Assembly: GCF_943181405.1 (NCBI RefSeq)
Contig: NZ_CALPBY010000001.1
Coordinates: 310,001-374,000, forward strand
Source of the DNA: Cellulosimicrobium sp. Marseille-Q4280
GTDB lineage: Bacteria > Actinomycetota > Actinomycetes > Actinomycetales > Cellulomonadaceae
Direction: 5' to 3'
Length of the DNA: 64,000 nucleotides
In this document: positions 1 to 64,000 of the stretch, piece after piece
Layout of the letters: every line of letters begins with the position of its first letter
How positions within the stretch are numbered: the first letter of the stretch is position 1
Translations under genes and position numbers: made by a program
Notes under the pieces: generated by a model
The model's input: the letters and a program-made list of their open reading frames with translations, nothing else
What the model was told of the DNA's origin: nothing
Database searches by the model: none

Positions 1-119
1 GGACCGGTCCCGTTCTGCCCGCCGACGTAGAGCGTGCGGCCGCTCTCGACGATCGTGCCCTGCGAGAACGCCGGGTTCGCGTGCAGCCCCGGCGGGTTGA
101 CGTGCGTGACGGTGCTCAT
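1..119 (-). CDS. RidA family protein, N-terminal part
   Basis: The first 39 codons of a gene that runs off the left edge of the window. The N-terminus reads MSTVTHVNPPGLHANPAFSQ and continues to a YVGGQNGTG segment, the opening strand pattern of RidA/YjgF/UK114 proteins, trimeric cytosolic deaminases of reactive enamines and imines formed by PLP enzymes. The ATG is preceded by a near-perfect ribosome binding site, AGGAGGACC. The gene is divergent from the Nudix gene, and a long dyad lies between them. The substrate-binding arginine would be in the missing C-terminal half, so the exact subfamily cannot be told. Confidence 0.8.
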   Translation of the reverse strand, partial: MSTVTHVNPPGLHANPAFSQGTIVESGRTLYVGGQNGTG

Positions 120-191
120 CCTGGTCCTCCTGGGTGGTCGATCTGCGGACGGTCTGTCCTCACCGACGGTACGAGCCACCCCCGACACCGT

Positions 192-249
192 TGAGTGCTG
201 GGCATTTTGTCGTCCATAGGCCTCGTGAACGACAGATACCCAGCACTCA
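192..249. promoter_or_regulatory. Large dyad between ridA-like and Nudix genes
   Basis: TGAGTGCTGGG at 192-202 is repeated in inverted orientation as CCCAGCACTCA at 239-249, and inside it TGTCGT at 208-213 faces ACGACA at 229-234. The nested dyad spans 58 bp in the divergent intergenic region, which suits a regulator that binds as a tetramer or two dimers. The regulator is not encoded in the visible sequence. Confidence 0.55.
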
Positions 250-287
250 GCGGGCCAGGTCGGTCACGGCTGTGTAGGAATGGACAG

Positions 288-779
288 GTGAAGCAGTCAG
301 CAGGGCTCGTGCTCCACCGCGAACGGGGCGGCGTCGTGGAGGTGCTGCTCGGGCACATGGGCGGCCCGTTGTGGGCGCGCAAGGACGCCGGGGCGTGGAC
401 GATCCCCAAGGGGGAGATCGACCCGGGCGAGGACCCGCACGCCGCGGCGCTGCGCGAGTTCGCCGAAGAGCTCGGCGTGCCGGCACCACCGAGCGACGAG
501 CCCGACCTCGACCTCGGGACGGTGCGGCAGCGCGCGGGCAAGCTCGTCACGGCATGGGCGCGCGAGGGCGACCTCGACGTGTCGGCGGTCGTGAGCAACG
601 CCTTCGCGATCGAGTGGCCGCCGCGGTCGGGCCGCATGCAGGAGTTCCCCGAGCTCGACCGCGCCGGCTGGTTCCCGCTCGCGACGGCACGGGGCCTCGT
701 GGTCACCGGGCAGGTCGAGCTGCTGGACCGGCTCGACGCGGCGCTCGCGACGCGGGAGAGATCGTCCGAACCGCAGTGA
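288..779 (+). CDS. Nudix hydrolase
   Basis: A 163-residue Nudix-fold pyrophosphatase. The Nudix box is intact: G of GEIDPGE, then REFAEELGV, matching GX5EX7REUXEEXGU with all metal-binding glutamates present. The protein is short and single-domain, like small actinobacterial Nudix enzymes that clean up nucleotide or sugar diphosphates; the substrate cannot be read from the sequence. The GTG at 288 is chosen because VKQSAGLVLHR starts the first Nudix strand directly and AGGA lies 8 nt upstream; the frame is open further upstream to 195 but that stretch overlaps the dyad operator. A strong terminator follows at once. Confidence 0.85.
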   Translation: MKQSAGLVLHRERGGVVEVLLGHMGGPLWARKDAGAWTIPKGEIDPGEDPHAAALREFAEELGVPAPPSDEPDLDLGTVRQRAGKLVTAWAREGDLDVSAVVSNAFAIEWPPRSGRMQEFPELDRAGWFPLATARGLVVTGQVELLDRLDAALATRERSSEPQ

Positions 780-793
780 ACCCGGGCAGTGCG

Positions 794-824
794 AGGCCCC
801 GGGACCCGACGGGTCCCGGGGCCT
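794..824 (+). terminator. Hairpin terminator after Nudix gene
   Basis: A perfect 14-bp stem (AGGCCCCGGGACCC paired with its complement) closed by the 3-nt loop GAC, beginning 15 nt after the Nudix stop codon. No U-tract follows, as is usual in high-GC actinobacteria. It may also end transcripts of the small convergent gene at 879-1019. Confidence 0.75.
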
Positions 825-878
825 GCTCGTGCGGTCCGGTCCTCCGGAGAGAACCGGTCGGCCCGGGAAGGGCTCCGG

Positions 879-1019
879 TCAGCCCAGGAGGTACGGGGCG
901 GCGACGAAGCCGGCCAGGAGGCCGACGGCGACGACCGCGACGGCGGACAGGTGCGATCGGCGTGCCCGTGCGGTCGCGCGGCGCGCGGTGTGGCCCAGGG
1001 CTTCGGTCATGGCGGTCAT
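879..1019 (-). CDS. Small single-pass membrane protein
   Basis: A 46-residue protein: a basic N-terminal half (ARRATARARRSH) and one hydrophobic segment, LSAVAVVAVGLLAGFVAAPY, ending almost at the C-terminus. The ATG at 1019 is chosen over the upstream in-frame start because GAGAGGACC sits just upstream. Topology by the positive-inside rule is N-in. I recognise no family. It is flanked by terminator hairpins on both sides, so it is probably monocistronic. Confidence 0.5.
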   Translation of the reverse strand: MTAMTEALGHTARRATARARRSHLSAVAVVAVGLLAGFVAAPYLLG

Positions 1020-1138
1020 GACGGTCCTCTCGTCGTGGACGGTGTTCCAGGAGGAGAGACCGCGACCGGCGCGATCCATGACGCGGTTTCGGCAACCAGC
1101 TGACGCGATCCACGTCACACCTGACCGTCGAAACGCGT

Positions 1139-1170
1139 CGACCCTGGTTCATCATGATGAACCAGGGTCG
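1139..1170. terminator. 32-bp perfect palindrome, likely bidirectional terminator
   Basis: The 16-nt arm CGACCCTGGTTCATCA is followed without spacer by its exact complement. It lies 31 nt downstream of the thiolase stop codon (minus strand) and in front of the small membrane gene. As RNA it would form a stem of about 14 bp from either strand. Its AT-rich centre is unusual for this genome. Confidence 0.6.
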
Positions 1171-1200
1171 TTCAGCACGCGCGCGCAACCGCGCCAGGGC

Positions 1201-2436
1201 TCAACCGGCGCGCAGGATCAGAGCGTCGCCCTGGCCGCCTCCGCCGCAGAGCGCGGCCGCACCGGTCCCGCCGCCCCGTCGCCGCAGCGCGAGCGCGAGG
1301 TGCAGCGCGAGACGCGCGCCCGACGCGCCGACCGGGTGGCCGAGCGCGATCGCGCCGCCGTCGGTGTTGACGACGTCCTCGTCGATCCCGAGGTCGGCGA
1401 CCGACTGGAGCGCAACGGCCGCGAACGCCTCGTTGATCTCGACGAGGTCGAGGTCCGACGCCGCGAGACCCTCGCGCTTCAGCGCCGCCTCGATCGCGCG
1501 CGACGGCTGGGAGTGCAGCGAGCTGTCGGGCCCCGCGACCTGGCCGGCCGCGCCGATCTCCGCGAGCCAGTCCAGCCCGTTGCGCTTCGCGAAGGCGCGG
1601 CTCGCGACCACGACGGCTGCCGCGCCGTCGGACAGCGGCGAGCTCGACCCCGCGGTGATGGTGCCGTCCTCGACGAACGCCGGGCGCAGCCGCTCGAGCG
1701 CCTCGAGGGTCGTGTCCGCCCGTACGCCCTCGTCGTGGGCGACGACGACCGGCTCGCCCCGGCGCTGCGGCACGGTGACGGGGGCGATCTCCTCCGCGAG
1801 GTGACCGGCGTCGCGGGCGGCGGCCGCCCGCTGGTGCGAGCGCAGCGCGTAGGCGTCCTGCTCGGGGCGGCCGATGCCGCGCGTCGCGCAGCCGCGGTCG
1901 GTGAGCTCGCCCATCACCTCGCCGCTGAACGGGTCGTTCAGCCCGTCGTGCGTGAGCGAGTCGGCCATCGTCACGTCGCCGAACGCGAAGCCCGCGCGCG
2001 ACCCCACGACGAGGTGCGGCGCGTTCGTCATGGACTCCTGGCCGCCCGCGACGACGACCGTCGCCTCGCCGGTACGGATGAGCCGTGCCGCGTCGATGAT
2101 CGCCGTCAGCCCCGACAGGCACAGCTTGTTCACCGTCACGGTCGGCACGTCCCAGCCGATGCCCGCGTGGATCGCGGCCTGGCGGGCGGGTCCCTGCTTG
2201 GCGCCCGCCTGGACGACCTGACCGACGATCACCGTGTCGACCTGCTCGGGCGAGACCCCGGCCGCGGCGAGCGCACCGCGGATCGCGTGCGCGCCCAGGT
2301 CGGCGGCCGACAACGACGCGAGCGCGCCGCGGAACCGCGCGAACGGCGTGCGGGCCCCGTGCAGGAGGACGGGGGTGACCTCGTCCTCGGGGGTGACGGC
2401 TGCGCCGTCGGTCAGGGTGCTGGCGTCGTTGCTCAT
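1201..2436 (-). CDS. Acetyl-CoA C-acyltransferase (thiolase)
   Basis: A 411-residue thiolase that joins or cleaves acyl-CoA and acetyl-CoA, the last step of beta-oxidation or the first step of acetoacetyl-CoA synthesis. The acyl-accepting cysteine is Cys106 (VNKLCLSG), the active-site histidine is His367 in GGAIALGHPVGASG, and the second, proton-shuttling cysteine is Cys397 in ALCGGGGQG. The NEAFA motif is present too. The length is normal for the family. It follows an acyl-CoA dehydrogenase gene on the same strand after 110 nt, which argues for degradative use. The ATG at 2436 fits the family's N-terminus; the frame stays open far upstream, but that is a shadow of the dehydrogenase. Confidence 0.92.
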   Translation of the reverse strand: MSNDASTLTDGAAVTPEDEVTPVLLHGARTPFARFRGALASLSAADLGAHAIRGALAAAGVSPEQVDTVIVGQVVQAGAKQGPARQAAIHAGIGWDVPTVTVNKLCLSGLTAIIDAARLIRTGEATVVVAGGQESMTNAPHLVVGSRAGFAFGDVTMADSLTHDGLNDPFSGEVMGELTDRGCATRGIGRPEQDAYALRSHQRAAAARDAGHLAEEIAPVTVPQRRGEPVVVAHDEGVRADTTLEALERLRPAFVEDGTITAGSSSPLSDGAAAVVVASRAFAKRNGLDWLAEIGAAGQVAGPDSSLHSQPSRAIEAALKREGLAASDLDLVEINEAFAAVALQSVADLGIDEDVVNTDGGAIALGHPVGASGARLALHLALALRRRGGGTGAAALCGGGGQGDALILRAG

Positions 2437-2477
2437 GGGATCCGTCCGGGAGTGCGGGGGAGGTGCCGAGGGAAGGG

Positions 2478-2512
2478 CCCGGCGCCGCGAGGAGGGGCGA
2501 CGCGGCGCCGGG
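2478..2512. terminator. Hairpin between acyl-CoA dehydrogenase and thiolase genes
   Basis: CCCGGCGCCGC and GCGGCGCCGGG form a perfect 11-bp inverted repeat around a 13-nt loop. A second near-palindrome, CGCGCGCAGTGCGCGCG, sits at about 2523-2539. Together they may end or weaken read-through from the dehydrogenase gene into the thiolase gene. Confidence 0.45.
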
Positions 2513-2546
2513 AGCGTGAGGGGCGCGCGCAGTGCGCGCGGCCCGG

Positions 2547-3797
2547 TCAGGCGAAGGCCGAGACGCCCGTGATGTCGCGACCGACGATGAGGGCCTGCAC
2601 GGACTCCGTGCCCTCGTACGTGTGCAGGGCCTCGACGTCCGCGAAGTGCCGCGCGGCGCGGTTGCGCAGCAGGATGCCGTTGCCGCCGAGCAGGTCCCGC
2701 GCGCTCGACGCGATCTCCCGCGCGCCGCGCGTGCACGTGTACTTCGCGAGCGACGCCTGCGGGCCGGTGAGCTCGCCCGCCTCGTCGAGCCGCGTCATCT
2801 GCGCGACGAGGAGCTGCATCTGCGTGAGCGTCGACAGCATCCGGGTGAGGCGCTCCTGGATCATCTGGTTCGCCGCGAGCGGGCGGCCGAACTGCACGCG
2901 CTGCGTCGCGTACGCGACCGCGGTCTCGTAGCACGCGACCGCGTGCCCGACGGCGGCCCACGCCACCCCGAGGCGCGTCGCGAACAGCACGCGCGAGGTG
3001 TCCTTGAAAGACCGCGCACCGGGAAGGGCGTTCTCGGCAGGGACGAAGACGTCGTCGAGCACGACGTGCGCCTGCCAGATCGCGCGGAGCGACACCTTGC
3101 CGGTGATCGTCGTGCCGGTGTAGCCGGGGGAGTCCTGGGGGACGACGAAGCCGTGGACCTGGTTGTCGCCCTCCCCGCCCTCGCCGTCGACGAGCCGCGC
3201 CCACACGACCGTGATGTGCCCGGACGAGCCGTTGCCGATCCACTTCTTCTCGCCGTTCAGCACGTAGCCCTCGACGCCGTCCCGGGTCTCGCGACGGGCG
3301 GTGGTCTCGAGCGAGACGGAGTCGGAGCCGTGGGTCGGCTCGGTGAGGGCGAACGCGCCGATGATCTCGCCGCGCGCCATGGGCTCGGCGTACCGTGCGC
3401 GCTGCTCGTCGGAGCCGAGCATCTGGATCGAGCGGAGCGCGAGCCCGCCCTGGACACCGCAGATCGTCGCGACCGAGCCGTCGCCGCGCGACATCTCCAT
3501 CGCGGCGAGGCCGGCGCCCATGAGGCTGACGTGCTCGCGACCCTCGACGTCGACGCCGTCGCGCAGGAGGTCGAGCTCACCGAGGCGCTTGACGAGGTCG
3601 AGCGGGACCTCGGCTCGCTCCCAGTACTCGTCGATGACGGGCAGCACCTCGTCCTGGACGAAGGCGCGCACGCGCTGCTGGTGCGCACGGTCGGCGTCGG
3701 TGGCGTCCGCGAACGCCCCGGCGTAGTCGACGTCGAGCGGCGTGGTGAGGTCGTAGGCGGGTTCGGTGACACCGGGCTTGATCGGCGTGGCGGGCAT
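2547..3797 (-). CDS. Acyl-CoA dehydrogenase, glutaryl-CoA dehydrogenase-like
   Basis: A 416-residue FAD enzyme of the acyl-CoA dehydrogenase family. The FAD/substrate motif FALTEPTHGSDSVSLETTA is clear. The catalytic base is Glu395 in HTYEGTESVQALIVGRDITG; the YEGT context with the RDITG tail is that of glutaryl-CoA dehydrogenases, where it drives dehydrogenation (with or without decarboxylation) of glutaryl-CoA from lysine, tryptophan or aromatic catabolism. Substrate choice is inference. The ATG at 3797 has AGGAG 6 nt upstream. The thiolase downstream would handle the resulting acyl-CoA. A palindromic site at 3882-3903 lies in its promoter region. Confidence 0.88.
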   Translation of the reverse strand: MPATPIKPGVTEPAYDLTTPLDVDYAGAFADATDADRAHQQRVRAFVQDEVLPVIDEYWERAEVPLDLVKRLGELDLLRDGVDVEGREHVSLMGAGLAAMEMSRGDGSVATICGVQGGLALRSIQMLGSDEQRARYAEPMARGEIIGAFALTEPTHGSDSVSLETTARRETRDGVEGYVLNGEKKWIGNGSSGHITVVWARLVDGEGGEGDNQVHGFVVPQDSPGYTGTTITGKVSLRAIWQAHVVLDDVFVPAENALPGARSFKDTSRVLFATRLGVAWAAVGHAVACYETAVAYATQRVQFGRPLAANQMIQERLTRMLSTLTQMQLLVAQMTRLDEAGELTGPQASLAKYTCTRGAREIASSARDLLGGNGILLRNRAARHFADVEALHTYEGTESVQALIVGRDITGVSAFA

Positions 3798-3881
3798 CGG
3801 TGCTCCTGGCTCGGACGGGCTGTCGGCCCGCCGGGAGGGTCCCCCTGCGCAGCCGCTCCCCTCCATCGTGCGCCGATACCC

Positions 3882-3903
3882 CGTCTCAGGTCAACCCGAG
3901 ACG
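3882..3903. promoter_or_regulatory. Inverted repeat upstream of acyl-CoA dehydrogenase gene
   Basis: CGTCTC at 3882 and GAGACG at 3898 form a 6-bp inverted repeat with a 10-nt spacer about 85 nt upstream of the dehydrogenase start. A TTGACC hexamer on the minus strand overlaps the spacer. The arrangement suggests an operator over a -35 box; no regulator is identified. Confidence 0.35.
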
Positions 3904-3908
3904 CAGTA

Positions 3909-5102
3909 TCACGATGCTCCGGGCGCGGCAGCGCCCTGCGCGGCCGTCGCGGCGCTCTCGCGCAGTGCCGGGTCGCCGAGGAAGGCGCGGACGTCGGCGG
4001 CGACGTCGTCGGGCCGCTCCATCGCCGGGAAGTGCCCGCCGCGCGGTCGCTCGTTCCAGAACGGGAGCATGCCGTCGGGGTCGAGGATGCGCCGCATCAG
4101 CGGTTCGGTCCCGAACGCCGTCATGCCCTGCGGGCGGTCGTGGTGGCGTCCCCACGCGGCCGCCGAGTGCGCGGTCTCGTAGAGGAGGTTCGCGGCACCG
4201 TCGCCGGCCCGCCCGAACCAGCTCACGCTCACGAGGGCGAGCAGGTCGTCGACGTCCACGGCCTCCTCGGGGAGGTCGTGCGCCGGGTCGGTCCACTCGT
4301 GGAACTTCTCGACGATCCACGTGAGCTGCATCGCGGGCGAGTCCGTGAGCCCGTACGCGACGCTCAGCGGGCGAGTCGCCTGGACCTGGAGGTAGCCGAA
4401 GTCCTCGGTGCGCGCCGCGACGAGGGCCTGGTGCCGCTCGGCCTCGGCGGGCGTCAGGTGGTCGGTCGGCGGCGTGTACGCCGTCGCGATCGCGCCGGGG
4501 TCGGTCGACACGAGGGACGCGACGACCCGGTCGCCCGCGTCGAGGCACAGCTGCTCGGCGACGCCCGCGCCGACGTCGCCGCCGAAGACCGCGTACCGCT
4601 CGTACCCGAGCGCCCGCACGACCCGGTCGAAAGCGTCCGCGGTGCGGACGATGTCCCAGCCGTGCGAGGCCAGCGGCGTCGAGAGGCCGTACCCCGGCAT
4701 CGACGGCGCGACGACGTGGAAGGCGGGTGCATCCCCGTCGGGCTCGGCGAGCAGCGGGGCGAGCCGCGCGAACTCCACGCACGACGTGGGATACCCGTGG
4801 CAGAGGAGCAACGGGGTCGCGTCCGCGCGCGTCGACCGCACGTGCAGCCCGTGGATCCGCTGTCCGTCCACCTCGGCGACGAACTGCGGCAGGCGGTTGA
4901 GCCGGACCTCCTGCGCGCGCCAGTCGAACGTCGTGCGCCAGCGCTCCGCGAGCCGGCGCGCGTAGCCCACGGGCGTCCCGCGGTCCCAGGCGTCCGTCAG
5001 CTCGGCGGGCCAGCGCGTGCGCGCCAGCCGCTCCCGGAGGTCGTCGACCTCCTCGGCGCTCACGGCGATCTCGTACGGTCGGACGTCCACGTCGGTACCC
5101 AT
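3909..5102 (-). CDS. Epoxide hydrolase, alpha/beta-hydrolase fold
   Basis: A 397-residue protein with the epoxide hydrolase N-terminal region (residues about 8-115, including the WP and FDWR elements) followed by an alpha/beta-hydrolase core. HGYPTS forms the oxyanion-hole loop (HGXP type), Asp176 in FGGDVGAG is the nucleophile, and His357 in GGHFPAMERPDD is the general base. The family opens epoxides to diols in the cytosol; some members are juvenile-hormone-type hydrolases or are simply called EphA-like. GAGGAGGACC precedes the ATG at 5102. It shares orientation with the acyl-CoA genes and is followed upstream by an AraC-type gene in the same direction, which may control it. Confidence 0.88.
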   Translation of the reverse strand: MGTDVDVRPYEIAVSAEEVDDLRERLARTRWPAELTDAWDRGTPVGYARRLAERWRTTFDWRAQEVRLNRLPQFVAEVDGQRIHGLHVRSTRADATPLLLCHGYPTSCVEFARLAPLLAEPDGDAPAFHVVAPSMPGYGLSTPLASHGWDIVRTADAFDRVVRALGYERYAVFGGDVGAGVAEQLCLDAGDRVVASLVSTDPGAIATAYTPPTDHLTPAEAERHQALVAARTEDFGYLQVQATRPLSVAYGLTDSPAMQLTWIVEKFHEWTDPAHDLPEEAVDVDDLLALVSVSWFGRAGDGAANLLYETAHSAAAWGRHHDRPQGMTAFGTEPLMRRILDPDGMLPFWNERPRGGHFPAMERPDDVAADVRAFLGDPALRESAATAAQGAAAPGAS

Positions 5103-5188
5103 GACAGGTCCTCCTCGGGGTGGTCGTGACCACCTCAGCGAACCGGGGGACGGGCGGGGTGTCTTGAACGGACGCGACACCCTGGCCG

Positions 5189-5878
5189 TCAGACCGGCTC
5201 GCCGCGCTCGCGCGACCGACCCGGCGTGTGCCCCGTCAGACGCTTCAGGTCGCGCGTGAGGTGGGCCTGGTCCGCGTAGCCGAGCCGGTACGCGACGTCG
5301 GCGATCGAGCGGCCCTCCTGCAGCCTCGCGACCGCCTCGCGCGCCCGCTCGATCTGGCGCACGCGACGCGGGGCGATCCCGACGGCGCGCGCGAAGTGAC
5401 GCTCGACCGTGCGGACCGAGCAGCGTGCCGCGCCGCCGTCGAGCGCCGCCTCGACGACGTCGTCGTGCCGCACGACGCCCGCGGCGCTCAGGGCGGCCAC
5501 GAGCCGGTCGACGTCGGTCGCGCCGAGGCGGACCGACGGGAACGGCCACAGGTCCCCGGCGAGCAGGAAGGCGCCGGGCGACGGCATCGACAACCGGTCC
5601 GTGCGGTCCCGCCACGTCGCGACGGGCTCGTGGGCGAAGTACGTGCCGGACGAGAAGCGCACCCCGAGGTTGTGGTTCCCGGCGAGGTACGGGACGGGCG
5701 TCGGCTTCGAGGACGGTCCGGAGAGCAGGACGCGGCGGGTGTCCGCGTGGACGGTGAAGACGAGGTCCCACCGGGCGTCCGCGGACGCGACATAGGTCCC
5801 GTCGGTGAGGTCCACGGTGGCCCACACGACGTCGACGGCGGGGGAGGATGCGGCGCGCTCCTCGTAGAGGAAGCTCAC
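5189..5878 (-). CDS. AraC family transcriptional regulator
   Basis: A 229-residue regulator. The C-terminal third holds the two helix-turn-helix units, with RQIERAREAVARLQEGRSIA and then DVAYRLGYADQAHLTRDLKR typical of AraC proteins; the N-terminal 120 residues form a sensor region similar to those called DUF6597. The GTG at 5878 is chosen because VSFLYEER opens the sensor domain and because TAGACT lies exactly 7 nt upstream, the pattern of a leaderless transcript. The ligand is unknown; the neighbouring epoxide hydrolase is the likeliest target. Confidence 0.8.
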   Translation of the reverse strand: MSFLYEERAASSPAVDVVWATVDLTDGTYVASADARWDLVFTVHADTRRVLLSGPSSKPTPVPYLAGNHNLGVRFSSGTYFAHEPVATWRDRTDRLSMPSPGAFLLAGDLWPFPSVRLGATDVDRLVAALSAAGVVRHDDVVEAALDGGAARCSVRTVERHFARAVGIAPRRVRQIERAREAVARLQEGRSIADVAYRLGYADQAHLTRDLKRLTGHTPGRSRERGEPV

Positions 5879-5930
5879 GCCCGCAAGTCTAGGACGGGGG
5901 TGCGACGCCTCCCCGGCGTAGGGTCGCCGC

Positions 5931-6605
5931 ATGGTGACGTGGGACGACGACGCCTCGGCGGGTGCCTGGATCGCGGAGCGGCTCGGGCCTTTCGGGCCGC
6001 GCGTCGACGGCACGGTCCCGCGGGGCTACGCGGCGTACGCGTGCGTCCCGTTCCCCGAGGCGCACGGGACTCTGCTGTACGCGACGGAGGACGGCAGCCC
6101 GGCGCCGCTCGACGTCCTGGTCGACGTGCTGGAACCGTTCACCGGCGTCCAGCCGGTGCACGCCGGGCTGTGGACGGGGTTCTCGTTCCTCTACGACCAC
6201 GGCACCGACCCGCGCCACAGCTCGGGGATCGGGGTGCTCGTCGGCTGGGCGGAGGACGAGCCGCGGCCGAGCGAGGAGGAGATCGCCGCCGCGCAGGCCG
6301 AGGCGTGGGACCAGCTCGCCCCGACGCTCGTCGAACGACCGGCGGCGCCGATGCTCCTGCTCCCGCACCGCGAGCACCATCTGTGGACGGGCACGCTGGC
6401 CGACGTCGCGGCGTTCCGTCACCACGGCCAGGCACCGAGCCTGTGGTGGCCCGAGGACCGGTCGTGGTTCGTCGGATCGGACGTCGACGCGGCCGCGGCC
6501 TACCTCGGCGGGAGCGAGGCGCTCGTCGACGCGGTGTGCGCGGAGCCGACGCTCGGCGCGTACCGGGTCGCGCCGTCGGACACGATGCTGTTCGAGGACG
6601 ACTGA
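5931..6605 (+). CDS. Conserved hypothetical protein
   Basis: A 224-residue acidic soluble protein without signal peptide or membrane segment. It is rich in Trp, Asp and Glu (for example DRSWFVGSDVDAAAAYLGGS) and resembles unnamed proteins common in Micrococcales; I can assign no function. The ATG at 5931 follows TAGGGT by 6 nt, so the mRNA probably starts at or next to the ATG. It is divergent from the AraC gene, the two start codons being 52 nt apart. Confidence 0.7.
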   Translation: MVTWDDDASAGAWIAERLGPFGPRVDGTVPRGYAAYACVPFPEAHGTLLYATEDGSPAPLDVLVDVLEPFTGVQPVHAGLWTGFSFLYDHGTDPRHSSGIGVLVGWAEDEPRPSEEEIAAAQAEAWDQLAPTLVERPAAPMLLLPHREHHLWTGTLADVAAFRHHGQAPSLWWPEDRSWFVGSDVDAAAAYLGGSEALVDAVCAEPTLGAYRVAPSDTMLFEDD

Positions 6606-6627
6606 GGCGTCGCTCGCGCCCGTGCGG

Positions 6628-7323
6628 TCAGGCGGGTGCGCCGGCGGCCAGCTGCTCGGCCGTCGCGCGCCGGTTGATCCGCCACCACACGAAGAACCCG
6701 ACGAGCGTGAACGCGCCGTAGAACACGTACATGAACGCGGACGCGTAGTAGCCGGCGGACACGAGGAGCGGCACGCCGACGATGTCCACCGCGACCCAGA
6801 TCAGCCAGAACTCGACCCAGCCCTTGGCCATGCCGTACGTCGCGAGGAGCGAGCCCATGAAGATCCAGGCGTCGGCCCACACCGGTTCGAACGAGCCGAG
6901 CGCGCGGAACACGGGAGTGAGCACGGCGGTGCCGACGAGGAGGGCGACCACGAGGGCGATCCGCTGCCGCGCCGTCGCCCACTGCGGGACGACGCTCACG
7001 CCGTGGCTGTCGGCGTCCGCGTCACCGAGACGCTGCTGCGTGCGGCGCCACTGCACCCACCCGTAGACGGAGACGATGACGAACATGACCTGGCGGCCGG
7101 CCTGGCCGAGCAGGTTCACGGGGTTGGGCGTCGCGAACACCGCGCCGAGGAACACCGTGAGCAGCAGCAGGTTGCCGACGATGCCCACCGGCCACGCCCA
7201 CACCTTGCGCCGCATGCCGCCCAGCGCCGATGCCAGGCCGAACCCGTTGCCGACGATCTCGCGCCACAGCAGGTGCTGGTCGCCGATCGTGAGCTGCGCG
7301 TCGAACAGCGCCATCAGGTCCAT
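6628..7323 (-). CDS. ribM: Riboflavin importer RibM/PnuX (PnuC family)
   Basis: A 231-residue polytopic membrane protein of the PnuC family (seven or so hydrophobic segments; the signature WxxGxxG/NLLL and WAxxVYGWVQWRR regions are visible). PnuC proteins carry nicotinamide riboside, but the branch found in actinobacteria behind an FMN riboswitch transports riboflavin (RibM, also called PnuX). Here a full FMN riboswitch lies upstream at 7496-7618, which decides the substrate. The ATG at 7323 is preceded by GAGGGA. Family members import by facilitated diffusion coupled to trapping of the vitamin by flavokinase. No riboflavin synthesis gene is nearby. Confidence 0.85.
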   Translation of the reverse strand: MDLMALFDAQLTIGDQHLLWREIVGNGFGLASALGGMRRKVWAWPVGIVGNLLLLTVFLGAVFATPNPVNLLGQAGRQVMFVIVSVYGWVQWRRTQQRLGDADADSHGVSVVPQWATARQRIALVVALLVGTAVLTPVFRALGSFEPVWADAWIFMGSLLATYGMAKGWVEFWLIWVAVDIVGVPLLVSAGYYASAFMYVFYGAFTLVGFFVWWRINRRATAEQLAAGAPA

Positions 7324-7495
7324 CGCTCGTCCCTCGTCCTTCCCGGGCACGAGGCTCCGGGGTGAGGGCGGGCGGGGCGTCGTGGGACCCGTGCGGGCCG
7401 CCGACGCCGTCGCTCACCACGGCGAGGAGGACCTCCACGGGTGCGGGCTCGTCGAGTGCTCGACGGACCCGTCCCCTCGGGGACGACCGCGCCGC

Positions 7496-7618
7496 ACGTG
7501 CTTCCTCCCATCCGGACTGTCACCGTCGGTCCTGGAGTTCCACCAGGTCAACCGCGCATAGGGCGCGGGTCGCGGACTGTCACCGCCGGCTCGGAATTGC
7601 ACCGACCCCGGAGCACGT
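7496..7618 (-). promoter_or_regulatory. FMN riboswitch (RFN element)
   Basis: The closing helix P1 is ACGTGCT (7618-7612) paired with AGCACGT (7502-7496). Between them run the invariant RFN blocks on the minus strand: GGGGTCGGTGCAATTCC, CCGGCGGTGACAGTCCGCGA, CTGGTGGAACTCCAG and the closing GACGGTGACAGTCCGGATGG. Downstream, GTCCCC-GA-GGGGAC and GTCGAG-CA-CTCGAC hairpins at about 7450-7485 could be the expression platform. FMN binding should lower expression of the importer gene. Confidence 0.95.
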
Positions 7619-7689
7619 TCGTGCGTACTGCGTTCTGCAACGGCCGATGCTACCCGGGCATTCCCCGAGCGCTCGTGCCCTGCGGGAAG

Positions 7690-7786
7690 ACGGTCTCGAG
7701 ATCGGCAGGTCGACGCGAGACCGGTCCGACGGCGCGAGATCGGTTCTCTGAACGACCGGTCTCGCGCCGTCCTACCGATCTCGCGA
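7690..7786. repeat. Dispersed GCGAGATCG palindromic repeat, copy 1
   Basis: Intergenic, between the FMN riboswitch and a TetR gene. It holds inverted units GGTCTCG/CGAGACC and GCGAGATCGG/CCGATCTCGC. The right part (from 7734) aligns with the copies at 27177-27248 and 57333-57405, sharing GCGAGATCG, CTCTGAA and the closing CGATCTCG. Confidence 0.6.
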
Positions 7787-7797
7787 TGGGGTCGGGA

Positions 7798-8556
7798 TCA
7801 GGCGAGGGCGTCGCGGACCGCGCGGGCGACGTCGTCCGCGACGTCTGCTGCGCTCGCGCCGGCGTCCACGACCGTCACGACGACGCGGCGGCCGTCGGTC
7901 GTGCCGGTGCCGCGTGCCGGGGCCCCGGCGGTGTCGTCGGCGGTGAAGCGCCCGGCCGCGGCGCGGCGCAGCTCGGCGAACGCCTCCTCGAGCTGCGGGC
8001 GCAGGTCCTGCTCCGGGTTGCGGAGCCAGCGGCGCAGGAGCGCGTTGTGCACGGCGACCACGGACGCGGCGAACGCGATGGACGCGGTGGAGCGCCGCGC
8101 GTCGGGCGGCAGGGCGTCGCGCAGGTAGGCGGTGAAAGCACGCTCGTAGCGGTGCGTGGTCACGAGCTCGCGGTCGCGGAGCGCGGGCACCTGCTGCAGC
8201 AGGCGGTGGCGCGCGAGCGACGTCTCGCGCTGGCCGACGTGGTGGTCGAACACGAGCCGGGCGGCGCGGCAGACCTCGAGGTACGGGTCGACGGCCGGGT
8301 CCGGGACGAGGTTCCCCGCGGCGTCGGGCACGGGCCGGGTCCCCGCGAGCATGACGACCACCTCGTCGAGGAGGAGCTCGTGGTCCGCGAAGACCACGTC
8401 CTCCTTCGAGCGGAAACGGCGGAAGAAGGTGGCACGGCTGACCTGTGCGGCGTCGGCGATCTCCTCGACGGTGGTCTGCTCGTACCCCTGGCGGGTGAAG
8501 AGCTCGATCGCTGCGTCGACGGCCTGGGCATGGGTGCGGCTGCGGACGTCGGTCAT
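7798..8556 (-). CDS. TetR family transcriptional regulator
   Basis: A 252-residue TetR repressor. The N-terminal DNA-binding region is canonical: AVDAAIELFTRQGYEQTTVE, EIADAAQVSRATFFRRFRSK. The ligand domain is followed by a C-terminal 45-residue tail rich in Thr, Asp and Val that ordinary TetR proteins lack. The ATG at 8556 is 7 nt after TACCGT, the leaderless pattern, and a GGTAC palindrome overlaps that -10 box, suggesting autorepression. Divergent from the MOSC gene, which may be its target. Confidence 0.85.
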   Translation of the reverse strand: MTDVRSRTHAQAVDAAIELFTRQGYEQTTVEEIADAAQVSRATFFRRFRSKEDVVFADHELLLDEVVVMLAGTRPVPDAAGNLVPDPAVDPYLEVCRAARLVFDHHVGQRETSLARHRLLQQVPALRDRELVTTHRYERAFTAYLRDALPPDARRSTASIAFAASVVAVHNALLRRWLRNPEQDLRPQLEEAFAELRRAAAGRFTADDTAGAPARGTGTTDGRRVVVTVVDAGASAADVADDVARAVRDALA

Positions 8557-8564
8557 GGACGGGA

Positions 8565-8580
8565 CGGTACACCGGTACCG
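8565..8580. promoter_or_regulatory. Probable TetR operator
   Basis: CGGTAC-ACCG-GTACCG, 6-bp arms with a 4-nt spacer, 9 nt upstream of the TetR start and covering its TACCGT -10 box. Position fits autorepression by the adjacent TetR protein. Confidence 0.5.
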
Positions 8581-8638
8581 GGTTCCCGCTCGGGGGAGCG
8601 TGCTGGTGGGGGACGCGGCCCGGTGGCACGCTGGCCCG

Positions 8639-9121
8639 GTGACCGAACCACCCCGCGTGCACTCGATCCACGTCGCGAAGGCCCGGCGGCTGCCCACCCG
8701 CACCGTCCCGGCGGTCGAGGCGGAGGAGGGACGCGGGCTCGTCGGCGACCGGTACCACGGCTCGAAGCACCGGCACGTGACCGTGCAGACGCTCGCGGAC
8801 CTCGCTGCGGCGTCGGCGGAGCTCGGGCAGGAGATCGACCCCGGTCTCACGCGGCGCAACGTGACCCTCACGCACGGTGACCTGCCGACGAAGCCGGGGT
8901 CGTTCCTCACGCTCGGCGACGTCGAGCTGCAGGTCCTGCGCATCGCCGCGCCGTGCCGGCTGCTCGACGACTGGATCGCGCCAGGGGCGATGCGCTCGAT
9001 GCATCGGCGCGGCGGGGTGGTGTGCCGGCTGCTGTCGTCCGGGACGATCCGCGTCGGCGACGAGGCCCGCTGGAGCGCCCCGGCCGACGCCGCGGGGTCG
9101 GGTCAGGGCACGAGGCGGTAG
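8639..9121 (+). CDS. MOSC domain protein
   Basis: A 160-residue single MOSC domain, related to the C-terminal domain of molybdenum cofactor sulfurase. Typical features are GLVGDRYHGSKHRHVTVQTL near the start, GLTRRNVTL in the middle and a Cys in IAAPCRLLDDW that would carry or receive sulfur; small stand-alone MOSC proteins act in molybdenum cofactor ligation or N-hydroxylated base reduction. The GTG at 8639 follows directly from a GC-rich leader without clear ribosome binding site. The gene is convergent with the methyltransferase gene, and the coding ends overlap by 19 nt. Confidence 0.8.
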   Translation: MTEPPRVHSIHVAKARRLPTRTVPAVEAEEGRGLVGDRYHGSKHRHVTVQTLADLAAASAELGQEIDPGLTRRNVTLTHGDLPTKPGSFLTLGDVELQVLRIAAPCRLLDDWIAPGAMRSMHRRGGVVCRLLSSGTIRVGDEARWSAPADAAGSGQGTRR

Positions 9122-10287
9122 AACCGGAAGAACGCGAAGTCGTCGACGGGCAGCACCTCGACGTCCGAGTACCCCGCCTCGCGCGCGTACCGCCGCAGCG
9201 TCGCGGGCCGCATGACGGTCCCCGTCCCCGCCGACGGCTGCGTGGAGAGGCCGTCGGGCAGGCACACGAAGAGGCTGTAGCCGTACATGATCCGGTCGAC
9301 GTCGTCGGCCGGGGCGCTGAACTCGTCGGCGACCGCCTCGTCCATGACGACCACCACGCCGTCGGGCCGTACCGCCCGGCGCACCGCGTCGAGCACCTCG
9401 ACAGGGCGGGGCAGGTCGTGCACGCACTCGAACGCGAAGGCGGCGTCGAACGCCCGGTCGACCGGCCCCTCGGACGTCGCGAGGAGGGCGAGCTCGGTCG
9501 CGTCGCCCAGGTGGAACGTGACGCGGTCACCGAGACCCGCTGCGTCCGCGGCAGCACGTGCCGCCGCGACCGACGGCCGGTCCACGTCGATCCCGTGCAC
9601 GACGGCGCCCGGGTACGCCCGCGCGATCGCGAGCGTCGACCAGCCGAACCCGCACCCGACGTCGACGACGCGCGCCCCCGGCCGCGACAGCACGTCGTCG
9701 ATCTCCGGCAGGCTCGCGAGCACCGGTCCCAGCTCGCGCTCGAACCACGGCCGGTTGACGTCGGCCTGGGCCTCGCGCGCGTCGTCGCCGAGCTGGTCCC
9801 ACGACACGCCGCCGCCCGAGCGGTAGGCGTCCAGCAGGTGCGGGAGCTGCGGCCCGATGGCCCCGAGGAACCGCGCGAGCGGCGCGGAGTACGCGAGCGA
9901 CGTCGTGTCCGTGAGGACCTCGGCGTGCGCCTCGGGGAGGGCGTAGCGGCGCTCGCGGGCGACGTCGTGCGGGTCGGCGTCGAGCGCGGGCCCGGCGCCC
10001 GGGTCCTCGGCCGCGAGGATGCCGGACGCCGCCTGCTGCTCGAGCCACTCGCGTGCGTAGCGTTCGTGCGTGCCGGTCGCCTCGGCGAGGGCCGTGGAGG
10101 TCAGCGGGCCGGACGAGGCGAGCGCGCGGTACCAGCCGAGCCGGTCGCCGACGTGCACGGAGAGCACGTCGATCGCGCCGAGCGTCGCGGTGAACAGGCG
10201 CTCCGCGAAGGCGTCGACGGGCGACGCGTCGTCCGCCCCTCCGTCTGGATCCCCCTGCTGCACGCTCGTCCGCTCACCGGTCGTCAC
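9103..10287 (-). CDS. SAM-dependent methyltransferase
   Basis: A 394-residue class I methyltransferase. Residues about 25-90 form a winged-helix dimerisation region (ALAEATGTHERYAREWLEQQ), as in O- and C-methyltransferases, and the Rossmann core follows with motif I VVDVGCGFGWSTLAIARAYP, the acidic HGIDVDRPS and the LGDATEL motif. Resembles the class annotated as Rv2258c-like, with a small-molecule acceptor that is not known. The GTG at 10287 follows GGGA. It stands alone; its stop codon lies inside the end of the convergent MOSC gene. Confidence 0.82.
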   Translation of the reverse strand: MTTGERTSVQQGDPDGGADDASPVDAFAERLFTATLGAIDVLSVHVGDRLGWYRALASSGPLTSTALAEATGTHERYAREWLEQQAASGILAAEDPGAGPALDADPHDVARERRYALPEAHAEVLTDTTSLAYSAPLARFLGAIGPQLPHLLDAYRSGGGVSWDQLGDDAREAQADVNRPWFERELGPVLASLPEIDDVLSRPGARVVDVGCGFGWSTLAIARAYPGAVVHGIDVDRPSVAAARAAADAAGLGDRVTFHLGDATELALLATSEGPVDRAFDAAFAFECVHDLPRPVEVLDAVRRAVRPDGVVVVMDEAVADEFSAPADDVDRIMYGYSLFVCLPDGLSTQPSAGTGTVMRPATLRRYAREAGYSDVEVLPVDDFAFFRFYRLVP

Positions 10288-10448
10288 GACGATCCCGTCC
10301 CACGTTGGCCGGGCGTACCGAGAGCGGCAGCGCCCGTCCCCCGACGGTAGACCCGTGAGAGGTCCCGCGTCGACGGGTCGAGCGGCTGAATCTCGACGGC
10401 CTTCCCGCCGAGTCTGCACGGACGCTGGTCCGCCCCTCGTCAGGCGGC

Positions 10449-10467
10449 TTAGGTTCGCCTATCCTGT
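10449..10467 (+). promoter_or_regulatory. Probable DtxR/IdeR iron box over ECF transporter promoter
   Basis: The 19 bases TTAGGTTCGCCTATCCTGT match the DtxR/IdeR consensus TWAGGTTAGSCTWACCTWA at 15 of 19 positions by my count. The site covers the TATCCT -10 box (10460-10465), which lies 7 nt before the GTG start at 10473, so a bound repressor would block a leaderless transcript. Confidence 0.65.
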
Positions 10468-10472
10468 GCTGC

Positions 10473-12386
10473 GTGACCCGGGACGAGACGCCGACCGGCG
10501 CGTCCCCGGGCGTGCCGACGCTCGCCGTGCGCGACGTGAGCATCCGCCACCACGTCCACCACGACGACGTCGCGCCGGACCTGCCGGGCTCCGCCGACGA
10601 CGCGCGGAACCACCCGGCGCCGACCCCGAGCGGCGTGACGTTCCAGGTCCGCGCGGGCGAGGCGGTCCTCCTCCTCGGCCCGTCGGGGTGCGGCAAGTCG
10701 ACCCTTGCGCTCGCGACGAACGGGCTGGTGCCGCACGTGGTCGGCGCCGACCTGAAGGGTTCCGTCCGCGTGCGCGGCAGGTCGACCCAGGACCACGCTC
10801 CGCCCGAGCTGTCGCGCGACGTCGCGATGGTGTTCCAGGACCCTGACGCGCAGGTCGTGACGGGGACCGTGCTCGACGAGGTGTGCTTCGGCCCCGAGAA
10901 CCTGCTGCTGGCGGTCGACGAGGTCCTCGCGCGGGCCGAGTCGGCGCTGCGCACCGTGGGCCTCTGGGACCGGCGCGCCCACGACCCGGCGACGCTCTCC
11001 GGCGGCGGCCGGCAGCGCCTCGCCGTCGCGTGCGCGCTCGCGCTCGGCTCTCCGCTCCTCGTGCTCGACGAGCCCACGGCGAACCTCGACCCGGTCGGCA
11101 CCGAGGAGGTCTACGCCGTGCTGCGCGACGTCGTGGCGCGCGGAGACCGGGCCGTCCTGCTCGTGGAGCACGACCTCGACGCCGCGGTCTCGCTCGTCGA
11201 CCGGGTCGTGGTGCTCGACGCCGCGGGGCGCCTCGTCCTCGACGGCCCGGCGCGCGACGTGCTCGCCGGCCACGCGGAGGAGCTCGCCGGGCTCGGTGTC
11301 TGGCTGCCCACCGCGACGCTCGTCGCGCTGCGGCTGCGCGCGGCCGGCGTCCACCTCGACCCGGTCCCGCTCACGCCGGACGAGCTCGCGGCGGCGCTCG
11401 ACGCGGTCCCCGTCCTGCCCGACCCGCGCCCGGCCGACCCTCGCCCGACCGGTACCCGGCGGACGGGCGCGCGGGACGGCGTCGGGCACGACCGCGACCG
11501 GACGGTGGAGGCGCCCGGCGCCGAGGCCCCTGTGCTCGTCGTCGACCGCCTGACGTTCCGCCGCGGCCGCGGCCGCGCGGCGACGACCGTGCTCCGCGAC
11601 GTGTCCCTGACCGTCGCGCCCGGTGAGCTCGTCGCCGTCGTGGGCGCGAACGGCGCGGGCAAGACGACGCTCGCCCAGCTCGCCGCGGGCGTGCTGCGGC
11701 CGCGTCGCGGCGCGCTCGACGGACGCGTGACCGTCGCCGGCCTCGACCCGACATCCGCCGACCCCCGCGAGCTCGCGCAGCGCGTCGGCTTCGTGTTCCA
11801 GAACCCGGAGCACCAGATCGTCACGACCCGCGTCGACGACGAGCTCGCCCTCGGGCTGCGCGTGCGCGGCGTGCCGGAGGACGAGGTCGCGCAGCGCGTC
11901 GACGACGTGCTGCGGCGCCTCGGCCTCGCCGACCTGCGCGACCGGCACCCCTTCCTCCTGTCCGGCGGGCAGAAGCGGCGGCTCTCCGTCGGGACCGCGA
12001 TCGTGTGCCGTCCCGACGTCCTCGTGCTCGACGAGCCGACCTACGGGCAGGACCGCGAGCGGGCGGCCGAGCTGCTCGACCTGCTCACCGCGCTCCACCT
12101 CGACGGGACGGCGGTCGTCGTCGTGAGCCACGACATGCAGCTCGTCGCCGAGCACGCGACGCGCGTCGTCGCGCTCGCCGACGGTGCCGTGCTCGCCGAC
12201 GGCCCGCCGTCCGACGTCCTCGCCGACGAGGACGTGCTGCGCACCGCCGGTCTGCGCACACCGCCGCTCGCGCGCGCCACGCGGCACCTCGCGCACCCCG
12301 CGTGGCGGACCGTCACGCGCCTCGCGGACCTGCCCGCCGCAGACCTGACCGTCGCAGCCACGACCTCTGCGGGGGTCACGGCATGA
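10473..12386 (+). CDS. ECF transporter, fused tandem ATPase (EcfA-EcfA')
   Basis: A 637-residue protein with two ABC ATPase domains. Domain 1 (about 15-280) has Walker A GPSGCGKST, a Q-loop in VFQDPDAQ, signature LSGGGRQRLAVA and Walker B LLVLDEP; domain 2 (about 355-590) has GANGAGKTT, FQNPEHQ, LSGGQKRRLSVG and VLVLDEP. The Q-loop QNPE/QDPD motifs are typical of energy-coupling factor ATPases. A linker rich in Pro and Arg joins them. EcfT and an S subunit follow in an operon (ATGA overlap with EcfT), giving a complete single-substrate ECF importer like YkoEDC. A probable iron-repressor box covers the promoter. Confidence 0.9.
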   Translation: MTRDETPTGASPGVPTLAVRDVSIRHHVHHDDVAPDLPGSADDARNHPAPTPSGVTFQVRAGEAVLLLGPSGCGKSTLALATNGLVPHVVGADLKGSVRVRGRSTQDHAPPELSRDVAMVFQDPDAQVVTGTVLDEVCFGPENLLLAVDEVLARAESALRTVGLWDRRAHDPATLSGGGRQRLAVACALALGSPLLVLDEPTANLDPVGTEEVYAVLRDVVARGDRAVLLVEHDLDAAVSLVDRVVVLDAAGRLVLDGPARDVLAGHAEELAGLGVWLPTATLVALRLRAAGVHLDPVPLTPDELAAALDAVPVLPDPRPADPRPTGTRRTGARDGVGHDRDRTVEAPGAEAPVLVVDRLTFRRGRGRAATTVLRDVSLTVAPGELVAVVGANGAGKTTLAQLAAGVLRPRRGALDGRVTVAGLDPTSADPRELAQRVGFVFQNPEHQIVTTRVDDELALGLRVRGVPEDEVAQRVDDVLRRLGLADLRDRHPFLLSGGQKRRLSVGTAIVCRPDVLVLDEPTYGQDRERAAELLDLLTALHLDGTAVVVVSHDMQLVAEHATRVVALADGAVLADGPPSDVLADEDVLRTAGLRTPPLARATRHLAHPAWRTVTRLADLPAADLTVAATTSAGVTA

Positions 12387-13213
12387 CGGCCGCCGCCGTG
12401 ACGCGCGCGGCCGAGCCCGCGCACCTCGGCACGTTCGCCGGTCCCGCGTGGGACCTGCGCACGTACGACCCGCTCGTCACCGCCTTCGGCCCGCTGCCCG
12501 TCGTCGTCTACGTCTTCACGACGCGCGACGTGCTCACCCCGGCCCTCATCGGGCTCGCCGCGCTCACGGTGATCCTCGTGATGGTCCGGCCGCCCGGCCG
12601 CGTCGTGGCGTCGCTCCTGGTCGGCCTCCCTGCGCTCGCCGCCGTCATGACGGTGTCGTTCGGCGTGCTCACCGACCCGCGCGACGTCGACGACACGACG
12701 CTGCTCCTGACGGTCGGTCCCTTCGAGCTGTGGTCGGGTGCGCTCGCCGTAGGGCTCGCGACGAGCCTGCGCACGTGCGCGCTGCTGCTCCTCGTGCTGA
12801 TCGGCGGTCTGTCGACGACCGGGCAGGACGTCGTGCGCGCGATGGTCCAGCAGCTCCGGGTGCCGTACCGCGTCGGCTACGCCGCGCTCGCGGCGCTGCG
12901 GTTCGTCCCGCGCTTCGGCCACGAGCTCGAGGTCATCCGCGCCGCCCACCGCGTGCGCGGCGTCGACCACGGCCGCGGGCCCCTCGCCGCCGCGCGGCGC
13001 CAGGTCGGCTACGCGGTGCCGCTGCTCGCGGGCGGGATCCGGCACGGCGAGCGCGTGTCGCTGGCCATGGAGGCGCGCGCCTTCGGGGCGCACCCCACGC
13101 GGACCGAGCGCGTCGTGGTGCCGTTCCGCGTGCGGGACGTCGTGTTCCTGCTCGCGACGTGGGGGCTCGCCGCCGCGGTCGCGCTCGTCGTCGTCCCCGC
13201 GCTCTCCGCCTGA
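12383..13213 (+). CDS. ECF transporter transmembrane subunit EcfT
   Basis: A 276-residue membrane protein of the EcfT/CbiQ family: about five to six hydrophobic segments and two cytoplasmic coupling-helix motifs, of which AHRVRGVD (around residue 190) and AMEARAFGA near the C-terminus are the Ala-Arg-Gly type pattern that docks on the ATPases. Its ATG overlaps the TGA of the ATPase gene. It couples ATP hydrolysis to toppling of the S component encoded 44 nt downstream. Confidence 0.88.
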   Translation: MTAAAVTRAAEPAHLGTFAGPAWDLRTYDPLVTAFGPLPVVVYVFTTRDVLTPALIGLAALTVILVMVRPPGRVVASLLVGLPALAAVMTVSFGVLTDPRDVDDTTLLLTVGPFELWSGALAVGLATSLRTCALLLLVLIGGLSTTGQDVVRAMVQQLRVPYRVGYAALAALRFVPRFGHELEVIRAAHRVRGVDHGRGPLAAARRQVGYAVPLLAGGIRHGERVSLAMEARAFGAHPTRTERVVVPFRVRDVVFLLATWGLAAAVALVVVPALSA

Positions 13214-13257
13214 CCGCTCGACCGTCCGTCCACCACACCTCGACACCCGGAGCCACC

Positions 13258-13863
13258 ATGTCCTCCGCACCTCGCCGTCAGTCCTTGACCACGCGGTACC
13301 TCATGACCTGCGCCGCGATCGGTGCCGCGACGGGCGTGCTCCTCGTCCCGGCCAACTTCGTCGCGGCGGCGCTCTCCTCCACCGTGCCCGTGCTGTACTC
13401 CGCGATGCTCGGCCTGTGGATCGTCGGGCCCGTGCTCGCCCTCGCGCTCGTGCGCCGCCCGGGTGCGGCCGTGCTGACGATGCTCGTCGCCGGGGTGATC
13501 AGCTCGGCGTCGCCGCTCGGGGCGTCGTCCATACTCACGTGCCTCATGGTCGGCGCGGCGCTCGAGGTCGCGTTCCTCGTGACGCTCTACCGCGTGTGGG
13601 CCCCGTGGCTCTTCTACGTGGCGACGTTCGTGTTCGCCGCGCTGTACACCTGGTCGGCGTTCGTCGCGTTCGACGCCGCGTCGATGGCGCCGGTCGTGCA
13701 GGTGCTCATCGTCGTGCTCATGATCGCGAGCTCGCTCGCCGGGACCTGGGCGGGTCTGCTGCTCGCGCGCCGTCTCGAGCGGGCGGGCGTGGCGCGCGGG
13801 CTCGCGCCGGCACGTCGTCCTGCGGCGACTGCGCCCGTCGTCGCGCCGGCCGAGCAGGGCTGA
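13258..13863 (+). CDS. ECF transporter S component, YkoE-like
   Basis: A 201-residue membrane protein with five or six hydrophobic segments. The stretch LGLWIVGPVLALALVRRPGA followed by AAVLTMLVAGVISS recalls the YkoE family of substrate-binding S subunits (GIWFIV...RKPGAALL in YkoE). YkoE proteins are tied to thiamine or its pyrimidine precursor, but no thiamine riboswitch is present here and the operon has an iron-type operator, so heme or an iron chelate should be considered. GGAG precedes the ATG at 13258. The C-terminal 25 residues are a Pro-Ala tail outside the membrane. Confidence 0.75.
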   Translation: MSSAPRRQSLTTRYLMTCAAIGAATGVLLVPANFVAAALSSTVPVLYSAMLGLWIVGPVLALALVRRPGAAVLTMLVAGVISSASPLGASSILTCLMVGAALEVAFLVTLYRVWAPWLFYVATFVFAALYTWSAFVAFDAASMAPVVQVLIVVLMIASSLAGTWAGLLLARRLERAGVARGLAPARRPAATAPVVAPAEQG

Positions 13864-13888
13864 CCGGAGCCGAGGAGGACGGGACCAG

Positions 13889-14116
13889 TCAGCCGCCGAG
13901 GAACGCGTTCATCGCGAGGACCGAGAACAGCACGGCCCCGGCGGCGACGGCGATCGCCACGACCCACCCGTTGGCCCGTTCGACGGGTGGCCCGGCCGGC
14001 CGGGCGGGTGCGGGCGTGCGGCGGCCACGGCGCGCGCTGAACCGCAGGCCGCGCGCGGCGGCGCGCGTGGGTGGGGTGGGCGGGGTCGTCGCGCGGGCTG
14101 GGGTCTGGCTCGTCAC
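13889..14116 (-). CDS. Small membrane protein
   Basis: A 75-residue protein with a 48-residue Arg/Pro/Thr-rich cytoplasmic part and a single hydrophobic helix, WVVAIAVAAGAVLFSVLAMN, at the C-terminal end. The GTG at 14116 has GGAGG 5 nt upstream, a good ribosome binding site. It is convergent with the ECF operon, 25 nt from its end. No family recognised. Confidence 0.55.
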   Translation of the reverse strand: MTSQTPARATTPPTPPTRAAARGLRFSARRGRRTPAPARPAGPPVERANGWVVAIAVAAGAVLFSVLAMNAFLGG

Positions 14117-14257
14117 GGGTGCCTCCGGGATTCTCGGCGCCGCTACCCGACGCCGTACCCCAGTCTTCTCGGCCGGACGCCCTCCGCGCGTCGCCCGTTC
14201 GGTGGATCCTGCCGGCCGCAGGTGTGCGACCTGCGGATGACCTCCCGGTCGGCTCGG

Positions 14258-14581
14258 TCAGCGCGGCGCGTTCTCCTGGTACCGCGGGCCGCGTCGGCCG
14301 CCGCGGGCCACACGCTGGAGGTAGCGCACCTCGCGCAGCGCGACCGCGGCGGCGAGGACGCACGGGATCCACGCCCACACCCGTCCCCGCAGGACGAGTC
14401 CCAGGCACAGGACGGCGACGACGACGCCACCGAGCACCGTCGCGACGCTCGACCACCGGGTCCCGGTGCGGACCTCGTCGGCACGCTGCCACCAGCGGCG
14501 CAGCCGCTCACCGACGCCGCGGTTCTGCCCGTCCGCGGGCGGACGGCCGTCGGCGGGCGGACGGCCGTCGGCCGCCGTCAC
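14258..14581 (-). CDS. Small two-helix membrane protein
   Basis: A 107-residue protein. The N-terminus carries the direct repeat DGRPPADGRPPADG, produced by a tandem 18-nt repeat, followed by a charged helix and two hydrophobic segments (SVATVLGGVVVAVLCLGLVL and WIPCVLAAAVAL). It starts with GTG at 14581 overlapping the stop codon of the TetR gene (GTGA), so the two are translationally coupled. Function unknown; coupling to the regulator suggests it belongs to the same exporter or stress response. Confidence 0.6.
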   Translation of the reverse strand: MTAADGRPPADGRPPADGQNRGVGERLRRWWQRADEVRTGTRWSSVATVLGGVVVAVLCLGLVLRGRVWAWIPCVLAAAVALREVRYLQRVARGGRRGPRYQENAPR

Positions 14582-15222
14582 GAGGGGTTCCGAGCGGGCC
14601 GGGCGAGGGCCACGCCCTCGATGCTGCGCAGGGCCATCCGGAGGGCGTCGGCCCGGGACACCTCGCCCTCGGCGGCCATCGACCAGGCGTTGAACAGGGT
14701 CCACCACAGGGTGCGCACGAGCCACGAGACGCTGAGCTGGTCGTCGACCACGCCGTCCGCCTGCCCCCGTCGCAAGAGCGCGCGGACCGGCTCCTCCGCC
14801 TCCTCGGCCTCGGCCCAGAACTCGGGCTCGCCGTCGGCCACCTCGTTGAACAGCACCATGTACCAGGGGCCGAGGTCGAAGTACTCGAACGCCAGCCGCC
14901 GCAGCGCCGCCGCAGGATCACCGACGTCGAGCCGTGCGGCGGTGATCGCCGCGCGCGTCCGCTCGACCGCCTCGGCGCCGATGGCCTCGACGAGGTCCGC
15001 GCGCTCGGGGAAGTAGCGGTGCAGCGTCGTCCGCCCGACGTGCGCCGCCTGGGCGACGTCGGCGAGCGAGGCCGACTTGTCCGCGCTGAGCACCGACGTG
15101 GCCGCCTCGAGGATCGCGCGTCGCGTGCGCGCGCGGGCGGCGGTCTCCGTGGTCTCCGGGACCCCGGAGCCCGTTCCGAGGGTGCCGCGGGTCCGGGTCC
15201 CGTCGCTCGTCCGTGCCGTCAC
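14578..15222 (-). CDS. TetR family transcriptional regulator
   Basis: A 214-residue TetR repressor with the helix-turn-helix region RRAILEAATSVLSADKSASL and DVAQAAHVGRTTLHRYFPER. The effector domain contains an acidic loop, FWAEAEEAEEPV. The GTG at 15222 follows TAGGGT by 7 nt, the leaderless pattern. It is divergent from an ABC exporter gene, the classical arrangement for a drug-responsive repressor and its pump. Several palindromes in the 152-bp spacer are candidate operators. Confidence 0.85.
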   Translation of the reverse strand: MTARTSDGTRTRGTLGTGSGVPETTETAARARTRRAILEAATSVLSADKSASLADVAQAAHVGRTTLHRYFPERADLVEAIGAEAVERTRAAITAARLDVGDPAAALRRLAFEYFDLGPWYMVLFNEVADGEPEFWAEAEEAEEPVRALLRRGQADGVVDDQLSVSWLVRTLWWTLFNAWSMAAEGEVSRADALRMALRSIEGVALARPARNPS

Positions 15223-15268
15223 GTGCCTCACCCTAGCGACCGAGTGGATGGCACACACCTTGCCGACT

Positions 15269-15288
15269 GTGGAACATGCGTGTTCCAC
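15269..15288. promoter_or_regulatory. Palindromic operator upstream of TetR gene
   Basis: GTGGAACA-TGCG-TGTTCCAC: perfect 8-bp arms, 4-nt spacer, about 47 nt upstream of the TetR start. It differs in sequence from the two palindromes nearer the exporter, so it may serve a second regulator or be the TetR site proper. Confidence 0.5.
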
Positions 15289-15327
15289 TTAGGATCACTC
15301 CGCTCCCGCATCCTTCCCCACAATGCC

Positions 15328-15371
15328 GTCAACTACAGTTGACAGCAGATCGGATGTCAACCATGGTTGAC
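15328..15371. promoter_or_regulatory. Twin palindromic operators on the exporter promoter
   Basis: GTCAACTACAGTTGAC (15328-15343) and GTCAACCATGGTTGAC (15356-15371) are both GTCAAC-N4-GTTGAC palindromes, 28 bp apart. The first contains a consensus TTGACA -35 box (15339-15344); the second covers CATGGT (15362-15367), placed 17 nt further and 7 nt before the ATG at 15375. A bound repressor would cover the whole promoter. Confidence 0.7.
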
Positions 15372-15374
15372 GGT

Positions 15375-17270
15375 ATGGCCACCACCGACACCGCCGGCCC
15401 CCTCGCGGGTCCCGAACGCGCCGCTCCCGAGACCGAGCCGAAGGGGCCTTTCCTCCCGCGCCTCAAGGTGCTCTGGGAGTTCGTCCGTCCGCACCGCCGG
15501 ACCCTCGCGCTGGGCCTCGTCCTCGGGCTCGGGACCACCGCGGCGACCCTCGCCACACCGATGGTGACGAAGTGGGTGCTCGACACGCTCGGCACCGGGG
15601 CGTCGCTCACGCCGGCCGTCCTGACCCTCGTCGGGCTCCTCGTGGTGGGCCTCGTCCTCGGGCTCTGGCAGTGGGTGCTGCTCGGCACGCTCGCCGAGCG
15701 TGTCGTGCTCGACGCCCGGTCGTCGATGGTGCGCCGGTACTTCAGCGCGAAGATCGGCGCCCTCACCGGACGGCCCACCGGCGAGCTCGTCACCCGGGTC
15801 ACGTCGGACACCGTGCTCCTGCGCGAGGCCGCGTCGTCGAGCCTCGTCAACCTCGTGAACTTCGCGGTGTCGCTCGTCGGGACGATCGTGCTCATGGGCG
15901 TCCTCGACATGGTCCTGCTCGGCACCACCCTCGCCGCGATCGTCGTCATCGGCGTGCTCGTCGGCGCGCTCATGCCGCGCATCGCCAAGGCCCAGGAGAA
16001 GGCGCAGGAGTCGCTCGGCAGCCTCGGCGGCACGCTCGAGGGTGGGCTCCGTGCCGTGCGGACCATCAAGGCGAGCCGCGCCGAGGGCCGCCAGGTCGAC
16101 CGCGTGCTCGCCGACGCGCAGGAGTCCGCGCGGCACAGCGTCCGCGCCGTGCGGACCGAGGCCGTCGCGTGGACCATCGCGGGCGGCGGCATCCAGCTCG
16201 CGATCATCGTGGTCCTCGCCCTCGGTGCGTGGCGCGTCGACCAGGGGCTCCTCGCCGTGTCGGGCCTCGTAGCGTTCCTGCTCTACGCCTTCCAGATCGT
16301 CGAGCCCGTCACCGGGCTGACGATGAACGTCACGCAGCTCCAGGCGGGCATCGCGGCTGCCGGCCGCATCCGCGAGGTCCAGGCGATCGAGGCCGAGGAG
16401 GACGAGCCGGGTGCGGCCGCGTACCGCGCGGCCACGCCGTCGCCCGCGCCCGCCGGCGCCGAGGCAGGCGAGGAGCGCGACGCAGGCGCGGCGTCGGGCA
16501 CGGAGGCGGTGCCCGACGACGTCCCGCGCCTCGCGCTGCGCGGCGTCACCGCGCGGTACCTGCCCGGCGGCGAGCCCGTCGTGCACGACCTGGACCTCGA
16601 CGTGCCGCACCGTGGTCAGGTCGCGATCGTCGGGCCGTCGGGCGCGGGCAAGACGACGACGTTCTCTCTCCTGCTGCGGTTCCTCCAGCCCGAGTCGGGG
16701 CAGATCCTGCTCGACGGCGTCCCGTACGACGCGCTGACGTTCGACGACGTGCGCCGCCGGTTCGCGTACGTCGAGCAGGAGACGCCCGTGGTGCCGGGCA
16801 CGATCCGCGAGAACCTGCAGCTCTCCGACCCGGAGGCGAGCGAGGACGCGATGTGGGAGGCGCTCGAGAAGGTGCGGCTCGCCACGAAGGTCCGCTCGCT
16901 CGAGGACGGTCTCGACACGTCGCTCGTCGGCACGACCGTCTCCGGGGGCGAGCGCCAGCGCGTGGCCCTCGCACGCGCCGTCCTGCACGCGCCCGACGTC
17001 CTGCTCCTCGACGAGGCCACCGCCCAGGTCGACGGGCTCACCGAGGCCGCGGTGCACGCCGTGATCGAGGACCTCGCGCGCGACCGCGCCGTCGTGACCA
17101 TCGCGCACCGGCTCTCGACCGTCATCGACGCGGACCTCATCCTCGTCATGGAGGCGGGTCGCGTCCGGGCGCGCGGCACGCACGCCGAGCTGCTCGCGAC
17201 CGACGAGCTCTACCGCGAGCTCGTCGCCGCGCTGCGCATCGCGACCCAGGAGGCCCCCGCCGCCGCCTGA
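15375..17270 (+). CDS. ABC exporter, fused permease and ATPase
   Basis: A 631-residue half-transporter of the MsbA/LmrA type. Six membrane segments fill residues about 45-330. A linker of about 45 residues rich in Ala, Glu and Pro follows, then the ATPase with Walker A GPSGAGKTT (near residue 420), signature SGGERQRVALARA, Walker B VLLLDEATAQVD and H-loop IAHRLST. It would work as a homodimer exporting a drug or lipid. The ATG at 15375 is chosen from the promoter geometry (TTGACA, 17 nt, CATGGT, 7 nt); another in-frame ATG lies at 15354 inside the promoter. Divergent from a TetR gene. Confidence 0.88.
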   Translation: MATTDTAGPLAGPERAAPETEPKGPFLPRLKVLWEFVRPHRRTLALGLVLGLGTTAATLATPMVTKWVLDTLGTGASLTPAVLTLVGLLVVGLVLGLWQWVLLGTLAERVVLDARSSMVRRYFSAKIGALTGRPTGELVTRVTSDTVLLREAASSSLVNLVNFAVSLVGTIVLMGVLDMVLLGTTLAAIVVIGVLVGALMPRIAKAQEKAQESLGSLGGTLEGGLRAVRTIKASRAEGRQVDRVLADAQESARHSVRAVRTEAVAWTIAGGGIQLAIIVVLALGAWRVDQGLLAVSGLVAFLLYAFQIVEPVTGLTMNVTQLQAGIAAAGRIREVQAIEAEEDEPGAAAYRAATPSPAPAGAEAGEERDAGAASGTEAVPDDVPRLALRGVTARYLPGGEPVVHDLDLDVPHRGQVAIVGPSGAGKTTTFSLLLRFLQPESGQILLDGVPYDALTFDDVRRRFAYVEQETPVVPGTIRENLQLSDPEASEDAMWEALEKVRLATKVRSLEDGLDTSLVGTTVSGGERQRVALARAVLHAPDVLLLDEATAQVDGLTEAAVHAVIEDLARDRAVVTIAHRLSTVIDADLILVMEAGRVRARGTHAELLATDELYRELVAALRIATQEAPAAA

Positions 17271-17276
17271 GCCCTG

Positions 17277-17336
17277 GTAGTACCTCGGTCCCGCGAGGTA
17301 GCACCCCGGTCCTGCGAGGTAGTACCCCGGTCATGG
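17277..17336. repeat. Tandem GGTAGTACC repeats
   Basis: Three imperfect units, beginning GGTAGTACCTCGGTC, GGTAGCACCCCGGTC and GGTAGTACCCCGGTC, spaced 21 nt and separated by CxGCGA. ACCTCG and CGAGGT within neighbouring units are complementary, so small hairpins can form. Starts 6 nt after the exporter stop and may act as its terminator. Confidence 0.6.
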
Positions 17337-17438
17337 CTCCGGTCGTCGTCGGCGATGAGTTGGCCGGCCCGGCCCGGTCGGAGCAGCGTCAGGACGACGA
17401 CGGCGGCCCGTGCGGGCCGCGGAGAGCGAGGGTGTGTC

Positions 17439-18038
17439 ATGGGTCGTGTGACGTTCGACGTGGCGGTGTCGGTCGACGGGTTCTCGTCCCGCCCGGACCA
17501 GACCGCCGAGCACCCGTTCGGCGAGGGTGTGGACCTGCACGCGTGGATGTTCGAGACCGCGGACGAGAACGCCGAGGAGCTCGCGGCCATCCTGTCCGCC
17601 GGTGCCTACGTGATGGGTCGCAACATGTTCGGACCCGACCGGGGAGAGCTCGACCTCGACTGGTCGGGCTGGTGGGGGCCCGAGCCGCCGTACCACGCGC
17701 CGGTGTTCGTCCTGTCACACCACGAGCGCGAGCCTCTCGTGATGGAGGGCGGCACGACGTTCACGTTCGTCACGGACGGCATCGAGTCGGCGCTGCGCCA
17801 GGCACGCGAGGCAGCGGGGGAGAGGGACGTCTCGGTCACGGGCGGCGCCGCCACCATCAACCAGTTCCTCGCCGCCGGCCTCGTCGACGAGATCCGGCTG
17901 CACGTCGTGCCGCAGGTGCTCGGGCACGGCGACCGGGTGTTCGACGGCGTGCCGCCTCAGCAGCTCGAGATCGTGTCCGTGCGCGCCGCCTCGCGGGTCA
18001 CGCACATGGTCTACCGGCCCGCCGGTCGGCTCGGCTGA
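17439..18038 (+). CDS. Dihydrofolate reductase family protein
   Basis: A 199-residue protein of the RibD C-terminal/DHFR-like fold. The start, VTFDVAVSVDGFSS, gives the first strand and the substrate loop; AYVMGRNMFG, and VTGGAATINQFLAAGLVDEI, carrying the NADPH-binding GGA turn, followed by LHVVPQVLGHGDRVFDG are the usual landmarks. Such stand-alone proteins are predicted NADPH-dependent reductases; the substrate is not known and classic DHFR folate residues are not evident. The ATG at 17439 is preceded by GAGGG. Confidence 0.82.
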   Translation: MGRVTFDVAVSVDGFSSRPDQTAEHPFGEGVDLHAWMFETADENAEELAAILSAGAYVMGRNMFGPDRGELDLDWSGWWGPEPPYHAPVFVLSHHEREPLVMEGGTTFTFVTDGIESALRQAREAAGERDVSVTGGAATINQFLAAGLVDEIRLHVVPQVLGHGDRVFDGVPPQQLEIVSVRAASRVTHMVYRPAGRLG

Positions 18039-18061
18039 CCGCTCGCGGCGACCGGACGACG

Positions 18062-18122
18062 TGCCGAACCCCGGGTTGTGGGGCACCACGGAGCCTGATC
18101 GACCCATGACCCGGGGCTCGGC
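18062..18122. repeat. Dispersed GCCGAACCCCGGG hairpin repeat, copy 1
   Basis: TGCCGAACCCCGGGTTGTG on the left and ATGACCCGGGGCTCGGC on the right form an imperfect hairpin between two convergent genes. The same left arm occurs at 29360 and 30898. Confidence 0.6.
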
Positions 18123-18134
18123 GGGGCGGCGTCG

Positions 18135-18344
18135 TCACGCTGCGGCGAACGGCAGGAGGAGGGGTGCCGCGACGACCAGGGCGACGGCCGCACCGGCCGC
18201 CACCACCGCCCACCACGGGCTCGCGGCGCCGCGTCCCGCCTGCTCGCGCTGCCGCGTGAGGGTCGTCCACGACACGCCGTCGAACCACCGCTCGCTCGCC
18301 GCGCTCGTCGTGTCGGGGTACCAGCCGGCCGGTGGCTTGCGCAC
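18135..18344 (-). CDS. DUF2510 domain small membrane protein
   Basis: A 69-residue protein that opens with PAGWYPDTTSAASERWFDGV followed by SWTTLTRQ, the short DUF2510 motif found at the N-terminus of many actinobacterial membrane proteins, and ends with one hydrophobic helix (WWAVVAAGAAVALVVAAPLLL). The GTG at 18344 has GAGGAGG 5 nt upstream. Function of DUF2510 is unknown. Confidence 0.7.
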   Translation of the reverse strand: MRKPPAGWYPDTTSAASERWFDGVSWTTLTRQREQAGRGAASPWWAVVAAGAAVALVVAAPLLLPFAAA

Positions 18345-18369
18345 GTCGCCTCCTCGCGTCGCGATGCTC

Positions 18370-18389
18370 TCGGGACGTGTGTGTCCCGA
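18370..18389 (-). terminator. Hairpin after LLM oxidoreductase gene
   Basis: TCGGGAC and GTCCCGA form a perfect 7-bp stem around a 6-nt loop, 40 nt downstream of the minus-strand oxidoreductase stop. Confidence 0.45.
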
Positions 18390-18428
18390 AGGAGGCGGAT
18401 CTTGCGTCGCGCCGACGCGTCGGAGACG

Positions 18429-19322
18429 TCAGAGCGTGGCGACCTGCCGCGCGCCCTCGGTGGCGATGCGCTCGAAGACGGCCTGGTCTGCGGCGAACTG
18501 GGTCCCGGGGATCGGGCGGTGCAGCACGATCTCCGTGATGCCCGCCGCTGCGTACCCGGCCGCCGTCTCGACGAACGCGTCGACGGACTCCAGGGCGGGA
18601 TCCGGGGTGAATCCTGTGAGCAGGATCCGCTCGACGTCGGACGGGTCTCGTCCGGCGTCGTCGCACACGGACTCGAGGCGCTCGACCTGCCCGCGGACCG
18701 CCGCCCGGGACTGTGCCGGCGTCGCGTCGTCACCGAGGCGCCCGTCGCCCGTCGTGACCCACGCCTGCCCGTACCGCGCCGTCAGCCGCAGCCCGCGCGG
18801 CCCGGTCGCGGCGATCGCGAACGGAACGCGCGGCGCCTGCACCGAGCCCGGGATCGTGCGTGCCTCGTGCGCGCGGTAGTGGCCCTCGCCGTGCGTCACC
18901 GCGGGCTCCGTGAGCAGCCGGTCCAGGAGCACGGTGAAGTCCCGCAGGCGGTCGGCCCGCTCGCGCGCCGACCACGGCTCACCACCCAGCACGCTCGCGT
19001 CGAAACCCGTGGTCCCCGCGCCGAGGCCGACCGTGATCCGCCCGTCCGAGACGTCGTCGAGGGTCATGACGTCCTTCGCGAACGTCACCGGCTCGCGGAA
19101 GTTGGGCGAGGTCACGAGCGTCCCGAGGCGGACGCGTCCGGTCACTGCTGCCGCCGCAGAGAGCGTCGGCACGGTGCCGAACCACGGGCCGTCGCGAAAC
19201 GTGCGCCACGACAGGTGGTCGTACGTGTACGCCGTGTGGAACCCCAGGTCGTCGGCCTCGCGCCACACCTCCCGGCCCTCGCGCCACGGGTACACGGGCA
19301 GGATCACGGTGCTCACGCGCAT
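18429..19322 (-). CDS. LLM class flavin/F420-dependent oxidoreductase
   Basis: A 297-residue member of the luciferase-like monooxygenase superfamily (TIM barrel binding FMN or F420). VSTVILPVYPWREGREVWRE, followed by DDLGFHTAYTYDHLSW, forms the first barrel units, then VRLGTLVTSPNFREP and DGRITVGLGAGTTGFDA, the standard cofactor and substrate strands. The H of YDHLSW matches the position used by F420-dependent members. The ATG at 19322 is 6 nt after TAGTGT, the leaderless pattern. Substrate unknown. Divergent from the Dabb gene. Confidence 0.82.
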   Translation of the reverse strand: MRVSTVILPVYPWREGREVWREADDLGFHTAYTYDHLSWRTFRDGPWFGTVPTLSAAAAVTGRVRLGTLVTSPNFREPVTFAKDVMTLDDVSDGRITVGLGAGTTGFDASVLGGEPWSARERADRLRDFTVLLDRLLTEPAVTHGEGHYRAHEARTIPGSVQAPRVPFAIAATGPRGLRLTARYGQAWVTTGDGRLGDDATPAQSRAAVRGQVERLESVCDDAGRDPSDVERILLTGFTPDPALESVDAFVETAAGYAAAGITEIVLHRPIPGTQFAADQAVFERIATEGARQVATL

Positions 19323-19406
19323 GGGACGACACTACGGGCGCGCACCGTCGTCGCGCGTGCGCGCCGTCGCGTCGGGACGGGTCGGCGCCCGTCTAGGGTG
19401 GCGGGT

Positions 19407-19706
19407 GTGATCCAGCACACCGTCGCCTTCCGTCTCGTCCACGCCGCAGACAGCCCCGAGGAGGCCGAGTTCCTCACGACGGGCCGCAGCACTCTCACGG
19501 CGATCCCCGGCGTCCGGGACTTCACCGTCTCGCGCCAGGTCAGCGCGAAGAGCCCGCTCGCGTTCCAGTTCTCCATGGTGTTCGACGACGACGCGGCGTA
19601 CGCCGCGTACGACGCCCACCCCGCGCACCGGGCCTTCGTCGCGGAGCGCTGGGTGCCCGAGGTCGCGGAGTTCCAGGAGCTCGACCTCGTGCGTCTCGAC
19701 GCCTGA
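19407..19706 (+). CDS. Dabb (stress-responsive A/B barrel) protein
   Basis: A 99-residue protein of the dimeric alpha/beta barrel family: VIQHTVAFRLVH starts the first strand with the usual His, and FQFSMVFDDDAAYAAYDAHP then AHRAFVAERWVPEVAEF is typical of Dabb domains. Members are small cytosolic dimers of mostly unknown role. The GTG at 19407 is 7 nt after TAGGGT, so leaderless. Confidence 0.82.
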   Translation: MIQHTVAFRLVHAADSPEEAEFLTTGRSTLTAIPGVRDFTVSRQVSAKSPLAFQFSMVFDDDAAYAAYDAHPAHRAFVAERWVPEVAEFQELDLVRLDA

Positions 19707-19751
19707 GCCGGCACCGAAGGACTGAGCGGGCACCGAGGGGTGCGTGCCGCC

Positions 19752-20318
19752 TCAGGCGCGTGCCGCGTGCCGGCCCCGCCGCGCAGGGGCGGGGGCGCCG
19801 TCGTCCTCCGACGCCGCGCCGTCCTGCGGCTCGTCCCGGCGTCCGCTCGGGACGAACGCGATCGCGACGAGCGCCGCGACGGCCACCAGGCCGGGGATCG
19901 CCACGGACGGTCGTTGCACCGCAGCGACGAGCGGGCCGACCCCGGGGACGCGCACCACCGGGACGAGCGCCTCGTCCACGACGTACGGGACGGCGTCGGG
20001 CGCGTCGTTGGCGTCCCCCTGCATCACGACGCTCGCGGCACCGGCAGACGCCGGTTCCGCGCTGACGACGCGGTGCGTGATGAGCCGGCCGGTCGCGTCC
20101 TCCAGGGTGGCGACGTCCCCGGTTGCGAGACGCCCGGCGTCGACGCTCCGGCTGATCACGACGTCCCCCACGTCGTACGTCGGGCGCATCGACCCCGAGG
20201 TCACGACGAGCGTCTGCACGACGCCCGCCTGGACGAGCACGAAGAGCACCAGGCCGAGCACTCCCGCCACGGCCGCGACCGTCAGCGCGACGTCGGCGAG
20301 ACGCCTCACGACGCTCAC
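19752..20318 (-). CDS. Signal peptidase I, SipW/ER type
   Basis: A 188-residue membrane protease. After a first hydrophobic helix (residues 8-35) comes the catalytic serine Ser43 in TSGSMRPTYDVGDVV; the general base is His82 in RLITHRVV, the Ser-His arrangement of ER-type and SipW-type signal peptidases, instead of the Lys of LepB. A second membrane helix lies at 138-157. Such enzymes cleave a special class of exported proteins. Its GTG at 20318 overlaps the stop of the RCC1 gene (GTGA). It is the last gene of a four-gene minus-strand operon that contains two proteins with SipW-type signal sequences. Confidence 0.9.
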   Translation of the reverse strand: MSVVRRLADVALTVAAVAGVLGLVLFVLVQAGVVQTLVVTSGSMRPTYDVGDVVISRSVDAGRLATGDVATLEDATGRLITHRVVSAEPASAGAASVVMQGDANDAPDAVPYVVDEALVPVVRVPGVGPLVAAVQRPSVAIPGLVAVAALVAIAFVPSGRRDEPQDGAASEDDGAPAPARRGRHAARA

Positions 20319-21757
20319 GGAGCCGCCGCCCACGACTGCGTGACCGGCACCTCGGGGCGAGGCGCGAGCGTCTGACCGGCACCCGTGCCGAGCGTCCTCC
20401 CGGCCCCCCAGCAGTACACCTCGTCGTCGCTCGCGGTCGCGCACGCGTGCGACTCGCCGACGACGACGGACGTGAACGTCACGCCCTCGGGCAGCAGGGA
20501 CCTGTCCACCGCGACGGGGGTGTCCGTCGACCCTCCGATGCCGACCGCGGTGCTGCCCAGCTGGCCGTCGGTGTTGCTCCCCCAGCAGTAGGCCGCGCCG
20601 TCGGTGGCCAGCGCGCACGCGGTTCCGCCTCCTGCCGCGACGTCGGTGACCACGACGCCCGCCGGCAGGGCGACCCGAGCCGGTGCGTCCTGCGTGCCCG
20701 TGATCCCGCCACCGTCGCCGATCTGGCCGTTCGCCCGGATTCCCCAGCAGTACGCCGACCCGCCGGCGGCCGCGCACGTGTGGAACGTCCCGCCGTCGAT
20801 GTCCGTGACAGGCCGCGCGGTCATCGCGCCCGGCACCACGGCGGTGGGAGCGAGGACGGCCGTCCCGTTCTCGCCGTCGCCGACCTGACCCTCCTGGTTG
20901 CGGCCCCAGCAGTACGGCTCGCCGGCGGCCAGCACGCACGCGTTCTGGAAGTCCGTCGTGACGTGGTCGATCTGGACGCCTGGCGGGAGCTCGCTCGTTG
21001 GGTCGTCCGCGCTCGTCGGCAGGGCGATGGGGGCGTTGGCCCGGCTCTGCGGGTCGGACGGGTCGGTCGGGCGGGGGAACCCGACGTTGAGCCCCCAGCA
21101 CGCGGCAGAGGCGTCGTCCGCGACCGCGCAGCTGGCGAACTCTCCCGCTCCGACGGTCGTGACCGTGCGACCGAACAGGGGGGACTCGTACTCGTTGGCG
21201 CCGGTTCCGGCCGGCTGGGCGTAGACGGCCACCGGGACCGGGGAGGGGGGTGCCTCCCAGGGCTGTGCCGTGTCGAAGTTGCCGAGAACACCGACGCCCC
21301 AGCAGTACGCGGCACCCCCCGCGACCGCGCAGGCGCGTGCGTTGCCCGTGTCGATGTCGGTCATGACCGCACCGCCCGTCGCGCCCGGCGCGACCGCGAC
21401 GGGGACGTCCGAGGTCGTCGACGTGCCGTCGCCCAGCTGTCCGCTGCCGCCCTCGCCCCAGCACCAGCCCGCACCGGCCACGAGCGCGCACGTGAAACCC
21501 TCTCCCGCCGCGAGCATCTCCGGTGCGACGGTCGCGTCGACCACGACGGTCGCGCGGGCGTGCACGGGATCGGTCCACGTCGCTGACGTCGGTCGCACGA
21601 CGGCCGGGCCGAGAAGTCCCACGACGAGCAGCACCGCCAGCACGGCGAGCGCGGCGAGCAACGGGCGCGGCGCGGGCCGGGTCGTACGGTCGCCCTCCGC
21701 CGGGATCCGGCGGACTCCGTCCGCTCGGGACACGCGGCCCCCTTCCGCCCGGGTCAC
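20315..21757 (-). CDS. RCC1-repeat protein with SipW-type export signal
   Basis: A 480-residue protein. An N-terminal membrane segment (residues about 33-53) is followed by SATWTDPVHARATV, the same layout as the W-T-D motif after the signal of the TasA-like protein in this operon, which suggests processing by the operon's SipW-type peptidase. The rest is an RCC1-type beta-propeller: seven copies of a unit ending in a Cys-Trp-Gly motif (YCWG, WCWG or ACWG) with G-QLGDG turns, and paired cysteines per blade that may form disulfides outside the cell. RCC1-type propellers bind proteins or glycans; the ligand is unknown. GTG start overlapping the upstream gene's stop. Confidence 0.8.
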   Translation of the reverse strand: MTRAEGGRVSRADGVRRIPAEGDRTTRPAPRPLLAALAVLAVLLVVGLLGPAVVRPTSATWTDPVHARATVVVDATVAPEMLAAGEGFTCALVAGAGWCWGEGGSGQLGDGTSTTSDVPVAVAPGATGGAVMTDIDTGNARACAVAGGAAYCWGVGVLGNFDTAQPWEAPPSPVPVAVYAQPAGTGANEYESPLFGRTVTTVGAGEFASCAVADDASAACWGLNVGFPRPTDPSDPQSRANAPIALPTSADDPTSELPPGVQIDHVTTDFQNACVLAAGEPYCWGRNQEGQVGDGENGTAVLAPTAVVPGAMTARPVTDIDGGTFHTCAAAGGSAYCWGIRANGQIGDGGGITGTQDAPARVALPAGVVVTDVAAGGGTACALATDGAAYCWGSNTDGQLGSTAVGIGGSTDTPVAVDRSLLPEGVTFTSVVVGESHACATASDDEVYCWGAGRTLGTGAGQTLAPRPEVPVTQSWAAAP

Positions 21758-22419
21758 GTCGTCTCGCCTCGGTCGGTGGGCCGTCGGCCTCGGTGCAGGA
21801 CCGCGCCCAGCGCGACGAGCGCGAGCGCGGCGGCACCGATGGCGGCGACGTCCGCCCCGGTGGTCGCGAGCGGCGGTCCGCCGCTCCCTCCCCCACCCCC
21901 CGCGCCGTCGTCCGTCCCGCCGCCCTCCGCGTCGTCACCGACGAGATCGAGGCGGTAGACGACGGTCCCGCTCGTGTCAGGGGGCGCGCTGTCGGACAAC
22001 GTCATCCCGACGCGGACGTGCACGATGCCCGTCGCCGGGACCGGGACCGGGACCGGGACCTGGAGCGCGGAGTCCGAGGAGGAGACCGGCCCCTCGACGA
22101 GCAGCGTCGCACCCGACGCGCACCCGGCCGCCGTCCACGGCTCGTCGCAGGACTCGACGACTGTCGTCAGGTGCGGCACGAGCTCGCCCTGCGCGCTGAC
22201 GTCGGCCCGCACGATCGTCGCGGCCGACGGCGCGTCCACCCGGAGCGTCGTGACCGCGGACGAGGTCTCGCCCGGGGCGAGCGCGTCGAACACGAGGAGC
22301 TCGGGGTCCACGACGGCGTCGGCACCGGACGCGGGCAGCGCCGGGCCGACGTGCACCACGACGGCGAGGAGGGCGCCGCCGAGCGCACGTCGCGCGTTCC
22401 GTCGCGAGCGGGAGGGCAC
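21754..22419 (-). CDS. Secreted protein with LATTG sortase-type anchor
   Basis: A 221-residue protein: signal peptide (RRALGGALLAVVVHVGPALPASGA), an extracellular beta-rich domain of about 135 residues with one cysteine pair, a Gly/Asp spacer, then PPLATTGADVAAIGAAALAL, a hydrophobic helix and RGRRP. LATTG with helix and basic tail resembles LAXTG substrates of class E sortases in high-GC actinobacteria; wall anchoring is inferred, as no sortase gene is in the window. It sits between the TasA-like and RCC1 genes: 14 nt after the former, GTGA-overlapping the latter. Confidence 0.72.
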   Translation of the reverse strand: MPSRSRRNARRALGGALLAVVVHVGPALPASGADAVVDPELLVFDALAPGETSSAVTTLRVDAPSAATIVRADVSAQGELVPHLTTVVESCDEPWTAAGCASGATLLVEGPVSSSDSALQVPVPVPVPATGIVHVRVGMTLSDSAPPDTSGTVVYRLDLVGDDAEGGGTDDGAGGGGGSGGPPLATTGADVAAIGAAALALVALGAVLHRGRRPTDRGETT

Positions 22420-22433
22420 GTCGTCTCGTCAGG

Positions 22434-22982
22434 TCACGGGGTGACGGGCGCGACGGACACGCCGTCGACGGTGACCGCGAGCTCGCCCGACGCGTCCTGG
22501 ACGACGGTGTCGTCGGCCGTGACGGTGACCTCGAACGCCACCGAGTCGCCCGGGGCGAGGTCCGCCGGGTCGTTGCCGCCGGTCGCGTACGCGACCGACG
22601 CCGTGACGCCGTCGGGCAGGAAGGGCGTGACCGTGATCGCGCTGACGTCGGCCGTCCACGTGCTCGTGGGGTCGTTGCGCACGTAGCCGGTCAGGACGGT
22701 GGTCTCCTCCGGGGCGACCTGCGCACCGCCGAGGTCCAGCTCGATCGTCGCGACGCCCTCCTCGGTGCCGTCCCACGTGTCCGACTCGGCCCAGGTCGTC
22801 GGCTCGACCGGTGCGCTCTGGTCCGCGGGCACGGCGCCCTGGATGTTGAACGTCCCCGTCGAGACGTCGGCCTGGAAGAAGACCTGGTCGGTCCACTGCG
22901 CGCTCGTGAGCGCGGCGCCCAGTCCGAGGACGGCCAGCCCGGCCAGCCCGATCTTGATCTTGCGCGCTCTCGTCGCCTGCAT
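22434..22982 (-). CDS. TasA/CalY-like exported protein (SipW-type signal)
   Basis: A 182-residue protein with a signal of the SipW-dependent class: KIKIGLAGLAVLGLGAALTS, then AQWTDQVFFQADVSTGTFNI. The small-residue helix followed by S-A-x-W-T-D and G-T-F-x-I is the hallmark of proteins called SipW-dependent or alternate signal-mediated exported. The mature part is a beta-sandwich with segments such as APEETTVLTGYVRNDPTSTW and LAPGDSVAFEVTVTAD. TasA of Bacillus is a fibre-forming matrix protein; fibre formation here is inference. First gene of the operon; GGAGG precedes the ATG at 22982 and a GAAACGTTTC palindrome lies upstream. Confidence 0.8.
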   Translation of the reverse strand: MQATRARKIKIGLAGLAVLGLGAALTSAQWTDQVFFQADVSTGTFNIQGAVPADQSAPVEPTTWAESDTWDGTEEGVATIELDLGGAQVAPEETTVLTGYVRNDPTSTWTADVSAITVTPFLPDGVTASVAYATGGNDPADLAPGDSVAFEVTVTADDTVVQDASGELAVTVDGVSVAPVTP

Positions 22983-23014
22983 GGGTGCCTCCGTCGGTCG
23001 TGGGTCGGTCGGGT

Positions 23015-23024
23015 GAAACGTTTC
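23015..23024. promoter_or_regulatory. GAAACGTTTC palindrome, LacI-type operator candidate
   Basis: A perfect 10-bp palindrome with the central CG typical of LacI-family sites, 33 nt upstream of the TasA-like gene (minus strand) and about 100 nt upstream of the divergent oxidoreductase gene. Confidence 0.45.
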
Positions 23025-23125
23025 GGCCCGCTTCCGCACGCTCTCCGATGCGAGGCGACCCTGCAACCGGAAGGCGTGCTCGACCGGCGGTCCCGGCCGA
23101 CGAGCGGTGTGACAGGCTGAGCGCC

Positions 23126-24058
23126 ATGACCCAGATCGACCTGCGCATCTTCACCGAGCCTCAGCAGGGCGCCTCCTACGAGGACATCCTTGCCGTGGCG
23201 AAGGCGACCGAGGACCTCGGTTTCGACGCCTTCTTCCGCTCCGACCACTACCTCGTCATGGGCGACGGCGACGGCCTGCCCGGCCCCACCGACGCCTGGA
23301 CGACGCTCGCCGGGCTGGCGCGCGAGACGAGCCGCATCCGCCTGGGCACGCTCGTGTCCTCGGCGACGTTCCGCCATCCCGGCGTCCTCGCGATCCAGGT
23401 GGCGCAGGTCGACCAGATGTCCGGCGGCCGGGTGGAGCTCGGCCTCGGCGCCGGCTGGTTCGCGCGCGAGCACGAGGCGTACGGCATCCCGTTCCCGGAG
23501 AAGCGGTTCGGGATCCTCGAGGAGCAGCTCGCGGTGATCACCGGCCTGTGGGAGACCCCCGTCGGTGAGACCTTCTCCTTCAGCGGCGAGCACTACACGC
23601 TCACCGACTCGCCGGCGCTGCCCAAGCCCGCGCAGGAGCGCATCCCCGTGATCGTGGGCGGCCACGGCCCCCGGCGCACCCCCGCCCTCGCGGCGCGGTA
23701 CGCGAGCGAGTACAACGCGGCGTTCCCGGACCCCGGCGTGCTTCCCGAGCGGTTCGAGAACGTGCGCGCGGCGTGCCTCGACGCCGACCGCGACCCCGAC
23801 TCGCTCGCCTACTCGGCGGCGTTCGTCGTGGCCGTGGGCAAGGACGAGGCGGAGTACGCGCGTCGCGCCGCGGCGATCGGCCGCGACCCGGAGGAGCTGC
23901 GCCGCAACGGGATCGCCGGGACGGTCTCCGAGGCGGCGGACAAGCTCGCCGCAGCGGCCGAGCAGGGCGCGACGCGCTTCTACCTCCAGGTGCTCGACCT
24001 GCACGACCTGGACCACCTCCAGCTCGTCGCGGACGAGGTGCGCCCTCAGCTCGGCTGA
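23126..24058 (+). CDS. LLM class F420-dependent oxidoreductase
   Basis: A 310-residue luciferase-like TIM-barrel enzyme. MTQIDLRIFTEPQQGASYED and FDAFFRSDHYLVMG open the barrel; IRLGTLVSSATFRHPGVLAI, GRVELGLGAGWFAREHEAYG and VGGHGPRRTPALAARYASEY are the conserved cofactor segments, matching the actinobacterial F420-dependent branch. The substrate is not known. The ATG at 23126 is preceded by CAGGCT 7 nt upstream, again close to a leaderless layout. A strong hairpin follows the stop. Confidence 0.85.
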   Translation: MTQIDLRIFTEPQQGASYEDILAVAKATEDLGFDAFFRSDHYLVMGDGDGLPGPTDAWTTLAGLARETSRIRLGTLVSSATFRHPGVLAIQVAQVDQMSGGRVELGLGAGWFAREHEAYGIPFPEKRFGILEEQLAVITGLWETPVGETFSFSGEHYTLTDSPALPKPAQERIPVIVGGHGPRRTPALAARYASEYNAAFPDPGVLPERFENVRAACLDADRDPDSLAYSAAFVVAVGKDEAEYARRAAAIGRDPEELRRNGIAGTVSEAADKLAAAAEQGATRFYLQVLDLHDLDHLQLVADEVRPQLG

Positions 24059-24080
24059 GCACCACAGGCACGACCGCGGT

Positions 24081-24119
24081 GCCGCGTCGCGCGTCCGAGG
24101 GCTGGACACGCGACGCGGC
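24081..24119 (+). terminator. Hairpin terminator after LLM oxidoreductase
   Basis: Arms 24081-24096 and 24104-24119 (GCCGCGTCGCG... and ...CGCGACGCGGC) pair over 16 nt with one mismatch around a 7-nt loop, 22 nt after the stop codon. Confidence 0.65.
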
Positions 24120-24380
24120 GCCCCGGTGAATTCTCGGTTTCGGCCGGTGAACGGGTTGTTTCCGGCCTGTGGAGTCGCGACGTCCGCGCAGCCGGGTCGT
24201 GCGACGGCGAGCGACCTCCGGACGCGAGGGCGCACAACGACCCGTGGTCCGGTCGGGTGCTCCGGCGCCGGTCCGTTCGACGTCCGCGACCGGCACTGGC
24301 GTACCAGGACACGACCCGGCGCCGGCGAGCCTTCACCCGTGACACCACCCCGGGTGCCGGATACGTTCGCCGCAGACGAC

Positions 24381-24411
24381 GAGGTGGCCCGCTCCCGAAG
24401 CGGGCCACCTC
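24381..24411 (+). terminator. Hairpin in the long leader of the glycan synthase gene
   Basis: GAGGTGGCCCGCT-CCCGA-AGCGGGCCACCTC, a perfect 13-bp stem with a 5-nt loop, 185 nt upstream of the synthase start. The region 24120-24595 holds no convincing gene. The hairpin could end read-through from upstream or act as an attenuator for the synthase. Confidence 0.5.
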
Positions 24412-24595
24412 GACCCGTCTCCGGCCTCGTCCCGCGGGACGCGACCGGCAGGGGGCTCGACCGCACGCACGCAGGACCACTCACGACGCCGACGACGTCG
24501 CCGCACTCCGGGCGCAGAGAGCCCCGGCGTGGGCTCACGCCCGCGCCGACCCTCGGCACCCGTCTCTCGAGCCCACCGAGACCCGAGGACACGCG

Positions 24596-27157
24596 ATGGC
24601 CGTCTCCGAGTTCGACCGTCTGGTCGTCACACCACGCCGCACCGAGTACGTGCGGCCCGAGCCCTTCGGTCCGCGCACCGAGCCCGAGCGCCTGACCGGC
24701 CCGCCCCGCGACGAGAACTCCGCGGCGCGCTCGCCGTCGCTCGTCATGATCATGCTGCTCGCGACGCTCGGGGTCGTCGCGTACGCGGTCTTCCTCCTCA
24801 ACCCCGCCAACCGCGGCGACGCCCTCCCGTACGCCATGGTCATCACCGCCGAGACGGTGCTCGTCGCGCAGGCGCTCCTCGCCATGTGGACCGTGCTGTC
24901 CAGCGGCCACGACCCGCGCGGCTTCTCGTTCCACCACGCGAAGGACAGGCTCTTCGACGTCCCCGAGATCATCCGCGACGGCGCCGAGGACGACCCGACC
25001 CGCTGGAACCTGTACCTCCACGACCGGCCCGTCACGATCGACGTCCTCATCACCACGTACGGCGAGGACCTCGACACCATCGCGCGCACCGTGCGGGCCG
25101 CGGTCGCGATGCGCGGCAACCACCGCACGTGGGTGCTCGACGACGGCCGGTCCGACGACGTGCGCGACCTCGCCGCGCAGCTCGGCGCCCGCTACGTGCG
25201 GCGCCTGTCGAGCAACGGGGCGAAGGCCGGCAACGTCAACCACGCGCTCGCCATCGCGAAGGGCGACCTGTTCGTCATCCTCGACGCCGACTTCGTCGCG
25301 CGTCCCGAGTTCCTCGTCGAGACCGTGCCGTTCTTCGTCAAGGACGACGTCGCGTTCGTCCAGACGCCGCAGACCTACGGCAACCTCGACAACCTCATCT
25401 CGCGCGGCGCCGGGTACATGCAGGCCGTGTTCTACCGGTTCGTCCAGCCCGGGCGGAACCGGTTCAACGCCGCGTTCTGCGTCGGCACCAACGTCATCTT
25501 CCGCCGCGCCGCGATCGACGACATCGGCGGCATGCACACCGACTCCAAGTCGGAGGACGTGTGGACCTCGCTCATGCTCCACGAGCGCGGGTGGCGGACC
25601 GTGTACATCCCCACGACGCTCGCCGTCGGCGACACCCCCGAGACCGTCGAGGCCTACACCAAGCAGCAGCTGCGCTGGGCGACCGGTGGGTTCGAGATCA
25701 TGCTCCAGCACAACCCGCTGAGCCCGCGCCGCAACCTCACGCTCGACCAGCGCCTGCAGTACACGGTGACGGCGACGCACTACCTGGCGGGCATCGCACC
25801 GCTCGTGCTGCTCCTCGTGCCGCCGCTGCAGATCTACCTGGACCTCACCCCGATGAACCTGACGATCTCGTGGGGCACCTGGCTGCTCTACTACGCCGGG
25901 TTCTACGTGCTGCAGATCGCCATCGCGTTCTTCACGCTCGGCTCGTTCCGGTGGGAGGTGCTCATGCTCGCGTCCGTGTCGTTCCCCATCTACACCCGGG
26001 CCCTGTGGAACGCGATGACGGGCAAGGAGCAGGCGTGGCACGTCACCGGGCAGAAGGGGAGGGCGTCCTCGCCGTTCAACTTCATGATGCCGCAGGTGCT
26101 GTTCTTCGCGTTCCTGCTCATCACGTCGGCGGTGGCGGTGTGGAAGGAGTGGGGCGATCCCCTGCCGAGCCTCGCGCTCGCGTGGAACGTCACCAACACG
26201 TTCATCCTCGGCGCGTTCGTCGTCACGGCGTTCCGCGAGTCGTCGGCGGCGAAGCGGGCAGCTCGTGGTGCTCGTGGTGCTCGTGGCGTCCGGGGGCGGG
26301 GAGGGGCGGCCGCTCGTCCCCACCACCTCGCGGGCGGCACGGCGTCGTGCGTCGTCCGTGACCGACGGCGCGCCCGCGCCGATCGCCGCTCGTCCTGCCG
26401 GAGGTGTCGCATGACCTGGTCCAACCGATTGCGCCTCGTCGCGGGGCTGCTCGCCGTCGTGCTCGTGTGCGCCGCGCTGACGCTCGTCATGAACAGGCGC
26501 CTCAGCCAGGCCACGAGCGAGACCGCCACGATCCGGGCCGAGTCCCTCGGGATCGGTACCGACTACGCCGGGACGGTGACCGAGTCGCTGGTCGACGAGG
26601 GCGACGAGGTCACCGAGGGCGACCCGCTCTTCACGGTGAGCAGCCTGACGCTGCAGCACGACCTGGCGATCGGCCTCGTGAGCGCCGACACCAAGGCGTA
26701 CCAGGTGAGCGAGGACGGGACGATCACGCTCGTCGCGCCGTACGACGCCGTCGTGACCGAGCTGTCCGCGCGCGAGGGCGCGTTCGTCGAAGCCGGGTCG
26801 ACGATCGCGACGCTGGACCGTGCGGGCTCGTTGTTCGTCGACGCCGAGGTGTCGCTCGACCCGAGCGACTACGCGCGCGTGCGTCAGGGCGCCCCGGTGA
26901 CCATCGTGCTGCCCGACCAGAGCGAGATCCCCGGAGAGGTCGCGTCCGTGTCCGTGACGAACGCGGACGACACGGCGGAGGCGACCGTCGAGATCACGAG
27001 CGACGCGCTCGTCGACGCCGGGCAGGACGGCGCCGCGCAGTCCGGCCTCCTGAGTCCCGGGACGCCCGTGACCGCGAGCATCGAGCTGTACGACGACGGC
27101 GTGCTCGCCGGCGTCAACGAGACCTTCGGCCAGTTCCTCCGGAAGGTCGGGCTGTGA
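24596..27157 (+). CDS. Processive GT2 beta-glycan synthase, open reading frame fused to HlyD-like adaptor
   Basis: One 853-codon frame. Residues 1-560 are a cellulose/curdlan-synthase-like GT2: two membrane helices (about 48-100), the catalytic motifs DDG, DAD (VILDADFVARPEFL), the SKSEDVWT acid and QQLRWATGG (QXXRW), then four or more C-terminal helices. Residues about 560-605 are an Arg-rich, poorly folded stretch, and from Met606 an HlyD-like protein follows. In the third frame, the stretch after 26258 reads QLVVLVVLVASGGGEGRPLV and stops with TGA overlapping the ATG at 26411, the normal coupled layout. So a 1-nt insertion near the GGG at 26256-26258 probably joined two genes. GAGGA precedes the start. 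Product likely a beta-1,3- or beta-1,4-glucan. Confidence 0.75.
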   Translation: MAVSEFDRLVVTPRRTEYVRPEPFGPRTEPERLTGPPRDENSAARSPSLVMIMLLATLGVVAYAVFLLNPANRGDALPYAMVITAETVLVAQALLAMWTVLSSGHDPRGFSFHHAKDRLFDVPEIIRDGAEDDPTRWNLYLHDRPVTIDVLITTYGEDLDTIARTVRAAVAMRGNHRTWVLDDGRSDDVRDLAAQLGARYVRRLSSNGAKAGNVNHALAIAKGDLFVILDADFVARPEFLVETVPFFVKDDVAFVQTPQTYGNLDNLISRGAGYMQAVFYRFVQPGRNRFNAAFCVGTNVIFRRAAIDDIGGMHTDSKSEDVWTSLMLHERGWRTVYIPTTLAVGDTPETVEAYTKQQLRWATGGFEIMLQHNPLSPRRNLTLDQRLQYTVTATHYLAGIAPLVLLLVPPLQIYLDLTPMNLTISWGTWLLYYAGFYVLQIAIAFFTLGSFRWEVLMLASVSFPIYTRALWNAMTGKEQAWHVTGQKGRASSPFNFMMPQVLFFAFLLITSAVAVWKEWGDPLPSLALAWNVTNTFILGAFVVTAFRESSAAKRAARGARGARGVRGRGGAAARPHHLAGGTASCVVRDRRRARADRRSSCRRCRMTWSNRLRLVAGLLAVVLVCAALTLVMNRRLSQATSETATIRAESLGIGTDYAGTVTESLVDEGDEVTEGDPLFTVSSLTLQHDLAIGLVSADTKAYQVSEDGTITLVAPYDAVVTELSAREGAFVEAGSTIATLDRAGSLFVDAEVSLDPSDYARVRQGAPVTIVLPDQSEIPGEVASVSVTNADDTAEATVEITSDALVDAGQDGAAQSGLLSPGTPVTASIELYDDGVLAGVNETFGQFLRKVGL
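26411..27157 (+). CDS. HlyD/Alg44-like periplasmic adaptor
   Basis: Internal start, ATG at 26411 with GGAGG 7 nt upstream, in frame with the synthase frame as written. The 248-residue product has one N-terminal membrane helix (RLVAGLLAVVLVCAALTLVM), then a biotinyl-lipoyl-like half-motif (VTESLVDEGDEVTEGDPLFT), a second half (LVAPYDAVVTELSAREGAFV) and a beta-barrel domain (ARVRQGAPVTIVLPDQSEIP), the order of membrane fusion proteins. In alginate and similar synthases such a partner (Alg44) helps export the nascent chain. Its stop overlaps the GTG of the glucanase gene. Confidence 0.75.
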   Translation: MTWSNRLRLVAGLLAVVLVCAALTLVMNRRLSQATSETATIRAESLGIGTDYAGTVTESLVDEGDEVTEGDPLFTVSSLTLQHDLAIGLVSADTKAYQVSEDGTITLVAPYDAVVTELSAREGAFVEAGSTIATLDRAGSLFVDAEVSLDPSDYARVRQGAPVTIVLPDQSEIPGEVASVSVTNADDTAEATVEITSDALVDAGQDGAAQSGLLSPGTPVTASIELYDDGVLAGVNETFGQFLRKVGL

Positions 27158-29352
27158 CGCCCCGCCGGGGTGCCTCGCGTGATCGACCCGTGCGTCGTGA
27201 CGTCGACCTGCGGAGGGTCGATCTCGCGCGCCCGGGTCGATCTTGTGGGCACCGGCCGCTGGTCGGGCGCGCTGCGGGCCTCGCCGCCCTGGCCGGCGCG
27301 CTCGCGCTCGGCGGCTGCGCGCTGTTCACGTCGGACGCCACGCCCGGCGACGCGGGTGAGGAGCGCGCGGTGGTGCCGGCTGCGGCGGACCTGACGGGGA
27401 CCGCACCTGAGGTGGACCCGGCGATCCTGCCGCAGGAGTCCGTCGCGCCCGAGCCCGCGATGCGCCTCGCCGACGGGCTCCTGCCACCGACGAACCGCTG
27501 GTTCTCCGGGCTGGTGTTCGGCGAGGAGCCGCTTCCCGTCTTCCCGGTGCCCCTGGCGTTCGGGGTCACCGACGGCGGGTTCGGGGTCGGGCTGCCGGAG
27601 GTCCAGATCACCGAGACGTCGATCCTCGGCCCGTTCGTGCCGCAGGTCGGGGTGGACGTCGGGGCGACGGCGTCGCGCGTGACGGCGTACGACACCGCCT
27701 CGGTGACGCTCGAGCTGCAGGACGCCTCGGGGGCGGCCGTGGGGACGGTGCTGCTCGTCGAGGGCTCGCCCGTGCTCCGCTACACCGCGGCGACGGACCA
27801 GACGGCGGGCCTCACGCAGGCGTTCGCCGCGTCGGACGGGCTCGTGACCGCCGACGTCGACGGGCGCGAGTGGCTGCTCGTGGGACCGGGCGGCCCCTCG
27901 GACGAGTCCGTGCTCGGCGAGGACGGTCGCTCGCTCGACCTCGCCGCGGGGGAGTCGGTCGCCTTCCTCCCCGTCCCGGACGACCTGCCCGACGACGCGC
28001 TGACGACGCTCGCCGAGGCGGCCGCCGCCACCGTCACGGGGACGACGCTCGCCTACGGCGTGGCGGACGACGCCGTGACCACCGCGATCACGTACGCGAC
28101 CGACGGCGGGGCGGACGGCCCGGGGACCGTCGTCGTGCGCCTGCCGCACCAGCGCGAGAGCGACGGCGCGGAGTGCGGGCTGGGGACCTACGCGACCGTC
28201 CGAGGCACGGTCGAGGTGTGCACCGCGAGCACGCTCGCGTGGGCGAGCCCCGCCGTCGAACCCGCCGGGACGCTGGACGTCGCGGTCCTCGACGAGGACG
28301 CCCAGGCCGAGCTCGCGGACCAGGTGCGCGCCGACTGGGGCGCGCACGAGCCGCTGCCGTCGGACACGTACTTCGGCGGCAAGTCCCTCGCGCGCGACGC
28401 CAACCTGCTCTCGCTCGCCGAGCAGCTCGGCGTCGACGAGGTGTCCGGGCCGCTCCGCGAGGAGCTGACCGCGGCGCTGCGCGAGTGGGCGGAACCGGAC
28501 GGGTGCTCGGTGCGCTACGCGCGGTGCTTCGTCTACGACCCCGCGGTGCGCGGCGTGGTCGGGAAGACCCCGTCCTTCGGGTCGGAGGAGTTCAACGACC
28601 ACCACTTCCACTACGGCTACTTCCTCTACGCGGCGGGCGTCGTGGCGGCGGAGGACCCGGCGCTCGCGGCCGACCTCGCGCCCGTCCTCGACCTCCTCGC
28701 GGCGGACGTCGCCGCGGGGGCCGGGAGCGACGATCTCCCGGCGCTGCGCGTGTTCGACGCCTACGCCGGGCACTCGTGGGCGTCGGGGTACTCACCGTTC
28801 GCCGACGGGAACAACCAGGAGTCGGCGTCCGAGGCGGTGTCGGCGTGGAACGGGCTCGCGCTCTGGGCGGCGGCGTCCGGGGACGACGAGCTCGAGGCGC
28901 AGGCGCGCTGGCTGCTGTCGGCCGAGGCGGCCTCCGCGAAGGCCTACTGGACCGACTTCGACCGCGACGACCCGGCGATCGACGGCTTCACGCCGAGCGT
29001 GACGTCGCTCGTGTGGGGCGGCAAGCGGGACTACGCGACGTGGTTCAGCGCCGAGCCGGGCGCCATGCTCGGCATCCTCGTGCTGCCCTCGCAGCCCGTC
29101 GCGGACTACCTCGCGGGGGATCCCGAGCGCATCCGGGCTAACCTCGACGCCGAGCTCGACGGCGCGCGCGACGCCGCGGCGTCGTGGGACGTGATGTTCG
29201 GCGACCAGCTCCTCATGTACGCGTCGCTCGCCGGACCCGACGACGCGACGTCGGCCCTGGAGGTCGCGCGCTCGCTGCCGGAGGAACGCATCGACGACGG
29301 CAGCACCCGCTCGTACCTCCTGGCGTTCCTCCTCACGCACGCCGCGGGCTGA
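27154..29352 (+). CDS. GH81 endo-beta-1,3-glucanase, lipoprotein
   Basis: A 732-residue family 81 glycoside hydrolase. Landmarks are LLPPTNRWFSGLVFGEEPLP near the start, EFNDHHFHYGYFLYAAGVVA, YAGHSWASG and GNNQESASEAVSAWNGLALW, the last holding the catalytic glutamates (Glu556 and Glu560). A lipobox, ALALGGCALF, at about residue 45-55 places it on the outer face of the membrane. The only in-frame start is GTG at 27154, overlapping the adaptor's TGA; it gives an unusually long Arg-rich leader before the signal helix, and that leader is encoded by a dispersed repeat (27177-27248). As a hydrolase of beta-1,3-glucan in a synthase operon it resembles BcsZ in cellulose loci. Confidence 0.88.
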   Translation: MTPRRGASRDRPVRRDVDLRRVDLARPGRSCGHRPLVGRAAGLAALAGALALGGCALFTSDATPGDAGEERAVVPAAADLTGTAPEVDPAILPQESVAPEPAMRLADGLLPPTNRWFSGLVFGEEPLPVFPVPLAFGVTDGGFGVGLPEVQITETSILGPFVPQVGVDVGATASRVTAYDTASVTLELQDASGAAVGTVLLVEGSPVLRYTAATDQTAGLTQAFAASDGLVTADVDGREWLLVGPGGPSDESVLGEDGRSLDLAAGESVAFLPVPDDLPDDALTTLAEAAAATVTGTTLAYGVADDAVTTAITYATDGGADGPGTVVVRLPHQRESDGAECGLGTYATVRGTVEVCTASTLAWASPAVEPAGTLDVAVLDEDAQAELADQVRADWGAHEPLPSDTYFGGKSLARDANLLSLAEQLGVDEVSGPLREELTAALREWAEPDGCSVRYARCFVYDPAVRGVVGKTPSFGSEEFNDHHFHYGYFLYAAGVVAAEDPALAADLAPVLDLLAADVAAGAGSDDLPALRVFDAYAGHSWASGYSPFADGNNQESASEAVSAWNGLALWAAASGDDELEAQARWLLSAEAASAKAYWTDFDRDDPAIDGFTPSVTSLVWGGKRDYATWFSAEPGAMLGILVLPSQPVADYLAGDPERIRANLDAELDGARDAAASWDVMFGDQLLMYASLAGPDDATSALEVARSLPEERIDDGSTRSYLLAFLLTHAAG
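27177..27248. repeat. Dispersed GCGAGATCG repeat, copy 2, inside coding sequence
   Basis: Aligns from GCGTGATCGACCC with the copy at 57333; about 31 of the first 40 positions agree by my count, including the shared GGTCGATCTCGCG core. It lies at codons 8-32 of the GH81 gene and encodes the Arg-rich segment before the signal helix. Confidence 0.6.
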
Positions 29353-29360
29353 GTCGACCT

Positions 29361-29420
29361 GCCGAACCCCGGGTTGCGTGGCACCTGAAGCGTTCCGTGC
29401 CGCTCAACCCGGGGTTCGGC
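29361..29420. repeat. Dispersed GCCGAACCCCGGG hairpin repeat, copy 2
   Basis: GCCGAACCCCGGGTTG pairs with the right arm CAACCCGGGGTTCGGC, and GGCAC with GTGCC inside. It follows the GH81 stop by 8 nt and should work as a strong terminator. Shares its left arm with the copies at 18062 and 30898. Confidence 0.7.
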
Positions 29421-29520
29421 GTGCTGTCAGGTATCTGCGCGGGGCCCGGAAACGGGTCGGTGACGTGCGGGCACTACCCTGCACCGGGGGTTTCCCACGA
29501 ACGGCACGGACAGGAGAGTC

Positions 29521-30894
29521 ATGAGCGCCATCGGGTGGCGGGTGCACGGGAACGGCAAGACGGTCGCGCCGGGGGACGTCGTCGACCCGGACGAGCGGCT
29601 GTCGTGGCCGCGGACCATCGGCATCGGCATGCAGCACGTCGTCGCCATGTTCGGCGCGACGTTCCTCGTGCCGCTCATCACCGGGTTCTCCCCGGCGACG
29701 ACGCTCTTCTTCTCCGCGATCGGGACCGTCGGGTTCCTGCTCATCACGCGGAACCGGCTGCCGAGCTACCTGGGGTCGAGCTTCGCGTTCATCGCGCCGA
29801 TCAGCGCCGCGACCGCGTCGCAGGGACAGTCGGTCGCGGTCGGCGGCATCCTCGTCACCGGTCTGGTGCTCGCGGTGATCGGGCTGGTGGTGCACCTCGC
29901 GGGTGCCCGCTGGATCGACGTCGTCATGCCGCCGATCGTCACCGGCACGATCGTCGCGCTCATCGGGCTCAACCTCGCACCGGTGGCGTGGGGCACGTGC
30001 ACGCAGGAGGTGGTCGACGGCGAGATCGTCCAGTCGTGCACCAACGGATTCCGCGCGGCGCCCGTGACGGCGTTCATCACCCTCGCGTCGATCATCCTCG
30101 TCACGGTGCTCTTCAAGGGCATCCTCGGCCGCCTGTCGATCCTCGTCGGCGTCGTGATCGGGTACGTGGCCGCCATGATCCAGGGCGAGGTCGACTTCAC
30201 GGCCGTGCGCGAGGCCGGCTGGTTCGGCCTGCCCGAGTTCGTCACGCCGACGTTCGACGTCGCGGTGCTCGGCCTGTTCGTCCCCGTCGTGCTCGTGCTC
30301 GTCGCGGAGAACGTCGGTCACGTGAAGTCGGTCGCCGCGATGACGGGAAGGAACCTCGACGACCTCACGGGCCGCGCGCTCTTCGCGGACGGGCTCGCGA
30401 CGACGTTCGCCGGCGTCGGCGGCGGGTCGGGCACCACGACGTACGCCGAGAACATCGGGGTGATGGCCGCGACGCGCGTCTACTCGACCGCGGCGTACTG
30501 GGTCGCCGCGGCGACCGCCCTCGTGCTGTCGCTGTCGCCGAAGTTCGGCGCGCTCATCGCGACGATCCCCGCCGGGGTGCTCGGCGGCGCGACGACGATG
30601 CTCTACGGGATGATCGGCATCCTCGGCGCGCGGATCTGGGTGCAGAACCGGGTCGACTTCTCCGACCCCGTGAACCTCACGACCGCCGCCGTGCCGCTCG
30701 TCATCGGCATCGCGAACTTCACCTGGGTCCTCGGCGACCTGTCGTTCGAGGGCATCGCGCTCGGCACGGCCGCCGCGCTCGTGATCTACCACCTCATGCG
30801 GAACATCGCCCGGTGGCGCGGCACGAGCCAGGAGCCCGCCAGCCCGGCGTCGGCACCGGGCGGTGACGAACCGGCTGTCCACGACGCGCACTGA
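29521..30894 (+). CDS. Uracil/xanthine permease, NCS2 family
   Basis: A 457-residue membrane transporter with about 14 hydrophobic segments. The NCS2 motifs are present: GMQHVVAMFGATFLVPLITG (TM1 with the QH pair), the substrate-site Glu in LVLVAENVGHVKSV, and GGGSGTTTYAENIGVMAATR (second Glu). The NIGV signature and the sequence overall match UraA/PyrP-type uracil:H+ symporters rather than urate or xanthine carriers. AGGAGAG precedes the ATG at 29521, and TACCCT at about 29477 is a likely -10 box. It stands alone between two copies of the same hairpin repeat. Confidence 0.9.
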   Translation: MSAIGWRVHGNGKTVAPGDVVDPDERLSWPRTIGIGMQHVVAMFGATFLVPLITGFSPATTLFFSAIGTVGFLLITRNRLPSYLGSSFAFIAPISAATASQGQSVAVGGILVTGLVLAVIGLVVHLAGARWIDVVMPPIVTGTIVALIGLNLAPVAWGTCTQEVVDGEIVQSCTNGFRAAPVTAFITLASIILVTVLFKGILGRLSILVGVVIGYVAAMIQGEVDFTAVREAGWFGLPEFVTPTFDVAVLGLFVPVVLVLVAENVGHVKSVAAMTGRNLDDLTGRALFADGLATTFAGVGGGSGTTTYAENIGVMAATRVYSTAAYWVAAATALVLSLSPKFGALIATIPAGVLGGATTMLYGMIGILGARIWVQNRVDFSDPVNLTTAAVPLVIGIANFTWVLGDLSFEGIALGTAAALVIYHLMRNIARWRGTSQEPASPASAPGGDEPAVHDAH

Positions 30895-30897
30895 CCC

Positions 30898-30992
30898 TGC
30901 CGAACCCCGGGTCGTGCGTCAGACGGAGTCCGTCCTGCCGCACGACCCCGGGTTCGCGGCCGACGCGTCGCGGGCAGCCCCGGGTTCGGCGA
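30898..30992. repeat. Dispersed GCCGAACCCCGGG hairpin repeat, copy 3
   Basis: Left arm TGCCGAACCCCGGGTCGTGC, right arm GCACGACCCCGGGTTCG, then a further partial arm GCCCCGGGTTCGGC at about 30978. Lies between the convergent permease and acetyltransferase genes, so it can terminate both. Confidence 0.65.
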
Positions 30993-30999
30993 GCCGACG

Positions 31000-31611
31000 T
31001 CAGAGGCGCAGGCCCAGCGTCATGCCGCCGTCGTCGCCGGAGAGCTCCGTGAAGCCGAGGTGCCGGTAGAACCCCACGGCGCCGACGTTCGCGTGCGCCA
31101 CGCCCAGGTGGACCCCCGGCACGCCGTCGGCGCGCAGCGCGTCGAACAGGGTCCCGAGCAGTCGCCGACCGTTGCCGCCCCCCTGCGCAGCGGGCAGGAG
31201 GTCGACGTGCAGGTGCGCGGGGAACTCGTCGACCACGCCGGGTTCCGGGCGGTGCGGCGTGTGGATCTGCTGCACGAGCGCCTCGTCCGGCGAGCCGTCG
31301 GGGAACGAGCCCAGCGGGTACCGCTCGCGCAGCGGCGGCCACCAGTCGCGCTCGCACGCGGCGTCGAACGCGACGGTGTCCCGCGCGCCGACGACATAGC
31401 CGACGGCGTCGCCGCCGTCGTCGAGGACGAACGCGAGACGCGGCTCGAGCGCGAGGTACGCCCCGAGGTAGACCTCGCCCAGCAGACGCGGGTCGGCGTA
31501 GAGATCGCTCGCGTCGTTGCCCGACGCGCCGGTGCGCAGGCAGATGTCGTAGAGGCGGTCGACCTCCGCGGGGTCGTCGACGCGCGCGGGACGGAGGGGC
31601 AGGGGGTTCAT
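31000..31611 (-). CDS. GNAT family N-acetyltransferase
   Basis: A 203-residue acetyltransferase. The acetyl-CoA-binding motif A is DLLPAAQGGGNGRRLLGTLF (the Q/R-x-x-G-x-G/A loop), preceded by AHLHV and followed by GVHLGVAHANVGAVGFYRHL and GFTEL. It resembles the group near O-GlcNAcase-type GNAT domains that act on small amines or sugars. The ATG at 31611 lacks a clear ribosome binding site. Cytosolic; substrate unknown. Confidence 0.82.
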   Translation of the reverse strand: MNPLPLRPARVDDPAEVDRLYDICLRTGASGNDASDLYADPRLLGEVYLGAYLALEPRLAFVLDDGGDAVGYVVGARDTVAFDAACERDWWPPLRERYPLGSFPDGSPDEALVQQIHTPHRPEPGVVDEFPAHLHVDLLPAAQGGGNGRRLLGTLFDALRADGVPGVHLGVAHANVGAVGFYRHLGFTELSGDDGGMTLGLRL

Positions 31612-31658
31612 GAGGCAGCCGTTCGGGTGTCGCAGGGGTTCCGCCAGGCGGCGGACCG

Positions 31659-32309
31659 TCAGCCCTCCGCGGGCGGGACGGGCAGCGGGCGCGGCGTGAT
31701 CTGGTCGGCCGGCACGCAGCCCTCCGGGTTCTCCAGCGGGACGTCCGCGGCGATCCCGATGAGCTCGAGGTCCACGAGGTCCTCGAAGTCGGCGCCGACG
31801 TACAGCGTCACGCTGGCGTCCTGGCGGGTGTCGAGCACGTACCCGGGCTCGGGGTAGTGGGCACCGAGCGTGTAGGCGGGGGCGATGCCTCCGGCCCCGA
31901 AGTGGATCTGCGTCCTCGCGAGGGCGTCGGGCTCGCCGTCACCGTCCAGGTCCTCGGCGTTCCCCGTGCCGACGACGGTGAACCCGCGCTCCGTGAGCAC
32001 GTCCTGGTTGATGCCCGCGAGGGGCTCGTCCCGGCCCGACGCGTTGACGATCGTGACGTGCACGTCGCCCGACGCCGCCGGGAGGGCGCCCTCAGGGAGG
32101 CAGGGCACGTCGACGTCCGCGAGGGCGTCGACCACCTCCGGCGTGGAGAACGGCCGCGAGAACGGCGCGTCGATCGCGCCCGTGTACACCGCGAGCGCAC
32201 CGAGGCCGGTGACCGCCAGGGCGGCGATGAGCAGCCCGAACACGACGGCCTGGCGCTCGTGGATGCGCCGGCGGCGCACGGAGCGGGCGCGGTCGGGCTC
32301 GGTGGTCAC
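31659..32309 (-). CDS. LytR C-terminal domain membrane protein
   Basis: A 216-residue protein: a basic N-terminus (RRRRIHERQ), one membrane helix (VVFGLLIAALAVTGLGALAVY), and an extracellular LytR_C domain (VHVTIVNASGRDEPLAGINQ, then LTERGFTVVGTG). This domain occurs at the end of LytR-CpsA-Psr wall-polymer ligases and alone in actinobacteria; a cell-envelope role is inferred. The GTG at 32309 is 6 nt after TAGGTT, so leaderless. It follows the VapB-like gene on the same strand, which is its usual neighbour in actinobacteria. Confidence 0.8.
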   Translation of the reverse strand: MTTEPDRARSVRRRRIHERQAVVFGLLIAALAVTGLGALAVYTGAIDAPFSRPFSTPEVVDALADVDVPCLPEGALPAASGDVHVTIVNASGRDEPLAGINQDVLTERGFTVVGTGNAEDLDGDGEPDALARTQIHFGAGGIAPAYTLGAHYPEPGYVLDTRQDASVTLYVGADFEDLVDLELIGIAADVPLENPEGCVPADQITPRPLPVPPAEG

Positions 32310-32334
32310 GCCAGAAACCTACCCGACGGCGCGG

Positions 32335-32631
32335 TCATCGGAGCGTCAGGACGCGGGCGTGGAGGATCGCGCGCTGCTGGAGCGCTGCACGGACCGCCCG
32401 GTGCAGCCCGTCCTCGAGATAGAGGACGCCGTCGTACTCGACGACGTGCGCGAAGAGGTCGCCGTAGAACGTCGAGTCCTCGGCGAGCAGCGCGTCGAGG
32501 TCGAGGGTGCGCTTGGTCGTCACGAGCTCGTCGAGACGCACCTGCCGGGGCGGCACGTCCGTCCAGTCCTTGACGCTCACCTTGCCGTGGTCCGGGTAGG
32601 GGCGCCCGTCTCCGACGGCCTTGAAGATCAT
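32335..32631 (-). CDS. Conserved actinobacterial protein, VapB-antitoxin-like
   Basis: A 98-residue protein, MIFKAVGDGRPYPDHGKVSV at the start and LYLEDGLHRAVRAALQQRAI near the end, highly conserved across actinobacteria. Databases often call such proteins VapB-family antitoxins, but no toxin gene lies beside it, so I regard that function as doubtful. The ATG at 32631 is preferred over the one at 32640 because TAGGAT lies exactly 7 nt before it; the upstream ATG falls within that -10 box. Confidence 0.75.
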   Translation of the reverse strand: MIFKAVGDGRPYPDHGKVSVKDWTDVPPRQVRLDELVTTKRTLDLDALLAEDSTFYGDLFAHVVEYDGVLYLEDGLHRAVRAALQQRAILHARVLTLR

Positions 32632-32743
32632 GCGGCACATCCTAGGTGGCCGACGGCGGCCCGCACCCCGCGCTTCCGCGGGCGGTCACGCGGTCGTCAC
32701 GTTCTCCCCACGAAGCGTCCGGCGCCCCGGGCCGGATCCGCCG

Positions 32744-32792
32744 GTCAGGATGTCGTCAGGGACCGGAGACCGGGCGTCAGGGTTCCGTCAGG
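32744..32792 (+). promoter_or_regulatory. Four GTCAGG direct repeats, probable KdpE sites
   Basis: GTCAGG occurs at 32744, 32755, 32776 and 32787: two pairs with an 11-bp period, the pairs 32 bp apart. Such one-turn direct repeats are what OmpR-type dimers bind. TAGAAC at 32821 is the likely -10 box, 28 nt after the last repeat. The KdpE response regulator is encoded in the operon downstream. Confidence 0.65.
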
Positions 32793-32905
32793 ACGGACCC
32801 GAGGCGCGTGCCGGCGGACGTAGAACGGCAGGGAGCGCGGATGTCGCGCTCCGGCCGCCGCGCTGAGCGCGACCGGCCGCCCGTCGTCGCGAAGGCGTCC
32901 TGCTC

Positions 32906-33001
32906 ATGGCCGACCTGGCCTACCTCCTCCTCACCGTCGCGTTCTTCGCCGCGGTCGCGCTCGTCGCGCGCCGGCACGGATCGTCGGGAGGCACCCGGTG
33001 A
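32906..33001 (+). CDS. 31-residue membrane peptide upstream of kdpF
   Basis: MADLAYLLLTVAFFAAVALV followed by ARRHGSSGGTR: one membrane helix with a basic tail. Its TGA overlaps the ATG of kdpF, so it belongs to the kdp operon. Peptides of this shape precede kdpF in other actinobacteria but are rarely annotated; a stabilising role for the Kdp complex, like that of KdpF, is an inference. No strong ribosome binding site is visible. Confidence 0.65.
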   Translation: MADLAYLLLTVAFFAAVALVARRHGSSGGTR

Positions 33002-33090
33002 TGCTCCTCGACTGGGTCGCGCTCGCCGCGATCGTCGGCACGCTCGGCTACCTCTTCGTCGCGCTGCTGCGCAGCGACCGGGCACGGTGA
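33001..33090 (+). CDS. kdpF: Kdp potassium ATPase subunit KdpF
   Basis: A 29-residue single-helix peptide, [20 protein letters not shown] then ALLRSDRAR, with the GYL-ALL-P/R-ERF-like pattern of KdpF, which stabilises the KdpABC complex in the membrane. Too short for most gene callers. It overlaps the preceding peptide's stop and is 7 nt before kdpA. Confidence 0.85.
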
Positions 33091-33097
33091 GCGCGCC

Positions 33098-34828
33098 GTG
33101 CCCACGGACGTGACCACCGCACTGGACAGCGCACTGAGCACGGCGGCGAGCACCGGCACGGACCCCACGGTCGTGTGGGCCGCCGTCGGGCAGGTCGCGC
33201 TGCTCGTCGTCGCGCTCGCCGCCGTGCACGCCCCGCTCGGCGCGTACATGGCCCGCGTCTACACGTCGCCGCGCCACCTCCGGCTCGAGCGGGCGGGCTA
33301 CCGCGCCGCGCGCGTCGACCCCGACGCCGAGCAGACCTGGAGCACCTACCTCTTCTCCCTGCTGGGCTTCTCCCTCGTCTCCGTGCTCGTGCTCTACGGG
33401 CTCGGACGCCTGCAGGAGCACCTCCCGCTCGACCTCGGGTTCACCGGGCTCGACCCGGCCGGCGCCTGGAACTCCGCCGTCTCGTTCGTGACCAACACGA
33501 ACTGGCAGTGGTACTCCGGAGAGGCGGCCGCCGGGCACCTGCTGCAGATGGCCGGCTTCGCCGTGCAGAACTTCGTCTCCGCGGCGGTCGGGATGTCGGT
33601 GGCGATCGCGCTCGTCCGCGGGTTCGCGCGCTCCGGCACCGACGCCCGCATCGGCAACTTCTGGACCGACCTCACGCGCTCCGTCGTCCGGATCCTCCTG
33701 CCGATCGCGTTCGTCGCGGCCGTGGTCCTCGTCGCGAACGGCGTGATCCAGAACCTGAACCCCCACACCGCCGTCGAGACGCTCGCGGGCGGGACCCAGC
33801 ACGTGCTCGGCGGGCCCGTGGCGTCCCAGGAGGCGATCAAGGAGCTCGGCACCAACGGCGGCGGGTTCTTCAACGCCAACTCCGCCCACCCGCTCGAGAA
33901 CCCCCACCCCTTCACCAACCTCCTGGAGATCTTCCTGCTCCTCGTCATCCCCGTCACGCTGCCCCGCACGTTCGGGCTCATGGTCGGCGACCGCCGCCAG
34001 GGCTGGGCGATCCTCGGCGCCATGGGTGCGCTGTTCACGGTCGCCCTGGCCCTCACGACGTGGGCCGAGCTCGCCGGCCCGGGAGCCGCGCCCGCGGCCG
34101 CAGGTGCGGCCATGGAGGGCAAGGAGACCCGGTTCGGGCTCGCGGCGAGCGCGTTGTTCGCCACCGCCACGACCGGCACCTCGACCGGCGCGGTCAACGC
34201 CATGCACGACTCGCTCACCGCGCCGGGCGGGGGAGTGGTCCTCTTCACCATGCTCCTCGGCGAGATCGCGCCGGGCGGCGTGGGCGCCGGTCTCTACGGG
34301 ATGCTCGTCCTCGCGATCGTCGCCGTGTTCGTCGCCGGGCTCATGGTCGGCCGCACGCCCGAGTACCTCGGCAAGAAGATCGGCCGCCGCGAGATCACGC
34401 TCGTCGCGCTGTACATCCTCACGACGCCCGCCGTCGTCCTCGTCGGCACCGCGCTGTCCGTCGTGCTGCCCGCCGGTCTCGCCGGCCAGCAGGAGACCGG
34501 CCCGCACGGCCTGTCCGAGATCCTCTACGCGTTCGCGTCCGCGGGGAACAACAACGGGTCCGCGTTCGGCGGGCTGACCACCGGCACGCCGTACTACGAG
34601 ACGCTGCTCGGCCTCGCGATGCTCGTCGGCCGCTTCGTGCCCATCGCGCTCGTCCTCGCGCTCGCCGGCCGGCTCGCGAGCCAGAAGGCCGTCCCCGCGT
34701 CGGCCGGAACGCTCCCGACCCACCAGCCGCTGTTCGTCGGCCTGCTCGGCACCGTCGCGCTCGTCGTCGTCGGCCTCACCTTCATCCCCGTCCTGTCCCT
34801 CGGTCCCGTCGTGGAGTCCTTGTCATGA
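33098..34828 (+). CDS. kdpA: Potassium-transporting ATPase subunit KdpA
   Basis: A 576-residue channel-like subunit that binds and moves K+, with about ten membrane helices. The four selectivity-filter regions are recognisable: [49 protein letters not shown] and [14 protein letters not shown]. The N-terminus matches the family after a short extension ([15 protein letters not shown]). It starts with GTG at 33098. Its stop overlaps kdpB (ATGA). Confidence 0.97.
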
Positions 34829-37170
34829 GCACGTCGTCCTCTTCGTCCGAGCGTCCGGTGGTGGCGTCACCTCCGAGCGCCCGTGGTTCCGTCCCCGACG
34901 GCGGCGGCTCGCCCTCCGGTGGTTCCGTGCCCGACGGCGGTGGGTCGGGTTCTGCAGGTCCCGTGCCCGACGGCCGTCGGTCGCGGCCGGCGCGGGCGCT
35001 CACCGGGGCGCAGGTGCGGGCGGCGCTGCCGGCCGCGGTGCGCAAGCTCGACCCGCGGGTGCTGTACCGGTCGCCCGTGCTGTTCGTCGTCGAGCTCGGG
35101 GCCGTCGCGACGACGGTGCTCGCGGTCGTCGAGCCGACGGCGTTCGCGTGGTGGATCACCGCGTGGCTGTGGGCGACCGTGCTGTTCGCGACGCTCGCCG
35201 AGTCGGTCGCGGAGGCGCGGGGGAAGGCGCAGGCGTCGAGCCTGCGCGCGACCCAGCGCAGCACGACGGCTCGGCGCGTCGTCTCGGCGAGCGCCGCCGG
35301 TCCGGTTACCGACGCGGCCGCCGCAGGACGCCTGCACGCGCTGCCCGCGACCGACGTCGCGTCGTCGGAGCTGCGCGTGGGCGACGTCGTCGTGGTCGAG
35401 GCGGGCGGGACGATCCCTGGCGACGGCGACGTCGTCGAGGGTGTCGCGTCGGTCGACGAGTCCGCCATCACCGGGGAGTCCGCACCCGTGATCCGCGAGT
35501 CGGGCGGTGACCGGTCCGCCGTGACGGGAGGGACCGTCGTGCTCTCCGACCGGATCGTCGTGCGCATCACCGCGCCCGCGGGGCAGACGTTCGTCGACCG
35601 GATGATCGCGCTCGTCGAGGGCAGCGAGCGCCAGCGGACGCCCAACGAGATCGCGCTGAACATCCTCCTGACGTCGCTGACGATCGTGTTCGTGCTCGCG
35701 GTGGCGACGCTCCAGCCGTTCGCCGCGTACTCGGGGGCGAAGCAGTCGATGGTTGTGCTCGTCGCGCTGCTCGTGTGCCTCATCCCGACGACGATCGGCG
35801 CGCTGCTGTCGGCGATCGGCATCGCGGGAATGGACCGTCTCGTGCGGCGCAACGTGCTCGCGATGTCGGGCCGTGCCGTCGAGGCCGCGGGCGACGTCGA
35901 CGTGCTCCTGCTCGACAAGACCGGCACCATCACCCACGGCAACAGGTTCGCGACCGAGGTCCTGCCCGTCGGCGACGTCTCGGTGGACGAGCTCGCGGCG
36001 GCGGCGCGCCTCGCGTCGCTCGCCGACGAGACGCCCGAGGGGCGCAGCATCGTCGACCTCGTGGAGCGCACGTTCCCGGGTGCCGGCCTGCACGACGACG
36101 CGGGCGACCTCGCCCGGACGGGCGACCCCTCGCCGTCGGCCACCGACGACAGGCGCGACGAGCTGGCGGGCGCGACGCTCGTCGCGTTCACCGCGCAGAC
36201 GCGCATGTCCGGGGTGGACCTGCCTGTGGCCCTGCCTGCGAACCTGCCCGGTGCGGGCGGCCCCCGGCGCCTGCGCAAGGGGGCGGGCAGCGCGGTCGAG
36301 CGGTGGGTGCTGTCGACCGGCGGCACGCTCGCCGGCCGCGAGGCCGACGCGCTGGCCGCCCACGTGGACGCCGTGAGCTCGCAGGGCGGCACGCCGCTCG
36401 TCGTCGCGGAGCAGGTGGGCGACGGACCCGCCCGGGTGCTGGGCGTCGTCCGGCTCAAGGACGTCGTCAAGGACGGGCTGCGCGAGCGGTTCGACGAGCT
36501 GCGCGCGATGGGCATCCGCAGCGTCATGGTCACGGGCGACAACGCGGTGACCGCCCGCGCGATCGCCGCCGAGGCGGGCGTCGACGACGTCCTGGCCGAG
36601 GCGACGCCCGAGGACAAGCTCGCGCTCATCCGACGCGAGCAGGAGGGCGGGCGGCTCGTCGCGATGGCCGGCGACGGGACGAACGACGCGCCCGCGCTCG
36701 CGCAGGCAGACGTCGGCGTCGCGATGAACACCGGGACGACCGCCGCCAAGGAGGCGGGGAACATGGTCGACCTCGACTCGAACCCGACGAAGCTCCTCGA
36801 GATCGTCGAGATCGGCAAGCAGCTGCTCATCACGCGCGGTGCGCTGACCACGTTCTCCGTGGCGAACGACGTCGCGAAGTACTTCGCGATCCTGCCCGCC
36901 ATGTTCATGGGCGTGTTCCCCGCGCTCGGCGTGCTCAACGTCATGCGCCTGTCGAGCCCCGAGTCGGCGATCCTCTCCGCGGTGATCTTCAACGCGCTGG
37001 TCATCGTCGCGCTCGTCCCGCTCGCGCTGCGCGGCGTGCGGTACCGCCCGGCGTCCGCGTCGTCGATGCTGCGACGCAACCTGCTGATCTACGGCGTCGG
37101 GGGGCTCGTCGCCCCGTTCGTCGGCATCAAGCTCGTCGACCTGCTGGTCTCCCTCCTCCCGGGCTTCTGA
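34825..37170 (+). CDS. kdpB: Potassium-transporting ATPase ATP-binding subunit KdpB
   Basis: A 781-residue P-type ATPase, about 80 longer than usual. The phosphorylated aspartate is Asp364 in [19 protein letters not shown] ([12 protein letters not shown]), the ATP-binding [11 protein letters not shown], the [10 protein letters not shown] and the [12 protein letters not shown] motifs are intact. The extra length is a low-complexity N-terminal tail of about 65 residues with three SVPDGGGS-like repeats, and an insert in the N-domain ([20 protein letters not shown]). The tail would lie in the cytosol. Start ATG overlaps the kdpA stop. Confidence 0.96.
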
Positions 37171-37255
37171 CCGCGCCACGCGGCCGGTTCGGCCGTCGCT
37201 ACGGCCGGCACTCCCCACCACCCACCACCCACGACACGAGATCGAAGGACTCCTC

Positions 37256-37984
37256 ATGCCCAGCACCTCGCCCACCCGTCCCGACGGCGGTCCCGCGGGA
37301 ACGCCCCGCGCGTCGGTCGGCGGCGGCGTCGTCTCGCTCACCCGGCAGTCGTTCGCCGGGCTGCGCGTCCTCCTCCTCATGACCCTGCTGCTCGGCGGTC
37401 TCTACCCGCTCGCGGTGCTGGCCGTCGGCCAGCTCGGGTTCGGCTGGCAGGCAAACGGCTCGCTCGTGCGCGCCGACGGGTCGCGCGCGACCGCCGTCGA
37501 CGACGCGGGTCCCGACGGCGCGCCGGTCGTCGGGTCGGCCCTCGTCGGCCAGGACTTCGGCGTGCCGGGCGCCGACCCGCAGTGGTTCCACGGACGTCCC
37601 TCGGCGGCGGGCGACGGGTACGACACCCTCGCGTCAGGCGGCTCGAACCTGGGGCCGAACAACCCCGACCTCGTCGCCGCGATCGAGGAGCGGCGGGCCG
37701 CGGTCGCCGCGGAGGACGGCGTCGACCCGGCCGTCGTCCCCCCGGACGCGCTCACGGCGTCGGCCTCGGGGCTCGACCCGCACGTCTCCCCGGCGTACGC
37801 CGAGCAGCAGGTCGAGCGTGTCGCGACGGCGCGCGGTCTGGACGTGGCGGAGGTCCGCGAGCTCGTCGAGGCCGAGGCGGCCGGGCGCGTGCTCGGCGTT
37901 GTCGGCGACCCTCGCGTGAACGTCCTGTCGCTCAACCTCGCGCTCGACCGGCTCGACGCGTCGGGCGCCGCGGGGACCCCGTGA
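37256..37984 (+). CDS. kdpC: Potassium-transporting ATPase subunit KdpC
   Basis: A 242-residue single-span subunit. One helix (RVLLLMTLLLGGLYPLAVLA) near the start, the GxxGQ-like VGSALVGQDF, WFHGRPSAAGDGYDTLASGG, SNLGPNNPDL and DALTASASGLDPHVSPAYAE motifs are those of KdpC, which raises the ATP affinity of KdpB. It is longer than the roughly 190 of E. coli owing to a 28-residue Pro/Thr/Gly N-terminus and to inserts. 85 nt after kdpB; a good leader GAAGGA precedes the ATG. Confidence 0.95.
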   Translation: MPSTSPTRPDGGPAGTPRASVGGGVVSLTRQSFAGLRVLLLMTLLLGGLYPLAVLAVGQLGFGWQANGSLVRADGSRATAVDDAGPDGAPVVGSALVGQDFGVPGADPQWFHGRPSAAGDGYDTLASGGSNLGPNNPDLVAAIEERRAAVAAEDGVDPAVVPPDALTASASGLDPHVSPAYAEQQVERVATARGLDVAEVRELVEAEAAGRVLGVVGDPRVNVLSLNLALDRLDASGAAGTP

Positions 37985-38020
37985 CTCCCGCACCCGTCCG
38001 GGTCGTGGTGGACTGCACGC

Positions 38021-40630
38021 ATGGACGCTGAGCAGCCGCGCCGAGGTCGTCTCTCGGTCTACCTCGGCGCGGCGCCGGGCGTCGGCAAGACCTTCGCGAT
38101 GCTCGACGAGGCCCACCGCCGCCGTGCCCGCGGCACGAACGTCGTGGTGGGCCTCGTCGAGACCCACGGACGCGACGCGACCGCCGCCAAGATCGGCGAC
38201 CTCGAGGTCGTGCCGCGCCGCGTCGTCGGGCACCGCGGCGTGGAGCTCACCGAGCTCGACGCCGACGCGGTCCTCCTGCGGCGCCCCGACGTCGTGCTCG
38301 TCGACGAGCTCGCCCACACCAACGCCCCCGGGTCTCGTCACCCCAAGCGGTGGCAGGACGTGCACGACCTGCTCGCCGCGGGGATCGACGTCGTGACGAC
38401 CGTCAACGTCCAGCACCTCGAGTCGCTCACCGAGGACGTCGAGGCGATCACCGGCGTGCGGCAGCGCGAGACCGTGCCCGACCACGTGGTCCGCGAGGCC
38501 GACCAGATCCAGCTCGTCGACCTCTCGCCGCAGGCGCTGCGGCGCCGGCTCGCGCACGGCAACGTGTACCGGGCCGAGCAGATCGACGCGTCGCTGTCGT
38601 CGTACTTCCGCGAGGGCAACCTCACGGCCCTGCGCGAGCTCGCGCTGCTGTGGCTCGCCGACCGCGTCGACGACGCCCTCACGCGCTACCGGGCCGACCA
38701 CGCGATCTCCGGCACGTGGCCCGCGCGCGAGCGGGTCGTCGTCGCCCTCACCGGCGGACCGGAGAGCGCGACGCTGCTGCGCCGCGGCGCCCGGATCGCC
38801 GAGCGCGCCGCCGGTTCGGAGCTGCTCGCCGTCCACGTCCTCGCGACCGACGGGCTGGCCGCGGCGTCCCCTGCGGCGCTCGCGGCCGACCGCGAGCTCG
38901 TCGAGTCCCTCGGCGGGACGTTCCACACGGTCGTGGGGGAGGACGTGCCGTCCGCGGTCGTCGACTTCGCGCGCGGGGTCAACGCGACGATGGTCGTGGT
39001 CGGGGTGTCGCGGCACTCCCGGTGGCGCGAGGCGCTGCTCGGCTCGACGAGCGCCGAGATCGCGCGGCTCGCGGGATCGCTCGACGTGCACCTCGTGACC
39101 CACGAGCGGGCGCGCGCGGGCAGGGTCTCGCGGCGCGCCCTCAGCCCGCTCTCGGCCCGACGGCGCGTGGCCGGCTGGGTGCTCGCCCCGACGGCGCCGG
39201 CGCTGCTCACCGCGCTGTTCGTCGGCACGGGGGAGCTCGTCGGCCTGTCGACACAGGTGCTCGTGTTCCTGGCGCTCACCGTCGGGGTCGCGCTGGTCGG
39301 CGGGATGTGGCCGGCGCTCGCGTGCGCCGTGGTGTCGTTCCTGTGCATCAACTGGTTCTTCACGGCGCCCACCGGTCTGCTCACCGTCGCCGACCCGGAG
39401 AACCTGCTCTCGCTCCTGCTGTTCGTGCTCGTCGCGGTCGCCGTCGCGTCGGTCGTCGACCTGTCGGCGCGGCGGTCCGTCCAGGCGTCGCGCGCCCGGG
39501 CCGAGGCGTCGACGCTCGCGGGGCTGTCCCGCTCGGTGCTGTCGGGGGAGGACACCGCCGACGCCGTCGTCTCCCGCCTCGCCGAGACGTTCGCGCTGCG
39601 CCGGGTCGCGCTGGAGGAGCGCGCGGGCGGGGGCGGTGCGGCGGCCGGGTGGTCGACGATCGCCGAGGCGTCGCGCCCGGTCGACGAGCCGAGGCGCGAC
39701 GTCGCGGGCCGCGCCCGTGCGAGGGGGCGCGACACCCACGGCGACGACGACCGGACGCTCGTCCGGGTCGACGACGACCGCCGCCTCGTGCTCGACGGTC
39801 GCCCCCTGCCGGCCGGGGACCGGCAGGTGCTCGACGCGTTCGGCGCCCAGGCGGGCATCGTCCTGGAGTACCGGCGCCTGCGCGAGCAGGCCGCGCGCGC
39901 CGCGGTGCTCGCCGAGGCGGACGCGACGCGCACGGCCCTGCTCGCGGCGGTGTCGCACGACCTGCGGACGCCGCTCGCCGCGATCCGCACGGCCGTGGAC
40001 GGGCTACGCCTCCCGGACGTCGCGCTCGCGCCCGAGGACGAGGACGCGCTCGTCGAGACCGTCGCGACGGCGACCGGGCGGCTCGAGCAGCTCATCGACA
40101 ACCTGCTCGACCTGTCACGGCTCCAGACGGGCGCCGTCGTGCCGGTCCTGCGAGCCGTGTCGCTCGACGAGGTCGTGCCGTTCGCCGTCGAGCCCGCGGC
40201 CGACCGCGTCGAGCTCGCCGTGCCGGACGACCTGCCCCTGGTGCGCACCGACCCGGGGCTGCTCGAGCGCGTGGTCGCGAACGTCGTCGGGAACGCGGTG
40301 CGCTTCTCGCCCGGCGACGTGCGGGTCACGGCTTCGGTCTCGCGGGACGGCGTCGAGCTGCGCGTCGTCGACCGCGGCCCGGGGCTGGACGACGCCGCGA
40401 AGGAGCGCATGTTCGAGCCGTTCCAGCGGCTCGGGGACACGAGCGGGAGCGGTGTCGGGCTCGGCCTCGCCGTGGCACAGGGCTTCGCGCGGGCCGTGGG
40501 TGCGACGATCCTCCCCGAGGACACCCCGGGCGGCGGCCTGACCATGGTCGTCACGGTCCCGGTGGCGGACCCCGGGCCGCGGACCGCCGACGCGTCCGGG
40601 GCGGCCGACAGGGACGAGGAGGAGCGATGA
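38021..40630 (+). CDS. kdpD: Sensor histidine kinase KdpD
   Basis: An 869-residue sensor. Order: KdpD N-terminal ATP-binding domain with Walker A YLGAAPGVGKTFAMLDEA and the VDELAHTN motif (residues 1-215), a universal stress protein-like domain (about 235-355), four clustered membrane helices (about 385-490), a GAF-like segment, then the HisKA box with phospho-acceptor His646 (VSHDLRTPLAAIRTAV) and an HATPase domain with the NAVRF N-box and GxGLGLA glycine box. It senses K+ limitation/turgor and phosphorylates KdpE. Its stop overlaps kdpE (ATGA). Confidence 0.96.
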   Translation: MDAEQPRRGRLSVYLGAAPGVGKTFAMLDEAHRRRARGTNVVVGLVETHGRDATAAKIGDLEVVPRRVVGHRGVELTELDADAVLLRRPDVVLVDELAHTNAPGSRHPKRWQDVHDLLAAGIDVVTTVNVQHLESLTEDVEAITGVRQRETVPDHVVREADQIQLVDLSPQALRRRLAHGNVYRAEQIDASLSSYFREGNLTALRELALLWLADRVDDALTRYRADHAISGTWPARERVVVALTGGPESATLLRRGARIAERAAGSELLAVHVLATDGLAAASPAALAADRELVESLGGTFHTVVGEDVPSAVVDFARGVNATMVVVGVSRHSRWREALLGSTSAEIARLAGSLDVHLVTHERARAGRVSRRALSPLSARRRVAGWVLAPTAPALLTALFVGTGELVGLSTQVLVFLALTVGVALVGGMWPALACAVVSFLCINWFFTAPTGLLTVADPENLLSLLLFVLVAVAVASVVDLSARRSVQASRARAEASTLAGLSRSVLSGEDTADAVVSRLAETFALRRVALEERAGGGGAAAGWSTIAEASRPVDEPRRDVAGRARARGRDTHGDDDRTLVRVDDDRRLVLDGRPLPAGDRQVLDAFGAQAGIVLEYRRLREQAARAAVLAEADATRTALLAAVSHDLRTPLAAIRTAVDGLRLPDVALAPEDEDALVETVATATGRLEQLIDNLLDLSRLQTGAVVPVLRAVSLDEVVPFAVEPAADRVELAVPDDLPLVRTDPGLLERVVANVVGNAVRFSPGDVRVTASVSRDGVELRVVDRGPGLDDAAKERMFEPFQRLGDTSGSGVGLGLAVAQGFARAVGATILPEDTPGGGLTMVVTVPVADPGPRTADASGAADRDEEER

Positions 40631-41331
40631 GCGCCGAGCGCGAGACGGCGGGGAACCGGGTGCTCGTCGTCGACGACGACCCGGGCCTGCTGCGGGCCAT
40701 GGAGATCACGCTGCGCGTGCACGGCTGGGACGTCACGACGGCGGCGAGCGGGCGCGCGGGGATCGACGCCGCGGCGACGGCCCACCCCGACGTCGTGCTC
40801 CTCGACCTCGGTCTGCCGGACGTCAGCGGGATCGACGTCATCACCGCGGTCCGGGGCTGGAGCCGGGTCCCGATCATCGTGCTCTCGGCGCGCCAGCTCG
40901 GCGACGACAAGGTCGACGCGCTCGACGCGGGTGCCGACGACTACGTGACGAAGCCGTTCGCGATGCCCGAGCTGATGGCGCGGCTGCGGGCCGCGGTGCG
41001 TCGCGCGTCGAGCGAGCCGGTGCCCGACGACCCGGTCGTCGAGGCCGGCGACCTGCGCATCGACCTCGCGCGCCGCCAGGTGCAGCGCCGCGGCCACGAG
41101 GTGCGTCTCACGCCGACCGAGTGGGCGCTGCTGGAGCTGCTCGTGCAGCACCGGGGGCGCGTCGTCGGGCGCGAGCAGATGCTGCGCGAGGTGTGGGGAC
41201 CCGCGGCGACGCGCGACACGCACTACCTGCGCGTGTACGTCGCGCAGCTCCGGCGCAAGCTCGAGGACGACCCGGCGTCGCCGCGGCACCTGCTCACGAC
41301 GCCGGGCATGGGCTACCGGTTCGAGGTCTGA
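40627..41331 (+). CDS. kdpE: Response regulator KdpE
   Basis: A 234-residue OmpR-type regulator. Receiver: acidic VVDDDP, phospho-acceptor Asp60 (VVLLDLGLPD), conserved Lys109 (YVTKPF). The C-terminal winged helix (ARRQVQRRGHEVRLTPTEWA, then YLRVYVAQLRRKLEDDP) binds DNA. The GTCAGG direct repeats at 32744-32792 are the likely target. Ends 4 nt before the convergent TrkH-type gene. Confidence 0.96.
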   Translation: MSAERETAGNRVLVVDDDPGLLRAMEITLRVHGWDVTTAASGRAGIDAAATAHPDVVLLDLGLPDVSGIDVITAVRGWSRVPIIVLSARQLGDDKVDALDAGADDYVTKPFAMPELMARLRAAVRRASSEPVPDDPVVEAGDLRIDLARRQVQRRGHEVRLTPTEWALLELLVQHRGRVVGREQMLREVWGPAATRDTHYLRVYVAQLRRKLEDDPASPRHLLTTPGMGYRFEV

Positions 41332-41335
41332 GCCG

Positions 41336-42721
41336 TCACCCGATCACCGCGGCGCTCTCCGGGTGTCGGAAGAGCCGTGGCCGGGACCGCAGCGCCAGGG
41401 CCGAGCCGAGCGTGATCGGGCCGAGCCGGCCGAGAAACATGAGGCCGACGAGGATCAGCTGGTGCGGGGCCGAGAGGTCTGCCGTGATGCCTGTCGACAG
41501 GCCTGTGGTGGAGAACGCCGACGTCACCTCGAAGAGGACGCGGTCGAGGCCGAGCGGTGACGTCGCGGTGATGATCAGCGTCGACAGCAGCACCGCGGCG
41601 ACGCCGAGCAGCGCGACGCTGACGGCCTGGCGCTGCGTCGCGGCGGCGACGCGCCGGTCGAACGCCGTGACGTCGGGGTCGCCGCGCAGCTCCGACCAGA
41701 TGACGAACGCGAGCACCGCGAACGTGACGACCTTGATGCCTCCCGCGGTGCTGGCGCTGCCTCCGCCGACGAACATGAGGATGTCCGTGCCGAGCCATGT
41801 CCCGCTGTTCATCGCGGAGGTGTCGAGGGAGTTGTAGCCGGCGGTCCGCGCCATGACGGACTGCGTGAACGCGGCGAGGACCCGGTCGCCCACGCCGAGG
41901 GCGCCGAGCGTGCGGGGGTTCGCCCACTCGGCGACGAGGAAGAAGAGGGTCCCGCCGGCGAGCAGCACACCGCTCGTGACGAGGGTCAGCTTCGTGTGCA
42001 GGCTCCAGCGCGACGCACCGGTCCGGCGACGGCGGGCACGGTAGAGCTCGAACAGCACGGGGAACCCGATGCCGCCGAGGACCACGGCGAGGCACAGCGG
42101 CACGCACGTCCACGGGTCGCCGACGAAGCCCACGAGCGAGTCGGAGTACAGCGCGAAGCCGGCGTTGTTGAAGGCCGAGACGGCGTGGAAGACGCCGTGC
42201 CACAGGGCCTCGCCGGGTGTCGCCCCGTACCCCACGACGAGCCGCGCGGCCACGAGCAGCGCGACGCCGCCCTCGACGGCGACGGTGACCCGCAGGACGC
42301 CGATCAGCACCGAGCGCACGTCGCCGAGCCCGACGCTGCGGGTCGACGCCGCGGCTACCAGCCGTGTCCGCAGGTCCAGGCGCCGGGACACGAGCAGCCC
42401 GAGGAGCGAGGCCGCCGTCATGACGCCGAAGCCGCCGAGCTGGATGAGCACGAGGATCACGACCTGGCCGAACGGGGTCCAGAACGACCCGGTGTCGACC
42501 ACCGCGAGCCCCGTGACGCACACCGCCGACGTCGCGGTGAACAGCGCCTCGAGCGGCGTCGCGAGCCGGCCGGTCGTGGAGACCGGGAGCAGGAGGAGGA
42601 GGGTCCCGACGGCGATCGCCGCGGCGAACCCGCCGACGACCAGGCGCCCGGGCCGGGCCCCCTCCGACCGGAGCGGAGCACCGCGCGGCGACGGTCGACG
42701 GAGGATCGGGAGCAGACGCAC
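41336..42721 (-). CDS. TrkH/KtrB-type potassium uptake channel
   Basis: A 461-residue membrane protein of the Trk/Ktr superfamily built from four pore repeats. The filter regions are TATSAVCVTGLAVVDTGSFW, HAVSAFNNAGFALYSDS, MARTAGYNSLDTSAMN and TSAFSTTGLSTGITADLS, each with the conserved glycine. KGGIKVVTF-like GGGSASTAGGIKVVTFAVLA marks the gating-loop region. It needs a cytosolic RCK partner (TrkA/KtrA), not encoded here. The GTG at 42721 follows TAGACC by 6 nt. Convergent with kdpE, making a high-affinity/low-affinity K+ pair. Confidence 0.9.
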   Translation of the reverse strand: MRLLPILRRPSPRGAPLRSEGARPGRLVVGGFAAAIAVGTLLLLLPVSTTGRLATPLEALFTATSAVCVTGLAVVDTGSFWTPFGQVVILVLIQLGGFGVMTAASLLGLLVSRRLDLRTRLVAAASTRSVGLGDVRSVLIGVLRVTVAVEGGVALLVAARLVVGYGATPGEALWHGVFHAVSAFNNAGFALYSDSLVGFVGDPWTCVPLCLAVVLGGIGFPVLFELYRARRRRTGASRWSLHTKLTLVTSGVLLAGGTLFFLVAEWANPRTLGALGVGDRVLAAFTQSVMARTAGYNSLDTSAMNSGTWLGTDILMFVGGGSASTAGGIKVVTFAVLAFVIWSELRGDPDVTAFDRRVAAATQRQAVSVALLGVAAVLLSTLIITATSPLGLDRVLFEVTSAFSTTGLSTGITADLSAPHQLILVGLMFLGRLGPITLGSALALRSRPRLFRHPESAAVIG

Positions 42722-42839
42722 GACCCCGGTCTACCGGACGACAGCGGCCCTCACGACGATCTTGACGGGATCATGACGCCGCGGGCGTCACCCGGCCTGC
42801 GCGACGAACCGCGCAGCGCCGGTCGGGGGCGCCCACCCG

Positions 42840-43637
42840 TCAGCGGCCGGTCAGCTCGGCCCGGTCCCACCACCACGCCGTCGCGATCCAGCCCGCGGCT
42901 GCGACGAGCGGTGCCGTCGCGAGCTGGAGGGCGGAGACGGTCGTACCCGGCCCGCCCATCCCGAGCCACAGTCCCGGCACGGCCCAGGGGAACCACGGAC
43001 CGGCGCCCGTGAGGGTCACCACCTGCGTCACGACGACGACGCCGAGGACCGCGCCGACGCCCGCGAGCGCGTCACGGCCCCAGGTCGCGACGAGGCCGAA
43101 CGGCAGCGCGGTGAGCGCAGCCAGGACGCCGCCCAGCGCGGCGCGACCGGCACCGGGCCACGGCGTGCCGGCACCGGGACCGGTGGCGGCACCGACGAGC
43201 AGTGCGACGACGACCGACCCGAGGCTCGCGGCGACGGCCCACGCCAGGACCGCCAGAAGCTTGGCCGACGCGAGCTCCGCCCGGGAGGAGCGGCCGGTGA
43301 GCAGCGGCTCCACCGTGCCCTCCGTGAGCTCCCGCCCGAACGACCAGCTGACGACGAAGCCCGTCGCGAGGAGCGACGCCACCGCGAGCACCTGCCCGCT
43401 CAGTCCCGTCACGGCCTCCCAGCCGACGCCGGGCACCATCGGGCGCACCTTGAGGGCGAGCGTGCTGTCGCCGCCGTGCTCGGCCGCGGCGGCGAGGCCG
43501 ACAGCCAGCAGGGGGACCACCAGCACGAGGGCGGACGTCGCGACGCGCACGACCGTCGACCGGACGAGCTTGAGGAGCTCCGCGCCGAGAGCCACGCCGA
43601 GACCCGCGGCGTGGGCCTCGGACCGCGTCGCGCTCAC
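42840..43637 (-). CDS. ABC exporter permease
   Basis: A 265-residue ABC-2 type membrane subunit: about six helices, with ELLKLVRSTVVRVATSALVL at the start and GRELTEGTVEPLLTGRSSRA after the second helix, typical of permeases that partner small ATPases. Its GTG overlaps the stop of the ATPase gene (GTGA). The transported substrate is unknown; the TetR gene at the head of the operon suggests a toxic compound. Confidence 0.82.
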   Translation of the reverse strand: MSATRSEAHAAGLGVALGAELLKLVRSTVVRVATSALVLVVPLLAVGLAAAAEHGGDSTLALKVRPMVPGVGWEAVTGLSGQVLAVASLLATGFVVSWSFGRELTEGTVEPLLTGRSSRAELASAKLLAVLAWAVAASLGSVVVALLVGAATGPGAGTPWPGAGRAALGGVLAALTALPFGLVATWGRDALAGVGAVLGVVVVTQVVTLTGAGPWFPWAVPGLWLGMGGPGTTVSALQLATAPLVAAAGWIATAWWWDRAELTGR

Positions 43638-44389
43638 GGTGTCACCTCGGGCACGGCGCCGCCGGTCGACGCCGCGTGCACGGTGCGGAAGAACTGCCGC
43701 TCGAGGTCCACGCCGTCCGGCGCGAGGGTGCCGGCCACCCGTCCGTCGTGGACGACGGTGATCGTCGATGCGGTCCGGGCCATCTCGTCCAGGTGGTGGC
43801 TCGACACGAGCACCGCCGTGCCGCCCGCGGCCCGCCGCAGGAGCGTCTCCCGGACCTCGATGACGCCGGCCGGGTCGAGCGCGCTCGTGGGCTCGTCGAG
43901 CACGAGGAGGGCCGGGTCGTGCACGAGCGCGGCCGCGAGGGCGAGTCGCTGGCGGTTGCCGTCGGAGAGCGTGCGGGCACGCCGGTCCGCCCAGCGGTCG
44001 AGCGCGAGGGCGGCGAGGAGCTCGTCGGTGCGATGGTCCGCGTCCTGGCGCGCGCAGCCGTGCAGCCGGGCCGCCGTGCGGAGGTTCTCCCGCACGGTCA
44101 GCTCGCCGTACGCGTGACCGCTGCCGACGTGACCGACCCTGGCCCGGACGCCCGCCGGGGCTCGCCAGGCCGGCACGCCCCAGAGCTCGGCCGTGCCGGC
44201 GCCCGGTCGCAGCAGCCCGACGAGCAGCCGCAACAGGGTCGACTTGCCGGCGCCGTTGAGACCGACGAGCGCGTGCACCTCGCCGGGGCGCACCTCGAGG
44301 TCGACGCCCCGCAGCGCGGGCACGTCGCCGAACGCCCGCGCGAGCCCGACGGCGCGGACGGCCGGTCGGTCGTCCGTCGTCTCAGGCAC
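43634..44389 (-). CDS. ABC exporter ATPase
   Basis: A 251-residue ATPase. Walker A GLNGAGKSTLL, signature LSDGNRQRLALAAAL (a Ser-Asp-Gly variant of LSGGQ), Walker B LLVLDEPTSALDP and H-loop SSHHLDE are present. The variant signature LSDGN is known from ABC-2-type drug exporters. Starts with GTG at 44389, overlapping the end of the TetR gene by 8 nt, so the three genes form one operon. Confidence 0.88.
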   Translation of the reverse strand: MPETTDDRPAVRAVGLARAFGDVPALRGVDLEVRPGEVHALVGLNGAGKSTLLRLLVGLLRPGAGTAELWGVPAWRAPAGVRARVGHVGSGHAYGELTVRENLRTAARLHGCARQDADHRTDELLAALALDRWADRRARTLSDGNRQRLALAAALVHDPALLVLDEPTSALDPAGVIEVRETLLRRAAGGTAVLVSSHHLDEMARTASTITVVHDGRVAGTLAPDGVDLERQFFRTVHAASTGGAVPEVTP

Positions 44390-45062
44390 GGTGCTCGCCG
44401 GCCTCGTGCGTCGTAGCGGCCGCGAGGGTCGTGCGGTCCTGGATCGCGTCGACCGGGGGTGTGCCGACCGGGGGTGGGTCGGTCCGGGGCGCGTCGGCGC
44501 GCCCCGGGACCAGCACGTCGAGCGCCCGGCCCAGGACCGTGGACAGCTCCTCCTCGCCGGTGTCCGCCCAGTGGAGCAGCGCGGCGGTCAGCGCGGCGAG
44601 CGTCGCGCCGACGGCGGCGCGCGCCTCCAGCGGGTCGCACCCGTCGGCGACGAGCTGCTCCACGACCGCCTCCTCCGTGCGCGCGTTGTTCTGCCAGACG
44701 GCGCCGCGCAGCGCCGGGGTTCGTGCCACGATCCGCGTGCGTCGGCGCACGACGTCGACCGCGCCGGGAGGGATGCCGCGCCACGCGGAGCGCAGCCCGG
44801 CGACGGTGCGTCGCAGCGCACTCTCGCTGCGCGGCTGCTGGGCGACGGCCGCGACGAGGAGCGGGTCGTACGGGTCGTCGAGCACCACGCGCTCCTTCGC
44901 GCCGAAGTGGCGGAAGAACGTCATCTCGGTGACGCCGGCCGCGGCTGCGACCTGGGCCACGGAGGTCTCGTCGTATCCCTGGCGCTCGAAGAGCCCGAGC
45001 GCGTGGACGACGAGCGCGTCGCGCGTGCGCTCGCGTCGGCCGGGCTGGGAGCGGTCCGTCAT
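44382..45062 (-). CDS. TetR family transcriptional regulator of ABC exporter operon
   Basis: A 226-residue TetR repressor with DALVVHALGLFERQGYDETS and VAQVAAAAGVTEMTFFRHFG as DNA-binding region. The C-terminus has a 40-residue Pro/Thr/Ala tail. The ATG at 45062 is 6 nt after TAACAT (leaderless pattern), and the perfect palindrome at 45069-45085 covers that box, so the gene probably represses its own operon with the ABC genes. Confidence 0.87.
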   Translation of the reverse strand: MTDRSQPGRRERTRDALVVHALGLFERQGYDETSVAQVAAAAGVTEMTFFRHFGAKERVVLDDPYDPLLVAAVAQQPRSESALRRTVAGLRSAWRGIPPGAVDVVRRRTRIVARTPALRGAVWQNNARTEEAVVEQLVADGCDPLEARAAVGATLAALTAALLHWADTGEEELSTVLGRALDVLVPGRADAPRTDPPPVGTPPVDAIQDRTTLAAATTHEAGEHRA

Positions 45063-45068
45063 GGCTCG

Positions 45069-45085
45069 ATGTTAGTCACTAACAT
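45069..45085. promoter_or_regulatory. TetR operator on exporter operon promoter
   Basis: ATGTTAGT-C-ACTAACAT, a perfect 17-bp palindrome, begins 7 nt upstream of the TetR ATG and contains the -10 box TAACAT of the minus-strand promoter. TTAGTNACTAA cores are common TetR sites. Confidence 0.7.
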
Positions 45086-45262
45086 TGGGAGACGCGAGAG
45101 CAGGACGGCGCGTCCGCCGCTCGAGCAGTGACAGCCGGTGGCGCCAGGCTCCGGGTCTGGTGTTTCGCCGCGACGACGTGGAGGCTCTGTGGCAATGTCG
45201 TGACGACGGCGGCGCACGACGACGTGCGCCGAGGTGGGCTGTGTGGGTCGGAGGACAGCACT

Positions 45263-48200
45263 ATGGGGGATCGTCGAACGGCGAGCGGCGGCACGACACG
45301 GCTCGGCCGGTCGCGGCAGGAACGGCGCGCGCGCCGGTTCCGTCGCGCCTGGGGAGCGGTCGGGACGGCGCTGCTCACGCTCCCGCTCGTCCTCGCGCCG
45401 GCGCTGCCGGCGGCGGCGGCGTCCTGGGCCATCGGCAAGTCGGAGACGAGCACCGGGCCGTACCAGCCCGGGCAGACCGTCACGTGGGTCGTGACGATCT
45501 CGTGCTCCGACCCGAACCAGGACCCCTGCACCCCGACCACCATGACGGACCCGATGCCGGAGTACGTCGACCTCGTCAGCGCGTCGATCCAGAGCGCCGG
45601 GACCGGCACCGTCAACCCGCAGATCGACGTCGACCAGGACACGGACACCGTGACCTACACGGCCGACAGCGTGAACAACGGTCAGCAGTCGCAGATCCTC
45701 ATCACCGGGACCGTCTCCGACGACATCCCGTACAGCCAGGACGGCGTGCCGATCACCAACACGGCGACGGTGGACTCGGACAACGCCGAGCCCGCGTCGG
45801 CGAGCGACGACATCGTCCCCGAGGTCCCGCTGGTCCTCGACTCCGAGACGACGAAGTCCATCGACCCGCCAGGCGCGATCGCGAGCCCCGGCACCCCGGC
45901 GACGGTGACCATCGGCGGCACGAACACGTCGAACGACCCGGTGGACTCCCTGATCATCACCGAGCCCACGCCGGGGACCGACCCGAACCCGTTCACCTAT
46001 CTCGGCTTCACCGGCTGGGGAGCCGTCATGTGGCCCGCGGGCGCGACGTCTGCGGACGTGACGTTCACCTGTGCCGACGGGTCGACCCCGACCGGCAGCA
46101 GCAGTGTCCCGAACACGCTGCCCGATCCGCCGGCCGGCTGCGAGGTCGAGGGCTTCACGGTCGAGTTCGACGGGACCATCGAGATCGGGGCCTCTGCGTC
46201 GATCCCGTTCGGCGTCGAGCAGACCGACGCGGTCACCGGGCTCACCGACAGCACCACGCTGACCAACACGACGTCGTCGAGCGTGGTCGACGGCGCCGAC
46301 GAGTCGGAGCCGACGGAAGCCAGCGACACGTACGTCATCACGCCGCCGAACAACTCCGTCACGCCGACCAAGTCGTTCGACCCCGCCGTGGTCAGCGCCG
46401 GGTCCCCGACGACGGTCACCCTCGGTGCGACCAACGACGGCGACCCGACGACGTCGATGACGATCACCGAGCCCTCGCCGGGCACGGACAGCCCGTTCGA
46501 GGGCGACGACCCGCTGACCTTCACGGGCTGGGGCACCGACGGTGCCGGGGCTGGTGTCGTGTGGCCGAACGACGCCGACGCCGCGAGCGTCACCTTCACG
46601 TGCGCCGACGGGACGACGACCGACCCGATCGCCGCGGAGGCGGAGGACACGCTCCCGGACCCGCCAGCCGGTTGCGTCGTCGTCGGGTTCTCGATCGAGT
46701 ACACCGGGAGCATCGTCACCGGTGCCCAGGCGACCGTCCCGTTCACCGCGGACACCGACCCGGACCAGGTCGAGGACAACGTCCTGCACCCGAACGAGAT
46801 CACGGTGGACATCCCCAACGCCTCGGGCACCGCGGACGCGACCCTCGAGACGCTGACCGACCGGCTCGCCACGGAGACGACCAAGTCCATCTCGCCGTCC
46901 ACGATCCCTGCGCTGCCGGGCCAGACGGTCGTCGTCGGTCTCCCCACGCAGCTCCTGCCCTTCGGCGAGGACGGGTCCACGACGAACGCCGACCAGGTCG
47001 TCATCCAGGACCCGACCGAACCCGGCGCCTCGCCGGAGTTCTGGGGCACCTTCACCGCGTCGTCGGTGCGGTCCACCGACGTTCCGGCCGGCACCGAGCT
47101 GACGATCAACTACTGGAACGGTTCCGAGTGGGTCGAGGCGCCCGACTGCGGCAGCCCGGTCGAGGGTGCGGCGACGGTGAACTGCGACCTGCCGGACGAC
47201 GCCCAGGGCGTGCAGTTCGTCTACGACGACACGACGGGTGAGGGCATCCCGCCCGGCGAGAGCTTCGCCCCGAACTTCGTCGCCACGTACGACGGGCCGG
47301 AGGACCGCGAGGAGCCGATCGCCAACTGCGGCGCGTCGAGCGCGTCGAGCGACGCCGTCGCCCCGACCGACCCGGCCGAGGGCTGCGACACCGTGGACCC
47401 GTTCCCCGTGCCGGTGGGTCCGGGTGACCTCGATTTCATCGACAAGACCTTCCTCGCGCCGGAGGGTCAGAGCGGAGAGCCCTACACCCTGCGCGCCCGC
47501 ACGCAGGACGAGATCACCGCACAGATCACCTGGTCGACCAACGGGTTCGAAGGCGTGGACCCGATGGTGATCAGCGACATCGCGGACCCGGTCGCGGCGG
47601 ACGACCCCGCCATCGCAGGGTCGTTCTACGACGCCTTCAACCTGGTGCAGATCGCCGTCGACGACCCCCTGATCCAGTACGACCAGATCGAGAGCGTCGA
47701 GCTGTTCGTCGACGGCGCCTGGGTCGAGGCCTCGGGCGACCCGTGCCCGGAGGCGTGCGACGGTACCTTCCCGGGCTACACGCTGACGGCCGACGAGCAG
47801 GAGAGCGCGACGTCGGCGCGCCTGACGTACACCGAGTCGCCGGGGCGTGCGGCGTTCCCCTCGGACCCGACGGTGCCGGCCGCAGGGTCAGGCGTGGCCC
47901 GGTCGACGCAGGCGGACGGGCGGCACCTCGACCTCACGTTCCAGCTCCGTGACGACCGCCGCAGCGGCGGCCCGGCGCTCGGCGAGCAGCAGGGCGAGAT
48001 CTACAACAACCCTGACGACCCGGGCCTCGTCAACGACACCGCGCGCGGCACCGCGACGTTCCAGGGGACGGACCGGACCGACACGGACGACGACGACGTC
48101 CTCATCCTCGACCAGCCCATCAACGTCGGGATCACCAAGGACTGGACCGGTGGTCCGCTGTCGGTCCCGCCGGAGGGCACCCCGTACGAGGACTTCCCGA

Positions 48201-51200
48201 CGACGGTCGCCACCATCACCGCCTCGAACAACTCCGTGGCCCGGGTGGACCAGCTGCGCATCGCCGAGCCGTCGTACGCCAACGACGACCTCGTGGTCGA
48301 GCCGCAGGTCGCAGCCGGCACCAACCCGTTCGACGCGTTCACGCTGACGGACATCGTCGACGTCGTCCCGCCGGACGGCACCGAGACGACCACCGTGACG
48401 CTGACGACGGTCGGCGGCATCACCACCGACTACACCGAGGCCGAGGCCGAGGCGTTGACCGCCGCGCAGCTCGAGGACGTCGTCGGCGTCGAGGTCACCT
48501 TCGACGGGCGCATCGCGTCCACCGAGTCCGGCGACAACGAAGGCGTCCTGGAGATGCAGCTCAAGCTGCGCGAGCTCGACCGGTACACCGGCGAGCGGGT
48601 CACCGTGGACCACGACCCCAACCCGGTGCCGAACGGCGCCGGCGCCGAGGTCTCCGACCCGGGCGGAACGACGGCCCAGACGCCGCAGGCCTGGGACACC
48701 GCGGAGATGGAGCTCCAGGACGCGTCGATCTCGATGGTGGAGACCAAGTCGTTCAGCCCGGGCACGATCGTCGAGCCCGGCACGGACGCCGAGGAGAACC
48801 CGACGTCGATCCTGACGATCACCGGTCAGCCGACCGGCCCCTCGCGCGCGGTCGAGATGACGCTCACCGACGTGGACGGGAGCTTCTGGAACCAGTACGA
48901 CCTGCTCGGGTTCGACGGCTCGACCCTCACCGCGCCGATCGACCAGGTCCAGGTGGACGCCTACACGGGCGGGACCTACGACGAGGCGAGCGACACCTTC
49001 ACCGGGGGCACGTGGACCGACGGGGAGGCGTCCGGCACCTTCGCGCTGCCCGACGGCGTGGACGCGGCCGACGTCGTCGGTCTGCGGTTCACGTTCACCC
49101 GGGCCGACGGCGCGATCTGGGAGAACCCCGCCAACCCGACCCAGGCCGTGAACCTCGAGGTGCAGGTGCGCGACACGCTGCGTTCCGACCCGAGCACCAC
49201 GGTGCCGAGCGACCTGGCCCTCAACGACCCGGCGCCGGGCGAGGCCGCGCCGGGCGTCGCCACCAACGACGTGACCGCCACGGTCACGGGCGCGGACCTG
49301 GTCTTCAACCCGGAGGACCCGGAGAACCCCGTCCCGGTGTCCAGCACCGCGGAGGCCTCGGGGACGATCACCTACCAGCACACCGAGAACGGCGTGAAGA
49401 TCGTCAAGGACTTCGACACCGACATCACCGGCGGCACCAAGCCACCGAACACGCCGTTCCCCATGAACATCACGGTGACGAACGTCGGGAACCGGCCGAT
49501 CTACGACCCGGTGATCGTCGACGACCCGATGCCGACGGACGCCGACGGGCCGCAGCTGCGGCTCGCCGACGTCGAGGAGCCCTTCTCGTACGCGCTCACG
49601 GAGCCCGGTACGCCACCTGTCGGCCAGCCCAACGGGCCGCAGATGCCCACCGACCCTGCGAACGTGGCCGTGGACCAGACCGGCAACATCGCGGGCCTGA
49701 CCTTCACCTTCCCCGAGGGCACCGTGCTCGAGGTGGGGCAGGTCTACACGATCACCGTCCAGGTGCAGTTCCGCACGACCCTGGCCGCGAACACGGTGGT
49801 CGAGAACACCGCCGGGGTCACCGGCGACCGGCCGTGGGACGTCTGCCAGGCCCAGTCCGGCGAGGACGGCAGCACCATCGACGGCCGCCTCGACGAGGAC
49901 ACCGGGGCGTGCGAGGCAGACTCCGACGTGACGCCCGTCCCGTCCGGCGTCCTGTCCGAGTCGAAGCTCGTCAAGGCGACGAACGACGAGTACCCGCTCG
50001 GCATCATGGTCGATCCCGACCAGCCGGGGAGCGTCACCCCGGAGGACTGCCAGCCGAACGCGGCCGGGTTCTACGCCTACCCCTGCACGCCGATCATCCC
50101 GCCGGGTCAGAACGAGACGTGGCGGGTCCGGGTGGACAACGTGGGCAACCTTCCCATGGACAAGGTGGTGCTCTACGACCGTCTGCCGACCCCGGGCGAC
50201 ACCTCGTCCGACCCGACCAGCGCTTCGGAGCGCGGGTCGCAGTGGACGCCGATCCTCACGAACGACCCGCCGCCGCAGGTCGTCAACGCGCCGCCCGGCA
50301 GCACGACGACGTTCTACTACACGACCGTCGACGACTACTGCCCCGACGACCTGGTCGACCCGGTGAACGAGCCCACCTGCCCGGACGACCCGGAGACGGG
50401 CTGGGCCGTGCTGACCGCGGACACCTCGGAGGAGACCTACGAGCAGATCACCGCGATCAAGACCGTGATCGAGATGGCGCCGGACAACCTGTTCCAGCCG
50501 GGCAGCTTCATCGCGCTGGAGGCGACGACGACCACCCCGCCCGAGGTCCCAGAGGCGGGTGACCGGTCGATCGCCTTCAACTCGGCCGCTGCGTCCGGCG
50601 TCGTCGTGACCCAGACGGGGGAGATCAACTCCCTGCGCGCGGAGGGGGTCAAGGTCGGCGTCGCCACGGCGTCCGGCCCGCTCGAGGTGACCAAGCTCGT
50701 CACGGGTGACGGCGCGGAGAACGCGCCGAGCTCGTTCGACCTGGAGGTGCAGTGCACGTCCGCCGTCGGGACGTGGGTCGAGACCGAGCTCGACCCGATC
50801 CCGATCACGGTGACGCCGGGGACCCCGGTCGTCGTGCCGAACCTGCCGTACGGCGCGGAGTGCGTCATCACCGAGGGCGCGGACGCCGGGCAGACCCGCC
50901 TGGTGCTCGAGCCGAGCAGCGTCACGATCGACAGCGAGGACCCGGACGACCCGACGTCGATCACGGCGATCAACGTGTACGACCTGTCGAGCATCGTGAT
51001 CGACAAGGAGGTCGTCACCGACGCGGTGGACCAGGACGGCGAGCCCGTCCCGTTCGGCCCGTTCGACGTCGAGGTCGACTGCACGTTCCTCGGCGAGGAG
51101 GTCTACGCCGAGGGCTACGGCCCGGGGCCCGGACCGATGGAGATCACTCTCGAGGACGGCGACTCGGTGACGCTCGCCGGGCTGCCCGTGGGTGCCGAGT

Positions 51201-53290
51201 GCACCGTCGACGAGACGGGTGCCGGGAACGCGTCGTCCACCACGATCACGGTCGACCAGGGCCTCCCGGGGCACCCGGTGACCACGGACGGCCCGTCGAC
51301 GGACCTCACGCTCGTCGGTGACGTCCTGGGTGCGAGCACCAACGACGTCACCCTGACCAACACCTACGACGTCGGCGGTCTCGCGCTCCAGAAGGTGCTC
51401 GACGGCGAGGGCGCAGACGCATACGGCCAGGGGCCGTTCACCATCCACGTGGAGTGCACCTTCGACGACGGTGACGGCACCGGGCCGCAGACGGTCTACG
51501 ACGCCGACATCGTGCTCGGCGGCGCGGGCCCGCTCGAGGCGGACGTCGCGAACCTGCCCACGGGCGCGGTGTGCGACATCGAGGAGACCGACAGCGGCGG
51601 CGCGACCAACCCGGACGAAGAGGCGGTCGTCGTCCCGGACCAGGTGACCGTCGGCAGTGGCGAGATCGCGGACGTCGTCATCACCAACACGTTCGACGTC
51701 GGCGCGATCGAGGTCGACAAGGAGCTCGCCGGGCTCGGCGCGCTCTACGGCCCCGGCCCGTTCGAGGTCGAGCTCGTGTGCACCTATGGCGACGAGGGCG
51801 AGGAAGTCCCTCTGACGATCCCCGGCGGCGCGACGCGCGTGCTCGTGCCGGGCGACCCCGTCGTCTACGACGGGCTGCCCGTCGGTGCGGAGTGTGTCCT
51901 GACGGAGACGGACGACTTCGGGGCGTCGTCGACGACGGTCACCGTCGACGGCGGCGAGCCGGTCGACGGCGCGACGGTGGAGATCACGGTCCCGCCGGTG
52001 ACCGACGGCGACCCGACGACCGTTGCGGTGACGTACACCAACACGTTCGAGACCGCGCCGCTCGTGGTGGAGAAGGTCGTCGACGGCGAGGGGGCGGCGT
52101 TCGCGCCGCCGATGCCGGAGCTGCCGCCGTTCCCCGAGGTCCCCGACGGACCGATCGACCCCGAGACGCTCCTGCAGCTCCTGGAGGAGCTGGTGGAGTA
52201 CCTCGAGGCCGTGCCGTACGAGGAGCTCCCGTACGCGGTCTCCCTGGAGTGCACCACCTCGCAGGGCGCACCGGTGGAGGTCATCCCCGGCGGTCCGGAC
52301 CGGCGGTTCGGTCCGGGCTTCCCCGCGATCTACTTCGGGCTCCAGGACGGTGACACGTGCACCCTCACGGAGACCGAGGACGGCGGCGCGACGTCGACCT
52401 CGATCGACCCGAACCCGGTGACGATCGTCGGCGCGGAGCTCCCCGCGGAGCCCGTCCAGGCCGTCGTGACCAACACCTACGACGTGGGCTCGCTCGTGGT
52501 GGACAAGGTCGTGGACGGCGAGGGTGCCGAGGCGTTCGGCGCGGGACCGTTCGAGGTCACGCTCGAGTGCACCTTCGAGGGGGCGCCGATCGAGGTGCCG
52601 GGCGGACCGACCCGCGAGCTCGTCCCGGGCGAGCCGGTGACGTACGACGGGCTGCCGATCGGTGCGGAGTGCGTCGTGACCGAGACCGCCGCGGGCGGCG
52701 CGTCGTCGTCGACGGTGTCCGCGGTCGAGGGCGGCGAGCCGGGCGTCGTGGCGATCGCGGCGGACCCGGCCGCGGTGACCGTGACCAACACGTTCGACGT
52801 CGGTCAGGTCGTCGTGACCAAGGAGCTCGACGGTCCCGGGGCGACCGAGCACGAGGGTGACGAGTTCGTCGTCGCGCTCGCGTGCACCTGGGACGTCGAC
52901 GGCGTCGAGACGGACGTGGTCCTGCCGGGCGGTGCGGAGCGCACGCTCTCCGCGGCGGACGACTGGACCGCCGTCTACGAGCAGGTCCCGCAGGGCGCGA
53001 CGTGCACGGTCGCGGAGACGGACTCCGGTGACGCGGAGAGCGTCGCGATCGTCGTCGACGGAGCGGAGGTCACGACCGACCCCGCGGACGGCGTCCCGAC
53101 GTCCGACCCGTTCGGCGTCCCCAACGGGGACGACGCCCAGGTCGACGCGAGCGTGACGAACACGTTCCCGAGCTCGGGCGGCGACCTCCCGCGGACGGGT
53201 TCGACGGTGCTCGCCGTGACGGCCTTGGCGGTCCTGCTCCTCGCGACCGGTGCGATCCTCGTGGCCGCACGCAAGCGCGAGGACGCCTGA
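45263..53290 (+). CDS. Giant LPXTG-anchored repeat surface protein
   Basis: A 2675-residue wall protein. Signal peptide to about residue 53 (GTALLTLPLVLAPALPAAAA). Residues 54-1800 hold DUF11-like beta-sandwich units, several opening with TKSI/FxP (TTKSIDPP, PTKSFDP, TTKSISPS, ETKSFSPG), plus Asp/Thr-rich stretches. From about 1805 there are seven repeats of about 95-140 residues of the DUF5979 type, each opening with a V-x-K-x-V/L strand and closing with TNTFDVG or TNTYDVG, with Glu in an ETDSGG-like loop; this Lys-Glu-Asn pattern suggests internal isopeptide bonds. One repeat (about 2265-2310) carries a Pro/Leu/Glu insert. LPRTG at 2642-2646, a helix and KRED end it. GGAGG precedes the ATG. 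Confidence 0.88.
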   Translation: MGDRRTASGGTTRLGRSRQERRARRFRRAWGAVGTALLTLPLVLAPALPAAAASWAIGKSETSTGPYQPGQTVTWVVTISCSDPNQDPCTPTTMTDPMPEYVDLVSASIQSAGTGTVNPQIDVDQDTDTVTYTADSVNNGQQSQILITGTVSDDIPYSQDGVPITNTATVDSDNAEPASASDDIVPEVPLVLDSETTKSIDPPGAIASPGTPATVTIGGTNTSNDPVDSLIITEPTPGTDPNPFTYLGFTGWGAVMWPAGATSADVTFTCADGSTPTGSSSVPNTLPDPPAGCEVEGFTVEFDGTIEIGASASIPFGVEQTDAVTGLTDSTTLTNTTSSSVVDGADESEPTEASDTYVITPPNNSVTPTKSFDPAVVSAGSPTTVTLGATNDGDPTTSMTITEPSPGTDSPFEGDDPLTFTGWGTDGAGAGVVWPNDADAASVTFTCADGTTTDPIAAEAEDTLPDPPAGCVVVGFSIEYTGSIVTGAQATVPFTADTDPDQVEDNVLHPNEITVDIPNASGTADATLETLTDRLATETTKSISPSTIPALPGQTVVVGLPTQLLPFGEDGSTTNADQVVIQDPTEPGASPEFWGTFTASSVRSTDVPAGTELTINYWNGSEWVEAPDCGSPVEGAATVNCDLPDDAQGVQFVYDDTTGEGIPPGESFAPNFVATYDGPEDREEPIANCGASSASSDAVAPTDPAEGCDTVDPFPVPVGPGDLDFIDKTFLAPEGQSGEPYTLRARTQDEITAQITWSTNGFEGVDPMVISDIADPVAADDPAIAGSFYDAFNLVQIAVDDPLIQYDQIESVELFVDGAWVEASGDPCPEACDGTFPGYTLTADEQESATSARLTYTESPGRAAFPSDPTVPAAGSGVARSTQADGRHLDLTFQLRDDRRSGGPALGEQQGEIYNNPDDPGLVNDTARGTATFQGTDRTDTDDDDVLILDQPINVGITKDWTGGPLSVPPEGTPYEDFPTTVATITASNNSVARVDQLRIAEPSYANDDLVVEPQVAAGTNPFDAFTLTDIVDVVPPDGTETTTVTLTTVGGITTDYTEAEAEALTAAQLEDVVGVEVTFDGRIASTESGDNEGVLEMQLKLRELDRYTGERVTVDHDPNPVPNGAGAEVSDPGGTTAQTPQAWDTAEMELQDASISMVETKSFSPGTIVEPGTDAEENPTSILTITGQPTGPSRAVEMTLTDVDGSFWNQYDLLGFDGSTLTAPIDQVQVDAYTGGTYDEASDTFTGGTWTDGEASGTFALPDGVDAADVVGLRFTFTRADGAIWENPANPTQAVNLEVQVRDTLRSDPSTTVPSDLALNDPAPGEAAPGVATNDVTATVTGADLVFNPEDPENPVPVSSTAEASGTITYQHTENGVKIVKDFDTDITGGTKPPNTPFPMNITVTNVGNRPIYDPVIVDDPMPTDADGPQLRLADVEEPFSYALTEPGTPPVGQPNGPQMPTDPANVAVDQTGNIAGLTFTFPEGTVLEVGQVYTITVQVQFRTTLAANTVVENTAGVTGDRPWDVCQAQSGEDGSTIDGRLDEDTGACEADSDVTPVPSGVLSESKLVKATNDEYPLGIMVDPDQPGSVTPEDCQPNAAGFYAYPCTPIIPPGQNETWRVRVDNVGNLPMDKVVLYDRLPTPGDTSSDPTSASERGSQWTPILTNDPPPQVVNAPPGSTTTFYYTTVDDYCPDDLVDPVNEPTCPDDPETGWAVLTADTSEETYEQITAIKTVIEMAPDNLFQPGSFIALEATTTTPPEVPEAGDRSIAFNSAAASGVVVTQTGEINSLRAEGVKVGVATASGPLEVTKLVTGDGAENAPSSFDLEVQCTSAVGTWVETELDPIPITVTPGTPVVVPNLPYGAECVITEGADAGQTRLVLEPSSVTIDSEDPDDPTSITAINVYDLSSIVIDKEVVTDAVDQDGEPVPFGPFDVEVDCTFLGEEVYAEGYGPGPGPMEITLEDGDSVTLAGLPVGAECTVDETGAGNASSTTITVDQGLPGHPVTTDGPSTDLTLVGDVLGASTNDVTLTNTYDVGGLALQKVLDGEGADAYGQGPFTIHVECTFDDGDGTGPQTVYDADIVLGGAGPLEADVANLPTGAVCDIEETDSGGATNPDEEAVVVPDQVTVGSGEIADVVITNTFDVGAIEVDKELAGLGALYGPGPFEVELVCTYGDEGEEVPLTIPGGATRVLVPGDPVVYDGLPVGAECVLTETDDFGASSTTVTVDGGEPVDGATVEITVPPVTDGDPTTVAVTYTNTFETAPLVVEKVVDGEGAAFAPPMPELPPFPEVPDGPIDPETLLQLLEELVEYLEAVPYEELPYAVSLECTTSQGAPVEVIPGGPDRRFGPGFPAIYFGLQDGDTCTLTETEDGGATSTSIDPNPVTIVGAELPAEPVQAVVTNTYDVGSLVVDKVVDGEGAEAFGAGPFEVTLECTFEGAPIEVPGGPTRELVPGEPVTYDGLPIGAECVVTETAAGGASSSTVSAVEGGEPGVVAIAADPAAVTVTNTFDVGQVVVTKELDGPGATEHEGDEFVVALACTWDVDGVETDVVLPGGAERTLSAADDWTAVYEQVPQGATCTVAETDSGDAESVAIVVDGAEVTTDPADGVPTSDPFGVPNGDDAQVDASVTNTFPSSGGDLPRTGSTVLAVTALAVLLLATGAILVAARKREDA

Positions 53291-53312
53291 CACGAGGGCT
53301 CGCAGGGGGCTC

Positions 53313-53348
53313 GTCGGGGCTCGTCGGCACCGTCCGGCGAGCCCCGAC
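53313..53348 (+). terminator. Terminator of the surface protein gene
   Basis: GTCGGGGCTCGTCGG pairs with CCGGCGAGCCCCGAC, 15 bp with one G-U pair and a 6-nt loop, 23 nt after the stop codon. Confidence 0.8.
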
Positions 53349-53427
53349 GGCGTCCTGCACGGGATGATCACGGACGGAAGCGGCCAGCCCCCTGCCGTTG
53401 CGACGCTCGGGGCCGTAGGCTGGGGGG

Positions 53428-53518
53428 AGCCGTCGGCGGCACCGCCGGCGCTCATGTCCCGGCGCGTCGGACCGTCGGGACGTCCGAGAGGCCCGTCGCA
53501 CCCGTGCGACGGGCCTCT
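53428..53518 (+). ncRNA. Candidate small RNA with three stem-loops
   Basis: TAGGCT at 53416-53421 is a good -10 box; the SRP RNA in this window uses the same hexamer. A transcript from about 53428 would fold into three hairpins: 53431-53450, 53456-53481 (GTCCCG/CGGGAC) and the terminator 53487-53518. No start codon with a usable frame is present. The -35 is not convincing. Sequence not recognised as a known family. Confidence 0.4.
53487..53518 (+). terminator. Strong intrinsic hairpin
   Basis: AGAGGCCCGTCGCAC, two bases, then its exact complement: up to 15 bp. It ends the candidate small RNA and could also insulate the tRNA gene, which is on the other strand. Confidence 0.7.
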
Positions 53519-53593
53519 GCGGTGCCGCCACCAGGTCGTCGAGCGGTAGCACGACGAAGGGCCCGTCGCGAGGCGACGAGCCCTTCGGTCCTG

Positions 53594-53679
53594 CGGAGGA
53601 TGGGGGATTCGAACCCCCGAGGGCTTTTAACCCAACACGCTTTCCAAGCGTGCGCCATAGGCCACTAGGCGAATCCTCC
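53594..53679 (-). tRNA. tRNA-Ser (GGA anticodon)
   Basis: Acceptor stem GGAGGAT/ATCCTCC, T-arm GGGGGTTCGAATCCCCC, anticodon stem CACGC/GCGTG with loop TTGGAAA giving anticodon GGA (complement at 53643-53645), and an extended variable arm between 53611 and 53635 as expected for serine tRNAs. It decodes UCC and UCU. CCA is not encoded. Confidence 0.95.
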
Positions 53680-53854
53680 TGGTGCACCACCGATCCTGAT
53701 CACGGACCGGGGTAGCGCAACGAGGATACCGGACCGCGGTCCCAGGGCCGAATCGCGCCCCCTCCCGTGCCGGCGTGCACGCCTGCACGGTGCCCGACGG
53801 CGGTCGCCCGGCCCGGTTTCTGGCGAGGCCCGGTCCTGGGCTAGGCTGGGTGCA

Positions 53855-53942
53855 GACCCCTCGTGCGGCATCATCTCGCCGAACTCCCCCAGGGCCGGAA
53901 GGCAGCAAGGGTAGGTGAGCTCTGGTGGGTGCGCGAGGGGTC
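53855..53942 (+). ncRNA. ffs: SRP RNA, small bacterial 4.5S type
   Basis: GACCCCTCG (53855-53863) pairs with CGAGGGGTC (53934-53942); the conserved apical part is CAGGGCCGGAAGGCAGCAAG, with the GGAA tetraloop, followed by GGTAGGTGAGCTCTGG. TAGGCT at 53842-53847 is the -10 box 7 nt upstream. It forms the signal recognition particle with Ffh. The ffs-dnaX-recR order is usual in actinobacteria; here metQNI lies between ffs and dnaX. Confidence 0.95.
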
Positions 53943-54058
53943 CTTCATGTCTGCGGCCGGCACCACGGATCGACGTCGCTCCCATCATGTGACCAGAATG
54001 GCGTCCACATCTTGGACGATCCGGCTCGGGGATTGGCGCCCACGCGCCTCACGTGCCC

Positions 54059-54175
54059 ATGATGAACGACATGAGCTCGCTCCCCGTCGCCGCACCGGTC
54101 CCGCACGCAGCGTCCTGCGTCGCGGTGCCGTGTTGTCGCCGCGCACGGGGCGCCGGGCGAATGTGCGGCTGCTGA
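54059..54175 (+). CDS. Cysteine-rich leader peptide before metQNI
   Basis: A 38-codon open frame with three possible ATG starts (54059, 54062, 54071). Its second half reads ASCVAVPCCRRARGAGRMCG and ends Cys-stop: five cysteines, two adjacent, two in the last three codons. Cysteine-rich short frames act as cysteine-responsive attenuators in mycobacteria. Downstream, GCAGGG-TCT-CCCTGC (54196-54210) can form a hairpin 20 nt after the stop. Upstream, GTCCA-N5-TGGAC (54003-54017) may be an operator. No clear ribosome binding site, so translation of this frame is inferred. Confidence 0.5.
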   Translation: MMNDMSSLPVAAPVPHAASCVAVPCCRRARGAGRMCGC

Positions 54176-54364
54176 CACCCGCGCCGTCGTCCCCCGCAGG
54201 GTCTCCCTGCACCTGACCGACCTGCTCCGTCGCCCCGCGCGCCCGGACCGGTCCACCGCTCGCCACGTGGCTGATGGCCCGTCGGAAGCACCCCGCACCC
54301 GATCCCGCAGGCACCCCTGCACCCCGTCGTGCCGACCTCGCGCGACCCCGTCGAAGGGCATCCC

Positions 54365-55285
54365 ATGTCGTTCTCCACCACATCGTCCTCCACCGCCCGC
54401 AAGCGTCTGACCTGGGCGGCGGTCGCCGTCGCGTCCACCCTGGCCCTGACGGCGTGCTCCTCCGGCGACGACTCCGCGAGCACCTCCACCGGCGGCTCGG
54501 ACGACCCGATCCGTGTCGGCGTGGTCGGCGCGGCCGACGACAAGTGGGCCGTGTTCCAGGAGCAGGCCGAGGCCGAGGGCATCGAGATCGAGCTGGTCGA
54601 CCTCCAGGACTACACGCAGGCGAACCCGGCGCTGTCCCAGGGCGAGCTCGACGTCAACCAGTTCCAGCACCTGCAGTTCCTCGCGGGCTACAACGTGGAC
54701 GCCGGGGACGACCTCCAGCCGATCGGCGCGACGGCCGTCTACCCGCTCGCGCTCTACTCGACCAAGCACACGTCCCTCGAGGAGATCCCGGACGGCGGTC
54801 AGGTGGCCGTCCCGAACGACCCGACGAACCTCGCCCGTGCGCTCCTCGTGCTGCAGGAGGCGGGCCTGATCGAGCTCGAGGACGGCGGGAGCTCGATCTC
54901 CACCGAGGCGGACGTGCTGCCGAGCTCCAAGGTGACCGTCACCCCGGTGGACGCGGCGCAGACCCCGATCCAGCTCCAGTCCGTCGACGCGTCGATCATC
55001 AACAACGACTTCGTCGAGGACGCCGGCCTCACGCCCGAGGACGCGCTCTTCGAGGACGACCCCGACTCCGACGCCGCCAAGCCCTACATCAACGTGTGGG
55101 TCGCGCGCGCCGAGGACTCCGGCGACGAGACGCTGCTCAAGCTCGCCGAGATCTCCCACTCGGCGGAGGTCGTCGAGGCCGAGGACGCCGCGTCCGGCGG
55201 CACCGCCGTCATCAAGGAGAACTCGCCTACCGAGCTGCAGGAGATCCTCGCCGGCATCGAGGACGACATCCGCAACGCCTCCTGA
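54365..55285 (+). CDS. metQ: Methionine ABC transporter substrate-binding lipoprotein MetQ
   Basis: A 306-residue NlpA-family lipoprotein. Lipobox LTACSS (Cys at about residue 31) after a helix, then IRVGVVGAADDKWAVFQEQA and ELVDLQDYTQANPALSQGEL with DVNQFQHLQFLAGYN, the classical MetQ segments that bind D- or L-methionine, and VPNDPTNLARALLVLQ. It is about 190 nt downstream of the cysteine-rich leader frame and heads the metQNI operon. The ATG at 54365 has GAAGG upstream. Confidence 0.93.
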   Translation: MSFSTTSSSTARKRLTWAAVAVASTLALTACSSGDDSASTSTGGSDDPIRVGVVGAADDKWAVFQEQAEAEGIEIELVDLQDYTQANPALSQGELDVNQFQHLQFLAGYNVDAGDDLQPIGATAVYPLALYSTKHTSLEEIPDGGQVAVPNDPTNLARALLVLQEAGLIELEDGGSSISTEADVLPSSKVTVTPVDAAQTPIQLQSVDASIINNDFVEDAGLTPEDALFEDDPDSDAAKPYINVWVARAEDSGDETLLKLAEISHSAEVVEAEDAASGGTAVIKENSPTELQEILAGIEDDIRNAS

Positions 55286-55303
55286 CCCGAGCGACGCGGG
55301 GGT

Positions 55304-55323
55304 GGGCGGGCGACCGCCCGCCC
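55304..55323 (+). terminator. Hairpin between metQ and metN
   Basis: GGGCGGGC-GACC-GCCCGCCC, 8-bp stem, 18 nt after the metQ stop. A partial terminator here would give more binding protein than transporter, as is common in ABC importers. Confidence 0.5.
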
Positions 55324-55445
55324 TCGCGCGTCGTCGGGCCCGGGGGAGGACGATGGCAGACGGACCACGCACCCCGGCCAGGCGGCCCGGACCGATCCCC
55401 GCACCGGCACCCCGGAGGCCCGGCCTCCGACGAGAGGACCCGACC

Positions 55446-56663
55446 GTGACCGACGGCCCCCGCGACCCGGGTGGTGACGAGCAGCCCGCGATCGAGCTGC
55501 GCCACGTGAGCAAGACCTTCGGCGAGGGCGACGACGCCGTCCACGCCGTCGACGACGTCTCCCTGACCGTCCGGCGCGGAGAGATCTTCGGCGTCATCGG
55601 GTACTCGGGTGCCGGCAAGTCCACGCTCGTGCGGCTCGTCAACGCCCTCGAGACCGTGACGAGCGGCGAGGTCGTCGTCGACGGCCAGGTGATCACGGGC
55701 CTGCCCGAGCGGCGTGTGCGCGAGGTGCGCTCGCGCATCGGCATGGTCTTCCAGCAGTTCAACCTGCTGTCCTCGCGCACGGTCGCCGGGAACGTCGCCT
55801 ACCCGCTCAAGGTGGCCGGGTGGTCGCGCGAGCAGCGGGCGGCGCGCGTCGCCGAGATGCTCGCCTTCGTCGGGCTCTCCGACAAGGCGAAGGCGTACCC
55901 GCGGCAGCTCTCCGGCGGCCAGAAGCAGCGCGTGGGCATCGCCCGCGCGCTCGCGGCGTCGCCCACGATCCTCCTGGCCGACGAGGCGACGTCCGCGCTC
56001 GACCCGGAGACCACGCGCGAGGTGCTCGCGCTCCTGCGGCGCGTCAACGCCGAGCTCGGGATCACCATCGTCGTCATCACCCACGAGATGGAGGTCGTGC
56101 GCTCGACGTGCCACCGCGTCGCAGTGATGGAGCACGGCAAGGTGGTCGAGACGGGCGACGTGTACGACGTCTTCTCCGCGCCCAGCGCCGACGCGGCCCA
56201 GCGGTTCGTCGGCACGGCCCTGCACGACCGGCCCTCCCGCGAGACGCTCGCGCGCCTGCGCGAGCGCCACCCCGGCCGTCTCGTCACGGTCGGCGTGCGC
56301 GAGGGGGCGAGCACGGGGACCGACCTGTTCCGCCTGCTGCGCGAGCACGACGTCGACGGTTCCGTCGTCTTCGGCGGCATCTCCGAGGTGGGGGAGCGGC
56401 CGTTCGGCTCGTTGACCGTGGAGCTCGACGCGCCGGAGGACCGTGTCGCGCCGTTCCTCACCGCGCTCGCGGAGCGTGCCGACGTCGTGGACCTCGGCAC
56501 GGCGGCGCACCCGCTCGAGGACCCGCGCGTCGCGCGGCTCGCTGCCGGCCGCGGTGACGCCGGTGACGACGACGGGCCGCCCGGAGACGGGGGCGACCTC
56601 GGCGACCCGTACGGCACCGGTCGCGACACCCTCTACCGCCACGGCAACCTCGGAGGCCGCTGA
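55446..56663 (+). CDS. metN: Methionine ABC transporter ATPase MetN
   Basis: A 405-residue ATPase. Walker A GYSGAGKSTLVRLVN, Q-loop VFQQFNLLSSRTV, signature LSGGQKQRVGIARAL, Walker B ILLADEATSALDP and H-loop ITHEME are standard for MetN. Residues about 262-350 form the NIL domain, which binds methionine and causes trans-inhibition. A Gly/Asp-rich tail of about 50 residues follows. The GTG at 55446 has AGAGGA 7 nt upstream; an ATG at 55353 with GGAGG very close would add 31 Pro-rich residues and is less likely. Confidence 0.93.
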   Translation: MTDGPRDPGGDEQPAIELRHVSKTFGEGDDAVHAVDDVSLTVRRGEIFGVIGYSGAGKSTLVRLVNALETVTSGEVVVDGQVITGLPERRVREVRSRIGMVFQQFNLLSSRTVAGNVAYPLKVAGWSREQRAARVAEMLAFVGLSDKAKAYPRQLSGGQKQRVGIARALAASPTILLADEATSALDPETTREVLALLRRVNAELGITIVVITHEMEVVRSTCHRVAVMEHGKVVETGDVYDVFSAPSADAAQRFVGTALHDRPSRETLARLRERHPGRLVTVGVREGASTGTDLFRLLREHDVDGSVVFGGISEVGERPFGSLTVELDAPEDRVAPFLTALAERADVVDLGTAAHPLEDPRVARLAAGRGDAGDDDGPPGDGGDLGDPYGTGRDTLYRHGNLGGR

Positions 56664-57325
56664 TGAACCGCGACTGGTCCACCCTCTGGCCGATCCTGTG
56701 GGAGGCCTTCGGCCAGACGCTCCAGATGGTGTCCGTGGCGCTGCTCACGGGCGGCCTCGCCGGTCTGGCGCTCGGCATCGCGCTCTACGTGACGCGCCAG
56801 GGCAACGTGCTCGAGAACCGCTGGGTGTTCGGTGTCCTCAACGTCCTCGTCAACATCGTGCGGCCGATCCCCTTCATCATCTTCGTCACGCTGCTCGGGC
56901 CGGTGACGCTCCAGGTGGTCGGGACGACGCTCGGCACCGAGGCGTTCATCTTCCCGCTGTCGGTGATGACGGCGTTCGGCACGAGCCGCATCGTCGAGCA
57001 GAACCTCGTGGGCATCGACCCCGGGGTCGTCGAGGCGGCGCGCGCGATGGGTGCGTCCTCGTGGCGCATCATCACGACGGTGCTCGTCCCCGAGGCACTC
57101 GCCCCGCTCATCCTCGGGTACACGTTCCTCTTCATCGCGGTGCTCGACATGTCGGCGATCGCCGGGATCATCGGCGGCGGCGGCCTGGGCAACTTCGCGA
57201 TCGTGTACGGCTACCAGCGGTACAACTGGGGCGTCGTGGTCGTGACCGTGATCGTCATCATCGCGATCGTCCAGCTTGCGCAGCTCCTCGGGAACTGGCT
57301 CGCGCGCAAGGCTCTGCACCGCTGA
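56663..57325 (+). CDS. metI: Methionine ABC transporter permease MetI
   Basis: A 220-residue permease with five helices. The EAA coupling loop is EAARAMGASSWRIITTVLVP (EAAxxxGAS...I), the standard for MetI; QTLQMVSVALLTGGLAGLAL starts the first helix. Its ATG overlaps the metN stop (TGATG). Confidence 0.95.
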   Translation: MNRDWSTLWPILWEAFGQTLQMVSVALLTGGLAGLALGIALYVTRQGNVLENRWVFGVLNVLVNIVRPIPFIIFVTLLGPVTLQVVGTTLGTEAFIFPLSVMTAFGTSRIVEQNLVGIDPGVVEAARAMGASSWRIITTVLVPEALAPLILGYTFLFIAVLDMSAIAGIIGGGGLGNFAIVYGYQRYNWGVVVVTVIVIIAIVQLAQLLGNWLARKALHR

Positions 57326-57332
57326 CGAGCCC

Positions 57333-57405
57333 GCGAGATCGACCCCTGCGTCGCGAGATCGACCCTCTGAAGGTCGATCTCGCGACGTACAGGTCGATCT
57401 CGGGG
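57333..57405. repeat. Dispersed GCGAGATCG repeat, copy 3
   Basis: Contains two direct GCGAGATCGACC units (57333 and 57353) and two inverted GGTCGATCTCG units. Lies between metI and dnaX, 8 nt after the metI stop. Aligns with the copies at 7690 and 27177. Confidence 0.65.
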
Positions 57406-57460
57406 CAGAGCGCCGGTAGCGGCCTCGTGCCTGTCGGCGCCGACGTCTAGAGTGGCCGGG

Positions 57461-60400
57461 GTGAGCACCGCCCTGTACCGCCGCTACCGGCCCGAGACCT
57501 TCGCCGAGGTGATCGGTCAGGACCACGTGACCGCGCCGCTCATGCAGGCGCTGCGCAGCGGCAGGGTGAACCACGCGTACCTCTTCTCGGGCCCGCGCGG
57601 CTGCGGCAAGACGACCAGCGCGCGCATCCTCGCGCGCACCCTCAACTGTGCGCAGAACACGCCCCAGACCCCGATCGACACCCCGTGCGGAGTGTGCCCG
57701 TCGTGCGTCGACCTCGCACGCGGCGGTCCGGGCAGCCTCGACGTCGTCGAGATCGACGCGGCCTCGCACGGCGGCGTCGACGACGCGCGCGACCTGCGCG
57801 AGCGCGCGACGTTCGCCCCGACGCGCGACCGGTACAAGATCTTCATCATCGACGAGGCGCACATGGTCTCGCCCGCCGGGTTCAACGCGCTGCTCAAGAT
57901 CGTCGAGGAGCCGCCGGAGCACATCAAGTTCGTCTTCGCGACGACGGAGCCCGACAAGGTCATCGGCACCATCCGCTCGCGCACCCACCACTACCCCTTC
58001 CGTCTGGTCCCGCCGGACGTGCTCGGCCCGTACCTCGAGGAGCTCTGCACCGCGGAGGGCGTGGGCGTCGGGTCGGGCGTCTTCCCGCTCGTCACGCGCG
58101 CGGGCGGCGGCAGCGTCCGCGACTCGCTGTCCGTCATGGACCAGCTCATCGCCGGCGCGGAGAACGGCCAGGTCGACTACGAGCGCGCCGTCGCGCTGCT
58201 CGGCTACACGCACGCCACGCTGCTCGACGACGTCGTGGACGCCCTCGCGGCGCGCGACGGCGCGAGCATCTTCCGCGTCGTCGACCAGGTCATCGCGACG
58301 GGGCACGAGCCGCGCCGCTTCGTCGAGGACGTCCTCGAGCGCCTGCGCGACCTCATCGTCATCGCCGTCTCCGGCGAGGAGGCGCAGGCCGTCCTGCGCG
58401 ACCACCCCGCCGACCAGCTCGCGCGCATGCGCACCCAGGCCCAGAACCTCGGGATGTCCGAGCTCTCGCGCGCCGCCGACCTCGTCAACGCAGCGCTCAC
58501 GGAGATGGCGGGCGCGACGTCCCCGCGGCTGCACCTCGAGCTGCTCGTCGCACGGCTCCTCCTGCCCGGCGCCGACGACGGCGCCGCGGGCTTCGCCGCC
58601 CGCCTCGACCGCCTCGAGCGCGGCGGCCTCGGTGCGGCACCCGCCGGCCCGGTCCCCGCCGCACCGGGCCCCGTCGTGTCCGGGCCGGTCGCCACCCTGC
58701 GTCCTGTGCCCGACGCCGCCGCGTCCGGGCCGGCGGTCTCCTCGCCGGAGCCCGGGCTCACCGGTGCCGCCGCCGTCCGTGCGGCGCTGCGCCCGGCCAG
58801 GGGAACCCTGCCTCCGCCTGCTGCGGCGACGTCGGCCCCCGCCCCGGCCGGCCCGACACCGGCCGCTGCCGTCGAGCAGCCCGGCCCCGTCGCGCAGGCC
58901 ACCCCCGTCGAGCAGCCCGGCTCCGTCGCGCAGGCCACCCCCGTGGAGCAGACCGACGCCGTCGAGCAGGCCACCCCCGTCGAGCAGGCCACCGCGCCGT
59001 CGCAGCCGACGGGCGAGGGCACGGCGACGACGCAGGCGCCGGAGGGCGATGCCGAGCGCGTCCCGGCCGAGCGCGCACCAGGTCGCGGAGCCGCGCACAT
59101 CCCGGCCGTCGAGGAGTCGGCGTCGGATGCGGAACCGACGGCGGAGCGGACGGACGAGCCCGCGGGTGCGCCGGCCGCCGAGCCGACGGAGGACCGGGCG
59201 GAAGGACGGGCGGAGCCTCCCGCCGAGGAGCCGACCGGAGCGTCGCCGGGAGCGGGTCCGGTAGAGCCGGCGGAGTCGCCGAGCGCGGCGCAGGCGGCCG
59301 CGCCCGCCGGGCAGCGCGAGGAGACGACGACCGCGGTCCCGTCGGGCGTGGCGTCCGGGGCACCGTCGATGACGACGGAGGAGCTGCGGCGGCGCTGGCC
59401 CGAGGTGCTCGAGACGCTGAGCTCGAGCCGCGCGACGTGGTCGCTCGTCAGCATGAACGCGCAGGTGGCGGAGCTGCACCCGGACGTGCTGTTCCTGGCG
59501 TTCCCGTCGCCGGGGCTCGCCCGGACGTTCTCGTCCTCGCGGCACACGGCGGCCGTCCAGGACGCCGTCTACCAGACGCTCGGTCTCCAGCTGCGGGTCG
59601 AGGCGCGCCTCGCCGAGGACGGTCATGGCCAGGGTCACGGAGGGGGCGGAGGCGGGGGCGGGGGCGGCTCGGCCCCCGTCGCCGGACCCGGGGATCCGGG
59701 GGGTGCCGCGGTGCCGGACCCGGGCGCAGATGTCGAGCCCGCGTCGTGGCCCGCTGACGACGCGGTCCCTGCGAACACCTCGCCGGGCGACGACGTCGCA
59801 CCACCGGCCGGCGTGTCCTCTCCCGCGCGGGCGAGCGCCGCCCCGGTGCTCGCGAGCTCGCCGGTGGGCTCCAGCAGCGCGGTGCTGGACGCCTCGCGCG
59901 GCGGAGCCGTGGCGCTGCAGGAGCGACCGGTCCACCAGGAGTCGTCCCCGTCACCTCGGGCCACGGTGATCGACGCGGCCGACGCGGCATGGCTCGCGGG
60001 CGCACCGGCGACGATCGCCGTGACGGCGCCGTCGGATGCCGCTGGATCCGTCGACCCGTCCTCGCTCGGCGCAGCGCCGTCGCGCGGAGCCGCGCCCTCA
60101 CCCGGTACGACGGCGCGCACCGCCGTCGCGGACGACCGGCCTGGTCCCTCGGGCGGCGCGGTCGATGCTGCCGACGAGGCGTGGCTGGCCGGTGCGTCGC
60201 TGTCCGAGCCACCCGCGGACCTCGACGACGGCCCGGAGCCGGAGCCGGTCGTCGAGCAGGAACGCCAGCGGCCCGCACCGGCGCCCGCGGCGGGGGAGAC
60301 GCCCCGGCAGGCCGCGGAGCGCCGCGAGGCGGAGCGCCGTGCCTCCGTCCGGGCGACGACGCCCGTGCGCGTCGCACCGGAGGACGACGCGCCCTCCGCC

Positions 60401-60502
60401 GACGACCCGGACATCGTCTCCACGGGTCTGGTCGGCGCGCAGCTCGTCGTGCGGCTCCTCGACGGCAAGATCGTCGAGGAGATCCAGGACCCGGGCGCCT
60501 GA
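57461..60502 (+). CDS. dnaX: DNA polymerase III subunit gamma/tau
   Basis: A 1013-residue clamp-loader subunit, long even for actinobacteria. Residues 1-370: STALYRRYRPETFAEVIGQ, Walker A GPRGCGKTTSARIL, four-Cys zinc site (CAQ...CGVCPSC), Walker B IFIIDEAHMVS, sensor 1 FATTEPDKV and the SVRDSLSVMDQL motif. Residues about 400-650 are Pro/Ala/Glu repeats such as VEQPGPVAQATP. A folded tau domain follows (about 650-720, ELRRRWPEVLETLSSSRATW), then poly-Gly and another disordered stretch, ending with VVRLLDGKIVEEIQDPGA. The GTG at 57461 is 7 nt after TAGAGT (leaderless). No A-rich frameshift site is seen. Confidence 0.95.
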   Translation: MSTALYRRYRPETFAEVIGQDHVTAPLMQALRSGRVNHAYLFSGPRGCGKTTSARILARTLNCAQNTPQTPIDTPCGVCPSCVDLARGGPGSLDVVEIDAASHGGVDDARDLRERATFAPTRDRYKIFIIDEAHMVSPAGFNALLKIVEEPPEHIKFVFATTEPDKVIGTIRSRTHHYPFRLVPPDVLGPYLEELCTAEGVGVGSGVFPLVTRAGGGSVRDSLSVMDQLIAGAENGQVDYERAVALLGYTHATLLDDVVDALAARDGASIFRVVDQVIATGHEPRRFVEDVLERLRDLIVIAVSGEEAQAVLRDHPADQLARMRTQAQNLGMSELSRAADLVNAALTEMAGATSPRLHLELLVARLLLPGADDGAAGFAARLDRLERGGLGAAPAGPVPAAPGPVVSGPVATLRPVPDAAASGPAVSSPEPGLTGAAAVRAALRPARGTLPPPAAATSAPAPAGPTPAAAVEQPGPVAQATPVEQPGSVAQATPVEQTDAVEQATPVEQATAPSQPTGEGTATTQAPEGDAERVPAERAPGRGAAHIPAVEESASDAEPTAERTDEPAGAPAAEPTEDRAEGRAEPPAEEPTGASPGAGPVEPAESPSAAQAAAPAGQREETTTAVPSGVASGAPSMTTEELRRRWPEVLETLSSSRATWSLVSMNAQVAELHPDVLFLAFPSPGLARTFSSSRHTAAVQDAVYQTLGLQLRVEARLAEDGHGQGHGGGGGGGGGGSAPVAGPGDPGGAAVPDPGADVEPASWPADDAVPANTSPGDDVAPPAGVSSPARASAAPVLASSPVGSSSAVLDASRGGAVALQERPVHQESSPSPRATVIDAADAAWLAGAPATIAVTAPSDAAGSVDPSSLGAAPSRGAAPSPGTTARTAVADDRPGPSGGAVDAADEAWLAGASLSEPPADLDDGPEPEPVVEQERQRPAPAPAAGETPRQAAERREAERRASVRATTPVRVAPEDDAPSADDPDIVSTGLVGAQLVVRLLDGKIVEEIQDPGA

Positions 60503-60504
60503 CC

Positions 60505-60933
60505 GTGCCGCGCGGTGCGCTGCACCACGTCGAGCTGTGGGTTCCCGACCTCTCCCGCGCGGAGCGGTCCTGGGGATGGCTGTTGACCGCGCTCGGCTAC
60601 GTGCCCTACCAGCGCTGGGAAGGCGGCCGGAGCTGGCGGCTCGGTCCGACGTACGTGGTCGTCGAGCAGAGCCCCGCCCTGGCTGCGGACGAGCACGACC
60701 GCACGCTGCCCGGCCTCAACCATCTGGCCTTCGACACCGGCTCGCGCAGCGACGTCGACGCTCTCGTGGCAGCGGCGGGCGAGCACGGGTGGGCGCTGCT
60801 CTTCGGCGACCGGCATCCGTTCGCGGGCGGTCCCGACCACTACGCCGCCTATCTCGAGGACACGGACGGCTTCGAGGTCGAGCTCGTCGCGACGTCCGGA
60901 GCGGCGGCCGGGCACGTCGGCGACGCCCCGTAG
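60505..60933 (+). CDS. VOC family protein
   Basis: A 142-residue vicinal-oxygen-chelate fold protein: GALHHVELWVPDLSRAERSW starts the first beta-alpha-beta module with the metal-ligand type His, GLNHLAFDTGSRSDVDALVA the second, and YAAYLEDTDGFEVELVA ends with the conserved Glu. Such proteins include glyoxalase/dioxygenase-like enzymes and resistance proteins; the reaction here is unknown. The GTG at 60505 lies 2 nt after the dnaX stop, and its stop codon is the TAG of the recR -10 box. Confidence 0.8.
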   Translation: MPRGALHHVELWVPDLSRAERSWGWLLTALGYVPYQRWEGGRSWRLGPTYVVVEQSPALAADEHDRTLPGLNHLAFDTGSRSDVDALVAAAGEHGWALLFGDRHPFAGGPDHYAAYLEDTDGFEVELVATSGAAAGHVGDAP

Positions 60934-60942
60934 GCTGGGGGA

Positions 60943-61542
60943 GTGTACGAAGGCGCTGTCCAGGACCTGATCGACGAGCTCGGCCGACTCCCCGGCGTCG
61001 GGCCCAAGAGCGCGCAGCGCATCGCGTTCCACCTCCTCGCGACCGACGCCGTGGACGTGCGGCGCCTCGTCGACGCGCTCACCGAGGTCAAGGCGCGCGT
61101 CCGGTTCTGCGACACGTGCGGGAACGTCGCCGAGTCCGAGCAGTGCCGCATCTGCGCCGACCCGCGGCGCTCGGTCGACGTGATCTGCGTCGTCGAGGAG
61201 CCCAAGGACGTCGTCGCGATCGAGCGCACGCGCGAGTTCCGCGGGAAGTACCACGTGCTCGGCGGCGCCATCAACCCGATCGAGAACGTCGGACCGGGTG
61301 ACCTGCGGATCGCGCAGCTCATGACGCGCCTCGCGGACGGGCAGGTCACGGAGGTCATCCTCGCGACCGACCCGAACGTCGAGGGCGAGGCCACCGCGAC
61401 CTACCTCGCGCGCATGCTCGGCCCGATGGGTCTGCGCGTGACTCGCCTCGCCTCCGGACTACCTGTCGGGGGAGACTTGGAGTACGCCGACGAGGTGACC
61501 CTCGGGCGGGCGTTCGAGGGACGTCGCCTGATCGGCGGCTGA
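60943..61542 (+). CDS. recR: Recombination protein RecR
   Basis: A 199-residue repair protein that loads RecA with RecO/RecF. Helix-hairpin-helix [20 protein letters not shown], Cys4 zinc finger C-DTC-...-C-RIC ([16 protein letters not shown]), Toprim motif [14 protein letters not shown] and [19 protein letters not shown] are all intact. The GTG at 60943 is 6 nt after TAGGCT, so it can be transcribed as a leaderless mRNA separately from dnaX. Confidence 0.97.
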
Positions 61543-61556
61543 CGGAAGGGACCGGC

Positions 61557-62126
61557 ATGGGCGAGATCCAGCACGACCCGGAGCTGCGCGAGATCGCCGA
61601 GGAGACGGCCGCGGAGGCCCGCGCGTACCTCACGACGACGGCACAGGTCGCCGCCGGCGCGACCCCGGGGGCGGTGCTCCCGCTGCTGCTCCTCGCGCTG
61701 TCCGACGTCCTGGCCGTCGGCGCACGGCTCGGGGCGATGGGCGACGTCGTGCCCGTCGAGCGGTTCGAGCCGGACGCCGGCCCGGACACCGACCTCGACC
61801 CGCTGCGCACCGCGCTGTCCCGGCTGTTCGACGGCTTCGACGACTACGTCGAGATCACGGACCCGCTCGTCGGCGCCGACGTCGGGGCGGCGTCGTTGTC
61901 CGGCGACCTGGCGTGCGTCGCCGAGTGCCTCGCGAAGGGCTTGCAGCACTTCGAGGCGGGACGCGAGCTCGAAGGGCTGTGGTGGTGGCAGTTCTCCTAC
62001 GTGTCGCTGTGGGGCGAGCGCGCCGCGAGCGGCCTGCGCGTCCTGCAGAGCGCCCTCGCCCACCTGCGGCTCGACGTCGAGGACGACGTCGCGGCAGAGG
62101 CGGAGTACGACGCCCTGCAGTCCTGA
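61557..62126 (+). CDS. DUF5063 domain protein
   Basis: A 189-residue cytosolic, acidic, mostly helical protein. It matches the DUF5063 proteins that follow recR in many actinobacteria: EIAEETAAEARAYLTTTAQV, GFDDYVEITDPL and WWWQFSYVSLWGERAASGLR are typical. Function unknown. It starts 14 nt after recR with GGAAGGGAC as ribosome binding site, so it is probably co-transcribed. Confidence 0.85.
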   Translation: MGEIQHDPELREIAEETAAEARAYLTTTAQVAAGATPGAVLPLLLLALSDVLAVGARLGAMGDVVPVERFEPDAGPDTDLDPLRTALSRLFDGFDDYVEITDPLVGADVGAASLSGDLACVAECLAKGLQHFEAGRELEGLWWWQFSYVSLWGERAASGLRVLQSALAHLRLDVEDDVAAEAEYDALQS

Positions 62127-62135
62127 CCGACCGGC

Positions 62136-62681
62136 TCAGGAGGCGTTCGCCTGGGCCTGCTCGTAGTGGTCGGCCAGACCGGCGAGGTAGGGCTCCCACT
62201 CGACGGTCGCGACGTCCCGCCCTTCGCGCACCGCGGTGAGCCGCTCGAGGTAGTACTCCCACCCCGGGCCGACGTTCCGGGCGTCGTCGGACGGGCCGAG
62301 CACCTGGCGGAACGTCAGCGTCGTGACGCCGTCCTCCTCGGCGAGGTCGAACGCGAGGTGCCAGGTCTGGTCCCCCATGGCGGTGTCCCCGGCGAACCGG
62401 TGCGGGGGCTCGCACCGCGTGATGCGGTACTCCTCGGGCTCGGGGTCGTCCCCCTCGGCGGTCATGAAGAACTGGACGCGGCCCGTCGAGGGGTCGCCCT
62501 CCCAGTACCCGATCCACCGGGCGAGCCGCTCCGGCTCGGTGAGGCTCGCCCACACGTCGGCGGCGGGGGCGCGGAACGTGCGCGTGACGACGAGCTCGGG
62601 GCCCGCCGGCCCGTGCTCGACCGTCCCGTGCGGCACGGGGCCCGTGGGGGCGGAGGGGGTCGGGGTCGTCGGGTCGCTCAT
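62136..62681 (-). CDS. SRPBCC/AHSA1-type protein
   Basis: A 181-residue START-like fold protein: ELVVTRTFRAPAADVWASLT (first strand and helix), PERLARWIGYWEGDP, then WHLAFDLAEEDGVTTLTFRQ and GWEYYLERLTAVREG. Such proteins bind hydrophobic ligands or chaperone partners and often sit with an ArsR gene, as here: its ATG overlaps the ArsR stop (ATGA). It has a 25-residue Pro/Thr N-terminal extension. Confidence 0.85.
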   Translation of the reverse strand: MSDPTTPTPSAPTGPVPHGTVEHGPAGPELVVTRTFRAPAADVWASLTEPERLARWIGYWEGDPSTGRVQFFMTAEGDDPEPEEYRITRCEPPHRFAGDTAMGDQTWHLAFDLAEEDGVTTLTFRQVLGPSDDARNVGPGWEYYLERLTAVREGRDVATVEWEPYLAGLADHYEQAQANAS

Positions 62682-63043
62682 GCGATCTCCTCGTGTCGGC
62701 CCGCGCCCGGCTCGGCGCGGCGCTCTCGGGTGGTGCGGCGGACCTCGAGGTCGAGGCCGTCGAGGGCTCGGGCAGGGACGGGTGGCACGACGCCGGCGAG
62801 GGCCGCGACGATCGCGCTCACGGGGGCGAGGGCGTCGGGGCGCAGCGAGTAGACGCGACGCCTCCCGTCGGGCACGACGGCGACGAGCCCGGCCTCGCGC
62901 AGGACCCGCAGGTGCCGGCTCACCCCCGGCCGGGAGACACCGGGCTGCGAGGCCGCGAGGTCGCCGGCCGACAGGTCTCCGCGGCGCAGCGCGAGGAGGA
63001 GATCCCGACGGACCGGGTCGGACAGGGCCTCGAACGCGTCCAC
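62678..63043 (-). CDS. ArsR family transcriptional regulator
   Basis: A 121-residue winged-helix repressor: DAFEALSDPVRRDLLLALRR, LSAGDLAASQPGVSRPGVSR (recognition helix with SRPGVSRHL) and the wing AVVPDGRRRVYSL. No cysteine metal site is seen, so it probably does not sense arsenic or other metals. The GTG at 63043 is 6 nt after TACGCT, and a 20-bp palindrome covers that -10 box. Operon with the AHSA1 gene. Confidence 0.87.
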   Translation of the reverse strand: MDAFEALSDPVRRDLLLALRRGDLSAGDLAASQPGVSRPGVSRHLRVLREAGLVAVVPDGRRRVYSLRPDALAPVSAIVAALAGVVPPVPARALDGLDLEVRRTTRERRAEPGAGRHEEIA

Positions 63044-63050
63044 CCACGAA

Positions 63051-63070
63051 GCGTAACCGATCGGTTACGC
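63051..63070. promoter_or_regulatory. 20-bp perfect palindrome, ArsR operator
   Basis: GCGTAACCGATCGGTTACGC, a perfect palindrome 7 nt upstream of the ArsR start. It covers the TACGCT -10 box, so the regulator probably represses its own operon. The divergent permease gene begins 57 nt away and could share the site. Confidence 0.7.
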
Positions 63071-63126
63071 GTTGTCAGTGGACCCGGTGGACACGGAGGA
63101 CGCTGACGCCGTGGTACCACTAGTGG

Positions 63127-63939
63127 GTGCTGCCAGCCTTCGTCCTCCCGTCCACCGGCGGGCTCGAGATCGACGGCCTGACGATCGCCCTCCTCGTGCT
63201 CGCCGCGCTCACGGCGGGATGGATCGACGCCGTGGTCGGCGGGGGCGGGCTGATCCAGCTCCCCGCGCTGCTGCTCGTCCCGGGCATCAGCCCGGTCCAG
63301 GCGCTCGCGACGAACAAGCTCGCGAGCATCATGGGCACGTCGGTCAGCGCGGCGACGTTCTACCGGCGCGTGGGTCCCGACCTGCGCACCGCCGGCCCGA
63401 TGGCGCTCGCCGCCCTGGTGGGCGCGATCGGGGGAGCGGCGCTCGCGTCCCGGATCCCGGCCGACCTGTTCACGCCGATCATCCTCGTCGTGCTCGTGGC
63501 CGTCGCCACCTACACGATCGCGAAGCCGAAGCTGGGCCACGCGACGAACCTGCGCTGGGAGGGCAACGGCCACCGGTGGGCCGCGGCGGGCATCGGGCTC
63601 GTCATCGGCACCTACGACGGCCTGCTCGGTCCTGGGACGGGCACCTTCTTCGTCATCTCGCTCGTGAGCATCCTGGGGTACGCGTTCCTGCCGGCGTCCG
63701 CGCTCGCGAAGATCGCGAACTTCGCGACCAATGCGGGCGCGCTGATCTTCTTCGTCCCGTACGGCGCGGTCCTGTGGGGGCTCGGCCTCCTGATGGGCGC
63801 GGCGAACCTGCTCGGCGCGTACGTCGGCGCGCGCATGGCGGTCGCGAAGGGGAGCGGGTTCGTCCGCGTCGTCTTCGTCGTCGTGGTCGGTGCGCTGATC
63901 CTCAAGCTCGGGTCCGACGTCGTGCGCGACCTGGTCTGA
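63127..63939 (+). CDS. TauE/SafE family sulfite exporter-type permease
   Basis: A 270-residue membrane protein with about eight helices in two repeats. ALTAGWIDAVVGGGGLIQLP (with the GGGG turn) and GTYDGLLGPGTGTFFVISLV, with SALAKIANFATNAGALIFF, are the paired motifs of TauE/SafE/YfcA proteins, which export sulfite, sulfoacetate or similar anions. The GTG at 63127 follows TACCAC by 6 nt. Substrate not known. Confidence 0.87.
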   Translation: MLPAFVLPSTGGLEIDGLTIALLVLAALTAGWIDAVVGGGGLIQLPALLLVPGISPVQALATNKLASIMGTSVSAATFYRRVGPDLRTAGPMALAALVGAIGGAALASRIPADLFTPIILVVLVAVATYTIAKPKLGHATNLRWEGNGHRWAAAGIGLVIGTYDGLLGPGTGTFFVISLVSILGYAFLPASALAKIANFATNAGALIFFVPYGAVLWGLGLLMGAANLLGAYVGARMAVAKGSGFVRVVFVVVVGALILKLGSDVVRDLV

Positions 63940-63949
63940 ACGCTCGCCC

Positions 63950-64000
63950 TCAGCGGCGGGTCGACTCGAGCGGGACGACGCGAGTGGGACGACGCGGGAG
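63950..64000 (-). CDS. Possible C-terminal end of a minus-strand gene
   Basis: A stop codon (TGA, complement of TCA at 63950-63952) ends an open minus-strand frame that runs to the window edge, coding TRVVPLESTRR at the end. Its convergent position 11 nt after the TauE gene is usual for a real gene end, but only 16 codons are visible, so this is uncertain. Confidence 0.3.
   Translation of the reverse strand, partial: LPRRPTRVVPLESTRR

Follow-up and report, generated by a model that had tools for sequence, protein, structure and literature searches.

A SipW-type signal peptidase cassette of Cellulosimicrobium with a TasA-like protein, an RCC1 propeller, and a putative sortase substrate, preceded by a palindrome common to cellulase-type genes

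SipW/TasA fibres have been worked out in Bacillus. Whether a related system, equipped with an RCC1 propeller, could serve Cellulosimicrobium sp. Marseille-Q4280 as a surface fibre, and in which situation it would be used, is the question raised by a locus in the window, i.e., the whole stretch of 64,000 nt that was analysed (contig NZ_CALPBY010000001.1, positions 310,001 to 374,000). Four co-directional genes are located on its minus strand (22982-19752) in the order P0001, P0002, P0003, and P0004 (Table 1), and the four proteins that a sequence-only reading had placed there were all recovered. The description of the genes as four overlapping ones holds for three of them, with 4 nt (GTGA) shared by P0002/P0003 and by P0003/P0004, but a gap of 14 nt lies between P0001 and P0002. 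GC contents at the third codon position of 0.97, 0.92, 0.91, and 0.93 for P0001 to P0004 fit the GC content of this region, and thus the four reading frames look like real genes. An Rfam search of the operon gave no match, scans for a sigma-70 promoter and a terminator found nothing, and no carbohydrate-binding domain was detected in the cassette by Pfam search.

Table 1. Features of the cassette and its surroundings (positions within the window).
Feature	Position	Strand	Remarks
Small conserved flanking gene	19401..19706	+	present in 16 of the 17 genomes analysed from the genus, including this one
Inserted segment	19717..23087		site empty in 13 of the 16 other genomes from the genus; edges to ~30 bp
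P0004, SipW-type (Ser/His) signal peptidase	19752..20318	-	188 aa, GTG start
P0003, seven-unit RCC1 propeller, SipW-type signal	20315..21757	-	480 aa, GTG start
P0002, putative sortase substrate with LATTG, ordinary-looking signal	21754..22419	-	221 aa, GTG start
P0001, TasA-like protein with SipW-type signal	22434..22982	-	182 aa, ATG start
Palindrome GAAACGTTTC	23015..23024		32 bp before the P0001 start codon
Luciferase-like monooxygenase gene, right neighbour	23126..24058	+	PF00296

The flanking genes, the smaller of which we take by eye to be Dabb-like, adjoin directly without the cassette in those 13 genomes of the genus. Judging from these empty sites, the cassette most simply came as one block of approximately 3.4 kb comprising the four genes and the upstream site. 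Within the genus the cassette RCC1 gene occurs in 1 of 17 genomes, whereas the same four genes were observed in the same order in six of the seven genomes of a related genus (g23). Identical order in another genus places the arrangement beyond chance, and a lack of co-occurrence in relatives, which the sequence-only reading had named as evidence against itself, is not what was found. Among 394 genomes of the class, five further ones contain an RCC1 match at 1e-40, and no W-T-D signal was seen in the four of these five genes with a recognised frame. Considering all 52 RCC1 loci, nine genes (in seven genomes) carry the W-T-D signal, each of them next to a SipW-type peptidase gene; for the other 43 loci, no such peptidase was found in the short flanks, the RCC1 frame being recognised in only 14 of these. 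A TasA-like and a wall-anchored protein accompany the W-T-D RCC1 gene in 7 of 7 genomes. The RCC1 version of the cassette looks rare: apart from the window and g23, it was observed only in a damaged-looking form in one genome of g10.

The association of a TasA-like gene with a SipW-type peptidase gene is more widespread, with 25 of 26 regions of the family and 27 of 30 loci of the class, the former figure being a count and not an independent test, since the profiles were built from those same family loci. Of the 18 family regions that lack RCC1 (L047-L064), 11 encode a second W-T-D protein and eight an LAxTG/LPxTG-like protein. The second W-T-D protein can be small and Cys-containing, a further TasA-like protein, or a choice-of-anchor G protein (g19; L063). 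In viral contigs, 28 stretches fit the pattern, none of which was confirmed. Rfam models gave nothing above threshold for the g23 loci, a single chance-level match (E 8.7) being located in a g23 leader.

P0004 passes the model TIGR02228 of ER/SipW-type signal peptidases (60.5 bits, cut-off 51.85) and scores slightly below the cut-off of the Pfam S26 model (20.9 versus 22.9 bits). With 43.5 of 190 bits it does not reach the Bacillus SipW equivalog model NF046067. The serine and histidine in its motifs SGSMRPT and LITHR are presumably the mark of a SipW/ER-type enzyme. It shares 44% identity with one of the g23 cassette peptidases, and a scan of the named genome contigs revealed three peptidase relatives.

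In P0001, with the signal KIKIGLAGLAVLGLGAALTSA-QWTD, W-T-D directly follows the hydrophobic segment (TSAQWTD), as it does in P0003 (TSA-TWTD). P0001 lacks cysteine and is likely the major subunit. It passes no Pfam or NCBIfam model and matches neither TIGR04088 nor PF12389 nor the TasA models; hence the label TasA-like rests on the family profile, derived from an alignment of 27 P0001-type proteins (A1). The mature-domain profile of A1 hits a camelysin-type protein (PF12389) encoded by this genome (E 3.9e-5), with a best single domain of only 5e-4. It is not fully specific, since it also picks up the LPRTG wall protein of L050 (E 7e-10), whose repeats are probably generic. PF12389 was absent from the families listed for A1 members (25 of the 32 matched), and several of these members look like Ig-like domains of a generic kind (CARDB 5, NPCBM_assoc 5). 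The SipW-dependent signal model TIGR04088, which matches neither P0001 nor P0003, matches 16 of the 27 A1 members at E <=0.1 (best 3.6e-4), two of them with 15.5 and 17.5 of 19 bits, alike in shape and below the curated line. PDB sequence searches with P0001, its family, and the P0002 family gave chance-level matches only. Single-sequence fold models of P0001 and P0002 are of low confidence (pLDDT 51 and 62); in fold searches of the PDB, the best-listed matches were C2 domains for P0001 and included virus capsid VP2, lectins, and CBM sandwiches for P0002, and TasA was not among the matches listed. Both proteins are predicted to consist mostly of strands, and nothing further is drawn from these models.

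For P0003, the proposed seven-unit RCC1 propeller with a W-T-D signal is confirmed by PF25390 (155.2 bits, cut-off 150), PF00415 (92 bits, cut-off 21.7), and PF13540 (75.6 bits, cut-off 22) and by seven CWG units. Its 14 cysteines are invariant across seven aligned orthologues, and identity to those of g23 is 34-37%. Like BLIP-II and other secreted RCC1-like propellers, P0003 is an exported propeller of this type, although its match to BLIP-II is weak (E 0.0075); neither a W-T-D signal nor a companion cassette is known to us for these proteins. Propellers are general binding platforms, and P0003 might act as a secreted inhibitor or receptor, comparable to BLIP-II, which binds beta-lactamases, with its neighbours just exporting and displaying it. 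We consider this very improbable, as TasA-like and wall-anchored proteins stand alongside in every genome with a W-T-D RCC1 gene.

A relation between the two substrates is suggested by their N-termini: within cassettes, P0001 and P0003 orthologues share residues at corresponding positions (column-permutation p 0.002-0.006, a test made once the pattern had been noticed). Scored singly against a wide TasA-like profile, N-termini of RCC1 proteins give only weak matches (p 0.006-0.11; P0003 0.105), and six of seven second substrates from loci without RCC1 give p 5e-5 to 0.016, the seventh (L052) being left out of the match count due to a segment taken from a wrong motif match. An N-terminal motif common to RCC1 and TasA-like proteins is thus suggestive only.

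P0002 ends, by eye and likewise in g23, with LATTG followed by a hydrophobic segment and an Arg tail. It contains a Cys/Trp/Cys stretch, reaches 19.4 of 27 bits with the LAVTG model NF058582 (E 8e-4), and is 32-35% identical to its g23 orthologues. The genome encodes two class E sortases above cut-off and one class F-like sortase below it. With regard to the sequence-only reading, co-occurrence supports the comparison with SipW/TasA as well as the pair of W-T-D substrates and the wall partner. Calling P0002 a sortase-type protein was a mistake, since its LATTG end points to a sortase substrate and not to a sortase.

An aspect that was not part of that reading is the palindrome GAAACGTTTC upstream of P0001. 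The 4.86 Mb genome contains four perfect copies, the other three of which are located 71 bp before a GH6-CBM2, 100 bp before a GH74-like, and 118 bp before a GH48 gene, so that the site is common to the cassette and to cellulase-type genes of the same genome. A motif with a similar core is reported for Cellulomonas flavigena, in which a site lies before almost all cellulases (PMC3377646); the window site agrees with this motif through its 11-base core, over the first 11 positions only, and lacks the G expected four bases later. It is improbable, in our judgement, that the palindrome is a chance match or a general sugar-repressor site (Cra/FruR- or LacI-like) and thus uninformative on cellulose and adhesion. 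The consensus operator of E. coli Cra has GAAACGTTTC as its core (PMC11157272), and window shuffles lead to an expectation of 0.02 copies per 64 kb or approximately 1.5 per genome, more than the 0.3 per genome of a first-order model; against this stand the position of three out of three other perfect copies before plant-wall hydrolase-type genes and the similar core in C. flavigena. All six g23 cassettes lack the palindrome. Co-regulation by this site as a general rule of such cassettes was for this reason rejected, and the cellulase link may be particular to the present lineage. In this lineage, the cassette may be expressed together with cellulases.

Taken together, the reading we favour, tentatively and at slightly less than an even chance, is that of a SipW-dependent system for surface fibres, acquired horizontally and bearing an RCC1 propeller as terminal subunit, which would be used during cellulose degradation, most simply to grip plant fibre. 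In this reading, the processing by P0004, the fibre itself, the role at its tip, the joint expression with cellulases, and the adhesion are all inferred steps. P0004 would remove the signals of P0001 and P0003, as suggested by these signals and the common operon, and P0001 would polymerise by donor-strand exchange as TasA does. As a closed propeller, P0003 could offer a free N-terminal strand and would be unable to accept one; it may therefore cap or start the filament, as TapA in Bacillus, and represent the binding head. A class E sortase of the genome would fix P0002 to the wall, and P0002 would hold the fibre. The palindromic site common to the GH6, GH48, and GH74-like genes suggests that the operon is in use during growth on cellulose or related glycans that the cell breaks down, presumably through a common regulator and in support of adhesion.

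A serious possibility, if somewhat below an even chance, is a SipW-dependent cassette without any fibre, in which P0004 processes two monomeric secreted proteins and the propeller is an adhesin or lectin-like binder shown together with P0002 at the wall. Co-occurrence and signals require just a link between substrates and peptidase, several A1 members look like generic Ig-like domains, and the second W-T-D protein of other loci is unrelated. An interacting pair is favoured by the common N-terminal register of the substrates and by the camelysin link of the P0001-family mature domain.

In tapA-sipW-tasA of B. subtilis, a dedicated signal peptidase serves two special-signal substrates, of which one builds the fibre (PMC9674648, PMC10151520), and TapA is the terminal donor of the Bacillus fibre (PMC10151520). 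The cassette likewise combines a dedicated peptidase with two special-signal proteins and shows translational gene overlap. It differs in its second substrate, which is an RCC1 propeller whereas TapA has an Ig domain, in the additional LATTG wall protein, and in a TasA-like protein too divergent for the curated models. SipW-processed subunits with a chaperone-like or initiating partner are likewise found in the sipW-calY/tasA-capP (bc_1280) cluster of B. cereus; unlike the present cassette with its putative sortase substrate, this cluster is described as sortase-independent, and RCC1 is not part of the description in the portion available (PMC13082335). Within the same family, other cassettes with SipW targets (signals of the TIGR04088/TIGR04089 type; choice-of-anchor G, NF033766) also combine a TasA-like protein with a SipW-type peptidase, and their second substrate is small and Cys-containing, TasA-like, or (g19) choice-of-anchor G instead of RCC1. 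In the open-licence literature, no study of actinobacterial SipW-type cassettes was found among the best-listed matches, and no paper was found in which RCC1 and SipW occur together.

The more far-reaching proposal of a new Gram-positive fibre, i.e., a SipW-processed, donor-strand TasA-like filament with a disulfide-clamped RCC1 terminal binding head, anchored through a class E sortase substrate, produced alongside cellulases for a grip on plant fibre, and transferred from one lineage to another as a compact block, is in its entirety rather unlikely. If the propeller stands in the place of TapA, the terminal subunit of such fibres would be exchangeable, as is also suggested by the varied second substrates of other loci. 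The palindrome common to the cassette and cellulase-type genes makes an adhesion role more specific, and it bears on the possible attachment of cellulose-degrading cells to their substrate.

The sequence-only reading of four overlapping genes holds for the last three, which are joined by GTGA overlaps, but not for P0001 and P0002, which are separated by a gap of 14 nt. Third-position GC exceeds 0.9 in all four genes, and the GC content of the host DNA is 74%. P0004, previously read as a SipW-type Ser/His peptidase, scores as a signal peptidase above the TIGR02228 cut-off, with its closest named relatives in Lentzea and Streptomyces; Ser and His occupy the SipW-type places. The 74% GC and the Lentzea and Streptomyces relatives suggest an actinobacterial host. 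The proposed seven-unit RCC1 propeller was likewise recovered, P0003 being a secreted protein with a Cys pair in each of seven units, ending CWG, and with all 14 Cys invariant among seven aligned orthologues. The label "sortase-type protein" has to be replaced for P0002, which combines an ordinary-looking signal with a C-terminal LATTG followed by a hydrophobic stretch and a basic tail; judged by this end, it is a putative sortase substrate and no sortase.

Table. Genes of the cassette and further genomic copies of the palindrome GAAACGTTTC.
Feature	Position	Strand	Remark
P0001, TasA-like protein	22982-22434	minus	first in transcription order
P0002, putative LATTG sortase substrate	22419-21754	minus	second in transcription order
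P0003, RCC1 propeller	21757-20315	minus	third in transcription order
P0004, SipW-type signal peptidase	20318-19752	minus	fourth in transcription order
GAAACGTTTC copy	71 bp upstream of GH6-CBM2 cellulase gene		PF01341 E 6e-53, PF00553
GAAACGTTTC copy	118 bp upstream of GH48 gene		PF02011 E 1e-200
GAAACGTTTC copy	100 bp upstream of BNR-repeat gene beside GH10-CBM2 gene		Pfam: BNR and sortilin repeats; presumably a GH74 xyloglucanase

P0001 exceeds the cut-off of no Pfam or NCBIfam model. Relatives occur in 27 of 150 family genomes, that of the window included, and in their alignment (27 sequences) the hydrophobic segment is followed by an invariant W and an invariant D, and one Asn is near-invariant; the SipW-target model TIGR04088 is matched by 16 members (E up to 0.1). 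A mature-domain profile, built solely from the part after the W-T-D signal motif, matches L038:5299-5931 at E 3.9e-5 (5e-4 for the best domain), a protein from the window's own genome that lies above the cut-offs of TIGR04088 and the camelysin family PF12389. As TasA homologues go by the name of camelysins (PMC10151520), P0001 is probably related to TasA at a distance, though it passes no curated test. At E 0.01 the profile matched 78 of 3125 ORFs. A W-T-D-type signal is present in 69 of these; the other nine are mostly pieces or frames of TasA-like genes, plus one LPRTG wall protein. Due to the match to this 1156-aa protein (L050:1211-4681, minus strand; E 7e-10), which ends in LPRTG and adjoins a TasA-like/SipW-type pair, the profile is not wholly specific. 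The LPRTG protein may contain several TasA-like-type domains or generic Ig-like repeats.

The expected co-occurrence in relatives was found at two levels. In 25 of 26 compared regions of other family genomes, the loci from which the profiles themselves came, the TasA-like gene and the SipW-type peptidase gene share a strand and fall within about 2.3 kb; in the remaining region (L065) neither gene was found. Across the class, 40 of 394 genomes contain a TasA-like match, and both genes are present at 27 of 30 loci examined, one of the three misses being the window itself, whose peptidase lies beyond the short locus. The pair is present without RCC1 in 18 family regions, of which 11 have a second W-T-D protein and eight an LAxTG- or LPxTG-like protein. 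A choice-of-anchor G protein serves as second substrate in genus g19 (L063 scanned; NF033766, E 2e-53), and the other g19 locus, L064, by eye resembles L063, with a large W-T-D protein in a cassette of the same kind. The window's genome contains a second SipW-type cluster (contig C9, L038:3198-6657), in which a peptidase is accompanied by three proteins bearing LFTD-type signals; two of the three were scanned, and both lie above the PF12389 cut-off.

The order TasA-like, LAxTG, RCC1, peptidase occurs in the window and in six of seven genomes of the related genus g23; L046, from a g10 genome that is 81% complete, has a damaged-looking RCC1 version. RCC1 matches were obtained in 15 of 297 order genomes (1e-20) and 6 of 394 class genomes (1e-40), and, with at most five or four candidates scored per genome, no W-T-D RCC1 gene beyond the window and g23 was recognised among them. 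Of 52 RCC1 loci examined, nine (seven genomes) carry the W-T-D signal, all with the peptidase; no SipW-type peptidase was found in flanks of about 1.5 kb at the other 43, nor a W-T-D signal at the 14 of these whose RCC1 frame was recognised by a text filter.

In the window's own genus, the RCC1 gene is present in one of 17 genomes and the left neighbour gene in 16, G134 being the exception. Because left and right neighbours directly adjoin in 13 of the remaining 16, the distribution is most simply explained by gain of a block of about 3.4 kb, with all four genes and their upstream site, in the window's lineage; many losses instead of one gain are a possible alternative. Homology of the empty sites to the window ends at 19690-19716 and restarts at 23088-23121. 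Genus g23 is no recent donor of the block, given identities of 34-37% for RCC1, 41-44% for P0001, and 44% for the peptidase (one compared). In G088 and G078, 1.6-1.8 kb of other DNA occupies the insertion site, which may therefore be a hot spot where DNA is gained.

A single copy of the palindrome GAAACGTTTC is present in the window (0.02 expected), 32 bp upstream of P0001. It occurs in four of 167 loci, all from this genome, and thus is absent from the empty sites too. The whole genome contains four copies and none of the pattern read backwards; by chance, 0.3 (first-order model from the window) or about 1.5 (window shuffles, scaled) would be expected. A 2012 study describes CNAA(T/A)CGNTTCNNNG-type sites in Cellulomonas flavigena, and a site upstream of nearly all cellulases of this species (PMC3377646); the window site matches the first 11 positions of the motif, but not the final G. 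GAAACGTTTC is also identical to the core sequence of the operator for E. coli Cra (PMC11157272). A regulator may act at the common palindrome and would co-express the cassette with the genes of the other copies. The six g23 cassettes lack GAAACGTTTC and in its place have a conserved, stem-rich leader, possibly a regulatory RNA. Both-side changes affect only 2 of 37 pairs in its predicted stems, and no Rfam family scored above threshold. About 160 bp upstream of the TasA-like gene, TATGGTATnGGCGTACCAAG, GACCGCnAGG, and CTTCAGG are strongly conserved in this leader (L040-L045).

Near the cassette, one open frame (24257-27157) joins a cellulose-synthase-like family 2 glycosyltransferase and a HlyD-like part; due to similar proteins in L168 and L169 (from G088 and G078), it is perhaps a conserved exopolysaccharide gene. 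The long open frames 34867-39958 and 47888-53455 (minus strand), without Pfam match at 1e-6, may be unusual genes or chance frames of high-GC DNA.

As NCBI annotation families for SipW-type targets exist, the kind of system is already known; no account of an RCC1 version that also has a wall-anchored partner and a cellulase-type site was found among the open-licence PubMed Central matches listed. In Bacillus, as described in PMC9674648 and PMC10151520, the N-terminal strand of one TasA subunit enters the next, and TapA, a complete fold at the filament end, donates a strand but cannot accept one. P0003 formally resembles TapA, as a closed propeller that follows some 20 free residues past W-T-D. 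Past W-T-D, the segments of P0001 orthologues line up in the same register with those of P0003 orthologues: over seven cassettes, 23 of 84 cells are identities (p 0.003 by column permutation, in a test made after the pattern was noticed); individual RCC1 segments score weakly against a wide profile. After processing by P0004, P0003 would take the TapA role at the filament tip, giving a strand and taking none, and P0002 would be anchored by one of the two class E sortases of the genome. The predicted surface fibre may serve adhesion.
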